NCBI GenBank assembly: GCA_021292105.1
Contig: CM037874.1
Coordinates: forward strand, 24,354,583 to 24,418,582
DNA: 64,000 nucleotides
Source: Anadara kagoshimensis
Lineage: Eukaryota; Mollusca; Bivalvia; Arcoida; Arcidae
Direction: 5' to 3'
The notes under the pieces were generated by a model that was not told the DNA's origin, did no database searches, and saw only the letters and a program-made list of their open reading frames with translations. The first letter of the stretch is position 1, and every line of letters starts with the position of its first letter. Both the position numbers and the translations under genes were made by a program. Below are positions 1 through 64,000 of this stretch, one piece after another.

Positions 1-329
1 ACTTGAAAAATACCCCAATTACTGTTATATAATTTGTCTATGTTAAAGTATGAATTAGTTGGAATATTATGATTCATATTCAATATACAATGTATTTATA
101 TTTGTTATATATTTTTATGCTTAAAAATAAAATGCCAATACCAGTATATATTAATAAATCACAAATGTATCACAGCTTTAGCATGTTTAGTAGTTATTTA
201 TTTATTTATTTTTTTAAATTTTTTGGTTTTAACAAATTAACCCTTTCTGACACTGAAATTCTGCCCATAATCACCATTCAAGCTATATTTTAATTAATAG
301 AAATTAAGATGAAAATTGTTTCAGGACAA

Positions 330-560
330 GTAATTGAAGCCTGACTTAGTGCACAGAAACTGTTTAATTCTCTTCCCACCGCCAAGGTTCAAATCCCACT
401 CGGGACACACTCCAGTGTGAAAAGTTGGTCATTTCGTTTGCCAAAGGTTTGTCGTTTTCTCCAGTTTTCTATACCATCAAAGAACTGACTGCTTCATTAT
501 AAGGGAAAAAACTCTTGACTGCTTCATTATAAGGAAAAAAAAACTCTTGACTGGCTTAAA
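330..560 (+). repeat. SINE family 2, copy 1
   Basis: There is a tRNA B-box-like motif (GGTTCAAATCCCAC) near the 5' end and a duplicated tail segment ending in CTTGACTGG. The same unit recurs at 8890-9140 in the sister block, with a fuller tail (TTGACTGGGCTTAAACGC). The tail resembles the 3' end of SINE family 1, so both may use the same LINE machinery (inference). This copy has an internal tandem duplication of a GACTGCTTCATTATAAG segment. Confidence 0.55.
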
Positions 561-564
561 AATA

Positions 565-745
565 AGGTAATCTCCCTCATACAAAGTATTTTCTTAGCTA
601 AAATTTGGGAAAATATATTTTGGTCCTTTGGGTATCTTCCAACATCTTGAAAACAATTGTGGCCTAAGCTCTACTGATGAGGAATTTTATTCGTAAACGA
701 CCGCCGACTGCTGTAAAATTTAAACTGGTATAATATGTAATTCCA
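565..745 (+). repeat. Hammerhead-bearing repeat, decayed copy (h2)
   Basis: This aligns with the 3' two-thirds of the hammerhead element. The core lies at about 667-712: CTGATGA is present, but stem II and the GAAA strand are altered. It has a sister copy at 9170-9387. Confidence 0.65.
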
Positions 746-1699
746 ATTATAGTTTTTACAGGAAAGATATTAAATATAAATATGTTACAATATGTATCCC
801 ATACTTGATGCTGAAAGCTAAGAATTTGGCTTTCACTCATTTTACATCCAAATGAAATTAGAAACCAGTTCCCTAATGTAAACATGTAGTAACAAAAGTG
901 CATTTATGATGCCATTTACAATACATGTACATGAATGTTTCTATTTATTTTTGGCAATTTAGAATTATTTTTTGACCAATTTACCAAATTGATTATTTGG
1001 AATGCCTTTTACAGACAGTAGTCTTGCTTGTAAAAATAATAATCAGATTTCAGTATCAATTTAATAAGAAGTGATTTAATGAACAATGTAAGTTTCTGTT
1101 AAAATCTTATTTCTAAAAGTCTGCACACTTTGAAAATTTTCAATTTTCTACAATGCTATTAGAAAAAATAATTAATTTTTGTAAAATGTGGCTACAATCT
1201 CTTAAAAAACAGTGTTTTAGTGATAATGAATATGATTTAGTCTTTGATTAAAATCCTTTTTGTATCCATAGATTTTTACATGTACTAGTAATATTTACAA
1301 TAGAAATTGAACTTCTTTAGATGAACCCATTTGTTTTTGCTGGCATTGAATTGCACATGAATATGGTGTTGGTCATGACCTATAATGACTTAACGTTTAA
1401 CTATACGAATACCTCATAGAATATCATTCTGTTACGTCGCATATTGTTTGATTGGTCAAGGTTCTAAGCTAGTTCCGACGTTTCTTTCCTTATTTGGAAA
1501 AATAGGTTGTTCAATGAAACCCATATCTTTGTTGGAATCTTGGATAAAATAAAAAAACTGTAGCGATATTTTTACATTTGTCATGCTAACAATATTATTT
1601 ATAATTGTAAATATAAGAAATAATGATTGTTGTCTTAATTTTGTTTAGTGTATACCGTTTTTTTTGCTTCTCTTGTTGAACAAGCTAGACTCGCCATTG

Positions 1700-2268
1700 C
1701 TCGCACGTGAAATTAAAAGTAAAAATGAAAGGAATACAGAATGTCAAATATATTTAGGGTAATTTGGGATACAGAGGCAACATACTTATCAACAATTTGG
1801 CAATGACGACCAAAAAACTTCTGAGGGCCTTGATAAGCATGGGATTGCAATATCCCTGGATCAGCAATTAATTTGCAAACGGCTTGCTTCGTTGTATTGA
1901 GTTCCATAGTGAAAACATGCTCTATCATAGCGTATTGTGAAACAAAAACACCACAACTAGGAGAAGCAGGTATATTACTGCATAGAAAAGGAAAATTGAC
2001 AATAAAAATAGTCATCACGTTTGTGATACAGTTTGAATTGTAGCCTTTCGTGGGCGTCATAATTGAGGTATAAGTATAAATATGAAGCAGAACTTGAACC
2101 GTTGGTAGTATCTTTTATTTCAAGCTCACTGTGATAGATGTCATTGACACAATCTCCAAATTTGGGAGTATTAAGATATAGGACTTCATCTGTATATCTG
2201 TGTGACACTGAATGATTTGGCCACAGTGTTCTCTCTAAAATTAACAAGGTTCTGCATAAATTTTGCAT
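1700..2268 (-). mobile_element. R1 retroelement fragment (reverse-transcriptase end and C-terminus)
   Basis: Read on the minus strand, the pieces match the C-terminal part of the R1 protein best seen at 59128-59556. Motifs include a YTDE (YxDD-like) box, SELEIKDTT, YLNYDAHERL and the SIVDK-like end. It is a broken fossil. The sister copy is 10020-10545. The retroelement class is unresolved; the YxDD box and the long YDKRDDF-NFPFLCSNIPASPA segment mark the family. Confidence 0.7.
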
Positions 2269-2578
2269 CGTACGAATTAAAACAAATCAGTAAGAAATGG
2301 TGCAAAGTTTGTTTTCATCGGTATACCGATTGTTAGATTATTATATTATCCAAATACAACAAATATGTAAAACTTAATGTGTACAACTAATGTTACGTTA
2401 TTTTGTTAAAATAGGCACGGAATCAAATAAGCACACTGTATTCACTGTCTCTTTATATTTTCTTTTTTAATGATAAATGTGTTGTATCAGATTTGTATGA
2501 AATGCTAGTACATATCTAAAGAGTCGTGTGAACAAAAGGCAAATAATAACAATGCATATAAATAATTGTTCTATATGA

Positions 2579-2584
2579 TTTATT
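2579..2584 (-). terminator. Poly(A) signal of gene A
   Basis: AATAAA on the minus strand, about 90 nt past the gene A stop codon. It is preserved in the same place in B, C, D, E and F. Confidence 0.75.
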
Positions 2585-2637
2585 CTAATCTAAATACAAA
2601 TACAAAATCATCATATCCATTTAGTTATTCCTTTTTA

Positions 2638-2653
2638 TTTCCTGAGGGACCAT
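2638..2653 (-). promoter_or_regulatory. Conserved 3'UTR motif of gene A
   Basis: ATGGTCCCTCAGGAAA on the minus strand, starting about 20 nt after the stop. The same block follows the stop in B, C, F and G, and a variant is present in D and E. Function unknown. Confidence 0.6.
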
Positions 2654-2672
2654 ATATCAAATATCGGCTTGT

Positions 2673-4737
2673 TTAGTAAATTTTGCCACCTGTAAATAAG
2701 AAGAACTGCAAGTTAAGATGAGCGACATTTAATGCATAGAGATAAACAAGTCGATCAGTGATACAACTGAACACTTTTGTGTCAAAGATTTAAGATTTGA
2801 ATGAATTATGGAATTACAAAAAGGTAGTTTACATGTCGGAGAATGAATCTACAGCTTAACGTCCAAATCTCTTTAATAAAAACGAATGTTTAATAAATTT
2901 CGAAACGACCGTCTAGTGCTTTAAAATTAAAACTGGTATTATATGTTACAAATAATTGAAATAATGATATTTTGATGAACGCTTACAAGTCATTGTGAAT
3001 TTTTTATTTGCTGTTCTTGTTTTAATTTTTATGATTTTAAAAAAAATATATGTACCCAGTGCTTGCAAATTGAATGAATATTAAATCAACATAGTACATG
3101 TTCTTGTAACAAAAATAACTCCAAATCCTCAAAATATACTCGAATATTATTAGTAACATGTTTTAATTTTGCACCACTAGACGGGCGTTTCGGAATAAAT
3201 AAAATAAAATTCCTCGCCAATAGTACTAAAACTTTTCCTGTAATATAACATTTATTGAGGCTGTACTTAGTTTTCGATCACTATATTCTCAGTACATTTA
3301 TGTCCTTAATTTCGTTTTGTCAGTATTGCTTGTTATTGCATATATGACGACATTATGTCCTCACCTTTTCGCCAGCTTCCACCATTTCCTCCCCAGTTCC
3401 AATTCCCATTGTTACCCCAGTTTCCATTGTTTCCCCAGTTCCATCCACCATTGCCACCGTTCCATCCACCATTGCGCCAGCCGCCGTTATTCCATCTTCC
3501 ACCACCTATCCACATACCTAGCGGTATTTAATATAAATCGTTTTATGTTTCATCTTAAAATTTACATGTTTTGTACATTTACATCTCGTGTACAGTATTT
3601 GTATGGTTAAAGAAAGACATATACAAATAAAAAAACCCATACTAATCCATGTCCGAATCACAATCCAGAAGCAATGTAAAAACTTGCAAACTGAACAAAA
3701 GAAGTTCAAAATTAAAAAAAAATTGTCCCCTAAATACAGACCTATTTCATAATTTGATGTTAACTTCTGACAATTATAATTACAACAAGAAGTTAAATAA
3801 TAATTTGAATAATTCAGTAAAATGAACTATCCACCAGATAAAGACTATTAACCGCCACTTATAAAAACTCCAAATGATTTTGGACGGTCATCCGAAATAT
3901 GAAAATGTACACAGTGACTTCGTTCGATTTTTACATACGTGTCAAAAACTGCATTTATATATCAGAAAAAGCTGCAATATTCGCATGTAATTATTTTCCA
4001 TTGTCAACTTTCCTTTTCTATGCAGCAATATATTTTTTATACATTGTACCTGCGTCTCCTGCTCATGGCGCGTTTGTTTCACAATTCATACGCTATGATA
4101 GACCTTGTTACCACTGTTGGAATTTTATACAACGAAGCAAGCTGCTTGCACATAAATTGTTGACCCAGGAATATTGCAGACATATGCTTATCAGGGCCCT
4201 CTAAAAGTTTTATGACCTTCATCAAAGTATTGTTGATGTTTTTGTGTCAGGAATATATTTGACGTTCTATAGTTCAATGTCTCTTTCACTTCAATCAATT
4301 TTGATGAATACGTAACTGGTCTAGCTAGCTAAACAGGAGGTGCTTACCCTTCCCAGTACCAGGTCTCACTTCCAAGATAGACGTTCACGTGTTTAAATAA
4401 TTTACCAGTCGCAATGTTTTTATTTTGCGTTTGAATTTGAAATATATTAATGTTTGATTTTGATCGGATTGGATTCGATTACTGCCATTGTATAATGTCT
4501 TTTTAATTTTGGTTTTGAGTTGATTGCAAACACAGAACATCATGTTTTAAATACAATTTTTATATTGGGGCGTTATAACATCTTACCACCACCGTTATCC
4601 CAGGGGCCGTTGTCCCAGTAACCGCCACCTCCACCAATCCATCCTCCATTATTTCCACCGTATCTCCAGGGTCCATTATTCCACGCTTGATTTACAACGA
4701 CCAAGCACAAAAAGACGGCGAGCAACAAAATCTTCAT
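2673..4737 (-). CDS. Gene A: secreted Gly/Asn/Trp-rich protein, 106 aa
   Basis: Spliced minus-strand gene. Coding exons are 4737-4587 (within exon 2, which starts after an acceptor at 4746), 3517-3365 and 2689-2673; all junctions are GT/AG and phase 1. Exon 2 encodes a signal peptide MKILLLAVFLCLVVVNQA, cleaved probably after A18, then a G/N/W-rich mature start (WNNGPWRYGG). Exon 3 is a low-complexity run of GGW, GNNGNW and GGNGG units. The last exon adds only G-K-I-Y and the stop. There are no Cys in the mature chain and few charges (some Arg/Lys/Asp). Composition suggests an extracellular structural protein, such as shell matrix, periostracum or adhesive, but no specific family name can be assigned. 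Intron 2 holds an R1 fragment; introns 1 and 3 hold decayed hammerhead repeats. The coding product is identical to gene B. Confidence 0.85.
2885..2945 (+). repeat. Hammerhead-bearing repeat, 3' remnant (h14)
   Basis: Only the 3' half is left: CGAAACGACCGTCTAGTGCT followed by the usual AAATTAAAACTGGTAT tail. It lies in intron 3 of gene A. The corresponding piece in gene B is near 11180-11225. Confidence 0.55.
3165..3240 (-). repeat. Hammerhead-bearing repeat, remnant (h15)
   Basis: In reverse complement the stem I strands, GAAAC and the GTC site are recognisable, but CTGATGA is lost and stem II is expanded. It lies in intron 3 of gene A, with a sister copy at about 11440-11515 in gene B. Confidence 0.5.
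3630..3705 (-). mobile_element. R1 tail fragment
   Basis: This is the reverse complement of the R1 3' tail (TTCGGACATGGATTAGTATG type). It is adjacent to exon 3 in intron 2 of gene A, with a sister copy at 11905-11985. Confidence 0.6.
3960..4460 (+). mobile_element. R1 retroelement 3' fragment in intron 2 of gene A
   Basis: The plus strand encodes pieces of the R1 C-terminus (PASPAHGAFVSQFIRYDRPC, RSKLLAHKLLTQ). Its 3'UTR follows (GTCTAGCTAGCTAAACAGGA, CACGTGTTTAA). It is a broken fossil antisense to gene A. The sister copy is 12240-12735. Confidence 0.75.
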
Positions 4738-5084
4738 ATTGTATAACTGAAATACATGTATATCATTGAAAGAATTCAATATTATCCAAGAACAGAAAAT
4801 AACCAATACATTAGTGATGGAACAGCCAAAAAAGCCAATAATGTAAAATTCTTTTGGAAATATAAGTTAAAAAGATAATGTATTTTAGTAAATGAAACCC
4901 AAATTGTGTGTAAATGTCCATTTAAGGATTGCCCAGTTTACTTAAAAATCATGAACAAGACAAACGTTTGCTTACATTTATATTTCGGCTCGGGTATCCA
5001 TTGATTTTGCTAATTAGATTAATTGTAAAAAAAACCAAAGAAAATGTTGAAATTCTTCTATTATTCAAATTACATAATACCAGA

Positions 5085-5170
5085 TTTTTACAGCACTAGA
5101 CGTCCGTTTCAAAATACAATCCCTCATTAGTAGTTCTTGGATTAAAATTGTGAAATCAAAATATTTTGTC
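5085..5170 (-). repeat. Hammerhead-bearing repeat, decayed copy (h12)
   Basis: The core at 5092-5137 is recognisable on the minus strand, but CTGATGA has become CTAATGA and GAAA is altered. It lies in intron 1 of gene A. The sister copy h13 is at 13364-13440. Confidence 0.6.
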
Positions 5171-5300
5171 TAAGTATACAGTATTCTTAAAAGCCACTTC
5201 AAACAGATAAACTTACATTATAGAAAAATTCCTCAAAATACTGACTGCATATTAATCAATCAAACTTATAAAATACCTTATTTATTTCTAAAAAACTTAC

Positions 5301-5358
5301 CTTGGTTGTTTATCCCTCTGGAAAGACCGCTGAAACATACAACTCTTCGGTATATATA
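5301..5358 (-). promoter_or_regulatory. TATA box and non-coding exon 1 of gene A
   Basis: TATATATA at 5351-5358 on the minus strand. Non-coding exon 1 runs from a start expected near 5328 to the splice donor AACCAAG|GTAAG (exon end 5301). The same TATA-exon-donor arrangement occurs in B, C, E and F. Confidence 0.8.
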
Positions 5359-5469
5359 GGGGGACATTTGGAGGAAATAGAAACGAATATATCACTCTTA
5401 CATTTAAAAATATCTTGTTTCTTAAAAAAAAATTGCATGTGCTTTTGTTTAAAAATAGTTAAACCAAAG

Positions 5470-5625
5470 ATTATTTGACGTATTTATTGATTACAACACG
5501 GCGACTTTTGTTCAACTCTAGTGTGGTATTTTAAAACTCTTGTTTGACATGTTGTTATGTCATCTTGAATTATAGGCAGTCGGTATTTATACATGTAAGG
5601 TCATGTCCAGTGGCTAACATACAAC
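5470..5625 (-). promoter_or_regulatory. Conserved upstream module of gene A
   Basis: A conserved block about 110-270 bp upstream of the TATA box. The perfectly shared core CCTATAATTCAAGATGACAT lies at 5557-5576 (minus), with a second core TGTCAAACAAGAGTTTTAAA beside it. Both occur at the same distance in B, C, E and F. It is probably a shared enhancer or proximal promoter element (inference). Confidence 0.65.
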
Positions 5626-5834
5626 CATCAATAAATAAATATATGCATTTCTTAAGGAAATTTGAAGTTGTTTATCGTTTTTTACAAAGCAGTGGTAGAA
5701 AAATGCAACCTCAAATTGTCAAAAAATAAAAAGAATGATGCGTTTGTTTAGTGCGGTCACTTGGTGCGCATACATCACAAAGAATAGTAGGCTGTTGATA
5801 TGATATACTGGAGAACACCCATTTTACTCTTTCG

Positions 5835-5915
5835 GAGCAACCGGCCTTACTTCCCTGTTTAACTTAAATTTCAAACATTTTGTTTTGAAATTGTGATTGG
5901 ACATGAATTAGTATG
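5835..5915 (+). mobile_element. R1 tail fragment at duplication border
   Basis: R1 3' tail ending in TTGTGATTGGACATGAATTA. Similarity between blocks A and B ends right after it; the sister copy is 14112-14190. Confidence 0.6.
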
Positions 5916-7205
<1,290 letters not shown>

Positions 7206-8544
7206 AGGTGCTCATTGGTGATTATAAAATGAATTTTGAGGATATACAGTATTTTTTGTGGCATCAGTCATTATTTTATATTTCTTTTGCGAGGATTGAA
7301 AAATTGATTAAAAATCAATAATAAATTAATGAAAGTGTACCTATAATTTATTTATTGTGAAACTCTTGATAATGTAAAATTATGATTGATAATTGATAAT
7401 AAACAGAAATAGTAAAAAATACTGAACTTAATGAGGGACAATGTTTCACAATATCAGTTCAATAACTCTTTTATTATATAGCAAAATAAATTTCCATGAA
7501 GTGTTTCATCTAAAATACAATTTTGTCGTACAATACATAAATATTACACTAGTTCTTGTAAATGGATAAAAGAACTAGTGCAATATGACTCCAACACAGT
7601 GATGCCGTTGACAACAATCATATGACATCATAAATGACAGGGTTATGTGACAAAGTGTGCAGTATGAAAAAATTTATTTGGGAAACTTCCAGCATGCAAA
7701 TATCGATATTTATTGCACACTAATGCCTCAATATTTATTGTTTAATTTCTACGAGAAGCATATATTGCTGTATGATGATATAGGGTTTTGACCTCTATAT
7801 TCCATAGTACTGGGAATCTTATTGAGTCTGTTAAATCAGTTCTGAACTGATTCCTTGAAAGACTGTTTAAGTTGTTTCATCTCTGATTGGTTACTCAATG
7901 CATTTTAATTAAATGTTCTATGTTTTAATAGCTTCATTTCTCTTAGGACATTAATAGGAGTCTTGTTAAAAGTAGGAAAATAAAAATTACTGCTAGATGT
8001 AAATCACTGCAGTTGTTGTCTTCTCAGAAATGATTTTTTGCATAAAATATATATTGGTTTATCAGTTTATTATCAGTTGTTGATTTAAATGGTTTAACAG
8101 CTGAGAACTGATAGATAATGTTGAATCTTCTGAAGATTATTTATTTGAGGATTATGACTCATTTAGGTAAAAATTCATACCATAGGTACAGTTTTATTTG
8201 AATAGATTTCATTTGCTATCCAACCTGGAGTCAAACAGGTTTATTACCAAATAAAGCTTATTATACATCCCCCAAACAGATTTTAGGGGGGTATATAGGA
8301 ATCACCCTGTCTGTCAGTCCCAATACTGTGTCTGCACCATATCTTCCATGTCTATGGATGGATTTTGATTTTTTTATCAAACTTGGCTCAAATGTAAACC
8401 AACATAAGACGATGTGTATGTTCATAAGTCAAATGTCAAGGTCAGGAGGTCAATGTTGGTGGGTGGGGGAGGGGGTATTTGGCTCTCAAGAAATAATTCT
8501 AGTTTTTAGTTTAGAAACTACTGAAACCAAAACTCCTTCTTGCA
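7206..8544. other. Spacer between blocks A and B, right part
   Basis: No gene is seen. At 8275-8480 there is a mollusc-type dispersed repeat (GGGGGGTATATAGGAATCAC, then CTGTCTGTCAGTCCC, then GTCAAATGTCAAGGTCAGGA). Confidence 0.5.
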
Positions 8545-8729
8545 AAAATACCACAATTACTGTTATATAGATCTTCTATGTTGTTAAAACATGAATTAGT
8601 TGGAATATTATAATTGATATTCAATATACAATGTATTTATATTTGTTATATATTTTTATGCTTAAAAATGAAATGCCAATACCAGTATATATTAATAAAT
8701 CACAAATGTATCACAGCTTTAGCATGTTT

Positions 8730-8808
8730 AGTAGTTATTTATTTTTATTTTTTTTATTATTTTATTTTATTTTATTATTTTTTTATTTATTTATTTATTT
8801 TAAAAATT
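8730..8808. repeat. T-rich (ATTT)n microsatellite
   Basis: A run of TTTATT-like units, longer than in copy 1 (about 195-220). Confidence 0.7.
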
Positions 8809-8889
8809 TACCCCTTTCTGACACTGAAGCTCTACTCATAATCACCATTCCAGCTATATTTTAATTTATAGAAATTAATACTTGTATGA

Positions 8890-9140
8890 AAATTGTTTCA
8901 GGAAAGGTAATTGAAGTCTAAGGTAGTGCACAGAAACTGTTTAATTCTCTTCCCACGGCCAAGGTTCGAATCCCACTCGGGGCACACTCTATTTTGAAAA
9001 AAGTTTGTCATTTCGTTTGCCAAATGTGTGTAGTTTTCTCCATGTGCTATGGTTTTCTTTACCATCAAAGAACTGACTGCTTCATTATAAGTGAAAAAAA
9101 ATATTGACTGGGCTTAAACGCTATTACTCTACTCTGTTGA
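8890..9140 (+). repeat. SINE family 2, copy 2
   Basis: Sister of 330-560. It has a better preserved B-box (GGTTCGAATCCCACT) and a tail ending TTGACTGGGCTTAAACGC. Confidence 0.6.
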
Positions 9141-9169
9141 AAGTTTGATACCATTTATATTTTCTAATC

Positions 9170-9387
9170 TCTAAATTCCTCAAAAACTAAGGTATACTCC
9201 CTCATGCAAAGTATTTCTTAGCTAAAATTGGTAATATATATTTTGATCTTTTGGGCATCTTCTAACATCTCGAAAACAATTTTGGTTTCATAATTTTGGC
9301 CCAAACACTACTGATGAGGAATTGTATTTCAAAACGGCCGTCTAGTGCTGTAAAATTAAAACTGGTATAATATTACATATGTAATTC
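9170..9387 (+). repeat. Hammerhead-bearing repeat, near-intact core (h1)
   Basis: The core lies at 9304-9349: CTGATGA, CGGCCGTC and the cleavage-site strand are intact. The conserved GAAA is AAAA, and stem II carries a C-to-T change. It is probably inactive. Confidence 0.7.
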
Positions 9388-10019
9388 CAATTATAGTTTT
9401 TACAGGAAAAACTTAAACAAATAACTATGCATATTTCTTGTCTTGGACTTTTGTGTTTCCAAAATAAAAAGTTTACATGTATCCCATACATGATTCTGAA
9501 GTCTAAGAATTTGGCTTTCACTCATTTTTCATTAGAAACTAGTTCCCTTATGTAAATATGTAGTGAAAAAAAGTGCATTTATGTGCCATTTACAATACAT
9601 GCACATGAATGTTTCTATTTATTTTTTGGCAGTTTAGGATTATTTTTTTACCAATTCACTTAATTATTTGGAATACCTTTTACAGAGAGTAGTCTTTATG
9701 AAAATTACTTCCATGAGTTCAGATTTCAGTGTCAATTTATAAGGAAATGACATAATACAAAATGTAGGTTTCTGCTCAAAATCTTATTTCAAAAAGTCTG
9801 CACACTTTGAAAATAATACCACTAGAAAAAATTATAATTTTTTGTAATATGTGGCTACAATCTCTTTTTAAAGTAATAATAAATGTGATTTAGTCTTTGA
9901 TTATATATATTTATACTAGTAATGTTGATTGTTGTCTCTATTTTGTTTAGTGTATACTGTTTTTTGCATATCCTGATTAACTATTGAGAAATAAAATAAA
10001 TTGAGAATAAAATGGACTA

Positions 10020-10545
10020 CAGGAGGTAAAATATATCCAGGGTAATTTTAAATAGAGAGGCAACATTATAAACAATATTAAGATGACAGCCAAAAGACTT
10101 TTTGAGAGCCTTGATAAACCTGTAATTGCAATATCCCTGGATCAGCAATTAATTTGCAAACGGCTTGCTTCGTTGTATTGAGTTCCATAGTGAAAACAAT
10201 CTCTACCATAACGTATTGTGAGACAAATACACTATAACTAGGAGAAGCAGGTATATTACTGCATAGAAAAGTAAAATTGGCAATAAAAAATAGTCATCAC
10301 GTTTGTGATACAGTTTGAATTGTAGCCTTTCGCAGGCGCCATAATTGAGGTATAAGTATAAATATGAAGCAGAACTTGAACCATTGGTAGTATCTTTTAT
10401 TTCAAGCTCACTGGGATAGATGTCATTGACACAATCTCCTAATTTGGGAGTATTAAGATATAGAACTTTATCTGTATATCTGTGTGACACTGAATGATTT
10501 GGCTACAGTGTTCTCTCTAGAATTAACAAGGTTCTGCATAAATTT
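10020..10545 (-). mobile_element. R1 retroelement fragment
   Basis: Sister of 1700-2268 and the same part of the element (RYTDKVLYLNTPKLGDCVND, then the C-terminal segment). Broken fossil. Confidence 0.7.
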
Positions 10546-10865
10546 TGCATCGTACGAATTAAAACAAATCAGTAAGAAATGGTGCAAAGTTTGTTTTCAT
10601 CGGTATACCGATTGTTAGATTATTATATTATCCAAACACAACAATAATATTATGTAAAACGTAATGTGTACAACTAATGTTACGTTATTTTGTTAAAATA
10701 GGCACGGAATCAAATAAGCACACTGTATTCACTGTCTCTTTATATTTTCTTTTTTAATGATAAATGTGTTGTATCAGATTTGTATGAAATGCTAGTACAT
10801 ATCTAAAGAGTCGTGGGAACAAAAGGCAAATAATAACAATGCATATAAATAATTGTTCTATACGA

Positions 10866-10871
10866 TTTATT
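10866..10871 (-). terminator. Poly(A) signal of gene B
   Basis: AATAAA on the minus strand, in the same position relative to the stop as in gene A. Confidence 0.75.
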
Positions 10872-10925
10872 CTAATCTAAATACAAATACAAAATCATCA
10901 TATCCATTTAGTTATTCCTTTTCTA

Positions 10926-10941
10926 TTTCCTGAGGGACCAT
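10926..10941 (-). promoter_or_regulatory. Conserved 3'UTR motif of gene B
   Basis: ATGGTCCCTCAGGAAA-type block, as in gene A. Confidence 0.6.
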
Positions 10942-10959
10942 ATATCAAATATCGGCTTA

Positions 10960-13009
10960 TTAGTAAATTTTGCCACCTGTAAATAAAAAAGAAATGTAAA
11001 TTAAGAACAGCGACATTTAATGCATAGAGATAAACGAGCTGATCAGTGATACAACCAAACATTTCCGTATCGAAGATTCAAGGTTTTAATGAATAATGGA
11101 ATTACAAAAAGTAGTTAACATGCCAGAGAATGAACCTACAACTTGTGGTCCAAATTTCTTAACTAACATAAATGTTTAATAAATTCCGAAACGACCGTCT
11201 AGTGGTTTAAAATTAAAACTGTTACAAATAATTGAAATAAGGATATTTTGATAAACGCTTACAAGTCACTGTGATTTTTTTATTTGCTATTCTTGTTTTA
11301 CCTTTTATGATTTTAAAAACATATATGTACCTAGTGCTTGCAAATTAAAAGAATATTAAATCAACATAGTACATGTTTTTGTAACAAAAATAACTCCAAA
11401 TCCTCAAAATATACTCGAATATTATTAGTAAACCTGTTTTAATTTTGCAGAACTAGACGGGCATTTCGGTATAAATAAAATAAAATTCCTCGCCAATAGT
11501 ACTAAAACTTTTCCTGTAATATAACATTTATTGAGGCTGTACTTAGTTTGCGATCACTATATTCTCAGTACATTTATGTCCCTTAATTTCGTTTTGTCAG
11601 TATTGCTTGTTATTGCATATATGACGACATTATGTCCTCACCTTTTCGCCAGCTTCCACCATTTCCTCCCCAGTTCCAATTCCCATTGTTACCCCAGTTT
11701 CCATTGTTTCCCCAGTTCCATCCACCATTGCCACCGTTCCATCCACCATTGCGCCAGCCGCCGTTATTCCATCTTCCACCACCTATCCACATACCTAGCG
11801 GTATTTAATATAAATCGTTTTATGTTTCATCTTAAAATTTACATGTTTTGAACATTTACATCTCGTGTACAGTATTTGTATGGTTAAAGAAAGACATATA
11901 CAAATAAAAAAAACCATACTAATCCATGTCCGAATCATAATCCAGAAGCAATGTAAAAACTTTGAAACTGAACAAAAGAAGCTCAAAATTAAAAAAAAAT
12001 ATGTCCCCTAAATACAGACCTATTTAATATTTTGATGTTAACTTCTGACAATTATAATTACAACAAGAAGTTAAATAATAATTTGAATAATTCAGGATGC
12101 GTAAAATGAACTATCCACCAGATAAAGAATATTAACCGCCACTTATAAAAACCCCAAATGATTTTGGACGGTCATCCGAAATATGAAAATGTACACAGTG
12201 ACTTCGTTCGAATTTTACATACGTGTCAAAAACTGCATTTATATATCAGAAAAAGCTGCAATATTCGCATGTAATTATTTTCCATTGTCAACTTTCCTTT
12301 TCTATGCAGCAATATATTTTTTATACATTGTATCTGCGTCTCCTGCTCATGGCGCGTTTGTTTCACAATTCATACGCTATGATAGACCTTGTTACCACTG
12401 TTGGAATTTTATACAACGAAGCAAGCTGCTTGCACATAAATTGTTGACACAGTGATATTGCAGACATATGCTTATCAGGGCCCTCTAAAAGTTTTATGAC
12501 CTTCATCAAAGTATTGTTGATGTTTTTGTGTCAGGAATATATTTGACGTTCTATAGTTCAATGTCTCTTTCACTTCAATCAATTTTGATGAATACGTAAC
12601 TGGTCTAGCTAGCTAAACAGGAGGTGCTTACCCTTCCCAGTACCAGGTCTCACTTCCAAGATAGACGTTCACGTGTTTAAATAATTTACCAGTCGCAATG
12701 TTTTTATTTTGCGTTTGAATTTGAAATATATTAATGTTTGTTTTTGATCGTTACTGACATTGTATAATGTTTTTTTAATTTTGGTTTTGAGTTGATTGCA
12801 AACACAGAACATCATGTTTTAAATACAATTTTTATATTGGGGTGTTATAACATCTTACCACCACCGTTATCCCAGGGGCCGTTGTCCCAGTAACCGCCAC
12901 CTCCACCAATCCATCCTCCATTATTTCCACCGTATCTCCAGGGTCCATTATTCCACGCTTGATTTACAACGACCAAGCACAAAAAGACGGCGAGCAACAA
13001 AATCTTCAT
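10960..13009 (-). CDS. Gene B: secreted Gly/Asn/Trp-rich protein, 106 aa
   Basis: Spliced minus-strand gene. Coding exons are 13009-12859 (exon 2 from acceptor end 13018), 11794-11642 and 10976-10960. Splice sites, phase-1 introns, signal peptide, G/N/W repeat units and the G-K-I-Y end match gene A. The predicted protein is identical to A, although introns and flanks differ by small indels. That points to a recent duplication, gene conversion or strong constraint. The likely role is the same as for A: an extracellular structural or matrix protein (inference from signal peptide and composition). Confidence 0.85.
11440..11515 (-). repeat. Hammerhead-bearing repeat remnant in intron 3 of gene B
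   Basis: Sister of h15 in gene A, with similar decay. The companion 3' remnant in plus orientation is at about 11180-11225. Confidence 0.45.
11905..11985 (-). mobile_element. R1 tail fragment
   Basis: Sister of 3630-3705. Confidence 0.55.
12240..12735 (+). mobile_element. R1 retroelement 3' fragment in intron 2 of gene B
   Basis: Sister of 3960-4460; it was present before the A/B duplication. Broken fossil. Confidence 0.75.
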
Positions 13010-13363
13010 ATTGTATAACTGAAATACATGTATATCATTGAAAGAATTCAATATTATCCAAGAACAGAAAATAACCAATACATTAATGATGGAACAGCCA
13101 AAAAAGCCAATAATGTAAATTTCTTTTGGAAATATAAGTTAAAAAGATAATAATTGATGTATTTTAGTAAATGAAACCCAAATTATGTGTAAATGTCCAT
13201 TTAAGGATTGCCCAGTTTACTTAAAAATTATGAACAAGACAAATGTTTGCTTACATTTATATTTCGGCTCGGGTATCCATTGATTTTGCTAATTAGATTA
13301 ATTGTAAAAAAAACCAAAGAAAATGTTGAAATTCTTCTATTATTCAAATTACATAATACCAGA

Positions 13364-13440
13364 TTTTTACAGCACTAGGCGTCCGTTTCAAAATACAATT
13401 CCTCATTAGTAGTTCTTGGATTAAAATTGTGAAATCAAAA
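13364..13440 (-). repeat. Hammerhead-bearing repeat, decayed copy (h13)
   Basis: Sister of h12; the core at 13371-13416 has the same defects. Confidence 0.6.
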
Positions 13441-13582
13441 TATTTTGTCTAAGTATACAGTATTCTTAAAAGTCACTTCAAACAGATAAACTTACATTAT
13501 AAAAAATTCCTCAAAATACTGACTGCATATTAATCAATCAAACTTATAATATACCTTATTTATTTATTTCTAAAAAACTTAC

Positions 13583-13640
13583 CTTGGTTGTTTATCCCTC
13601 TGGAAAGACTGCTGAAACATACAACTATTCGGTATATATA
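13583..13640 (-). promoter_or_regulatory. TATA box and non-coding exon 1 of gene B
   Basis: TATATATA at 13633-13640 (minus). Exon 1 runs from near 13610 to the donor AACCAAG|GTAAG (exon end 13583). Confidence 0.8.
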
Positions 13641-13749
13641 GGGGGACATTTGGAGGAAATAGAAACGAATATATCCCTCTTACATTTAAAAATATCTTGT
13701 TTCTTAAAAAAAAATTGCATCTGCTTTTGTTTAAAAATAGTTAAACCAA

Positions 13750-13910
13750 AGATTATTTGACGTATTTATTGATTACAACATGGCGACTTTTGTTCAACTC
13801 TAGTGTGATATTTTAAAACTCTTGTTTGACATGTTGTTATGTCATCTTGAATTATAGGCAGTCGGTATTTATACATGTTAGGTCATGTCCAGTGGCTAAC
13901 ATACAACCAT
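13750..13910 (-). promoter_or_regulatory. Conserved upstream module of gene B
   Basis: Same block as at gene A. The CCTATAATTCAAGATGACAT core is at 13839-13858 (minus), about 199 bp upstream of the TATA box. Confidence 0.65.
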
Positions 13911-14111
13911 CAATAAATAAATATATTCATTTCTAAAGGAAATTTGAAATTGTTTATCGGTTTTTACAAAGCGGTGGTAGAAAAATGCAACCTCAAACTG
14001 TCAAAAAATAAAAAGAATGATGCGTTTGTTTAGTGCAGTCACTTGGTTCGCATACGTCACAAATAATAGTAGGCTGTTGATATTATATACTGGAGAACAC
14101 CCATTTTACTC

Positions 14112-14190
14112 TTTCGAAGCAACCGGCGCTGTTTAAAAGTTTCAAAAATTTTGTTTTGAAATTGTGATTGGACATGAATTAGTATGTTTG
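14112..14190 (+). mobile_element. R1 tail fragment at duplication border
   Basis: Sister of 5835-5915. Here the tail continues as GTATGTTTGTTTTTGTTGAT, closer to the R1 consensus end than the copy-1 tail. Confidence 0.6.
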
Positions 14191-15064
14191 TTTTTGTTGA
14201 TAATATAACATAATATAATATGTTGATTATACAAGGACCATTCATTTTTTATGTTCAAATGATATATTTTTAATTTTTTTTTAAATATATTCATGTTAAA
14301 GACAACTTAAGATATATTTTATAGATGATTTCAACGTGACTTGATACATAAAATTTAAAAAAAATGTTAACTGTTTTAACGCGGTTGTGGAAATGTTAAG
14401 ACATTGTAAATCTGGCTAAGAAAAAAGTTCCTTTGCACATACAATACCAACATATTTGCTTCACGTATAAAAGTCCATTTTCAACATTAAAATATCTATA
14501 GCAGCAATGTTGGCCTTTCCACAGATAGATTTTATTGTAATTTGGGATGCGCATAGTAATTTGCAGCTACAACTTAGTCCAAATAGATAGAAAATACCAA
14601 ATTTTTACTGAATTTTGTTTGATTCTCTGTGAAAAGTAAAGAAAACTAATGACAAATATAGTAGTTGCGCCCTTTTTTTACATTTTAACCATTTCTAAAG
14701 CATCATTATATGAAGTGGGATTGTCTTGAACCCCAAAAACCGGAACGTTCGGAGAAATCCACCGATAATCAGCAAACGAACCGACAAACATTCTCACACT
14801 AAGATTTGGCCGCATGGTGTTTCACAACTAGGCAATGTGATCCAATAACGCGTCCTTTGGATCACTGTTTTTAACGTTTTACATGTAATTAGGAAAACTT
14901 TAAATACATTAATTGTCAAAACATCACAGTGTATATTATGTATGCTTGGTTCTTGTGAGTCTATATGACAAAACACTTTGTGATTATTGTCCTTTTTAAA
15001 ATCGACAAATTTATGACATTTTAAAAACATAATCCGCAATGTTGATTATATATATAAATATAAA
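14191..15064. other. Unique AT-rich spacer
   Basis: Nothing recognisable. There is no sustained reading frame with coding character and no strong repeat match within the window. Confidence 0.4.
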
Positions 15065-15182
15065 AAATAAACATATTTATCCATGTCCGAATTACAATCC
15101 AGAAGCATAGTATAAACTTTGAAAATGACAAGTTAGGTAAATTAGGTTAATCACGTGAAAATTCACCAGGGAGGTTAGGCAC
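15065..15182 (-). mobile_element. R1 tail fragment
   Basis: Reverse complement of the R1 3' end, from the ATCCATGTCCGAATTACAAT segment to the CCAGGGAGG segment. Confidence 0.65.
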
Positions 15183-15424
15183 CTATATATTACATGTTGA
15201 GGTGTTATGACTATTTGGAAACTATACGATTTTAAGATTTAATGATGAAACACAAGTTGCATACAACTAATACAATTGAAGTGACATTTGAGGCTCTCAC
15301 TCATGATATATTTTTCAAACATTATGGCTTTGAGGTTGTTGGAGATAGTAATATGTAAGTCAATAAAGTATTTTTGATACCAGGCAATTTTGAACTAATG
15401 TTGTTTTTTTTACACAATTACCAA

Positions 15425-15550
15425 CATGCGTCTGCTTTTAAAGGTCAGATTTCCCTTTATTCGTGTTATTTGAATCTGTAAATAAGGACCACCCGCCCAT
15501 AATGGCAACTTTTTTCCTTTTGGTGTTTTTACAGACATGTTTGACTGTAT
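15425..15550. repeat. TA-flanked MITE (family M1), partial
   Basis: Matches the 3' two-thirds of the M1 element at 55387-55567, ending ACATGTTTGACTGTA. The left end is missing. Confidence 0.55.
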
Positions 15551-15715
15551 ACAGAAACAAATATTGATTTTTGTCACTACGCCAGCATACAAAAGGCATT
15601 TCTATGATTAAAAATTATGGTGAAGATGGCCGCCTATATATTATATTTATTTCTTCGAACAATTGATAAGTATATAATATATGCGAACAATTGAAAAGAT
15701 GATAATATTTAATAA

Positions 15716-15766
15716 TAATATATATATATATATATATAATATATATATATATAATATATATATGCA
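15716..15766. repeat. (AT)n microsatellite
   Basis: About 50 bases of TA/AT repeats with short interruptions. Confidence 0.85.
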
Positions 15767-15984
15767 TATTTGTTAAATAACTGACTATAAGATAGCGTCC
15801 GAAATATGCATAGTACGCGTTTTGGCATATAGCACGTTTCCAATGTTTCTGTCTTATTAAATTTAGTTATTAATCAAGAATTGCTACACGATTAATAACC
15901 TCACATCTTATCCTTGTAAAGCATTTATTAATTCCCAAAGAATCGAAGAAATCGAAGAAATCCTATAATATTTGAACATTTTAT

Positions 15985-16500
15985 ATTAAAAACAGACGTA
16001 CGAATCCATGTCCAAATAACAACCCAAAAGCAAAGTAAACACATTGAAGCCAAAAATTAAGTAAAAACCAGAACTTTCTCTATGGAATTGAGACAAAGTG
16101 CTCCGTAAAGGTAAGCCCCTCCTGTTTAGCTGACTTCATCAACATGGCTTGTAATCAAGCTATTGGACGCCAAATGTATTCGGGGTAATTTTGATACAGA
16201 CATTATTAACAATATTGTTATGACACAAAATGTTGTGATAAAAAATTTTGAGAGCCTTGATAAGCCTTGGTAAGCATATGCTTGTAATATCCCTGCATGA
16301 ACAATTAATTGGTCATTTGCATGCTGTGTTGTATAACGTTCCCGTAATGAGAACAAGCTCTACCATACCGTATTGATTGTGAAACAAATACATTGAGGAA
16401 GCAGTTATATTGCTGCATAGAAAAGCAAAATTGACAATAGAAAAATTGAAGTCATCACGTTTGTCATACAGCTTTAGAATAATATATAGTGGTGTAAAGT
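15985..16500 (-). mobile_element. R1 retroelement 3' fragment
   Basis: Reverse-complement R1 with a 3'UTR piece (CTCCTGTTTAGCTGAC at 16119-16134) and C-terminal coding pieces (NFAFLCSNITASS, FHNQYGMVELV). Broken fossil. Confidence 0.65.
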
Positions 16501-17189
16501 GCAAAAATGGTTTTATACTTTATAAACGTAATTAGAAATTAGAATCAAAGCGTTCAAGTAATTCTTAAGATTTTTTTAGAATCCCCATTTGTTTAATGTC
16601 AGCTGCATTATAGAATTGAGTAATTTATGCTTATCTTTAGCATATCCAATTGTCAATTAATTTAAGGCAATTCAAACAAATCTTGATACCACCTTCATGC
16701 TTAGAGTGACTAAAATCTATTTTTGCTTATGTGACCTAGTAGATTATGATGATTGACTGATTGACCTAAAAACAAAGAATTCTCAACATTTCGCTATTTT
16801 GACATATAAAATGCATTTTAATACATTATTCAGTTTTTACTTCGCTTTTTTGGACTGTGATTTGACATTGTGACGTTGCCGTTAGAACATAATAAATTTA
16901 TCATTTTAATAATTTAAAATCACAGTTATTTCAAAAATAGTAAAACAGTCTCATTTCAACCACCTTTTCCGATAAATTGGAACATAGAAAATATAAATTT
17001 TGAGATTGAAAACGCGGAAAATGAGTTTGCGTATATTAGCCCTTACTGAACCAACTGACCTAACGAAACAAATGTATCATGCTATTTTTTACATCTGGGG
17101 ATTTCTTTACTTTTCTACAACTGATTTGTAAATATAAATAAACAACTTCAAATGTCTTTAACAAAAACATTTCTCTGTTGATTTATTGT

Positions 17190-17345
17190 TGTATTTAAGC
17201 CACTGGACATGACCTTGCATGTATAAATATCATCTGCCTATAATTCAAGATGACATATCAACTTGTCAAACAAGAGTTTTAAAAAATCACACTAGAGTTG
17301 AACAAAAGTCACCATGTGTTAAACAATATGTACGTCAAAAAATGA
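17190..17345 (+). promoter_or_regulatory. Conserved upstream module of gene C
   Basis: CCTATAATTCAAGATGACAT at 17237-17256, followed by TGTCAAACAAGAGTTTTAAA; about 185 bp upstream of the TATA box. It is shared with A, B, E and F. Confidence 0.65.
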
Positions 17346-17440
17346 ACAAAAACCATGCAATTTATTTTCATTTTTTTAAAACATAATTTTTTTAAATGTT
17401 ATAGGGATATATTCGTGTCTGTTTCCTCCAAATGTCCCCC

Positions 17441-17497
17441 TATATATACCGAAGAGTTGTATGTTTCAGCAGTCTGTCAGAGGGATAAACAACCAAG
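17441..17497 (+). promoter_or_regulatory. TATA box and non-coding exon 1 of gene C
   Basis: TATATATA at 17441-17448. The start is expected near 17470, and exon 1 ends at 17497 (AACCAAG|GTGAGT). Confidence 0.8.
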
Positions 17498-17660
17498 GTG
17501 AGTTCTTTTAAATTAATAATTTCATTTTATCTTTGTTGAATTGACTTGAAATCAATTGATTTGTGTAAGAAAGTTAAGTTATTTTTATTGACAGGTATAT
17601 TCTTAACTTCTTATTTGGACTTAAATTGTTTATTATAACTTACAGAAAAGTTAAAAACCT

Positions 17661-18009
17661 CTGCGGTAGCTCAGTTGGTAGAGTGCTCGCTCCGTAAGTG
17701 GGAGGTCGTGGGTTCGAACCCCGGCCGCGTCTGACCCAAGACTTAAAAGTGGGTAGTGGCTGTTCTTTCGCCAAGCACTCGGCATAACGAAATGAAAGTC
17801 AAGGTTCTTTCGGATGGGAACTTAAAATAATCGAGGCCCCGTGTCTTGGTAGGCTTGGCACGATAAAGAACCCTGCTGTAAAATGCCATCAGCGCAATGC
17901 ACAGGCAAAATTTCTGCACCTTCGCCTATAGCTGGCGACATCTCGATATAAGTGAAATATTCTTGACTGGGACGTTAAACACCATTACTCACTCACTCAC
18001 TCACTCACT
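17661..18009 (+). repeat. tRNA-derived SINE (family 1), full-length copy S1
   Basis: The tRNA-like head has an A-box (GGTAGCTCAGTTGGTAGAG) and a B-box (GGGTTCGAACCCC), followed by a body and tail (TTCTTGACTGGGACGTTAAA) with a (CACT)n end. It is flanked by an 18-bp direct target duplication, CAGAAAAGTTAAAAACCT, at 17643-17660 and 18010-18027. It is absent at the sister site in gene F intron 1, so it inserted after the C/F duplication. The head is not a functional tRNA gene. Confidence 0.92.
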
Positions 18010-18316
18010 CAGAAAAGTTAAAAACCTATATAGTCTTTAGTTGAATTACCAAATTGATACCAAAACCTTAATAAATATATCTAGGTCTTAAATCGGATAT
18101 TTCAAACAATTTGGTTCTATATTTAACAGTCTCTAATGGTTTTTTAACACAATTTAAAAAATCGGCTGAGATCATTTTGTTTGCCTATTTCACCACTAAC
18201 GTATTTTGTTTCGTGTTCGTGGTTACAATGGTTATTGTACTTGTTTTTGCTAATTTCCTTTTCTTATTTTAAAGGAATCAATTTATTGATTTCTTGAATT
18301 TTTCAAGCTACGATCA

Positions 18317-18395
18317 ATTGGGTCCATGTTCACATAACAATCAGAAAAGCAATAAAAATAATTAACAAATTAAGTTACCCACGTGTAATCATTTA
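18317..18395 (-). mobile_element. Old R1 tail fragment in gene C intron 1
   Basis: Weak match to the reverse-complement R1 tail (GGTCCATGTTCACATAACAA). The sister piece in gene F intron 1 is at about 30035-30115. Confidence 0.4.
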
Positions 18396-18579
18396 ATTAT
18401 CATGTTATCACTTTAAAGTGACTTAGAGACCTTTTGTAGCATATGCAGCATGTTCTTGTTGTCTCTAGGCTTTGATACGGATACGGATTGGTTAAAATTG
18501 CCGTTAACTGTTCTTTGTTGCAGTAGATACAATTTTAAAATCCGCCGTTAATTAAATTTTCAATGTTTTCAGTTAAAAT

Positions 18580-20747
18580 ATGAAGATTTTATTGCTCGCC
18601 GTCTTTTTGTGCTTGGTCGTTGTAAATCAAGCGTGGAATAATGGACCCTGGAGATACGGTGGAAATAATGGAGGATGGATTGGTGGAGGTGGTGGTTACT
18701 GGAATAACGGTCCCTGGAATAGCGGTGGTGGTAAGAAGTGATAAAATACCAATTTAAGAAACAACTGTATTTAAAACATGGTGTTATCTACCTGATTGCA
18801 AAAAAAAAAAAAAAAAAAAAAAATCAAGATTAAAAAACAAATTATAAACTAATATTGAGGATATCACCAACTCAGTAGGCAATAATTTTGTATTAGTGTC
18901 AGAAATATACTATAATTGTCTAAATTTCCTGAAAGTTAAAATTTGAAATTTCTCAAAAACTAAGGTATACTCCCTCATGCAAAGTATTCCTTAGCTTAAT
19001 TTGGTAAAATATATTTTGGTCCTTTGGGTAAGTTTTCAACATCTTCAAAAAATTTTGGTTTCATAATTTTGGTCCAAGCACTACTGATGAGGAATTGTAT
19101 TCCGAAACGGCCGTCTAGTGCTGTAAAAATTAAAACTGGTATAATATGGAATTGCAGATTTATGTTATACGGATGCAATTTTTGTCACTGATTTCAAAAT
19201 TGAACTTTCTCACTGTGTACCTTTTTTGTCATTTTTTATGCCACCCAAAGACAATCGGAATTTTTATCAGTGGTCAAACTACGCTACTATTAATCTCTAT
19301 CCTGCACACCGGTTTATTTAACTCATCTTGAATTTTTCAACCTATGATAAAGTATGCAAGAAAAATTTAATAGGTTGGAACTAAGGGGACATTACATGTT
19401 CTTACTATTTGAACTTCTATGTATGTCTTTCCTTTTAAACGAAAATGGAAATATAACACACGAGATATAAATGAAATTTTAATATAAAATAAAACATCTT
19501 ATTCTAAACAATAGGTGTTGTGATAGGTGGCGGAAGATGGAATGGTGGATGGAACGGTGGTAATGGAGGGAGCTGGAGAAACAATGGAAACTGGGGTAAC
19601 AATGGGAATTGGAACTGGGGAGGAAATGGTGGAAGCTGGCGAAAAGGTAAGGAGGTTATATATCAAATACAACAGCAAAATTTAAGTTTGAAACCGCATC
19701 AATCATTTTATAAAAGATTATATTTATTCAAATATATAAGTAAATTTATGGATTTTGAAATTAATATTTTAAATATATGAATTATTATTATTATTTTATT
19801 ATTTTGAAAGCACATAGTATATATGTCTTTAAAGTAAAATAAAATCACATAATGTTAGATAGGTATTAAAAAGAGCTTACATTGTAAGGTATATCGAAAA
19901 CAAACACACCAATCCATTTTCAAACCTAAATCGCATAGCAAAGTAAAAACGTTGAAGCTTACACCGGGAAAGTAAGGCGCGGTAACAATTTATTTGTGAG
20001 CAGCTTGCCTCGTTGTATAAAGTTCCTGAAGTGGGAACAATTTCTTCCTTAGCGTATTAATAATGAAACAAATACACCATATCAGAAGAAGCAGGTATTT
20101 TGCTGCATGGAAAAGGAAAGTTGACAATAGAAAAACTAAGGTCATTACGTTTGTCATACAGTTTTAAATGTAGCCTTTTCTTGGCGTCATAATTGAGATA
20201 TAAGTTTAAATATGCAGCAGAACTTGAGTGAGTGAGTGAGTGAGTAATGATGTTTAACGTCCCAGTCAAGAATATTTCACTTATATCGAGACGTCGCCAG
20301 CTATAGGCGAAAGTGCAGAAATTTTGCCTGTGCGTTGCGCTTATGGCATTATACAGCAGGGTTCTTTGGCGTGCCAAGCCCACCGTGACACGGGACCTCG
20401 TTTATTTTAAGTTCCCATCCGAAAGAACCGTGACTTTCATTTCGTAATGCCGAGTGCTTGGCGAAAGAACAGTCACTACCCACTTTCAAGTCTTGGGTCA
20501 GACCCGGCCGGGGTTCGAACCCACGACCTCCCACTTACGGAGCGAGCAGTCTACCAACTGAGCTACCGCAGTGGTGCAGCAGAACTTGAAGTATCAGTCG
20601 TATTATTTATTTTAAACTCATTGGATAGGTGACATCCACAAATCTATATTCCATGTTGGAAACTGGCAATTTAATTTAGACAATTAATTGTTTACTGTCA
20701 ATTTTTATTTATTTTCATTTGCAGGCGGCGGTGGCAATTTTTATTAA
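18580..20747 (+). CDS. Gene C: secreted Gly/Asn/Trp-rich protein, 101 aa
   Basis: Plus-strand gene. Coding exons are 18580-18730 (exon 2 begins 18573 after TTTTCAG), 19515-19646 and 20725-20747; all junctions are GT/AG and phase 1. The start is the first ATG after the exon 2 acceptor. It encodes the same 18-residue signal peptide as A and B, then WNNGPWRYGG, a GGGGGYWNNGPW segment, an exon 3 of GGW, GNNG and NWNW units ending SWRK, and a final exon reading GGGNFY-stop. Compared with A/B, exon 3 is seven codons shorter. Intron 1 contains SINE S1, intron 2 a hammerhead element, and intron 3 an R1 fragment with nested SINE S2. Like its relatives it is probably an extracellular structural or matrix protein. 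Confidence 0.85.
18858..19149 (+). mobile_element. Hammerhead-bearing element, full-length with intact ribozyme (h3)
   Basis: About 290 bp in gene C intron 2, starting GAGGATATCACCAACTCAG and ending AAAACTGGTATAATATGG. The paralogous intron of gene F lacks it: F reads ...AAGCTAACATTGCAGCTCTG... where C has the insert. A short ATTG is repeated at both edges (18854-18857 and 19151-19154). The ribozyme core lies near the 3' end (19077-19122). It is probably a non-autonomous retrotransposed repeat of the retrozyme kind (inference). Confidence 0.75.
19077..19122 (+). ncRNA. Type-I hammerhead ribozyme, intact consensus
   Basis: All canonical parts are present. Stem I pairs AGCACTA with TAGTGCT. 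CTGATGA is at 19084-19090. Stem II is GGAAT-TGT-ATTCC (5 bp with a 3-nt loop) at 19091-19103. GAAA is at 19104-19107. A minimal stem III is CG-GC-CG, closed by the A-U pair. The cleavage site is GTC, with cutting expected after C19115. Such a short stem III is known from hammerheads in Penelope-like elements and retrozymes, which often act as dimers. Activity is not shown here. Confidence 0.85.
19885..20650 (-). mobile_element. R1 retroelement 3' fragment, interrupted by a SINE
   Basis: Reverse-complement R1 in gene C intron 3, with pieces such as SSSAAYLNLYLNYDAKKRLH and NFPFPCSKIPASS. SINE S2 sits inside it. The sister copy in gene F (31490-31880) has no SINE. Broken fossil. Confidence 0.7.
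20228..20574 (-). repeat. tRNA-derived SINE (family 1), copy S2 nested in R1
   Basis: Minus orientation: (GAGT)n end first, then the body, then B-box and A-box complements (GGGGTTCGAACCCACGACC). It is flanked by a 15-bp target duplication TGCAGCAGAACTTGA at 20213-20227 and 20575-20589. It is absent from the sister R1 fragment in gene F. Confidence 0.92.
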
Positions 20748-20766
20748 GTCAGCCAATATTTGTCTT

Positions 20767-20782
20767 ATGGTCCCTCAGGAAA
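20767..20782 (+). promoter_or_regulatory. Conserved 3'UTR motif of gene C
   Basis: ATGGTCCCTCAGGAAA, about 20 nt after the stop, as in the rest of the family. Confidence 0.6.
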
Positions 20783-20839
20783 TAAACAGGAAATTACTAA
20801 ATTGATATGATGATTTTGTATTTGTATTGTTTAGATTAG

Positions 20840-20845
20840 AATAAA
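20840..20845 (+). terminator. Poly(A) signal of gene C
   Basis: AATAAA, about 93 nt after the stop codon. It is preserved in gene F at 32276-32281. Confidence 0.75.
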
Positions 20846-20924
20846 TATCATTTAAATATTTTACATGTTCGTTTTTAATCTTTTGTGGAACTTTGATCAA
20901 GTTATACCACATGTTCATGTTCAA

Positions 20925-21253
20925 GAGTAATGGTGTTTAACATCCCAGTCAAGAATATTTCACTTACATCGAGACGTCGCCAGCGATAGGCGAAGGTGCA
21001 GACATTTTGCCTGTGCATTGCACTGATGACAATATACAGCAGGGTTCTTTAGCGTGGAAACCCACCGTGACGCGAGACCTTGTTTATTTTAAGTTCTCAT
21101 CCGAAAAAACAGTGACTTTTTTGTAATGCCGAGTGTTGGCGAAAGAACAGTTACTACCAACTTTCAAGACTTAGGTCAGACCCATTCGGGGTTCGAACCC
21201 ACGACCTCCCACTTACTTAGCGATCACTCTACCAACTCACCTACCTCAGTGGT
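20925..21253 (-). repeat. tRNA-derived SINE (family 1), copy S3
   Basis: Diverged minus-strand copy just downstream of gene C. The sister copy S4 lies in the same place downstream of gene F, so it predates the C/F duplication. Confidence 0.85.
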
Positions 21254-21699
21254 AAGTAACAGTTAAGAAGAAACGGTACTAATCGTTTGTAAGAAACAAA
21301 CTAGGCAGCTGCCAAGTCTGAACAATGGCTTGGGCAAAGAATGTCTAGCAATTCTACATCACATACAGAAACAATTTAACATTGAAATCATGGGATTTAA
21401 ACCATAAAGAAATAATATATTATCAATATGTTTAACAAATCATTCAATATAATTAAAAAAACTAGCCCAACATGAATACACCCTTATACTATTTTACCCT
21501 TCGTTTGATAGAAGTAAAGAGACAACATTTTTAAGTTATTTGATAAACTTATTATTTTCTGTTTCACTATAAATTTGAAAGTTTTACAATTGCAGTTTCT
21601 ATTGTCTTGAATAAAGCTGAGTGTTTTTCATTTATTTGGATCTTGTTATAAAGGAAAATGGATATGCGCATATTTGATTAAATTGATTACCATGCACTC

Positions 21700-23190
21700 C
21701 GACAAATGTTGCCAATATGAGAACTTAATCAGTAATTCTAACACAAACTACTGTCCGTTGATCGTCGTCAAAGATGATCTTCAGTCTTATTTAGATAGAG
21801 TCTACTCTCGCCTCGCATCACCTAATGATTAATTCTTAAAATTCCAAAGAATTACTTGGACATTTTTATTCTAGTACGTTATCACGTGTAAAAAAGAAAA
21901 AAAAAACAAACTGTTGATTTTTCTACACTTTACACTACTATCTCTCATTCTAAATTAAAAGAACGTCTAAAACAAAGTATTCACTTGGCATTGTTTTACA
22001 AAAATGGTAAGATACCATCAACAAAATTGTCTTTGACAGACAATATATTTTTATATTCGGTAATATCATTTTCCAGCAGGCAATCAGTATAGAAATGGGC
22101 ATCATTTCTTGTTTTGTTTCATTATTCGTATGAAGCAGAATTTATGCAGAACCTTGTTAAATCTGGGGAGAGGACTGTCGCAAAATCAACCAAATTATTA
22201 TGCAGATATATAGATGAGATTCTATATAGCTCTTAATAAATCTGTATTTGGAGACTATGTGAATGCTATTTAAATTAGTGAGCTGCTGGAAATACAGATA
22301 AGACTTTATTTACTTTATATTTAGACATGCAACATTTTAAAAACTTTTTAACATCGATGACATATTTCACCCAATCTTAATACGATGTAATTTGAAACGA
22401 TTAACGAATGTGTTTGTCACATCAACTGTCCGAATTAAAACAAAATATAAAGACAAAATCTTCCTAAAACGCTACATTTAGACGCAGCCCTGTTTTGTGG
22501 TTTATACTAAATTGTTTTTGGCTGGATTTAATTGCACTTTTGAACCATTTCGAAAGATATTGAGTGATATTATATTGCACATGATGAAATAAATTTATAT
22601 AAGATTGAGTGGAACATGCTGCCGCATTGTTTCATTGACGATTTTAGTTTACGATTCCTTTACCAAATGGTAAATATTTCTTATTAATTCATAAAAGAAA
22701 GAAATGTGTAACTAAAACATGTCACAGCCAACCCGTATGACACAATGTAAGGTACATAAATAATTTATATTTGATATATAACATACACTGCACGCTGTTG
22801 TAATAAAAAGAGAAAAAACTTTGCAACTTTAACCGGAGATTTGTGTTTATCACGTGGAACTCAATTTTTATAATATTTTTATCATTTAGTTCAAAAACCT
22901 TTTTAATTTATCGTTAAATATTAGAACGCTTTTATTTTAAAACAAAAAATTCGCATCTTACTTTATTTTCAATACATACTAGGTTATTTTGTTTTATTAT
23001 AACATACATTATACGATATTGTAATACAAAGAGGAATAACTTTGCAACTTTAACCGGAGATTCTTAATTATCATGTAGAACTCAGATTTTATGATATTTT
23101 ATCATTTAGTCATTGTGTCGCAAGACAGCATTTTTTCAGTCATCACAATATTGTTGATAAGTATGATCTTTCTGTATCATCAATAATGTA
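21700..23190 (+). mobile_element. Old R1-type retroelement with reverse-transcriptase remnants, unit 1
   Basis: Diverged remnants include a RYIDEILY (YxDD-like) box near 22190-22230 and a C-terminal HHNIVDKYDLSVSS-like end near 23140-23180. The sister region is 33270-34620, where the box reads YRYMDDIL. Broken, old and shared by both duplication units. Confidence 0.5.
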
Positions 23191-23209
23191 AAAGCCATTT
23201 CAAAATCTT

Positions 23210-23395
23210 GTTATGGGTCATGAGGTTTAGACACTTGAGGCATATACTGGTATAGCATTGATGTTTATCAAGACTGGAGAGAGGGTTGCTCTTAACATTT
23301 CTCTTGAAGTTTATGATAGTGTAGCATTGATGTTACCAAGATTGGAAAAGGGTTGCGCTTGACAGCTATTAACACTTAGATTAGACGCTTAAAGG
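23210..23395. repeat. Two diverged tandem copies of a roughly 85-bp segment
   Basis: GGTATAGCATTGATGTTTAT... is repeated as GTGTAGCATTGATGTTACCA.... The sister block is 36270-36455 in unit 2. Confidence 0.6.
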
Positions 23396-23399
23396 ATCA

Positions 23400-24668
23400 T
23401 AATTACAATCTTTTTTTAATTATTTTTATTTTTGTATAGCAAACATGAAATATCATAATTTTACATAATTGTTATATACATTCATAATACAATATATACA
23501 ATATACAGATTTTCTGCATGGTTATTCAATACATGTATATAGTGAAAAAAAATAATTTAGAACACTGTAAATATATTTTGAAAACCTATCAAAAATTTCC
23601 AGTTTTCCCAAATTGCTTAATCTTATTCTTTCTAATGCTATATTATAGTTCAATTTTGTTCTTAAACTGTTAAAATTTAATTTGCTATCATTTGATCGGG
23701 CGTTGTATATATTATTTCTTACTAAGATAAATATGAAGTTTAAAGGTTTTAATTTTTCCGAAATGTTTGGGTTACCGAAGATAGCCGTTTTAGGATTTAT
23801 TTCTAAATTTATTCCTTTATTTTCAAATAAATTTTCTAATTTCTCCCAAAGATTATAAACATGTTGACACTCCCAAAACAAATGTATTATATTTTCCGCA
23901 AATGTGTTACAAAATTTACATTTTTCATCTGTTCTTATTCCAATTTTTTTCAGATAACTATTTGTTGCTAAAATGTTATTATTTATTCTATACTGAAACC
24001 ACTGGAGATAGTATTTTTGGTTGCATAAAAGGGTATGCAATTGTAAATTTTCCATTCTTTATCTCCAATGTTAAACTCTGATTTCCATTTTATTTCACTT
24101 GTCTGTATTTTGTGTGTATTATTTAAAAATAAGTACATGTCTTTAGCGCCTTTTTTAGATTTAAAAATTATTTTTAAGTGAAACGGTATAAACGGGTTTA
24201 TTGTTTTAATGATGTTAGGGTGTATCTTAAGTGTTTTTATATACTTTTTAATTGAATTTATAAGACTTTTATACTCTAGAAAATTTGTTTTGATGTTGTA
24301 TTTTAGTTTAAAAGTTTCATAATTCAGTAATTGTTGGTTTTCATCTATTAAATCTTTTATGAAAACGATATTATTTTTGAAATATTCTTTATAAAGTATT
24401 GTTTCATTGTTTATTTTTATATTTATATTACACCGTATGCACAAAGATTCAATGTCGTTCCAGTTTTAACGGAAATATTTTTTATTTGTAAAATAGACCA
24501 TGCTTCAAAAACATCTTTCCAAAATGTATTTTTAATATTATGTATTTTCTTATTTAAATATTCCGCTCCCATAGTGGCAATGTCATTACTTTGAAAATTA
24601 AAACTTCTAGATAACCTTAAGCATTTAGAATCACTTTGTAAGAGTCTTAGTATCCAGGTCATTTATAA
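23400..24668 (-). mobile_element. L1/Tx1-like LINE, 5'-truncated 3' end
   Basis: Three overlapping minus-strand frames cover the C-terminal part of an L1/Tx1-type ORF2. The last (24055-23522) carries a zinc-knuckle CKFC...IIHLFWEC (C-x2-C-x8-H-x4-C) typical of that clade's C-terminus. A frame change near 24000-24050 breaks it, and another lies near 24430. The 3'UTR ends in an A-rich stretch at about 23400-23440 (minus). The sister site in unit 2 (about 36470) lacks the LINE, so it arrived after the large duplication. Confidence 0.8.
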
Positions 24669-24689
24669 GGATTCCAGAAAAAAGTAAAA

Positions 24690-24952
24690 CCTTTTTTTTA
24701 GACTACTAATAAGTTAGATTTAACAAGTGAAATTCCGCCATGGAAGTGATATTGGGTATTCTGGAAGGGTATCACCTCCTGTTTAGCTAGCTACAGCCGC
24801 CACGTGTGTAATCAAAATTGAGTGAAAGGAAGATTGAAATACGGGACGTCATATATATCCAGGGCAAATCTAGGCACAGAGACATCAAACTTTTCGAGGA
24901 CCCTAATAAACCTAGTCTTGCAAAATCCCTGGGTCAACAATTTATTTGTAAT
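24690..24952 (-). mobile_element. R1 3' fragment, first of a head-to-tail pair
   Basis: Reverse complement of the R1 3'UTR and the end of the coding part. It abuts the next copy at 24953. Confidence 0.7.
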
Positions 24953-25560
24953 CAAAAACAAACATACTAGTCCATATCCGAATCACAATCTAGAAGCAAA
25001 GTAAAAACGTTGGAACTGACAAGTTAGGTTACACACGTGAACTTCTACCAGGGAAGTGAGGCCGGGTACTCCGGAAGGGTAAGCACCTTCTGTTTAGCTG
25101 GCTACACCCGCCACGTGTGTAATCAAAATTGTGTGAAAGGAACATGGAACTATGAGACGTCAAATATATCCAAGGCAATCCTGGACATAGAGACATCAAA
25201 CTTGTCAACAATACTGTGATGGCGGCCATAAAACTTTTTGAGGGCCTTGATAAGCATAGGCTTGCAATTTCCCTGAGTCAACAATTTATTTGCAAGCAAG
25301 CTACTTCGTTGTACAAAGTCCCCGTAGTGGGATCAAACTCTACCATAGCGTATTAATTGGGAAACAAATACACCATAAGCAGGAGAAGCAGGTATATTGC
25401 TGCATACAAAAGGAAAGTTGAAAATAAAAATTGAAGTCATCACGTTTGTCTAAAAGTTTCAAATGTAGCCTTTCATGTGCGTCATAATCCAGGTATAATT
25501 CTAAATATGAAGCAGAACTTGAGGAATCAGTCGTGTCTTTCCGATTCTTCAAGTTCTGTT
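24953..25560 (-). mobile_element. R1 3' fragment, second of the pair
   Basis: A longer copy, with tail near 24960 and coding pieces up to the SSASYLELYLDYDAHERLHL region near 25460-25540. Broken fossil. Confidence 0.75.
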
Positions 25561-25934
25561 TCATAATTAGAATGCTGGAAACTAAATTTCAAATTAAATG
25601 ACAAACACGATGACATAATTTTTTTCTATTGTAAATTTAAGTATATTCAGCCTACACCTACTTATCCTAATTATGTAATATTTGTTTTGCAGTAATTATG
25701 GTAGAGGTTGTTCCCAATATGGCACGGATCAAGCTGTTTAAAAATGTTGACTGAAAGATTTTGCAATATTATACATATCAAGATCTTCAAAAAGTTTTAT
25801 TGCCGTGATCATGATATTAATGATAAATATGATGTCTCAAAAATTATCCTAGTTCTATGTTGCTTCTATTCTAAATTTTGATAAAACAAGTTGCAGGTGT
25901 AGCTGTCTGGACTGTGGTGCCTACCATTCTGGAG

Positions 25935-26310
25935 CGACCGACCACCGACCTCATTTTCCTGGTGGAATTTCACGTGTTTGAGCTAATTTGACAGTTTGCA
26001 GTGTTTACTTTATTAAGGGGGTTGAAATTTGGTATTGTTCGCCGATGTTTGTGTTTGAATTGTTATTTTAGTTTTCAAAGTGTTTACTCTACTAAGGGGA
26101 TTGTGATTTGGTATTGTTCGGCGATGTTTGTGTTTGATTTCTTCTTTCAGTTTTCAAAGTGTTTACTCTACTAAGGGGATTGTGATTTGGTATTGTTCGG
26201 TGATGTTTGTGTTTGATTTCTTCTTTCAGTTTTCAAAGTGTTTACTCTACTAAGGGGATTGTAATTTGGCATTGTTCAGTGATGTATGTGTTTAATTTCT
26301 TCTTTCATTA
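25935..26310 (+). repeat. R1 tail with 79-bp tandem repeat
   Basis: The segment GTGTTTACT...TTTGTGTTTGATTTCTTC recurs at 26001, 26080, 26159 and 26238, a period of 79 bp. The sister region in unit 2 (36490-36625) has one copy, so the array expanded after duplication. Confidence 0.85.
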
Positions 26311-26434
26311 AAATATCAAATAATAGTTTTTCTTATAAACTTTTACTTGTTTGCTTTGGTTGCTGTTTAACAGAAACAATTTATAAGACCTCAATGCATG
26401 TGTTGTATCTTTGCGTATTGTTTATTTTAATTTT

Positions 26435-26575
26435 TATGCAGCACCCGGCCTATCTTCATTGGTGGAAGTTTACGTGTTTGACATTACTGGTCAGTTTCAA
26501 AGTTTTTACTTTGCTACTGGATTGTGATCCGTACAGGGATTAGTATGTTTTTTTTTATTAGTTTGCTACTACATT
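26435..26575 (+). mobile_element. R1 tail fragment
   Basis: Matches GGTGGAAGTTTACGTG...TTTACTTTGCTACTGGATTG and the usual end. Confidence 0.6.
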
Positions 26576-26944
26576 ACATAAATGACTTATAATTTGAACA
26601 TGTTGCCACAAAGTATAGAAAACAAAGCATAAAAAATATTTTTTATACAATTTATTCTAATCTTAACAGTATAAATACAAAATCATCATATCTATTAAGT
26701 TGTTTTCTGTTTCCCCGAGGGACCATAAACGAGATACATAGTACGATTTACCTACAAATAAAGATATAAAAAGATAAATAAAACTTATATTGGTTTTCTA
26801 TATATATATAGTCAAACAACATTGACCTGTCTGCTTGACCTTTCATCAGGAATATTATCTTTATATGATGATCCACCTAACAGATAGGTAGTGTTTTTTG
26901 ATGACATAAAGACTATTTGAATGTGCATATTAATGGTAGATTTC

Positions 26945-27155
26945 AATTCCTCATTAACTAAGGTATACTCCTTCATAAAATTATTTCCTTAGATAAATTT
27001 GACAAAATATATTTTGGTCATTTAGGTATCTTTTTTTAACGTTTTGAAAAACTTACAGTTTCATAATTTTGGTCCAAGCACTACTGATGAAAAATTATAT
27101 TCCAAAACGGTCGTCTATTGCAGTGAATTTTAATTGGTATAATATGTAAATATGA
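26945..27155 (+). repeat. Hammerhead-bearing repeat, decayed copy (h4)
   Basis: The core is at 27077-27122. CTGATGA is kept, but stem II cannot pair properly and GAAA is AAAA. It lies in intron 3 of pseudogene D; the sister copy h6 is in gene E. Confidence 0.7.
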
Positions 27156-27656
27156 CTAATATAAAATCGTGTTTTATTTTAACACCTTAGTTAGTATGTC
27201 GAAATGCAAAATTATCAATGTCTATTGCGATCGATATTAAATATACGTATAAAATGAAGGTCTTATCGTTTGTCTTTACCTTTTCGTCAGCTGCCTCCGT
27301 TATTAATCCAACTTCCACCGTTAATTCTCCAGCTTCCATTGGAACCCCAGTTTCCATTAGATCCCTAATTTCCATTAGAACCCCTGTTCCAATTACCTCT
27401 ACCGTTGATTCCTCTCCATCCTACTGGTGATATTTAAACAAAACCTGTTTTTATTTATATTTAAAACACCTTATATCCCATGTCATAAAATTAATAGTGA
27501 GAAACACTTAATGTAAATGTGTGACTGACCTTGGTCGGATTCTGGACATTTCAAAAGTGTACACTGAATAAAGTAATGTGGGAAAAAGACATGACGTTCT
27601 TTTGAAATATGATACGCATTGCATCTACGTAACAGGAACACGTTTCTTATTGTGAA

Positions 27657-28012
27657 TTTACTGCCATCTATAAACTATTACACATGCTAAAACTGCTCCT
27701 ATCATTACAGACTGAAAATCTTCACGGAACTAAATTAAACATGTTTCTGCTAAAGCGGTTTTCTAACTAAATAGTGGTTTATCTTGAAAAATATATTTTT
27801 AAATATTTTTATATTTTTTCTGATAATTTCAAAACAGTTCAAAGAAAATTGTTTTTCTTAAAAAAAACCAACTTTGTTGCATACACATAGACCTTGAAGT
27901 TAAGATATCACTCTCAAATATTGTAAAAACTGTTAATAAAAGTTGGTAATTGTAATATAAGCCTATGACAAAAGGTATATTTATACAGAAGTGTTTTTAT
28001 GGCAGTGTATAT
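27657..28012. repeat. MITE family M3, old copy in pseudogene D intron 2
   Basis: The ends read CTGCCATCTATAAA...TTTTTATGGCAGTGTAT as imperfect inverted repeats. It is shared with gene E (37998-38182, internally deleted) and with a free copy at 53368-53731. Confidence 0.6.
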
Positions 28013-28614
28013 AGACAGTTTGGTTATATATATTTTTATTTAAGGTTTGTCAAAGAAAACATGCAGTTGGTTCATTGTTTGGTGACATTGTTTTTTGAGT
28101 ATTTAAATTTCCACATTTTTGGAATGGTTGTAAAATATGCTTGAGGATTGAGGGCCGTCTAGAAGTACAATTAAATTAGAGGAGGGGTATTTTGATCAGT
28201 GGTCCAAATATAATTCTTGTTTCTTTATTTAAATGGTGTTGTGTTCTTGGTTGCCATTCTAAGGCTGCTTAGTACATGATTTTAATTATTCGTAAAGGGG
28301 TTCAAATTTTACCCGTGATCAATACTAATTCTATATTTTGTTGTTTTAGACAAATGAAAATTAAATTTCTCCTTACCTCCATCATAGTACAAGCTGCTAA
28401 TTTCCGTTGCCCCAGGACCCACTTTCTCCATACCAAATACCTCCATTGTCCAAAGGTCCATTACCACCCCAGTGATTGCCGTATCTCCAGGGTCTATTGG
28501 TCCATGGGGTATCATTTAGGGCTTCATTAAAAACGACCAAGCACAAAAAAACGGAGGGCAAAAAATCTTCATATTTTATATCTGAAAGAAACCATTAACA
28601 TGAATTTAATCATT

Positions 28615-28645
28615 GTAAAAAAACTGCCAATTAATGAGTAATTTA
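28615..28645. other. Junction of the large direct duplication
   Basis: Left of here the sequence follows the gene E intron 1 pattern (ACCATTAACATGAATTTAAT). Right of here it follows the sequence upstream of gene C (from about 16618, GAGTAATTTATGC). The joint therefore fuses a D/E-type intron to the upstream region of a C/F-type gene. Confidence 0.75.
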
Positions 28646-29174
28646 TGCATATCTGTTGAGTATCCAATTGCCAATTTAAACAAAGTTATTCAAACAAATC
28701 TATGATAAGAGTGACTTAGTTCATTTTCTACTTACGTGACTCGGTACATTGTGATGGTTGACAAATAGATCTGCAAAACAAAGAAGTGTCAATATTTCGC
28801 CATTTTGACATATAAAACGCATTTTCTAATACATTATTAAGTTTTTACTTTGCTTTTTGGAATTGTGATTTAAAGATTGACTGGTATATTTGTTTATGTT
28901 TTTAAATCCTTAGCCACTTGTATAATCTTAGAATCCTTAATTAATTCCACATAAAATGTCCATCTCTACTGATTGCCAAAACGCAGAAAATGAGTTTGCG
29001 TATAATGAACTATTTTTGTGTATATCAGCAGCCCTTACTGAAACAACTGACCTCCTGAAACAAATACGTCATGCTTTTTTTACGTTTGGGGATTTTATTT
29101 TTTTCTACCACTGGTTTGTAAATAAAGATTAACAACTTCAATTGTCTTTAACAAAATCATTTCTTTGTTGATTT

Positions 29175-29325
29175 ATAGTTGTATGTTAGCTACTGGACAC
29201 GACATTGCATGTTAAAAACAACTACCTATAATTCAAGATGACATATCAGCTTGTCAAACAAGAGTTTTAAAAAAATCACACTAGAGTTGAACAAAAGTCA
29301 CCATGTGTTAAACAATAAATACTTA
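29175..29325 (+). promoter_or_regulatory. Conserved upstream module of gene F
   Basis: CCTATAATTCAAGATGACAT at 29225-29244, about 206 bp upstream of the TATA box, with the TGTCAAACAAGAGTTTTAAA core beside it. Confidence 0.65.
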
Positions 29326-29449
29326 AAAAATCTTAGGGTTGTTTAGTTAAAAAAACCAACAAAAAAATGCAACCTATTTTCATTGTAAAAACATATATTT
29401 TTTAAATGTTGGAGGGACATAATCGAGTCTATTTCCTCCAAATGTCCCC

Positions 29450-29506
29450 TATATATACCGAAGAGTTGTATGTTGCAGCAGTCTTCCAGAGGGATAAACA
29501 ACCAAG
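29450..29506 (+). promoter_or_regulatory. TATA box and non-coding exon 1 of gene F
   Basis: TATATATA at 29450-29457. The start is expected near 29480, and exon 1 ends at 29506 (AACCAAG|GTAAGT). Confidence 0.8.
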
Positions 29507-30430
29507 GTAAGTTCTTTTAAATTGATAATTTCATTTTATCTTTGTTGAATTGACTCAAAATCAATTGATTTGTGTAAGAAAGCTGAATTATTTCAAATGA
29601 AAGTTTATACTTTAAGTCGTAATCAGTCTTGGACTTAATTTTTTATTTTAAATTTAAAAAAAAATTTAAAACTTGGTAATTTTATATCACCTTTAGTTAT
29701 ATTTAGTTGAATTATCATAAACGAATGAACCCAAAATTGATACCAAAACTGAAGTAAATATATTTAGGCAAATGTCTGTCTTGTTGATAAAAAACGTCAT
29801 AAAGTGGTCTTCAATTTGACAATTATTTAACAATTTGGTTCAATATATTAAAGCACCGTCAGTAATGATATTTTAACATTATTTCCAAACGTCACGGAGA
29901 TCATTGTTTTGTTTGCCTATTTCATTACTGGCGTATTTTGCTTCGTGTTCTTTGTTGCGATAGTTATTGTACATGTTTTCTCAAATTCCCTTTTCCTATT
30001 TTAAAGAAATAAATTTATTGAATTCTTCAAGCTTCGATCAATTAGGTCCATGTTCAAACAACAACCAGAAAAGCAAAGAAAAAATCAGCAAATTAAGTTA
30101 GCCACGTGTAATCATTTTATTATCATGTTATCATTTTCAAGCGACTTAGAGACCTTTTGTAGTGTATGCAGCATGTTCTTGTTGCCTCTAGACTTTGCTA
30201 CAGATACAAGTTGTAAAGATAAAACTTTTCATATTTTCTATATTATATGCTCTTCCTTGGTGTTTTTACTTTGCTTCTGGATTATGATTCGAACATGGAT
30301 TAGTAGGTATATTTTTGATTGGTTATGTATGTTTTTTAAAACAAAAATTGCCGTTAACTGTTCTTCGTCGCAGTAGCTACAATTTTAAAAATCCGTCTTT
30401 AATTGAGTTTTCTAATGTTTTCAGTTAAAT

Positions 30431-32183
30431 ATGAAAATTTTGTTGCTCGCCGTCTTTTTGTGCTTGGTCGTTGTAAATCAAGCGTGGAATGATGGACCCT
30501 GGAGACGCGGAGGAAACGGAGGATGGATTGGTGGAGGTGGTGGTTACTGGAATAACGGCCCCTGGAATAGCGGTGGTGGTAAGAAGTGATAAAATACCAA
30601 TTTAAGAAACAACTATATTTGAAACATGGTTTTATCTACCTGACTGCAAAAGAATCGAAATCAAGATTGAAAAAAACTAAATTAAAAGCTAACATTGCAG
30701 CTCTGTATGTTATACAAGTGCAATTTTTGTCACTCTTTTTAAAATTGAACTTATTTACTGTGTATCTTTTTCTCATTTTTGATGCCATCCAAAGACAATC
30801 GGAATTTTGATTATCAGTAGTCAAAATACGCTACTATTACTCTGTATTCTGCACACTGGTTTATTTAACCCATCCTCAATTTTCAACCTATGATTTAACT
30901 TCTTGTTAAAAGTAAGCAAGAAAAGATAAGAAGGTTTGTATTAAGGGGACATTACATTTCTATTCTAACTTCTTTGTTTGTCTTTTCTTTACACCAAATG
31001 GAAATGTAGCACACGAGATGTATTTGAAAATTTTAATATAAAATAAACGTCTTATTCTAAACAATAGGTGTTGTGATAGGTGGCGGAAGATGGAATAATG
31101 GCGGTTGGAGAAATGGTGGGGGCTGGAGAAACAATGGAAACTGGGGGAACAATGGGAACTGGGGAGGAAATGGTGGAAGCTGGCGAAAAGGTAATGTGTA
31201 ATGTGTATATATAAACAAACAACAAACAATAGTCAAATTGAGGACATACTGTAAACGTTGTGTTTGGAAAATGAAAAACCGCTTCAATCATTTTATTGAA
31301 ATAGGATATTTATCAAAATATATAAGTTTATTTTTGGGATTTTGAAATTAATATTTTAAATACATGAATTATTATAATTATTTCATTATTTTGAAAGTTT
31401 GACAGCACAAAATATGGGTTTAAAGTAAAATAAAATCATTTAATGTAAGACATGTATTTAAAAAAGTCTTACATTGTAAGGTATATCGAAAACAAACATA
31501 CCAATCAATTTTCAAACCTAAATTGCATAGCAAAGTAAAAACTTTGAAGCTTACACCTGGATAGTAAGACGCGGTAACAATTTATTTGTAAGCAGCTTGC
31601 CTAGTTGGATAAAGTTCCCGCAGTGGGAACAATTTCTCCCGTGGCGTATAAATTATGAAACAAATACACCATAACCAAGAGAACCAGGTATTTTGCTGCA
31701 TAGAAAAGGAAATTTGACAATATAAATATTGAAGCCATCAAGTTTGTCATACAGCTTTAATTGTAGCCTTTCCTGACGTCATAATTGAGATATAAGTTTA
31801 TATATGAAGCAGTACTTGAAGAACCGGTCGTTTTTTTTTATTTCAAGCCCAATGGGATAGATGACATTCACAAATCTATATTCCATGATGGAAACTGGCA
31901 AACTAATCTAGACAACTGAAATACCGCCACGAAAGTGAGACCGTGTGTCCTATAGATTTATTCCTCTGATTATATATTATGTATTATTCTAAGAAATTTG
32001 GTCCCAGATGGTCATTGTGCATCCAGTCTCTGTCATGGTAAATTCCAATTGCATTATCAATTAAAGCCTTAATTATTGAGTTTGATATAGAAGTGCCTGA
32101 TTGCACCACTGACCTTTTTCGTCTAGTTTACTGTTAATTCTTATTTATTTTCATTTACAGGTGGCGGTGGCAATTTTTACTAA
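30431..32183 (+). CDS. Gene F: secreted Gly/Asn/Trp-rich protein, 97 aa
   Basis: Plus-strand gene. Coding exons are 30431-30578 (exon 2 begins 30425), 31068-31190 and 32161-32183; all junctions are GT/AG and phase 1. The signal peptide is identical to that of A, B and C. The mature part starts WNDGPWRRGGNGGWIG and is one codon shorter in exon 2 than C. Exon 3 has a reduced number of G/N/W units (GGWRNGGGWRNNGNW), and the end is GGGNFY-stop. It is the sister of gene C from the large duplication; changes include N-to-D and Y-to-R after the signal peptide and loss of three codons in exon 3. Intron 2 lacks the hammerhead element found in C; intron 3 holds an R1 fragment without SINE. Probable extracellular structural role. 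Confidence 0.85.
31490..31880 (-). mobile_element. R1 retroelement 3' fragment in gene F intron 3
   Basis: Sister of the fragment in gene C intron 3, without the nested SINE. Broken fossil. Confidence 0.65.
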
Positions 32184-32202
32184 GTAAGCCGATATTTGTG
32201 TT

Positions 32203-32218
32203 ATGGTCCCTCAGGAAA
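32203..32218 (+). promoter_or_regulatory. Conserved 3'UTR motif of gene F
   Basis: ATGGTCCCTCAGGAAA, 20 nt after the stop. Confidence 0.6.
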
Positions 32219-32275
32219 TAAACATGAAATAACTAAATGGACATAATGATTTTGTATTTGTATTGTTTAGATTAG

Positions 32276-32281
32276 AATAAA
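32276..32281 (+). terminator. Poly(A) signal of gene F
   Basis: AATAAA, 93 nt after the stop. Confidence 0.75.
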
Positions 32282-32391
32282 TATCATTTAAATATTTTAC
32301 ATGCTCTTTTTCTATCTTTTGTGGAACTTTGTTCAAGTTAATACAAATGTGCATGTTGAAGCAACAACAAACATTGAAATAACAGTTAAGA

Positions 32392-32720
32392 GTTGAGAGT
32401 AATGCAGTCAAGAATATGTCACTTATATCACGACGTCGCCAGCTATAGACGAAGGTGCACAAATTTTACCTGTGTGCTTCGCTGATGGCCTTATACAGCA
32501 GGGTTCTTTAGCGTACAATGTCCATCATGACACGGGACGTCGGTTATTTCAAGTTCCTACCCAAAAGAACCGTGACTTTCATTTCGTAATGCCGAGTGCT
32601 TGGCGAAAGAACAGTCACTACCCACTCTCAAGCCTTGGGTCAGACCCGGTCGGGTTTCGAACCCACGACCTCCCACTAACGGAGCGAGCACTCTATTAAC
32701 TGAGCTACCGCAATGGTAAG
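32392..32720 (-). repeat. tRNA-derived SINE (family 1), copy S4
   Basis: Sister of S3. A 12-bp target duplication TAACAGTTAAGA flanks it at 32380-32391 and 32721-32732. The tRNA-like head is at the right end. Confidence 0.88.
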
Positions 32721-33269
32721 TAACAGTTAAGAAGAAAAGAGATACTAATCGTTTGTAAGAAACAATTAAGTCAGCTGCCAAGTCTGGATAGTGGCTTGTC
32801 AAAGAATATGTAGCAATTCTACATCATATACAGAAACAGTTTAACATTGCAATCATCGGATTTAAACTATATAGAAATAATATATAATTAACATCGTTAA
32901 CAAATCATTCAATTTGATAGAAAAAATACATCTAGCCCATATTAAATACATTCTTATAGTATTTTACCCTTTGTTTTGATAAAAGAAAATAGAAAACATT
33001 TTAAGTTATTTCGATAAACTGACTATTATGTTTCACTGTAAATTTGAAAGTTTTGCGATTGCAGTTTCTATTGTCTTGCATAAAGGTTAGTATTTTTCAT
33101 TTACTTGCATCTTGTCGTAAAGAGAAATCGCTATGCGCATATTGGTTTACATTGATTATATCTAAAATGTGATAAAAGTTGTAAGTATGTGAAAAATTAC
33201 ACATCGAAAACCGTTTCTAAACTTAAGAAATATCCGTACAAGAAAAGATGTACAGCAGGTTCCTCTAAA

Positions 33270-34616
33270 TGTACTACTACACAATTATCAGTAATTCTAA
33301 CACTAACCTCTGTACATTGATTGTTGTAAAAGATAACTTTCAGTCTTATTCAGATAAAGTATATTCTCGTCTGACATCAACCAAATATGAATTTTTAAGA
33401 ATTGCTTGAACATTTTCCTTCTAATACATTGTCTCGTGTGAAAATATAAAAAAACGATGATTTTCTGCACTTTACACTTTTATCCCTTACTCTTTTTCGA
33501 AAAAAAAACTTTTTAAACAAATTATTCACTTGGCATTGTTTTACCAAAAAAACGGTTATCCAAGATACAAAAATCTAGTGATTTACAACGGTTCTGGTTA
33601 TTTTGACCAGCATTATTTGGTTTCCAAACAAGAATATACTGAAGATACCATCAACAAAATTGTTTTTGATAGACAACTATCGGCAATATAATTTTCCAGA
33701 AAGTATGCAAACGGGCACCTTTGCTTCGTGATTTGTTTCATTATACGTAGAATTTATTCAGAACCTTGTTTAATCTGAATAGAAGACTGTCGCCAAAGCT
33801 TCCAACTTCATATACAGATATATGGATGACATTCTACCTCTTAATGAATCTACATTTGGAGACTATGTGAATTCCCTCTATCATAGTGAGCAGGACATAA
33901 AAAAGTGGAATTATTCTTTAAGTTCTACGTCATATTTAGAGTGCAACATTTTAAAATCAAAAACATTTTTACTCGGAGGATATATTTCACCTAAATAAGT
34001 ATTTTAACCCGATGTAATTTGGTAAAAATTAACGAATGTGTTTGCCACAACAACAGTCCGAAGTAAATCAAAATAAAACCACATTTTCTTTTTATAAAGG
34101 CTACATTTAGACGCTTCCCTGTTGTGGTTTATAGTAGATTGTTTTGTTGGCTGGATTTAATTGCACAATTGAATCACGGACATAGATTGATATTACTTTG
34201 CACCAATGAACATTAGATATATGTTTCATTGAAGATTTCAGTTTTCGATTCCTTTACCGAATGGTAAATATTTTCCTTTTAATTCATAAAAGAAATAAAT
34301 TCTGGATTGTGAATTGAACTTCAACATGTTACAACCAACCCGTATGAAACAATGTGAGGTACACGGATACTTTATACTTTAAACCACTGATTATGAAAGA
34401 TGGGGTAAAATACCTACCAAAATAGATTCTAGGTGTATTTTGTTTTAATATAACATACATTATACGATATTATTATACAAAGAGGGATAAATTTGCAACT
34501 TTAACCGGAGATTCTTGGTTATCATGTGGAATATTATAATATTTTATCATTTAATCATTGTGTCGTTAGTCTTGTATTATTTTCAATCGCGTTTATAACG
34601 GTCATCACAATATTGT
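33270..34616 (+). mobile_element. Old R1-type retroelement with reverse-transcriptase remnants, unit 2
   Basis: Sister of 21700-23190. A better kept RT box (YRYMDDILPLNESTFGDYVN) lies at about 33815-33880. Broken fossil. Confidence 0.55.
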
Positions 34617-35015
34617 TCCCACTACTAGGACCTTGTACAACGAAGTAGGCTGCTTGCAAATAAATTGTTGACTCAGGAATATTGCAAGCCTAGGCCTAGG
34701 CTTATCAAGGCCCTCAAAAAGTTTTATGGCCGTCATCAGAGTATTGTTGATAAGTTTGATGTCTCTGTGTCCAGGATTGCCCTGGATATATTTGACGTCT
34801 CATAGTTCCATGTTCCTTTCACACAATTTTGATTACACACGTGGCGGGTGTAGCTAGCTAAACAGGAATTGCTTACCCTTCCGGAGCACCCGGCTTCACT
34901 TCCCTGGTGGAAGTTCACGTGTCTAACCTAACTTGTCAGTTCCAAAGTTTTTACTTTGCTTCTGGATTGTGATTCGGACATGGATAAGTATGTTTCTTTT
35001 TGATTATATAATTTT
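34617..35015 (+). mobile_element. R1 3' fragment, well preserved
   Basis: It carries the last part of the coding region (RLLANKLLTQ, KALKKFYGRHQSIVDKFDVS), the 3'UTR and the tail ending GTATGTTTCTTTTTGATT. It is absent from unit 1 and so is a later insertion. Confidence 0.8.
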
Positions 35016-35634
35016 TTAATGTATAGCTCATTAATTTTTTCAAGTTTCAGTTGGCTCCTACACTAGATTACATAAGGTTGTCATGTTGTTACAAATACTC
35101 AGAAATAGAAACCATGACAAGGTATTCTAGGAGTTTTAATGGCATTCCATAACATTTTTGTTGTGTTTATTTTAAATGTATTCCAAAAATAATCTTAAGG
35201 AGGCTTTTTGGATCACTTCTCATTGCAACGGCATACCTTTCCACATGTTTACTTTACGCTGATGACATTACAATGCAAGTTAAATGAATTTGATCGAAAT
35301 CCTATCTCGCTCATTCGATATGTTTAAATGATAGTTTCTACCTCAATGTTCTGATTTAATGGTCTAATAAAATTATACTGCTAATTAATCACATTATTTT
35401 AACTTTCTTCAGTATTTTTAAGTTTTTTTTAAACTTCATTCTTTTTGTGCGAGGCAGCATATTTTAAAACCCATTCATAACAGAGTAGAGTAAGGAAAGT
35501 GTGATTTAGGCCCCAGTCAAGATACCTCATTAATATAGAAGTAGAAGTATGAGATGCCCAGGGAAACTGGAGAACACCATTGATAACCAAACTGATAATC
35601 CGTGTCGCATTATGATATTATAATGTTAAAATTT

Positions 35635-35845
35635 GACATTTCTCAAAAACTAAGGTATACTCCCTCATGCAAAGTATTTCCTTAGCTTAATTTGGTAAAA
35701 TATATCTTGGTCCTTTGGGTAGCTTTTCAACATCTTTAAAATAATTTTGGTTTCATAATTTTGGTCCAAGCGCTACTGATGAGGAATTGTATTCCGAAAC
35801 GGCCGTGTAGTGCTGTAAAATTGAAACTGGTAAATATGTAATTAT
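35635..35845 (+). repeat. Hammerhead-bearing repeat, nearly intact (h5)
   Basis: The core is at 35769-35814, with all stems, CTGATGA and GAAA kept. The cleavage base is G (35807) in place of A, C or T, so self-cleavage is not expected. Stem I has one G-U pair. It is absent from unit 1. Confidence 0.8.
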
Positions 35846-36034
35846 CCTATTGGGATTCGAATCTAGACGTACTGAAGCCCCTTTCAGCAACTGGGACTAC
35901 AAAATGAAAACAACTTCTAAAACAATTATTTTGGAAATCTGGCATTTTAGTATCAATCGTTCCTTGGGTTTCCTTCATTAACACGATCCTTAGTTCTATA
36001 TACCTTTCATGCTTAATTTAGTGCCACACATGAC

Positions 36035-36165
36035 GGACGTAGCTAGGTACACAGGCAGGAGGTGATTACCATTCTGCAGCATTTGGTCTTACTTCCACGC
36101 TTTTAGTTCACGCATTTACTTATTTACTTAATGTGCAATGTTTCAATGCGTTAACTTCGTTTTTT
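36035..36165 (+). mobile_element. R1 tail fragment
   Basis: Diverged 3'UTR piece (GACGGACGTAGCTAGGTACA, CAGGAGGTGATTACC). Confidence 0.5.
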
Positions 36166-36489
36166 CGATAATGGTTTAAAAGATGGACAGCTATGTTTGT
36201 GTTTGATTTGATTACAAATTCCTTTGTTCTATTTGACAAAAGCCTTTACTATCAAGAAGGTAAAAGCAATTTCAATATCTTGTTATGGGTCATAAAGTTT
36301 TGACACTTGAGGCATATACTGGTATAGCATTGATGTTTACCACGACTGGAGAGAGGGTTGCTCTTGACATCACACTTGAGGTATATACTAAAGTAGCATT
36401 GATGTTACCAAGATTGGAAAGGATCGTGCTGGGCAGCTATTAAACCAAGGGTAGACGTTTTGAGGATCAGAATAAAAATATATTCTTAG

Positions 36490-36625
36490 TAAGCTATTGC
36501 ATAACCATTCCGGAGACCTAACCTCACTTCCCTGGTGGAAGTTCACGTGTTTTAGCTAATTTGACAGTTTTACTTCACTAAGGGGATTGTGATTGGACAT
36601 GTAAAATTTTTGTTTGATTTCTTCT
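36490..36625 (+). mobile_element. R1 tail fragment (sister of 25935)
   Basis: Single-copy counterpart of the 79-bp array in unit 1. Confidence 0.55.
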
Positions 36626-36825
36626 TTTTTTGTTTGCTTTGGTTGCTGTTTAGTATGCTTGAGAAGTTTTATAGAACCCCAATACGTGTGTTGTATCTTT
36701 GCGTCTTGTTGGTTCTAATTTTTACGGAGCACATTGTGATTGCTACTGTAACACATACAAGACATAATTTGAACATATTGTCACAAAGTATAGAAAACAA
36801 AAGATGAAAAATATGTTTTATACAA

Positions 36826-36831
36826 TTTATT
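36826..36831 (-). terminator. Poly(A) signal of gene E
   Basis: AATAAA on the minus strand, about 80 nt past the stop. Confidence 0.75.
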
Positions 36832-36884
36832 CTAATCTCAACAATATAAATATAAAATCATGATATCAATTAAGTTGTTTTCTG

Positions 36885-36901
36885 TTTTCCCGAGGGTCCA
36901 T
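36885..36901 (-). promoter_or_regulatory. Variant 3'UTR motif of gene E
   Basis: ATGGACCCTCGGGAAAA, a diverged form of the family's ATGGTCCCTCAGGAAA; pseudogene D has ATGGTCCCTCGGGGAAA at 26709-26725. Confidence 0.55.
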
Positions 36902-36912
36902 AAATGACAAAC

Positions 36913-39244
36913 TTAGTACGATTTACCTATAAATATAAAAAGATAAATTAAACTTGGAATACTTATATTGGTTTACTACATATAGTCAAACAACATTGAC
37001 CTGTCTGCTTGATCTTTCATCAGGAATATTATCTTCACATTATGATGATCCACCCAACACATAGGTAGTGTTACGATTCACAATAAAAACATGTTTCCCT
37101 GATGCAGAGGGCGTAAGTACTGTGGTATGAACTGGTCCATAATAAATATTCAAATTAAAGGTCAAGCTGACAGATAAATGTTGTTTGCCTATATATGCAT
37201 AGTTGCTGGAATTATTATTTGATGACATAAAAACTATTTTAATGTGCATATTTATGGTAAAATTCCTCAAAAACTAAACTATACTCCCTCATGAAAAGTA
37301 TTTCTTTAGCTAAATTTGGCAAAATATCTTTTGGTCCTTCAGGTATCTTATCAACGTCTTTGAAAAAACTTTCAGTTTCGTAATTTTGGACCAAGCACTA
37401 CTGATGAAAAATTGTATTCCAAATTGGCCGTCTAGTGCTGTAAATTTTAACTGGTATAATATGTAATTATGACTGATATAAACCCATTGAAATGTTGTTT
37501 GGCTTTAACTCCTAAGGGAGTCAGTATGTCGACATGTAAAATTAATAATATCTATTGCGATCGATATTAAAAATACGTATAAAAATGAAGGTCTTATCGT
37601 TTGTCTTTACCTTTTCTCCAGCTGCCTCCGTTATTAATCCAACTTCCACCGTTAATACCCCACTTTCCATTAGAGCCCCAATTTCCATTGGAACCCCAGT
37701 GCCAGTTACCTCCACCATTGTTGCCTCTCCATCCTCCTAGTTTTATTTAAACAAAATCTGTTTTTATTTGGATTTAAAACGCCTTACATTATTTACCAGA
37801 GAAACTGATATCAACAGCGAGAAACCTCCAATGAAACCTGAGTGTAAACGTGTGACTGACCCTTGGTCAGATTCTGGACATTTCAAAAGTGTACACTGAA
37901 TATAGTGGTGTGGGTAATTTTTAAAATATAATAATTTATACACCTACGTAACAGAAAAAATCATAATGTTAATATGTACACGTTTCTTACTTTAAATATG
38001 CTGCAATCCATAAACTATTATGCAATTCCAAGAAGTTTTTTCAAGAAAAACAACTTATAGACCATTAAGTTAAGACAACACTTTCAAATACTGTAAAAAT
38101 AAGAATGAAATTTGGTGATTGTTATATAAGCCTATGACAAAAAGTATATTTGTACATACATATTTTTATGGCAGTGTATAGCGACAGTATGGTTATTCGT
38201 TTTAGTTAAAACTCTCGATTCAATTGCAAAAGAGTAAAGAACTGTTTTATTGTTAAAATATACATGCAGTTGGTTCACTGTTTGGTGAAATTATTTTTTA
38301 ATATTCAAATTTGCATATTTTTTCACTGGTTGTAAAATATGCTTGAAGACTGATGAGCCTCTAGAACTATAATCAAAGTAGAGGAGGTGCATTTTAATAA
38401 GTAAACCCAATATAATCGTTCTTTCTTTACTTAAATGGTGTTGTGTTCTTGGTTGCCATTCCATGGTTGCTTTGTGCATGTCTTTTATTATTTGTAAAGG
38501 GCTTCAAATTTTACCTGTTATCATTGCTAATATTGAAATAACTCTATTTGTGACAGTGAAATACTCGTTATTTCCATAGAAAATCAAATAAATTTGAATA
38601 AAGATTGATATCTTCCCATTAAATGTACCTAGTAGTAACTGACAATCTGTTTGCGCACCCGCGATTGTCATAAAGTAGTTAAGCAGAAAAGAAAATGTTG
38701 GCGCTATTGGGATTTTACATGCCAAAAATGGCGATGTTTACACCGGAATTGATGTCCTTGGTAACGTTTCACGTCATGTGCGCAATAGGATGCGCCATTT
38801 GCCTGGTTTTCAACATGTTAATCTCCATAGCACCAACGTTTTACCCTGTGCAAGTTTATTCAACGTTAATCGCGGATGCGCATACATATTTCCTGTTACG
38901 ACTAGGTACAAGTAAGTAAAAAATATTAACTTTTATTTAAGTTTGTTTGATTATCTATCGAAATAAAGAGTATTTCACTGTCACAAACAGAGTGATTTCA
39001 ATAGTATTTCTATATTTTTTTATTTAGACAAATAAAAAATACATTTTTCCTTACCTCCGCCAATGTACCAGGGGCCATTTCCGTTGTCCCAGGACCCACC
39101 TCTTCCATACCAAATACCTCCATTGTCCCAAGGACCATTATCGTCCCAGTGATTTCCGTATCTCCAGGGTGTCCATGGGGAATCATTCAGGGCTTCATTA
39201 ACAACGACTAAGCCCAAAAAGACGGAGAGCAACAAAATCTTCAT
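36913..39244 (-). CDS. Gene E: secreted Gly/Asn/Trp-rich protein, 109 aa
   Basis: Minus-strand gene. Coding exons are 39244-39055 (exon 2 begins 39253), 37736-37611 and 36926-36913; all junctions are GT/AG and phase 1. The signal peptide MKILLLSVFLGLVVVNEA is a diverged version of the A-C type. The mature chain starts LNDSPWTPWRYGNHW and is richer in Asp and Trp (DDNGPWDNGGIWYGRGG). Exon 3 has GSNGNW, INGGSW and NNGGSWRK units. The last exon adds K-S-Y and the stop. It is the intact sister of pseudogene D. Intron 2 holds a MITE and the TIR element with the 74-codon ORF; intron 3 holds a decayed hammerhead repeat. Likely an extracellular structural or matrix protein. Confidence 0.85.
37260..37475 (+). 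repeat. Hammerhead-bearing repeat, decayed copy (h6)
   Basis: The core is at 37394-37439; GAAA and stem II are lost. It lies in intron 3 of gene E and is shared with D (h4), so it is older than the large duplication. Confidence 0.7.
37998..38182. repeat. MITE family M3, internally deleted copy in gene E intron 2
   Basis: The ends match those at 27657-28012, but the middle is shorter. Confidence 0.55.
38531..39003. mobile_element. Terminal-inverted-repeat element carrying an ORF
   Basis: A 473-bp insert in gene E intron 2, absent at the sister position in pseudogene D. Its two ends are 50-bp inverted repeats, 38531-38580 and 38954-39003, matching at 46 of 50 positions and sharing TTTGTGACAGTGAAATACTC. 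The middle is less AT-rich and contains a 74-codon ORF. No clear target duplication is seen. It may be a MITE-like DNA transposon derivative that has captured host sequence (inference). Confidence 0.75.
38695..38919 (+). CDS. 74-aa membrane-like ORF inside the TIR element
   Basis: ATG preceded by AGAAAAGAAA; protein starts MLALLGFYMPKMAMFTPELM. It has one long hydrophobic stretch (LVTFHVMCAIGCAICLVFNM) likely to be a membrane helix, then ends LLRLGTSK. The last codons overlap a donor-like site (ACAAGTAAGT), so this may be the first exon of a captured gene. I do not recognise the family. Coding status is uncertain; GC content above the surroundings is the main support. Confidence 0.35.
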   Translation: MLALLGFYMPKMAMFTPELMSLVTFHVMCAIGCAICLVFNMLISIAPTFYPVQVYSTLIADAHTYFLLRLGTSK

Positions 39245-39584
39245 ATTTTATAACTGAAAAAACCATTAACATGAATTTAATCATTGTAAAAATGCAAACG
39301 TTGCAAAATACGATATAAAAAATGTTATGTGTATTTCTTTACTAAAAAACAAAGAACGTCCGATCAAAATATTATTCAATCAATCTATGCAATTAAAATC
39401 ATCTTATCCATTTTGTTGAAAAGAAAAGAACTTTTCGTGACACCACGTGTCCGTTAAATATTAATTTGTTGAATATTTACGGTCTCTCTGAGAACAACAA
39501 CATAAAGATTTTATTTCATGTAGAAAGCTTGACTCTCGTCTCTATTTTTCTGCCATTTTGACTCAACTAGTAAAAACCAAACAT

Positions 39585-39695
39585 ACCTATCCATTTGCAA
39601 ATCACAATTCCAAAAGCAAAATAAAATCTTTGTAAAGAGCAAATCTAGTAACAAATGCAAAAATTTCCACAAGGGAAGTGAGACCGGGTGAGTAA
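39585..39695 (-). mobile_element. R1 tail fragment in gene E intron 1
   Basis: Reverse complement of the R1 tail (CATACCTATCCATTTGCAAA ... GGGAAGTGAGACCGGGTG). Confidence 0.6.
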
Positions 39696-39744
39696 CTATC
39701 TCTAACGATATTAAATGGCAATGTTTATGCATCTAAAACGTTAT

Positions 39745-39930
39745 CCTACCAGAACACCCAGTCTCACTTTAGTGGGAGTTCACGTGTTTAACCTAATTTA
39801 TCAGTTTCAAAGTTTTACTTTGCTTCTGGGTTGTAATTCGGACATGGATAAGTATCTCTGTTTTTGATTATCAATTCCAAAGTTTCTACTTTGCTTCTGG
39901 GTTTCGATTTGGACATTGATTAGGTTTGTT
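39745..39930 (+). mobile_element. R1 tail fragment with partial tandem copy
   Basis: The R1 tail occurs with its end (TTTACTTTGCTTCTGGGTT) repeated twice. It forms an inverted pair with 39585-39695. Confidence 0.6.
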
Positions 39931-39965
39931 TTCGACCAAAGTACTTTAGTGTAAAAAGATCTTAC

Positions 39966-40026
39966 CTTAGTTTGTATCCGAGTGGAAAAATGTTGTCTAG
40001 AACAGACAACTCTCTCAGTATATATA
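39966..40026 (-). promoter_or_regulatory. TATA box and non-coding exon 1 of gene E
   Basis: TATATATA at 40019-40026 (minus). Exon 1 runs from near 39996 to the donor AAACTAAG|GTAAG (exon end 39966). Confidence 0.75.
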
Positions 40027-40124
40027 GGAAAATTTTGGAGGAAACAGACACGATTATGACCAATCGTCATTTTAAAAATTAAAATAAATAAATTATACAT
40101 GCTTTTTTAATAAAAAGAACTAAG

Positions 40125-40275
40125 ATATTTTGACGTATTTATTATATGACACCTGAGATTTTTGTTAAATTAAAGTGTGATTTTTTAAAACTCTTGTTTG
40201 ACAAGCTGTTATGTCATCTTGAATTATAGGCAGTCGGTATTTTTACATGCAAGGTCATGTGCAGCGGTTAACAAA
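40125..40275 (-). promoter_or_regulatory. Conserved upstream module of gene E
   Basis: The CCTATAATTCAAGATGACAT core is at 40211-40230 (minus), about 185 bp upstream of the TATA box. It is kept although the E coding sequence has diverged strongly from A-C. Confidence 0.65.
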
Positions 40276-40758
40276 CAAATCATAATATGCTATGTTAAGG
40301 GCATTTGAAGTTTTTATAGTTGCTTACAAAGCAATGGTATTTTTTAACAAAGATCTGGTAGAAAAACTGACATTTAAATTGTCAAAAATATCATGATGCA
40401 TTTTTGTTAGGTCACGCGATGCTTATACGTCACAAATTAAAGGCTGTTGATATATTTAAGAGGATTCATTTTGCGCAAATCGATTCTTTGTTTTGAAACT
40501 AAATTTCGTGTTATATTATTTTTTAAAGAAAATCTTTGGTTCAAATGAAAGGTTTTGTTCTTTGATATCTTTATACTAAGGGTTACTGTATATTTTATTG
40601 ATTTTTATTGAAGATTTAATTACAACTGAGTAGAAGAATATAACTGGTAAGCTATTTTGGATTACAGAATTAGGTGTGCAGCAAATATATCATATGATTT
40701 TCAAATTTCAAATCGCTTGACTGAAAAAAACTGTCACAATGCATTTGTAATTTATATA

Positions 40759-40946
40759 TACAATATAACCTCGATTCATCGCCACCATTTGTTCTGTCAA
40801 ATTTTGGCGTTATAAAGGGATTTGGCGATACAGTGGGGGAGGTTGATTAAGAAAAACATAAACAAAATGGATTTTATGGGACTTCAAAAAAGTGTGGCGA
40901 TAAGCGAGGTGGCAAAATTATCGAGGCGCATCATATCGAGGTTGTA
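40759..40946. repeat. MITE, Tc1/mariner- or pogo-like
   Basis: 188 bp. The left end TACAATATAACCTCGATTC is matched by the inverted right end ATATCGAGGTTGTA, and the element is flanked by TA. Ends of the TAACCTCGAT type are known from pogo/Tigger relatives. Confidence 0.7.
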
Positions 40947-40957
40947 CTAAACATTCA

Positions 40958-40999
<42 letters not shown>
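40958..40999. repeat. (CA)n microsatellite
   Basis: About 40 bases of uninterrupted CA. Confidence 0.9.
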
Positions 41000-41000
<1 letters not shown>

Positions 41001-41084
41001 GCATTTGAATGATACTTGATCTGTGTATTAAAATTTTATGAACACAATAGTTATTTCTTATTTGGTGTTTACTAATTACATACA

Positions 41085-41215
41085 GGGTATTATACCAGTT
41101 TTAATTTTACAGCACTAGACGACATTTTTGGAATACAATTCCTCATCAGTAGTGCTTGAACAAAAATAATGAAACCAAAATTGTTTTCAAGATGTTGAAT
41201 AGATACCCAAATAAA
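41085..41215 (-). repeat. Hammerhead-bearing repeat, truncated (h8)
   Basis: The core is at 41111-41156 (minus); CTGATGA and stem II are fine, but GAAA is AAAA and stem III is altered. It lies in the same orientation as the full copy about 400 bp away. Confidence 0.75.
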
Positions 41216-41488
41216 GAGTTGAGTCCATTCTTACAAAACATGTGTAATAATGATGTAAAATATCAAAAGTAACATCTGAATGACATATACTGTGTAACAC
41301 ACAGATTTGAACATGTATAGGCATGTTTATGATCGATTACGACATTTGATAAACAATAGATTTTATATATTTTGTACATTTGTTTAATTGATAAAGATTG
41401 TAATTTTATAACATGCATGATGCAATTTAAAATTGTTTGTAGGCGTACCGGCAGTTTGTCGACAAATCAACTGTCCATTTAACTTAAA

Positions 41489-41771
41489 AATATATTATAC
41501 CAGTTTTAATTTTACAGCACTATACGACCGTTTCGGAATACGATTCCTCATCAGTAGTGCTTTAACCAAAAATTATGTTCAAGATGTTGAAAAGATACAC
41601 AAAGGACCAAAATATATTTTACCAATTTAGCCTAAGGGAATACTTTGCATGAGGGTGTGTACCTCAGTTTTAGTGGAATTACAAGATTTTACTAATAGCA
41701 AATTTAGACAATAGTATATTTCTGACAATAATACACAATTATTGCCAATTGAGTTTGTGATTTCCTCGGGG
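41489..41771 (-). mobile_element. Hammerhead-bearing element, full-length with intact ribozyme (h9)
   Basis: About 283 bp, matching the full length of the gene C copy, with its 5' end near 41771 (GAGGAAATCACAAACTCA on the minus strand). The ribozyme is near the 3' end. Confidence 0.8.
41516..41561 (-). ncRNA. Type-I hammerhead ribozyme, intact consensus, GTA site
   Basis: On the minus strand: stem I AGCACTA/TAGTGCT, CTGATGA, stem II GGAAT-CGT-ATTCC, GAAA, short stem III CG-GT-CG, and cleavage triplet GTA. GTA fits the NUH rule, though it is usually slower than GTC. Confidence 0.8.
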
Positions 41772-42215
41772 TACCAGTCACCAGCAATTTTTACCAATGG
41801 AAGAAGATATTTGTAAGTGAAAAACCGTGTACTTCGCAACCGACAAATGCAAGTTAATGACAGAAACAAATCAAGGAGAGAAAAAAAGAGAAAAGACTAA
41901 CACATATTGACACCATTCATTCAATAGCGCAAATTTGGACGACGCGGAAATAAATTCTTATAAATAAAACAACGAACCAACATGCATATGCTATTCATAA
42001 AATTTCAAGAAATCTTTATTCTCTTTTTTTATTTTTCAGAAAAATATAAAGGATAATACATAGGATGGATACACTACGGTTCAAGAAAATTAACTCACTC
42101 AGATAAGGAACATCGCTTTTAATCTTTAGACTATTAAACCATATATGACATTCATTAATTAGTCCTCTATCGGCAAAACTGAAGCAAACTCTAGATTTTC
42201 ACTCTGATTTCCAGT

Positions 42216-42254
<39 letters not shown>

Positions 42255-42894
42255 ACTTTCCACAAGTCCGACAAATAATTTCTTCGCAGTTTTTTTCGCC
42301 ATGCTTAAACATATCGAATTAATGGTTGACTATGATAAGTTCATATTTAAAGTTTGTTTTAGTCAGAAAGAAACTATGGCTGTTTGCTAGTGATACAAAA
42401 CCCGTGCTCAAGCGGTATGTGATGAAAAATGTGACTTTATTTAAAGGAACTTTAGTTATACTGAAGATGTGCTTAACTAAAGAAGTAGTGTATTATTTGT
42501 GTCTGTTTGATGTAATTCATTGTCTGTTTTTAATTTTTGCCTCTACATCCATTGAACTTACATAATGGAATGGGCGTCGCTTGTTTGTGAATGCGTGGTC
42601 AGAACGTTGTATTTGTAAGAAACTAATAGCATCAGCCGTCTTTTAGGAAACATAGACATATGGCCATTTTAAAAACTAATCGATTAATCATTTATGTCAC
42701 TTATATTCGTGTCAGGTGATCACAAAACATGTGATTTATCAGTAAATAAAGGATATGGTTTCTATAACAAAAATTAGGTTAACTATACAATTAGAGAATG
42801 TGAGTATTTGAACATTTTGTGATGTTTAATCATGAACTTGTTTTAACAAAATATCATACAATGCATTAAATTTTGGTAATTATCTTTTACATAT
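41772..42894. other. Unique spacer with a (CT)n microsatellite
   Basis: (CT)n at about 42222-42252. No gene or repeat match otherwise; an open frame at 42326-42565 has no coding hallmarks. Confidence 0.5.
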
Positions 42895-43080
42895 TTTATG
42901 TTCCTTTCATTCTCAGTTTCGATTTCACACATGGCGGGCGAAACTAGTTAAACATGAGGTGCTTGACCTTCAGAAACAACCAGTCTCACTTTGCTGGTGG
43001 AAGTTCATGTGTTAAGTTAATTTGTCAGTTTAAAAGATTTTCCTTTGCTTTTGGGATTTTGATTTGGATAAGGAATGTTT
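42895..43080 (+). mobile_element. R1 tail fragment
   Basis: 3'UTR and tail (CATGGCGGGCGAAACTAGTT, GGTGGAAGTTCATGTG). Confidence 0.65.
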
Positions 43081-43404
43081 TTATGGTTTTTATATTTTTT
43101 GCGTAATATACAAAATACAACACATAGATGTTCCATTATCCGGACAGACACGCACTCAAATACAAGAGAACGACATGTATGTTATAGCCGATATACATAT
43201 TTAATTATATTTGCATTGTGTAAACATAAAATCTCCATTCCAATTGTCACATCGACAAATTTATTACACAAAGAAAATATAATAATATGTATTTATTTTT
43301 CGTGAATTTTGAAGAAAAACACCCCTCTTTATCGAAACTGTTTTTATTGTTTTGCCTCCTTAGTAAAATAATAATTTTAAAACTTGTTTGTCTCATTTTT
43401 CCGT

Positions 43405-43530
43405 AGGCCTTAAGACCTCACGTCCCTTGGTGGAAGCTGAGTGTTTTACTTAAACTGCCGGTCTCGAAGTTTTTACTTTTATTTTGGGATTGTGATTTGG
43501 ACATCGATTGGTATGCGTGTTTTTGATTGT
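43405..43530 (+). mobile_element. R1 tail fragment
   Basis: GACCTCACGTCCCTTGGTGG to GGACATCGATTGGTATG. Confidence 0.6.
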
Positions 43531-43794
43531 AAGGAAACTTTCATATTTATGTTCAAGATCTACAATAATGTCAATACTACACCACTTGGGAATCAATTTG
43601 TCAATAAATCGTTTGTCCAATGTTCAAAGACGATATATGTGGTGCTTGTGGTGTACTGAATTATTATATTATGCGTTTTCGTTTTGACTAATTAATTGTG
43701 TCACTCATTATTGTTATTTTTAATACATGCTTCTGTCTGAATAATAAAAAAGAAACTTTTGTAAAATATGTTAGGAGCCAGAACCATTGCAATT

Positions 43795-43880
43795 ACACAT
43801 TATACCAGTTTTGATTTTACAGCACTAGACGGCCGTTTCAATTCCTTATCAGTAGTGTTTGAACCAAATTTATGAATTAA
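43795..43880 (-). repeat. Hammerhead-bearing repeat, 3' remnant (h10)
   Basis: The core is at 43821-43859 (minus). Stem II and part of GAAA are deleted; stem I and CGGCCGTC remain. Confidence 0.65.
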
Positions 43881-44227
43881 TTACACTGTCATGTGCTGAT
43901 TTTAAAATTTTTGAATAGTGCATTACATCTAGTCGATCACTTTAAAATCTTTTATATATTTAAATGCAAACGGCCAGACACCAAAGACTTTTAAATTAAA
44001 CAGTATTGGAAGTGAATAATTAACATGCCCTGAAGTTTGAAGTGTTTCAAAACGAACTTCGATAGCGTCTTTACTATTTCCGGAAACACGTGCATTTAAG
44101 CAATTGCAAAAGTGCTTAACAACACAAATGAACACTAATTACCGTAGTGTTGGGTTACAATACAAAATATCCTACAAAAGCACCTAACAGTACTGACTGC
44201 TTTTTAATGCTGTTCGTTAATAATACA

Positions 44228-44700
44228 GAGCGGTTGAAAATGGCTTCAAGAAAGGTATTAATATTTTGCAAACATGCTCATATGTCGATTGAAAATGGCT
44301 TCAAGAAAGGTATAAATATTTTGCAAACATGCATAAATATACGTCGATTGAAAATGGCTTCAAGAAAGGTATTAATATTTTGCAAACATGCTCAAATATA
44401 CGTCGATTGAAAATGGCTTCAAGAAAGGTATAATTATTTTGCAAACATGCTCAAATATACGTCGATTGAAAATGGCTTCAAGAAAGGTATTATTATTTTT
44501 AAACATACTCAAATATACGTCGATTGAAAATGGCTTCAAGAAAGGTATTATTATTTTGCAAACAGGCTCAAATATACGTCGATTGAAAATGGCTTCAAGA
44601 AAGGTATTATCATGCAAACAGGCTCAAATATACGTCAATTAGAAATGGCTTCAAGAAAGGTATTGTTATTTTGCAAACATGCTCAAACATACGCCATATT
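44228..44700 (+). repeat. Minisatellite, about 59-bp unit, eight copies
   Basis: Each unit contains GAAAATGGCTTCAAGAAAGG followed by TATTATTATTTTGCAAACAT and CTCAAATATACGTC. Copies start near 44236, 44288, 44348, 44407, 44466, 44525, 44584 and 44641. The period varies between about 52 and 60. Each unit contains ATG GCT TCA AGA AAG GTA, which reads MASRKV or, alternatively, ends in a donor-like AAG|GTATTA. Frame shifts between units make stable coding unlikely. Confidence 0.9.
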
Positions 44701-44879
44701 AAGCAAAATAGGGAGTTTTTTTTAAATATACTGTAAGTTTATTATCTCTGTGAAATTAACCATAGGAACACAAAAGACACTGATATTTTGATTAACATGA
44801 ATTCATATTTACCCATGAAATGGGGATTCCTACAATGTATGCTAGGCTCGGCGATTATAATTGATGGATTTACTAATCA

Positions 44880-45050
44880 CAGTCATATATCGGACCATGT
44901 CCAAACTACAATCTCAAAAGCAAGATAAAACTTTGAAAACTGGCTAATCGAGTTAAACGTCCGAACCTTCAAGCAGGAAAGTGAGGTTGGTTTCTTCAGA
45001 AGGGTAAACACCACCTGCCAGGTAGCCGCCACCTGTCTGTCCAGGTAACC
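44880..45050 (-). mobile_element. R1 tail fragment
   Basis: Reverse complement R1 tail (GGACCATGTCCAAACTACAA to CCACCTGCCAGGTAGCC). Confidence 0.6.
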
Positions 45051-45201
45051 GTGTGTCTTTTTGTTCGTCGTGACACATGTTAACAAACGGCATGTCTTCT
45101 TTAACATCGCCATAGCAATAACAACACCCGGTACTATTTCAACGTCAGCATAATTACAAGATATAAAGAACTATAAAACTATAAAATTTGGCTATCCATA
45201 T

Positions 45202-45207
45202 TTTATT
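45202..45207 (-). terminator. Poly(A) signal of gene G
   Basis: AATAAA on the minus strand, about 160 nt past the stop. Confidence 0.6.
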
Positions 45208-45329
45208 CATGGGTATCCAAAAATTAATGCATATAAAGAAAAATCTATATTCCGTAAATTCACACTACTTGTATATAAAATAAGTACAAAACAGAAACAT
45301 CCTTTCCGGATCGTTTTTCCATGCGTTCG

Positions 45330-45345
45330 TTTCCTGAGGGACCAT
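45330..45345 (-). promoter_or_regulatory. Conserved 3'UTR motif of gene G
   Basis: ATGGTCCCTCAGGAAA, identical to genes A, C and F although the coding region of G is strongly diverged. Confidence 0.65.
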
Positions 45346-45364
45346 TATTGACACTTCTTGGTAT

Positions 45365-48300
45365 TTAATAAGTTCGCTTTCCGCCACCTAAAAAGAAAAC
45401 AAAGAGAAACCAATTAAAAATTCAACAGTTCTGTAATTCAAAGTGTTACATAAGGTCCATAATAAATACATAAATAAGATGTCAGGCAGACTGGTCAATG
45501 TTGATAACCTATACCACATTTGATAAAATCTAAAAACAATTGACGTATCGCCGGCCACGCCCACAATGTTTCGACAAAGGTCTTGCATGCTTGAATTACA
45601 CACAAAAAGAATAAAAACTCGGCCCGAATGGTATCATTTAATGACGTCACTGACACAAGTACGCCATTTGTTGCCGTGGCGCTGCTTTGGTACCGTGATG
45701 GCGGCCAGTGTCGGAACATAAAAGACATGGCCAGCGATATGTCGATTGTTCAGTTTGTTAACTCTAATATTCTGTTTATCTTAACCCCGTGATGAGACAA
45801 GGGTAGGAATTGCGTCCTCAAGCTTAATGTTTTAAATTCTATATTACCCATTGAAATCAATTATATTGTTTTAGTTTATCAGGCAAAAGTCTTAAGAGTG
45901 ATTGTTGTCAGTCGGCCATTTTCCTTAAACTTAATCTCATATACCTTTTTTCAATTTTATCATTCAATAATTAAACAAATGATATACGACACCTTTTTGT
46001 GTGCATTTTCCTAAGAATTGGGGATCCATCTTTTGATTTAAGAGGTCTTCTGATAATTTTTATTTTACACGATTTCCGAAAAGGGAGGTAAATCCGGAAT
46101 GTCGCCCTCGTATAGCATCTCAATATTGCTGTGACATTCTGTAAATTATATGACATTAAGTACAGCTAATTGATAAAAACCTGATGTTTGCTACAAAAGA
46201 CCCAACACTAGATCGTTACATTTACAAACCTTTGCCACCATGCCAACTGCCTCCTCCTTGGTTCCAGATGCCTCCTCCTTGGTTACCCCAGTTTCCACCG
46301 TTGCCACCATGCCAGCCTCCACCGTTGCCACCATGCCAGCCTCCACCATTGCCGCCATTCCAGCTTCCACCGGAATTTCCCCAGTCCATGCCTATAATCA
46401 AACAGAAATACTTGATACTTGCGAGTTCAGTTTAATGTATAAACTGCGACCAGGGGAGTGAGGCTGGGTGTCCCGAAAGTTTTCCTATCTAGTTAGCTAC
46501 ACCCGTCAAATTTATATTGAAAACGTAAATTAAAATATGTTGAATCAATGTTTTGATGAAGACAAAACTTGAGAACTCGCTGGTGATAAGCTGTACATTA
46601 TTTATGCAGCTGTAACAAATAGCTCTATATAAGAACCACGTGTCTCATCACTTTATATGCATAAGTTAATAGTAACTGCTTATAATGATCACTTTCTCGG
46701 TTTCCTTGAAAACTGGCGAATTTGGTTAACAATCCAAATGTATTATTTAAACTATTGAAATATTTATAATAATATATAACTTCAAACAGTAAACGGATAG
46801 TTTTGGATTCAAACAGACAATTTTTAATTCAAGTACGCGTATATATCCACAAAAAAAGACTTATCAAGTATAACTGAAAAAAATAAAGTTCGCTATATTT
46901 CATTACAACAATCAAATTACTATTATGCTACGCTTTCTTGAAAGTAACTTTAGAATACTTAGTGGTCATATGTTTAAACGGATTAAAGGGGGGAGTAACA
47001 AATTAAAAACAAAGATACTAATCCATGTCCAAACGACAATGCTAAAGCAAAGTAAAAATTGTAGCTGGCAAATTAAGTTAAACAACAAACTTCCACCAGG
47101 GAAGTGAGACCAGGTGCTCCGAAAGGGTAAGCACTCCTGTTTAGCTAGCTACACCAGCCACATGTATATCAAAACTGTGAATTTAAGGAAATTCGAACTA
47201 TTGGACGCCAAATATATCTAGGATAATTTTAGATACAGAAATATCATGCTTATCAATATTCATTCACGTGTATGTTTTTAGCAAAAACGGGAATAAATCC
47301 CTTTCTACAAATGTAGGTCTCACCTACAAAAACACTTGTCACAATCCTCAGTTTGGTTGTTGGTAACTTTACTCTTTTAGTTTTACAGAATTAAAATTCA
47401 ATAATGTTTTGCTTACCTCCATTGTTCCAGCCGCCGCCATTATTCCAACCACCATTACCTCCATTTGCCCAACTTCCACCTAGAAAAGATAAAAAGAATG
47501 TGCTTGGCAACGAGCGACAAGTCCTTATTTCTTATGATGCATGAAACGCATACCGTTTAGACTTTGTATAGCTAGTCAATCTTAAATCATACCAAACAAA
47601 AAGTTATACCGATCGAATATGAGTGATTTATGTATTTCTTATATTGAAAATTAGTCTTGTTTGTTATAGATTCATCCAAATATGAACAACTATTAATTAT
47701 CAATCAAAAACAAGCATACTAATCCACGTCTGAATCACAATTCAGAAGCAAAGTAAAAACTTTGGAACTCACAAGACAGGTTAGACATGTGAACTTCCAC
47801 CAGGGGAGTTATGCCATTACTGTTCTCACCCAAACGAAAATCGTTTGGGTCCAAAAATAAGAGAACAGCAAAGGATGCAACTACGCCCATCTTTTTAAAT
47901 TCCGAAAGTATCTGACAAGCCATCTTCCAGCAACGTACCGGGCAAGGATTGAAGATGAAAAAGAGTAGTAAAAGCAACAAAATCAATATGTCACGCCATT
48001 GCAAATTGTAAATGATGTTGGATACAACCAAATAACAACATACCAACTCGTGCCCAAATTACAATCCCAAATTAAAGTAAAAACTTTCAATACTGGCAAA
48101 TGGCTGAACCGCCAGTAGGGACGTGAAGCCAGTTTTTCCGGAAGATTAAGTCCCTCTTTAAAGCGATAGTAATAAGTACAGATAAATTATACACAGTACA
48201 AGGTAACCTATTGTAATACTGAAGATTTTGTTTACAGTTTTAAGGAAAATTTAAACAATCCATTCAACGCTTTTATACTAAATAGTAGAGGAATAACATA

Positions 48301-49648
48301 GAAATGGAGATGAACAAGACATGAGAGAGAGAGAGAGAGAGAGAGAACGTCTTACCACCATTCATCCACTGATTGCCGCCTCCGATCCCTCCGTTCATCC
48401 ACCCTCCGTTTCCTCCACCAGGATACCATGGTTGTCCACCACCTTGGTTCCAAATACCTCCTCCATTATTCCAACTTCCTCCACCACCATTCCAACTTCC
48501 TCCGCCACCATTCCAACTTCCACCGCCATTCCAACTTCCTCCACCACCGCCTTTATGCCATCCACCGCCACCGCCGCCATGTTTCCATCCACCTCCACCT
48601 CCTCCTGGATAAATAGGTAATATTGAGGGATTTCCCCCTCCTCCTCCAGGATATATGGGTAACGTTGTAGCTCCTAGAAAATCATTAGACCAAATATTAT
48701 AATGTTCAGATACTTAAACAAATTACAAATAACAACATAGACTTTTTAAAAATCAAAAAGAAAAAAAAATAACAAAGCACTTTGATGAGATATTTGTGAC
48801 GAATATAAAAGAATACCCGATCTTTACTCAATTGTCGTGGAACAAAAACTCAATATCAACATCGAGAGACACTTTTGTGATCAAATACATTTTTATATAA
48901 CAGACGATTTAAGCTGCAATCATTTCAATTCAAAATAAACCATGGAATATAGTATACAGATATTAAATTAACCAAATGTAAAACGTATTAAAACCGAAAT
49001 TTGTACTTTTTGTGGTGAATTTAATGAGACAATCCAACATATTTTTATAAATGCACATATACTAAAATATCTGGCTATCCTTTAACTAAAAATTCAGAAC
49101 ACAAAATTATGAAATTTCTAAAACGGCACCGGAATCTATACTGGTGTCAAAAAAAACCGAACCTACCGCTCAACATATGTCTGCTACTTATTAGGTATTA
49201 TTTGCACCACCTTTCAAAAATGAATAACAATAAACCAAATGCCCGTTCATGTTAAAAAATGATAAGATTTTACACAAAAAATTTATTTGATTTCGGCATC
49301 AATGTACACTCTCAGAAAGAGAGACTGAAAATTAAAAATTTGGAATGAAATTGACTCAATATTAAATCTGTAAAGTGTATAATGATCCCTCTTAGCGCGA
49401 ATAAGTGGCAACTCAGCATTTGCGCTAAAATTTGATTGCGCGAAAATAAGTACATTGTACATCTACAGTATGTTGCAGTACGTTACAATGTAAAAATATT
49501 TTAAATATTTACCGTTATATAATTTTGGGTCAAATAAAAAATATGGAAAAAAAAAAAAAAAAATAAAAAAAAAAAAATCAATCAACATACCTCTGGATTC
49601 TACATAGTACACCAAAGCGGCACTAACGGCTAATAACAAGAGCTTCAT
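45365..49648 (-). CDS. Gene G: large secreted Gly/Trp-rich protein, 207 aa
   Basis: Six-exon minus-strand gene. Coding exons are 49648-49591 (exon 2 begins 49650), 48673-48356, 47479-47417, 46391-46230 and 45387-45365; each junction is GT/AG and phase 1, and the frame stays open throughout. The signal peptide MKLLLLAVSAALVYYVES is followed by a Pro-containing start (TTLPIYPGGGGG, PSILPIYPGGGGGG). Next come blocks of GGGGSWNGG and GGWHKG, a PWYPGGGNGGWMNGG segment, a short N/W exon, and an exon of HGGNGGGW and NQGGG units. The end is GGGKRTY-stop. It is about twice as long as A-F and adds His, Lys and Gln, so it could bind differently to mineral, chitin or other matrix proteins (inference). 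Shared gene plan and 3'UTR motif tie it to A-F. Introns hold R1, LINE and MITE pieces. Confidence 0.85.
45560..45735. other. GC-richer island with CRE-like site in gene G intron 5
   Basis: This is the only CpG-bearing patch of this size in the region. It contains the palindrome TGACGTCA (45642-45649) and ATGGCGGCC. It could be a remnant of a promoter or a repeat. Confidence 0.3.
46440..46510 (-). mobile_element. R1 tail fragment in gene G intron 4
   Basis: Short match (CCAGGGGAGTGAGGCTGGGT, TAGTTAGCTACACCCGTC). Confidence 0.5.
47015..47265 (-). mobile_element. R1 3' fragment in gene G intron 4
   Basis: Reverse complement of the tail, 3'UTR and last codons of R1. Confidence 0.65.
47700..47820 (-). 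mobile_element. R1 tail fragment in gene G intron 3
   Basis: Reverse complement tail from CATACTAATCCACGTCTGAA to CTTCCACCAGGGGAG. Confidence 0.6.
48025..48155 (-). mobile_element. R1 tail fragment in gene G intron 3
   Basis: More diverged copy of the same tail, ending TTTTTCCGGAAGATTAAG. Confidence 0.5.
48322..48347. repeat. (GA)n microsatellite next to gene G exon 3 donor
   Basis: About 25 bases of GA repeat lie 10 bases downstream of the exon 3 splice donor (on the gene strand, a CT tract). Confidence 0.85.
48965..49390 (+). mobile_element. L1/Tx1-like LINE remnant in gene G intron 2
   Basis: The plus strand has a decayed C-terminal zinc-knuckle region (ICTFCGEFNETIQHIF, C-x2-C-x8-H, last Cys lost), of the same kind as at 23522-24055. 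Strongly broken. Confidence 0.55.
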
Positions 49649-49864
49649 ATCTGTTAAAATAAATGACATACAATTTCTTAGAAAACTAGGTAAAATGGTC
49701 AGTGCTTTGCAGACAAACGTACAGGCAAACATGCCTTAAAGTCAACCCCTATATAAGGGAACCTGCTTACAAAGGCAGGCCAGTAAAATTTAACCTAACT
49801 GCTCCTCAACTGTGAATAATGTGTATAAAGCCTCTTTTCTTTTACTGGTTAATTTAGTTGACAT

Positions 49865-50047
49865 TACAGTCAAACATGTCTATAAATGCCACCCAAAGGG
49901 AACCAGAAAAAAAGACCTTTATGGGCAGGTGGACTTTATATACAGATTCAAATAATATGAATAAAGAACAACTGGGAAACAATTTTACTGCCTTTATAAG
50001 CAGGTAACCCTTATATAGAGGTGGAGTTTTAGGCAGGTTGGACTGTA
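49865..50047. repeat. TA-flanked MITE (family M1) in gene G intron 1
   Basis: Ends are TACAGTCAAACATG...CAGGTTGGACTGTA, as inverted repeats. A partial copy lies beside it at about 49712-49785. Confidence 0.75.
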
Positions 50048-50230
50048 TACACAAGTAAGACTCTTCACAAAAGTATATTTGATATAAAATTTTCTATGAT
50101 GAACGAAATGGAATTATATGGATAAATAATTAATAAAAAATGAAAAATGATTTAAACTCATTTAAAACAAATCAATTATCTTGAAATGTATTAAAATATT
50201 AAAACCATAAGGTCTTAAGAGCAATCTTAC

Positions 50231-50320
50231 CTATTTGTGCGTGTGTGTGCTTCTTAGTGGGGTAAACCGTCAACTAGGCTCATCTCGAGGCTGTAACGGT
50301 ATAACAACTGAATATATATA
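50231..50320 (-). promoter_or_regulatory. TATA box and non-coding exon 1 of gene G, with uORF
   Basis: TATATATA at 50313-50320 (minus). The start is expected near 50290 and exon 1 ends at 50231 (CAAATAG|GTAAG). Exon 1 contains a nine-codon upstream ORF, MSLVDGLPH-stop (50283-50254). The upstream module seen in A, B, C, E and F is not found here. Confidence 0.65.
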
Positions 50321-51794
50321 GTCAGAAACAAGAGGAAACAATTAATTTGCCAAAGTCTGTGTTTAGTGTTGTACATGATTATAACTGTCTAGATCTCAAA
50401 GTTAACTCGTATAGAAAAAACCATTAAATTGATTAACAAATTGTTAACTTGTTTAATAAACATTAATTGTTGACATGTTTATCGTAGTAAATATATTTGA
50501 TGTTTGTTTTGTAAAAAAAATAAAAAAAAAAAAAAAAATGTTTTGATGATTTACCCCCCCCCCCCCCCTGTCATCTTGACCTGGATTTGATTTACAATTG
50601 AATTGTAACATTACATGTTAATGAACTCATAGTTCTAAGAAACCGCAATTACTTACACAATTTTTTGTAAGGAAATAAAATGTTTAATCATTAAGATTCC
50701 AAAAATTAAGATGAGCCAGGTCAGGTCCCAGTTTTATTATTATTTCTTGCCTGAGAATTTCCTTAACTTAAATATTGATAGTTTTGGTAATCTCTTTTGG
50801 AAACTATGAATATGTATTTTTGAAAAGCTTTCACTTTGATCTTAAAATTTGAATAGCTTAATTAAACAACTATTCATATTTCAAACTACCAGATATAAGT
50901 TAAGGAATGATTGTTAAATGATGCTAGCCAGAATCGTTGACAGTGTACGCCAAAATCCCTCTCCGGGTAAAAAAATCAGTCCTTCAAAAAAGCCTCCAGT
51001 ATTTAATGTAAATTTTCTAATTTTCTTTTAAATAAATGTCTTTTCATATTGCCAAAAACCTTATGCAACAAATACATCTGAGTAAGATAACATCGAACCT
51101 ATTAAAACATGTCCGATGATTATATCGAAAACTGGTCAAATGTCGAAGTCATTTTGTTTTTGTGCATTCCATCCGTTTTGTAGATATGGATTCTTTGGGT
51201 GGCTGGTTATTACCAAAAAAGTGCATTATACGATATACATATATTGAATACTTAGGTCGGGTTGCACCAATCAGTCTCAAGTCAATGGTCCTATTTGATT
51301 ATTATTATATTCTTTATTGCCTCATAATTGAGAGTATATTAATATAATTAAACATATATATAACATATAAATAAAACATATAAACATATTTACAAGACAA
51401 CTGTGAAATAGTCACATTTAAATCATGTTATAAACGCAAAAGATATATATGAGTAGAGTGAAGGCTATGGGCAACGTACCTATGAAACCTGTTTTTGCGC
51501 GTAGTAAGATTTCGCGGCTTTATGGATGTACCGTGCAGCATTTACCAAGAACCTGTCTCTGACAATCCGGATTAACAGATTACTCGGTCTTTAGACAAGT
51601 TGATATCAAACCTACGTAGGCAGTAGCTTAAGTCGGACAAATAGGTACATTGTATTTGTTTCGTCATTGCCACTAAAATACTACAATGTAATTGAAATAT
51701 ACTTGAGAGATCAGTTTAAAACCTGTATCAATTATCACAAATTGTTCGTTTGAAATGCGCTGTTCTGCAGATTATTGCGACTAAATTATATAAC
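50321..51794. other. Unique AT-rich spacer upstream of gene G
   Basis: An A-run and a 14-base C-run lie at about 50513-50568. No gene or strong repeat is seen. Confidence 0.5.
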
Positions 51795-52020
51795 TATTTT
51801 ACCAGTTTTAATTTTACAGCGCTAGTCGGTCATTCCGGAATACAATTCCTCATCAGTAGTGCTTGGGCCAAAACTGTGAAAACTTTTTTTTCAAGAGATC
51901 CAAAGGACCAAACTATATTTAATCAAAATTAACTAAGGAAATACTTTGAATGAGGGAGTATACCTTAGTTCTTGAGGGTTTTTTCCAGATTTTAACTAGC
52001 AGCAAATTTAAACTAAAGTC
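51795..52020 (-). repeat. Hammerhead-bearing repeat, nearly intact (h11)
   Basis: The core is at 51818-51863 (minus). CTGATGA and stem II are intact, but GAAA is GGAA and stem III is altered. Confidence 0.75.
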
Positions 52021-52687
52021 CAACTCGACTTAAAATATGCATGGTCATTGTATTTTGTTTAAGATAATAGAACGTCATGAAAAAACTTTATATCGACTAT
52101 ACATATATTAATCTTAAACTATCCTTTCAAACTTTTGACACGGATAATTTCCCAGTGAAGAAACAATTGGTACAACAAACTTCAATAAGTCGGGCTTAAA
52201 CCTAGCTTACTTAAGTCGGATACGAGTCCACAAATTGGACTTTGGTATGTCTAATAGGTGATATCGGATTTAATGTTTCGATAACCTAGGTTTGATGATT
52301 TTTCAGAGTGTTATGAATTCAAACGTATTTAAAACAATTTCTCAAATTTTATATTTCCTCTAAATGATCGTTTAATTATTGACCATTATTCAGCACAAAT
52401 CACTTAATTGCGCAAAAATGACGTCGAGAGGCTTTGTCATCAGTAAGGCCTGCGTTTAGACCACTTGGGCACCGATGTACCGAGGTCCCGGTTTGCCTGG
52501 TAGGGAAACACAAAGTTGTGAGATTTAAACACGTGTTTATCTTGCCGTGTTTTACTATTTTGTTAGGTTACGTTGGCTATTGACAAATCATGTTTTGTTT
52601 TTTTTTTTTACTACAAATCCCTTTATTTAATTTAAAATTTGAAATAAAGTTCAATGTAAACTGAAAAGGGCATTGATCCAACCCAGA

Positions 52688-52869
52688 TACAGTCTAACCT
52701 GCCTTAAAGGTCACTTCTATATAAGAGCCACCTGCTTATAAAGGCCAGTACAATTGTATCCCAATTGTTCTTTATTCATATTATTTGAACCTGTATATAA
52801 AGGTCACCTCCCCATAAAGGCCACTTTTACTGGTTCCCTTGGGTGGCCTTTATAGACAGGTTTGACTAT
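52688..52869. repeat. TA-flanked MITE (family M1)
   Basis: About 182 bp, TACAGTCTAACCTG...ACAGGTTTGACTATA, with repeated TATAAAGGCCA-like units inside. Confidence 0.8.
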
Positions 52870-53367
52870 ATAATATTATGTAGTCATAGTTAACACGCAA
52901 AGGATACATGCCTGTCTGAATGTAGGTTCTATAAATTAAAACAAGGATAAAAAAGTTCCATAGCTTCGTGTCATTAGCCTGACCATAAACCTAATTACTG
53001 CAGATAATTATTTTGCGTAACAAAGAATAATGTTAAGTAAGGAATGTTATTTCAGTTTGTCCAACATATTATATAAATCATAATTAATGAGTAATGAACG
53101 AGTCTGGTTTCTTCTGAATGAAAAAGTCGACGTTTTTGGGAATTCCTTTGAGAAACTTTTTATATTAAAATGCATGTTAAGATAGTATTCCCCCGGTGGT
53201 CTGTATTTAGTTTTTTGTTTCCATGTCATGACATGGTTTAAAAATAGTTGTTTTTCCAATTAAGTCATTTCCTAATTTTATTAAGCGATGATTTATTATG
53301 AAAAAGACATGCTTGAATGAAAAGACCACAGTATGTGTGGATACTGGTTAACAGTGACAAGCAAACT

Positions 53368-53731
53368 ATACACTGCCATCCATAAATTATTACTATTTAA
53401 AATTGGCCATATCATTACAGACGTGAAAATGTTGAACACATCATTCAGGTAATTATAAAGCTTGGCGCTTTACAGCTAAAAAGTGTTTTTTTTATCTTGA
53501 AAAATATATTTTGCTTCTCATTTTTATATTTTGCTACAAAATTCCTAAAATTGCAAGGACATTGTTTTTCAAGAGAAACAACTTTCATTACGTTAAGCTA
53601 GAACTTTGGAATACATATAAAGATTTTGATATTTTATTCCTATGTATGAGATTAGGCATAATGTATTATGATGTAAACTTATGGCAAAATTAATATAAAT
53701 TTATAGAGTTATTTATGGAGGGCAGTGTATT
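53368..53731. repeat. MITE family M3, free copy
   Basis: TATACACTGCCATCCATAAA ... TTTATGGAGGGCAGTGTATT, inverted ends about 17 bp long; about 364 bp. Confidence 0.7.
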
Positions 53732-54120
53732 AGGTATTAATTCATTTGTATGACGACGACAAAAAATCTAACTTTTCTGTCATCGTGACAATAAACTAAT
53801 GCCAAACTATCATTAATTTTGTATTATATTATATTTATATTGCGTAATGATTCTTTTTTAAATGTTTTATTCCAGATTTTTCGTTTATATACAGATGCGG
53901 TCAGTCTCGAGATGGTGGAGGGAACCGCAGTACCCTGGTAATAGTTTTATGATCGGTTTTTTGTCTGCGTTGTGTACACGTACTTACGTTTTCTTAATGA
54001 CTACAGTTATTTAAATAAAATATATGAATGATTCTTTATGTTCTGTTTTATATTTTGACTTATACCTCAATTATGCCATCCACAACAATGCTACATTTGA
54101 AGCAACATGGCAAAACTGAT
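53732..54120. other. Unique spacer
   Basis: No firm feature. A short stretch at 53888-53935 looks exon-like but cannot be supported (see rejected items). Confidence 0.4.
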
Positions 54121-54585
54121 GATTTCATGTTGTTAAATTGTCAGCTTTCCTTTTAATAAATCTGCTTCTCCTGCTAAAATGAATTTTGTTGTAGGTTAAT
54201 ACGTCGTGGAACGTGTTTCCAACTTTCCATCACAAAGAAGCAGGCTGCTTACAAATTACAATAAGTTTTTGACTGAGGGATAGTACAAACCTAAGCTTAT
54301 CAGGGCCCTCAAAAAGTTTTATGGCCGTCATCATAACATTGTTGACAAGTGATGATTCTATATCCAACATTATCTTTGATGTATAAATTTAACATCCCAT
54401 AGTGCATTGTTCCTTTCATTCTAAATATTGAATACGCACGTGGCGGTTGTTGCTAGCTAGAGAGACGCTTGCCCGTTTTCACAACACCCGGTCTCATTTC
54501 AAGAAGTCCAGTTAGAAGTTTACATGTTTTATTAAATTTCCAGGTTTTTTATTGTGATCTGAACATTGACTGGTATATTTCTTTC
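54121..54585 (+). mobile_element. R1 retroelement 3' fragment
   Basis: C-terminal coding remnants (KKFYGRHHN-like end near 54310-54350), 3'UTR and tail. More diverged than the 59-kb copy. Confidence 0.65.
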
Positions 54586-55386
54586 TGAAATTCTGACTAT
54601 GTCGGAGTACGTCAAAATACAATTGACATTGTAAACGGAACTAAGAATGCGTGCTCTGTGAAGAAAGTACACGATGACGTCATATTCCGACGCAATTCTA
54701 TTCCATGGAATGCGGATACATAAAATATTACAATAAAATGAACATGTCTATGCAAAAAACATCTGTATTTGTATTTAAACAAGAATAAACCGGTTTTTAC
54801 AAACAACGCTCATTCATCTTACCTGTCCTTATGTTTACAAGTTTACAACATTGTTTTTTAAGTTTATTGTTTGTGTAACAAGTGAATCATTACTTTTATA
54901 ACACAACCAAAATTTATATCACACAGGTGAAAATAAAATAATATGTAATTGTGGTACTTTGATTCTCGAGAACGACAAAAATTAACTGCACGGCAAACAT
55001 GGTTATATTCATTACTTTACAATGTTTTAAAGTAAAAAAAAAATACCTCGCTTCCATTTTTTGGGCAACGTGTCATAATTTTTTTTTATTTTCTGAATGA
55101 GATCATGTTATTAATATTTTTAGATATTTCATTCAGAAAATTTAAATAAATTATAATATATATAAAGGTATTAATTTCTGATTTGGTTTTAATAACTTGT
55201 TTTCTGAAATAATAAGATTTATCCGAAGTCACCGATGGTCATAACAATGTTGATAATGTTAATTACTTGGACTACCGATGGATTGCCATTTTGTACTTAA
55301 TGTAGTAGTCTCAATACGTGTTTTCTTTTTTTCGTTTATTTTTTGTTCTCAAGTGCATACTTTACATGTGTACTGTGCTTTAGAAA
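54586..55386. other. Unique AT-rich spacer
   Basis: Nothing recognisable. Confidence 0.4.
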
Positions 55387-55567
55387 TACAGTCCAACCTG
55401 CTTTAAAGGCCACCTCTATATAAACGGCATCTGCTTATAAAGGCCAGTAGAATTGTATCCCAACTGTTCTTTATTCATATTATTTGAACCTGTATATAAA
55501 GGCCACCTGTCCATAAGGACCCGTTTCTGGTTCCCTTAGGTGACCTTAATAGACAGGTTTGACTGTA
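55387..55567. repeat. TA-flanked MITE (family M1), best copy
   Basis: 181 bp with TACAGTCCAACCTG / CAGGTTTGACTGTA inverted ends and TA at both sides, a Tc1/mariner-type signature. Confidence 0.85.
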
Positions 55568-56354
55568 TTATAGAATTCATAGTTACACAAAGGTGACAGT
55601 AATGAAGACCAATTCACCTTTAAAGTGAGATGACCATTGGAAATATAACAAGAGCTCCATTAGGCAGAAAAAATATGCCCGTTTACATTTTGCCATTTGA
55701 TAATTTCTTATCCATTTGTTTAATGAACTAATTTAATGAACTACAGTCCCAAAACTATAGATAATCTCAAATGTTTGCAAATTCTAAAATGTACATGAGT
55801 CAACTGATATATGCGCATGCCCAGTGGGAAACATCGTCTTTTAAAACAGCTAATATTCTTTTCAAGAAAACAATCAATGTGAAGAACCCCAAGAAACAAA
55901 AAAAATTGTTTTATGGTTTGATCAATTCAAATAGACATTAGGTAATCGTATTTTAACCCATTTTTGGCTCACTTATGAAATGTCTAAACAACCCTCTTGT
56001 AAGTTGACAAATAAATCAACAAAACCTTACTGATAAAAAATACCAAGGTGTCAATAATAAAGGGATTTCTGTAGTAGATATTTTACGTAGACAAACTAAT
56101 GACCCAACCAACTATCTACGTGTACTGCTAACTAAAGGTAAATTTTACATGCACACCAGATGAAATCTACATTGTTACTGTCTGTCAATTAATAAACATC
56201 GAGAGAGTTCCGAAGATGGTATTCATAGGAAAACTGTGTTAGACTCGGGAAGTAAACAAAACAATCGTACAGTGTACAATTATTTGACTTTTTTATACCT
56301 TGTTAAATTGTCCTATCCATCTACAATGATTATAACAACAACCAAACACCAAAT
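55568..56354. other. Spacer
   Basis: Contains a short mollusc-type repeat piece (AACAAGAGCTCCATTAGGCA near 55648) and no gene. Confidence 0.4.
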
Positions 56355-56675
56355 ATAAGCCTAGGCTTATAAAGGCCCTCAAAAAGTTTTATGGCCGCCA
56401 TTACAGTATTGTTGATAAGTTTGATGTCTCTGTGTCCAGGATTGCCCTGGATATATTTGACGTCCCATAGTTCCGTGTTCCTATAACACAATTGTGATTA
56501 CACACGTGACAGGGGTAGCTAGCTAAACAGGAGGTGCTTACCCTTCTGGAGCACCCGGCCTCTTTTTCCTGGTGGTAGGTTACGTGTCTAACCTACTTGT
56601 CAGTTCCAAAGTTTTTACTTTGCTTCTGGATTGTGCTTCGGACATGGATTAGTACGTTTGTTTTTTATTTAACCA
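56355..56675 (+). mobile_element. R1 3' fragment, well preserved
   Basis: From the last coding stretch (KALKKFYGRHYSIVDKFDVS-like) through the 3'UTR to the tail GGATTAGTACGTTTGTTTTT. Confidence 0.8.
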
Positions 56676-57939
56676 CAGGAAACGCTATTAGATTTAATGA
56701 CCATCAAGCAAATGATTTCGATATTTAACAATTACAGTTATCAAAATAACAGAGGACGTTCCATATCATTTCAACATTCAAAAGGTTTAGAAATGTCAAT
56801 ACACATTGCCTTTTATATGTATCCTTATTATCAATAATTCACTCTAATGCCTGTAATTTAAACCCAGGTCCAATAACATCAAACTGACCTTGTAAAGGAT
56901 GCAACAAAGTCGTTAAATGGAATCACCGTGCTATACTTTGTGATAACTGTAAAGGATGGTACCATGAAGCATGTATCAACATATTAAGTGGAGTATACCA
57001 TGGGCTGGAAAACATCCTGGATATATAGTTCCTGTGGTTTACCAAATTTCAGCTCGTCATTTGTTGATACACCGGACTTATCCTTGACAAACTCCTTTAA
57101 CTCTTTAACAGACGAGTCTCTAAGATCAGAACCATGACCCCCATTGAGTACATCATCTCCAAAACCTAAATCTCACCATGAAAGTATTGACTATCAACTT
57201 TTAAAGTATCAAATCTAAAAAAAAAAGAAACATTCTGGAATCTTATTGATGACTGTAAACCTGATATAATTCTAGGTTGTAAAACATGTCTAAAGTCCTC
57301 TATATATACCACCGGGGTACAACAAATACGATAAGGATAGAGATGACGGCTACGGAGGAGTGCTTGTATCCGTTAAAAGTTGCCATTCATATAGTGAGCT
57401 TGATATACCTTCTAGTGGCGAGATTGTAGCGGTCCAAATTGATGGTAGACACAACACATTCTTAGTCGTTGGATCATTCTATCGTTAACAAAACAGGGAT
57501 CCTAGTAATGCTCAGTAATTTTGTGGTGATATACATGTATCTAACATCGTCAGGCAAGATACTTCCTCGACACTATGGTTAACTGGGACGCAAACCTTCC
57601 AGATATAAATTGGGAATCAGACACTATTGCAAGCAACAGGTATCCAAAAGAAATAAATGAATCTTTCATCAACATAAAAACAACTAATTATTGGACCGAA
57701 TCATAAATTTTCCAACAAACCTGGACTTATAAACAGATGCACACCCATCAGAGGCATAAGTGATCATGACACCATTGCTTACGTTGAGGACAATACCACT
57801 GCAAAGTACAACCAACCAACAAGACGTAAGTTTTATGGAATTAACGCATATACAGAAAAACTGAAGAGTAATACGAAAAATATGCAGAGGATTTCACAAC
57901 AACATTTACATCACTGTCAACACACTTATTTCATCAAGT

Positions 57940-58085
57940 AAATTGGTGCTTACCCTTCCGGAGCACCCGGCCTCACTTCCCTGGTGGAAGTTCACGTGTC
58001 TAACCTAACTTGTCAGTTCCAAAGTTTTTACTTTGCTTCTGGATTATGATTCGAACATGGATTAGTATGTTTGTTTTTGATTCGA
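57940..58085 (+). mobile_element. R1 tail inserted in the LINE
   Basis: About 145 bp of R1 3' end (GGTGCTTACCCTTCCGGAGC ... TTAGTATGTTTGTTTTTGAT), lying between the endonuclease and RT parts of the LINE. Confidence 0.8.
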
Positions 58086-59134
58086 CAATTAATGAATGTC
58101 CATATCCCTTCTAACTTCACTTCTGAGCGATTCAAAAATAGATAAATAGACATCAAAAGATACAAAATTGCCAAAAGATCTGAAAAGAAAAAGATTGGAA
58201 CAAATTTCAACAACTTAAGAGAAAAACACATGCCTGTAAAGATGCCTATAACAACTATATTTCCAACATACTAGAGGACGATAGTAAAAACAACCCTAAG
58301 AGTTTCATCAAAATTAAAAAAAAACCAAAGAATTCAAGGGTGTCACCATTGAGTAAAGAGGGCATCTTACATAGAGAAAGGCTCCTCCAGAAACGCCCAC
58401 TATTATGGAATCCATGGTAACATAGTCAAACTCTTTATTGGATAGCAAGCTTCCTCCAACATTCCGGACCCAAGAAGTTTGCGAAGGGGAAAGGCAGGAA
58501 AGATCACCTGTCGCATCAGAATTGCCCAAGGGTACAGTACTAGGACTCCTTCTCTTCTTAACCTACATAACATAAACGACTTGTCAGACTGTGAAATCCA
58601 CATCAAGCTTATTCGCAGATGATTGTCTACTATGTCACCAGATAAGATTACCTGAGAACTCTATGATCCTACAAAATTTCCCCGACAACTTGCAACAGTG
58701 GGAGGAAAACTGGCTTATGTCCTTCAATCTTGCGAAGTTCTAAGAGTCAACAACAAGAGGAAACCACATGTCATTTAGAACTACAGCTTCCATGGAGTAG
58801 CCGTCGCCACAGTAAAACCAGCAAAGTACTTCGGGCTAAATGTCAGCTCTAACCTTAGTTGGACATCCTATATCGACAGCGTAGATAAGAAAGCAAACAA
58901 CATCAATGCTTTTCTTCAAATAAATATCAACACCTGCCCAAGCAAGATCAAGGAGCAATGCTACAGAACTATGGATAGACGGCCAATCATTAAAAATAGT
59001 CATATGGGACCCTGTCATCCAAAAAAACACCAACAAATTTGAAATGGAACAAAGGCGAGCGGCACGCTTTGTATACGGGGCTACAGACCAACGAGCAGTG
59101 TAATTTAGCGATGATAAAAAATCTCCAATGGCCT

Positions 59135-59765
59135 ACGTCATCTATCCTAGTGAGCTTGAAATAAAAGACACGACTGATTCCTCAAGTTCTGCTTCATATT
59201 TAGACTTATACCTAAATTATGACGCACACGAAAGGCTACATTTGAAACTTTATGACAAACGTGATGATTTCAATTTTTCTATTGTCAACTTTCCTTTTTT
59301 ATGCAGCAATATACCTGCTTCTCCTGCTTATGGTGTATTTGTTTCCCAATTAATACGCTATGGTAGAGCGTGTTCCCACTACGGGGACTTTGTACAACGA
59401 AGTAGGCTGCTTGCAAATAAATTGTTGACTCAGGGATATTGCAAGCCTAGGCTTATCAAGGCCCTCAAAAAGTTTTATGGCCGTCATCACAGTATTGTTG
59501 ATAAGTTTGGTGTTTCTGTGTCCAGGATTGCCCTGGATATATTTGACGTCTCGTAGTTCCATGTTCCTTTCACACAATTTTGCTTTAACACGTGGCGGGT
59601 GTAGCTAGCTAAACAGGAGGTGCTTACCCTTCCGGAGCACCCGGCCTCACTTCCCTGGTGAAAGTTCACGTGTCTAACCTAACTTGTCAGTTCCAAAGTT
59701 TTTACTTTGCTTCTGGATTGTGATTCGGACATGGATTTGTATGTTTGCTTTTGAGGTTTGATTAC
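59135..59765 (+). mobile_element. R1 retroelement 3' end, best-preserved copy, inserted in the LINE
   Basis: It encodes the C-terminal portion of the R1 protein as one open frame to the stop at 59556 (key motifs SELEIKDTTDSSSSASYLDL, YDKRDDFNF, NFPFLCSNIPASPAYG, KKFYGRHHSIVDKFGVSVSR). A roughly 210-bp 3'UTR and tail follow. The LINE reads MIKNLQW up to the insertion and resumes at QQRRQHVKL-MMYRV after it. The missing 5' part makes this a truncated fossil. The RT class (Penelope-like or other non-LTR) is unresolved. Confidence 0.85.
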
Positions 59766-60534
59766 AACAACGTAGACAACATGTAAAATTAGTTATGATG
59801 TATAGAGTTATACAATGCCTTGTGGCAATACCAGCACCATCCTACTTAAAACAAGGGGAGTACCAACAACAACAAGCGGCCACAAACTACGATTCTTTCT
59901 TCCTTACTTCAGAGTCAAAACACACCAGCAGCCCTTCTTCTTCTCTTCTACCATTCGCATGTGTAACATCATTCCTGACAAAGTGACCGCAGCAACCGGC
60001 CTAGAGAGGGTAAAGGAATAGTTCGGTTCCCTCCAACTCACCATCTAGACAGACTGCAATGTTTGAAATTGTAAAATTGTAAATATAATTGTACATAGAG
60101 GGCATGATTCCTATTGAGCATGTGCCGCCCACACAAGTCTGCGGAAATACTCCATAGAAGGTTTGTAGAGTACAAGATGAAGAATAGCCAGAAAGTTTCA
60201 ATGTTTTATGCCATACCTCCAAATTTTTTGAAATACTATATTCTTTTTTTTACAATCTTAAGTTTCTAAGCATTACTTCATTTAAAAATTCTAAAAAAAA
60301 ATTTGTTCAAAAGGCAGTGACGAATATTATCCATTTTGTCAGGTAAGTCGGTATTCAATGACCCAAAAGTAATCCAGTGTTAAGACAAGGTAAAAAGATC
60401 ATATACTACGTGAAACAATGAAGATATAATTATGGTGTTAATATCATCTACAAGGCATAGGAGAAAGAAAGACAACCACTGCTATCTGTGTTTGAGTATT
60501 TTGAGTTATGCATTGTTTTCTGGAATTATAGGAG

Positions 60535-60670
60535 TTGAGTTGAGTAATGGTGTTTAACGTCCCAGTCAAGAATATTACACTTATATCTAGACGTCGCCAG
60601 CTATAAGTGAAGGTGCAGATTTTTTCCTGTGCGGAGCGAGCCCTCTACCTTTTGAGCTACCGCAGTGGTT
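60535..60670 (-). repeat. tRNA-derived SINE (family 1), internally deleted copy S5
   Basis: Both ends are present (GTCCCAGTCAAGAATATTAC and GAGCTACCGCAGTGG), but most of the body is missing. Confidence 0.75.
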
Positions 60671-60844
60671 TTGTAATTTAAAGAGACTGTAATACATTTA
60701 TTTATTTGAATTTTAATGAATTAATGTCGCTTAAATGGATAGTTGAAACTATGCAAATTGTAATGAAGTATCTTAAAATTCTACGGATGTGGTTGTTCTT
60801 GGAATCTCACACATTTTAGTTATGATATCCAGTACTTGTCGAAC

Positions 60845-61180
60845 CACTGCGGTAGCTCAACTGTTCGAATGCTCATACTGTAAGTGGAAGGTCGAACCCA
60901 AATCGGGTCTGACCCAAGACTTGAAAGTGTGTAGTGACTATTCTTTCGCCAAGTATTCGGCATTACGAAATGAAAGTCACGGTTCTTTCAGATTAAAACT
61001 TAAAATAAACGAGGTTCTTTGTCACGGTAGGCATGGCACAATAAAGAACCCTGCTGTACAATGACATCAGCGCAAGTTACAGGAACATTTTCTGCATCTT
61101 CGCATATAACTGCTGGCGCCTCGATAATGAAATATTCTTAACTGTGACTTTAATCACCAAGTTCCTCACTCACTCAGTGC
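60845..61180 (+). repeat. tRNA-derived SINE (family 1), copy S6
   Basis: CCACTGCGGTAGCTCAACTG head, body, and CTCACTCACTCAG end; diverged. Confidence 0.85.
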
Positions 61181-62024
61181 TAGGGGGTTAAATTATAAAT
61201 TATTGTTCCTCGCTAATGGTTATATTCTTTTTTTAGTTACTGGCAAAATTTGCTATGTAGGGTCTTTCACGAAGTTTCGTCGGGGCCATTTGATTTCGTA
61301 GCCGGATATGGTGATGTCAGAGAACAGGTGCTTCCGCCAGTAGATGACCAATTGCTGTTGCCATTTCATGTATGTAGTTTCTACACCTTTTTTCATGCAC
61401 TTGGAGCCAGATCTCATACTGTAATACAACAATGCAAATAAAACAATTAAGAAAGACGGATCTAAAAAAAATATTGATGGAATCCAAGTTTGCGTTATAT
61501 ATATAGGTCATATATATTAGTTGTAGTATCGAAAATTGTGACCAACTTTTAATTTTTTAAGTTTTTATGTCATTTTACCGGGAAGTCAATTATATTTGTA
61601 CTTAACTAAATGCTCGTTAATATTTAACATGTGTATCAAGAACATAAAGTTTGCAAATAAACAGTTTGATTTTGTATTAAAACATTTAAGAATATAATGT
61701 GAAACATGTGACATAATAAATCTAGTTGACCATGTTTTTGTCATACAAAGGTATTTACTCAAGAACGGGTGTAGTAAAATATCTTGATACGTTATAAAAT
61801 ATATAGAGGATCCCCATTCATAATGCTGATGATTGATTGGATGAGTGCAGTCACATGTATCATATTTCCCTCACGCGATCCTGTAATATATCAACACCAT
61901 AACGTCACAATGATCACGTCATTGATACAAAATCGGCCTCGAAGTTCTGGCGTTTGCCAGATCGTTATCTAAGCCAGGCCTAGTAACTTGAAACTATCTT
62001 AGCTATAGATTGGTTGATTGAATG
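61181..62024. other. Unique spacer
   Basis: The open frame at 61250-61441 has a less AT-rich patch (61250-61400) but no recognisable domain or splice context. Confidence 0.35.
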
Positions 62025-62365
62025 AGGTTTTACGTAATAGTGAAAGGTATTTTACCAATATCGAGACATCACCAGCTACAAGTAAAGTGGAAGAAAATTG
62101 TGACCTTTGTCGTGTGCTCAGGACAATGTGGCAGGGACGGTTCTTTAACGTTAACGTGCCACGCCTGGCACCGTGACACGGGGCATCGGTGTTTAAGTTT
62201 TTTATCTAAAGGACCAAGTGACTTTCATTTATAAACGCCGAATCCTTGGCAAAAGAAAAGTCACTACCAATTTCCAAGTCTTGATCAGACCCTGGCCAGG
62301 GTTCGAACCCACGACCACCCACATACGAAGCGACCACTCTACCAACTGAGCTACGTAGTGGTAGA
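62025..62365 (-). repeat. tRNA-derived SINE (family 1), copy S7
   Basis: Minus orientation, B-box complement GGGTTCGAACCCACGACC near 62300, head end GAGCTACGTAGTGGTAG; diverged. Confidence 0.85.
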
Positions 62366-62547
62366 AACTTTCTCAGAGGATAACAATACATAACGCCTAT
62401 ATAGTTTTGCTTCAAGTTACCAAGCCCAGATTCGTTCCTATTTCCGACGTTGCTGTTTTAATCAACATTGGCCAATATTATGAGACTGATGTCCGTAGCT
62501 ACCTTAACTCACTAGTTTATTATTTAATATTCTAAGAAATTTTACAT

Positions 62548-62755
62548 CATTCCTCAAAAAACTAAGGTTTACTCCCTCATGCAAAATATTTCCTTAGCTA
62601 AATTCGGTAAAATATATTTTGGTCTTTTTGGGCATCTTTAAAATTTGATTTCACAATTTTGGTCCAAGCACTACTGATGAGGACTTATTTTCCGAAACTG
62701 TCGTCTATATAGCTAGTGCTATAAAATTAAAACTGGTATAATATGTAATTAAAAT
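62548..62755 (+). repeat. Hammerhead-bearing repeat, decayed copy (h7)
   Basis: The core is at 62667-62720. GAAA and CTGATGA are kept, but stem II is disrupted and an insertion (TATATAGC) splits the cleavage-site strand from stem I. Confidence 0.7.
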
Positions 62756-64000
62756 GTAAAGCGAACTGGATAACTGGCTCTAAAGTAGGATTGGTTTTTC
62801 ATATACCATGCACTTTTATAGGGCACCCCAAAGTAAGGGAATCAGGAAGTGACTGTGATGTAAAAGAATTAATAGTGACGTAAGAAAAAGTAAAACATAT
62901 TGAATTAACCAATCAAGATTTTTGTTCGTTGTTAGCATTCATTTTTTTAAAAAAAAGAAACCTTATTATGAATATACGAAAGCTTGTTCGTGCCACTTTG
63001 TAATCTGTTTTTTTCTCAAATCGTAGCTACGATTTTTTTATTCGTAGCAACGATTATTTAATTCGAGGGTACGATTTTTAATTTCGTAGATGGGTCATTC
63101 TCAAAAAATGTTGAAATTCATGTCACCAGCAAAAAACATGCAGATATGTTTTAAATTTTATCAATTTAAAGGCTAAAATAGTTTGTACAGGTTCGGAACT
63201 GTAAAATGTTCACAAAATATTTCATAAATAGTTATACTTTATAAAATTATGTAATCATTTGAGGTGTGATTCTGTTACTTTGTTACTGTCACTCGACACA
63301 AGTTTTTTGTTTGTCATCAAAATACTTTATTTAATTGTTGATTTTTAAATCAAATTTGGGTTTTGGCCATTAGATAATCACGTATACTGACTAAATATGA
63401 CAATCTATTCAGTTTAATATGTCAACGAATGATATTTTTCTTGGATAAATAGTGGGTACAATGTTACACGGTCCTTGGTGTTACCAAACACTAAAAGTGC
63501 ATATATACGAGTTACTACTCTTGCATATAAAAGATGGTATATGCTCCCTAGTCTGCAGACATCATGTATTCAGCATCTGGACAAAAATCAAACATCAGTA
63601 AAAACATAATTAGTAAAAATTGATAAAGATAAGTTTACATTAAACAGTAGATTTATTTTAAGTCTGTAGTGTTACCGTTGTGTACACAGTACCAAGAAAG
63701 AAATAAGAAAAATACACCTTTCTAAAGTGTTGGCATTGTTCAAAGTTCAGATGTAGCATGTGTTTATGCTGAAGGAGGCGTTGTTTTTTAAACCATGCGT
63801 TAATATCTGAAAATATGTCCATTGTGTAACTGTCCTTGGTATTACTGTCGAAATTGGTTATTCCAGAGACAAATTTAGTGTTACCACAGACATTAAAACT
63901 AATTAAGTGGATTTTTTTGTAATTTTGTCAAAAATATTGAAAACAAATGTTTAAAAGACATTGGCACACCTTTAGTTGTACAATTATGGTGAAAGAAAAT
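62756..64000. other. Unique AT-rich end of window
   Basis: An 18-nt perfect palindrome AAATCGTAGCTACGATTT lies at 63018-63035 with three decayed half-copies by 63095. No gene is seen. Confidence 0.45.

Follow-up and report, generated by a model that had tools for sequence, protein, structure and literature searches.

A dispersed and mostly decayed repeat of Anadara kagoshimensis with a minimal type I hammerhead motif, probably a short non-autonomous retroelement

The 64-kb stretch of Anadara kagoshimensis DNA analysed here as a whole (the window) contains a family of retroelement copies that bear a hammerhead and are mostly decayed, and this family is real. Legible in the sequence are the repeat, its nearly common 3′ end combined with graded 5′ ends, one site devoid of the element and two intact hammerhead cores (Table 1). 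We consider it likely that the repeat represents a short non-autonomous retroelement equipped with a minimal type I hammerhead, including the mechanism of spread proposed below. The unit is non-coding, low in G+C and ca. 293 bp long, a size within the 150–450 bp criterion for retrozymes; the 4-kb blocks of the window have G+C contents of 30–38%.

The first intact motif (19077–19122, plus strand) comprises a stem I of 7 bp (AGCACTA/TAGTGCT) followed by CTGATGA, a stem II of 5 bp with a 3-nt loop (GGAAT-TGT-ATTCC) followed by GAA, and a helix III reduced to A15.1-U16.1 and one C-G pair around GGCC, which is succeeded by C17 of the triplet GTC. Every part of the hammerhead consensus is present in the order claimed in an earlier note on this DNA, according to both the sequence and a descriptor search. 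Helix III consists of 2 bp with a 4-nt loop, its strand ACGGCCGT (19107–19114, plus strand) is an 8-nt palindrome, and cleavage is predicted between 19115 and 19116. In the second motif (41516–41561, minus strand) the core and the pairs are identical, and the very short stem III in a type I layout recognized earlier recurs with 2 bp. However, its cleavage triplet reads GTA, such that from the previous claim of two intact copies with GTC the intact cores stand while the second triplet has to be corrected. The complete set of type I features (core CUGANGA ... GAA, A15.1-U16.1, H17, three helices and an open stem I) was found in these two of the 17 copies. A possible outer extension of stem I by AATTTT and AAAATT is paired in a 112-nt fold and unpaired in a 65-nt fold; it is weak and of low complexity. 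As judged from the letters, the motif is a real hammerhead of type I layout with a very short helix III, and both copies may cleave themselves, as predicted from their intact cores.

A pattern of stem II and core matched ten times at up to 3 mismatches, compared with an average of 0.00 over 100 shuffles. The more general type I descriptor (CTGANGA, stem II of at least 4 bp, GAAA, helix III of 2 bp, H17, stem I of at least 5 bp) identified two sites in the 64-kb window, namely the two intact motifs, and none of 300 first-order Markov sequences contained any match. The earlier note had regarded covariance scores below threshold for both intact copies as a refutation, and formally this outcome was obtained. 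A Rfam scan of the whole 64-kb window detected no hammerhead at the gathering score and listed none at E up to 10 under whole-window filters; in an 81-base search, RF00163 (Hammerhead_1) gave the first copy an end-to-end match of 28.1 bits (E 1.2e-5; cut-off 34), whereas no match was listed for the 81-base stretch around the second. A copy with G at position 17 (35773–35813) scored 13.9 bits against the same cut-off. We infer that the 2-bp helix III lowers the scores, as does A17 in the second copy. In our judgement the shortfall is overruled because the full consensus is present and these weak points account for the low score.

Inside the window, blastn revealed 17 copies of the repeat, nine on the plus and eight on the minus strand, in line with the previous count of at least fifteen on both strands. 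That the repeat carries the motif was confirmed, with the correction that it is longer than the motif, the fullest copy extending over ca. 293 bp. Segmental duplications are clustered in the window, where 2–1250 corresponds to 8539–9903 and 1594–5919 to 9900–14190 and, in pieces, 19151–22772 to 30694–34379 and 26894–28329 to 37215–38531. Ten copies, arranged in five pairs, sit in such duplicated host DNA; because these pairs are duplicates of older insertions, at most 12 insertions are independent. The repeat is dispersed, as had been stated, but several of its copies represent duplicated host DNA and not separate insertions. Spread of a dead ribozyme, considered on the basis of the broken motif common to the copies at 26945 and 37260, was rejected since segmental duplication accounts for their likeness.

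Table 1. Positions of the hammerhead motifs, the insertion site and the copies of the repeat in the window
Feature	Position	Strand	Basis or remark
Type I hammerhead motif, intact core	19077-19122	+	GUC site; descriptor match, RF00163 28.1 bits
Second hammerhead motif, intact core	41516-41561	-	GUA site; descriptor match, no RF00163 match listed
Hammerhead including a possible outer A/T stem I extension (AATTTT/AAAATT)	19065-19131	+	Folding
ATTG, left copy of probable target-site duplication	18854-18857	+	Single ATTG in paralog
ATTG, right copy of probable target-site duplication	19151-19154	+	Single ATTG in paralog
Host position without element in paralog	30694-30697	+	One ATTG, versus two at filled site
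Fullest copy, ca. 293 bp	18858-19150	+	Missing from paralogous site 30548-31150
Copy near full length	41492-41767	-	blastn; carries second intact motif
Copy with G at position 17 as sole core change (triplet not cleavable)	35622-35843	+	blastn, core scoring
Damaged copy, duplicate of 9173-9373	558-745	+	blastn, duplication map
Damaged copy, G12 to A	9173-9373	+	blastn, core scoring
Damaged copy, duplicate of 37260-37468	26945-27149	+	blastn, duplication map
Damaged copy	37260-37468	+	blastn, duplication map
5′-short copy, G12 to A	41088-41211	-	blastn, core scoring
Damaged copy	51795-52013	-	blastn, core scoring
Copy with 8-nt insertion beside cleavage site, weak stem II	62549-62750	+	blastn, alignment
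5′-short damaged copy, duplicate of 13347-13447	5068-5168	-	blastn, duplication map
5′-short damaged copy	13347-13447	-	blastn, duplication map
5′-short copy, stem II partly deleted	43788-43876	-	blastn, alignment
3′ fragment, duplicate of 11183-11227	2897-2945	+	blastn, duplication map
3′ fragment	11183-11227	+	blastn, duplication map
3′ fragment, duplicate of 11426-11473	3148-3197	-	blastn, duplication map
3′ fragment	11426-11473	-	blastn, duplication map

The window holds several further features. Gly/Trp/Asn-rich open frames at 4573–4866 (−), 12845–13138 (−), 19508–19780 (+) and 48273–48713 (−), several of them with a signal-like start, lie in segmentally duplicated units without a Pfam match above cut-off and perhaps represent clustered genes for small secreted proteins of structural function. 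A coding-looking fragment without a Pfam match (59104–59556, +), which we presume to be a retroelement reading frame, recurs at 1743–2140, 3994–4437, 10009–10422, 12278–12721, 15985–16474, 24951–25540 and 54010–54527 with identities between 68 and 93%. Tandem arrays are built from 79-bp units (26000–26307) and 59-bp units (44234–44693), and a tRNA-Thr (CGT) gene or tRNA-derived sequence (17660–17732, +) is located just past the point where a duplicated block of 1 kb (16617–17658) stops. Among the copies of the repeat, the 3′ fragments at 2897–2945 (+) and 3148–3197 (−) are inverted relative to each other at a distance of ca. 200 bp, and this arrangement is repeated at 11183–11227 and 11426–11473; partial copies in inverted orientation have been ascribed to Penelope-like elements.

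The ends of the copies point to the mode of insertion. Using the fullest copy as blastn query, all 16 other copies end at query positions 288–300 (19144–19156), while their starts are spread over positions 1–243. Target-primed reverse transcription is usually recognized by graded 5′ ends and a nearly constant 3′ end, and the observed pattern is as expected after this process; 5′ truncation with a constant 3′ region is common to Penelope-like, LINE and SINE elements. The cleavage site (query position 259) is crossed by 17 of 17 copies, which implies templates that were either uncut there or re-joined, and is compatible both with uncleaved RNA and with re-ligated circles. A paralogous stretch (30548–31150), otherwise 81–84% alike to the filled site, has no element and contains a single ATTG in place of the two that flank the insertion. 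This ATTG pair is probably a target-site duplication, a reading drawn solely from the paralogous site, from which the element may instead have been lost by recombination between the two ATTG. An excess of target-site duplications was not detectable among 14 copies, as the longest words shared by their flanks measure 4–8 bases, compared with 3–9 bases between mismatched flanks.

After insertion the copies apparently decayed. Fifteen of the 17 are damaged: among the 11 copies without length change in the motif, which were scored for core positions, two are intact and nine have at least one core change, and the six copies with insertions or deletions (2897, 3148, 11183, 11426, 43788 and 62549) were judged damaged by eye. 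The exchange of G12 to A (CpG to CpA) is found in four of 13 scored copies, three of them independent. In ten copies taken as independent, mismatches to the consensus amount to 44 of 460 positions inside the hammerhead and 118 of 1202 outside, gaps being counted as mismatches inside and skipped outside; this similar divergence gives no sign of constraint after insertion. Compensatory changes were not found, as none of 18 pairs is altered on both sides in the 13 of 17 copies aligned, which are young or decaying, and the paired share of these 13 copies is 89.2% versus 89.9% in shuffles. Neither the covariation alignment nor the mismatch count included the rows 2897, 3148, 11183 and 11426. The consensus of the copies, on the other hand, is an intact hammerhead. 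Moreover, the intact GUC core belongs to the least diverged of the ten copies compared as independent, which suggests that a recent source copy probably carried an active motif, and the likeness of 95.6% (197/206) between 18946–19155 and 35636–35843 argues for an element active fairly recently.

In folding predictions the single motif has an ordinary stability (z between −0.45 and −1.63 in five folds), and for the first copy the best single-molecule fold (−12.3 kcal/mol) is inactive with core bases paired, compared with −7.8 kcal/mol for the active fold. Because the helix III strand ACGGCCGU is palindromic, two units can share a helix III of 8 bp and swap their stem I strands. For the dimer of the first copy this double hammerhead is the exact predicted minimum (−34.5 kcal/mol), whereas the dimer of the second prefers another duplex (−32.7 versus −26.6 kcal/mol). 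Other sequences give this dimer fold as well: of 300 random designs with a palindromic helix III, 83 also fold as double hammerhead. Of six loop orderings, the double hammerhead is obtained with the four that are palindromic and with neither of the other two; by chance, 1 in 16 sets of four loop bases would be palindromic.

On this basis we propose the following scenario. RNA of the element would be produced by read-through or internal transcription, and two hammerhead units, either on the same RNA or on two RNAs, would pair via the palindromic helix III; the resulting double hammerhead would then cut at H17. A reverse transcriptase encoded elsewhere, for which Penelope-like elements are the published candidate source, would copy the RNA from its fixed 3′ region into AT-rich DNA, thereby generating 5′-truncated copies that subsequently decay without constraint. 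The template may be a circle or the uncut RNA, and a spread through self-cleaving circular RNA is possible. In the window, a Pfam search at E up to 0.1 detected neither a Penelope-type reverse transcriptase nor a GIY-YIG domain in any of the 34 longest ORFs (at least 90 aa). The only Pfam match above a curated cut-off in these 34 ORFs is zf-RVT (23525–24058, −; 34.3 bits, cut-off 27.5), and this segment appears as a remnant of a LINE-type reverse transcriptase. As to relatives elsewhere, three patterns gave no match in a collection of viral contigs. The 36 bacterial and archaeal matches to one pattern in genome contigs were attributed to chance, as a scripted test detected the closing stem I preceded by T and H in none of the 36, and so was one blastn match in phages (14% coverage, E 0.7).

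The likeness to hammerheads of Penelope-like elements and animal retrozymes, suggested in the earlier note, is borne out by PMC7761336 and PMC7229834. Minimal type I hammerheads occur by the thousands in animal genomes, mostly dispersed and some in Penelope-like elements; they may cleave as dimers and are described in PMC7761336 as having no known role. Their presence in genomes and pseudo-LTRs is the subject of Cervera and de la Pena 2014 and of Lunse, Weinberg and Breaker 2017 (both via PMC7761336). Insofar as portrayed there, the present repeat shares with them the type I layout, a very weak helix III, dispersed single copies in non-coding DNA and possible dimer cleavage, the likeness being one of layout; it differs from Penelope-like elements by the above-mentioned lack of their enzyme domains in the window's 34 longest ORFs. 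For a Penelope-like element of Anolis, ATT is reported to be favoured at the target and insertion in vitro to proceed without hammerhead cleavage (PMC11167929). The non-LTR retrozymes of Mytilus galloprovincialis (ca. 5000 type I hammerheads, usually in repeats of 350–390 bp, with slow self-cleavage of ca. 0.1 per minute and abundant circular RNA) are likewise short, non-coding and low in G+C, and their hammerheads, like the present one, are described as devoid of most loop-loop contact bases (PMC7229834). In contrast to their tandem units, our repeat forms single dispersed copies of ca. 293 bp, with a 4-bp target duplication and a shorter helix III than metazoan retrozymes as far as these are documented there. 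The newt satellite 2 hammerhead (cf. PMC6155905) is also of type I with a weak helix III and more active as dimer; compared by description, it differs in that the newt units are tandem satellites. The dispersed minimal kind provides the best fit.

A strict metazoan non-LTR retrozyme, which passes through tandem transcription, hammerhead cutting, circularization by a host ligase, reverse transcription and insertion, appears unlikely. Size, low G+C, type I hammerhead and absent coding capacity are of the published kind exemplified by the mussel repeats, and the cleavage site crossed by every copy is what re-ligated circles would leave behind, but the 64-kb window is free of tandem arrays of the unit. 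The sole near pair on one strand consists of the motifs at 41126 and 41531, 405 bp apart, whose spacer (41213–41479) has no blastn match elsewhere in the window at E 1e-4 and whose downstream member has no G12; a tandem dimer at 41088 and 41492 was rejected in view of this spacer and the 5′ truncation. Published target duplications, if present, exceed 4 bp according to PMC7229834, compared with 4 bp here, and the 2-bp helix III is nearer to the published minimal kind.

It is equally doubtful, in our view, that the hammerhead is a mere passenger of a SINE-like repeat or of a Penelope-like untranslated part that moved without cleavage, the ribozyme being inert or slow in vivo. Divergence is as high in the motif as elsewhere in the repeat, covariation was not found, the single molecule is predicted to adopt an inactive fold at its energy minimum, and hammerhead mutants of the Anolis element still insert in vitro (PMC11167929). 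However, inserted copies are expected to decay neutrally regardless of the role of the ribozyme in the source copies, and an unused motif would not survive repeated rounds of spread to emerge intact in the consensus. We regard as rather improbable a third possibility, a single-unit element linking Penelope-type minimal hammerheads and retrozymes, which would cut via its palindromic helix III mainly as double hammerhead between two RNAs or distant units, depend for cleavage on copy number or transcript concentration, and derive its copies from re-ligated or uncut RNA and not from tandem arrays. That an AT-rich repeat resembles the hammerhead consensus by chance, for which the Rfam score under cut-off and the absent covariation might be adduced, is already disfavoured and exceedingly improbable, given the lack of matches in shuffled and Markov sequences and a consensus that unites every core position and three helices.

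The gain offered by the non-autonomous, hammerhead-bearing retroelement proposed here is modest, as its kind is already published from mussels, corals and other animals. It adds to the link between hammerheads and animal retroelements a case with one clean paralogous site without insertion. Should the ribozyme be active only as dimer, one could use it to test whether ribozymes of this sort sense copy number.
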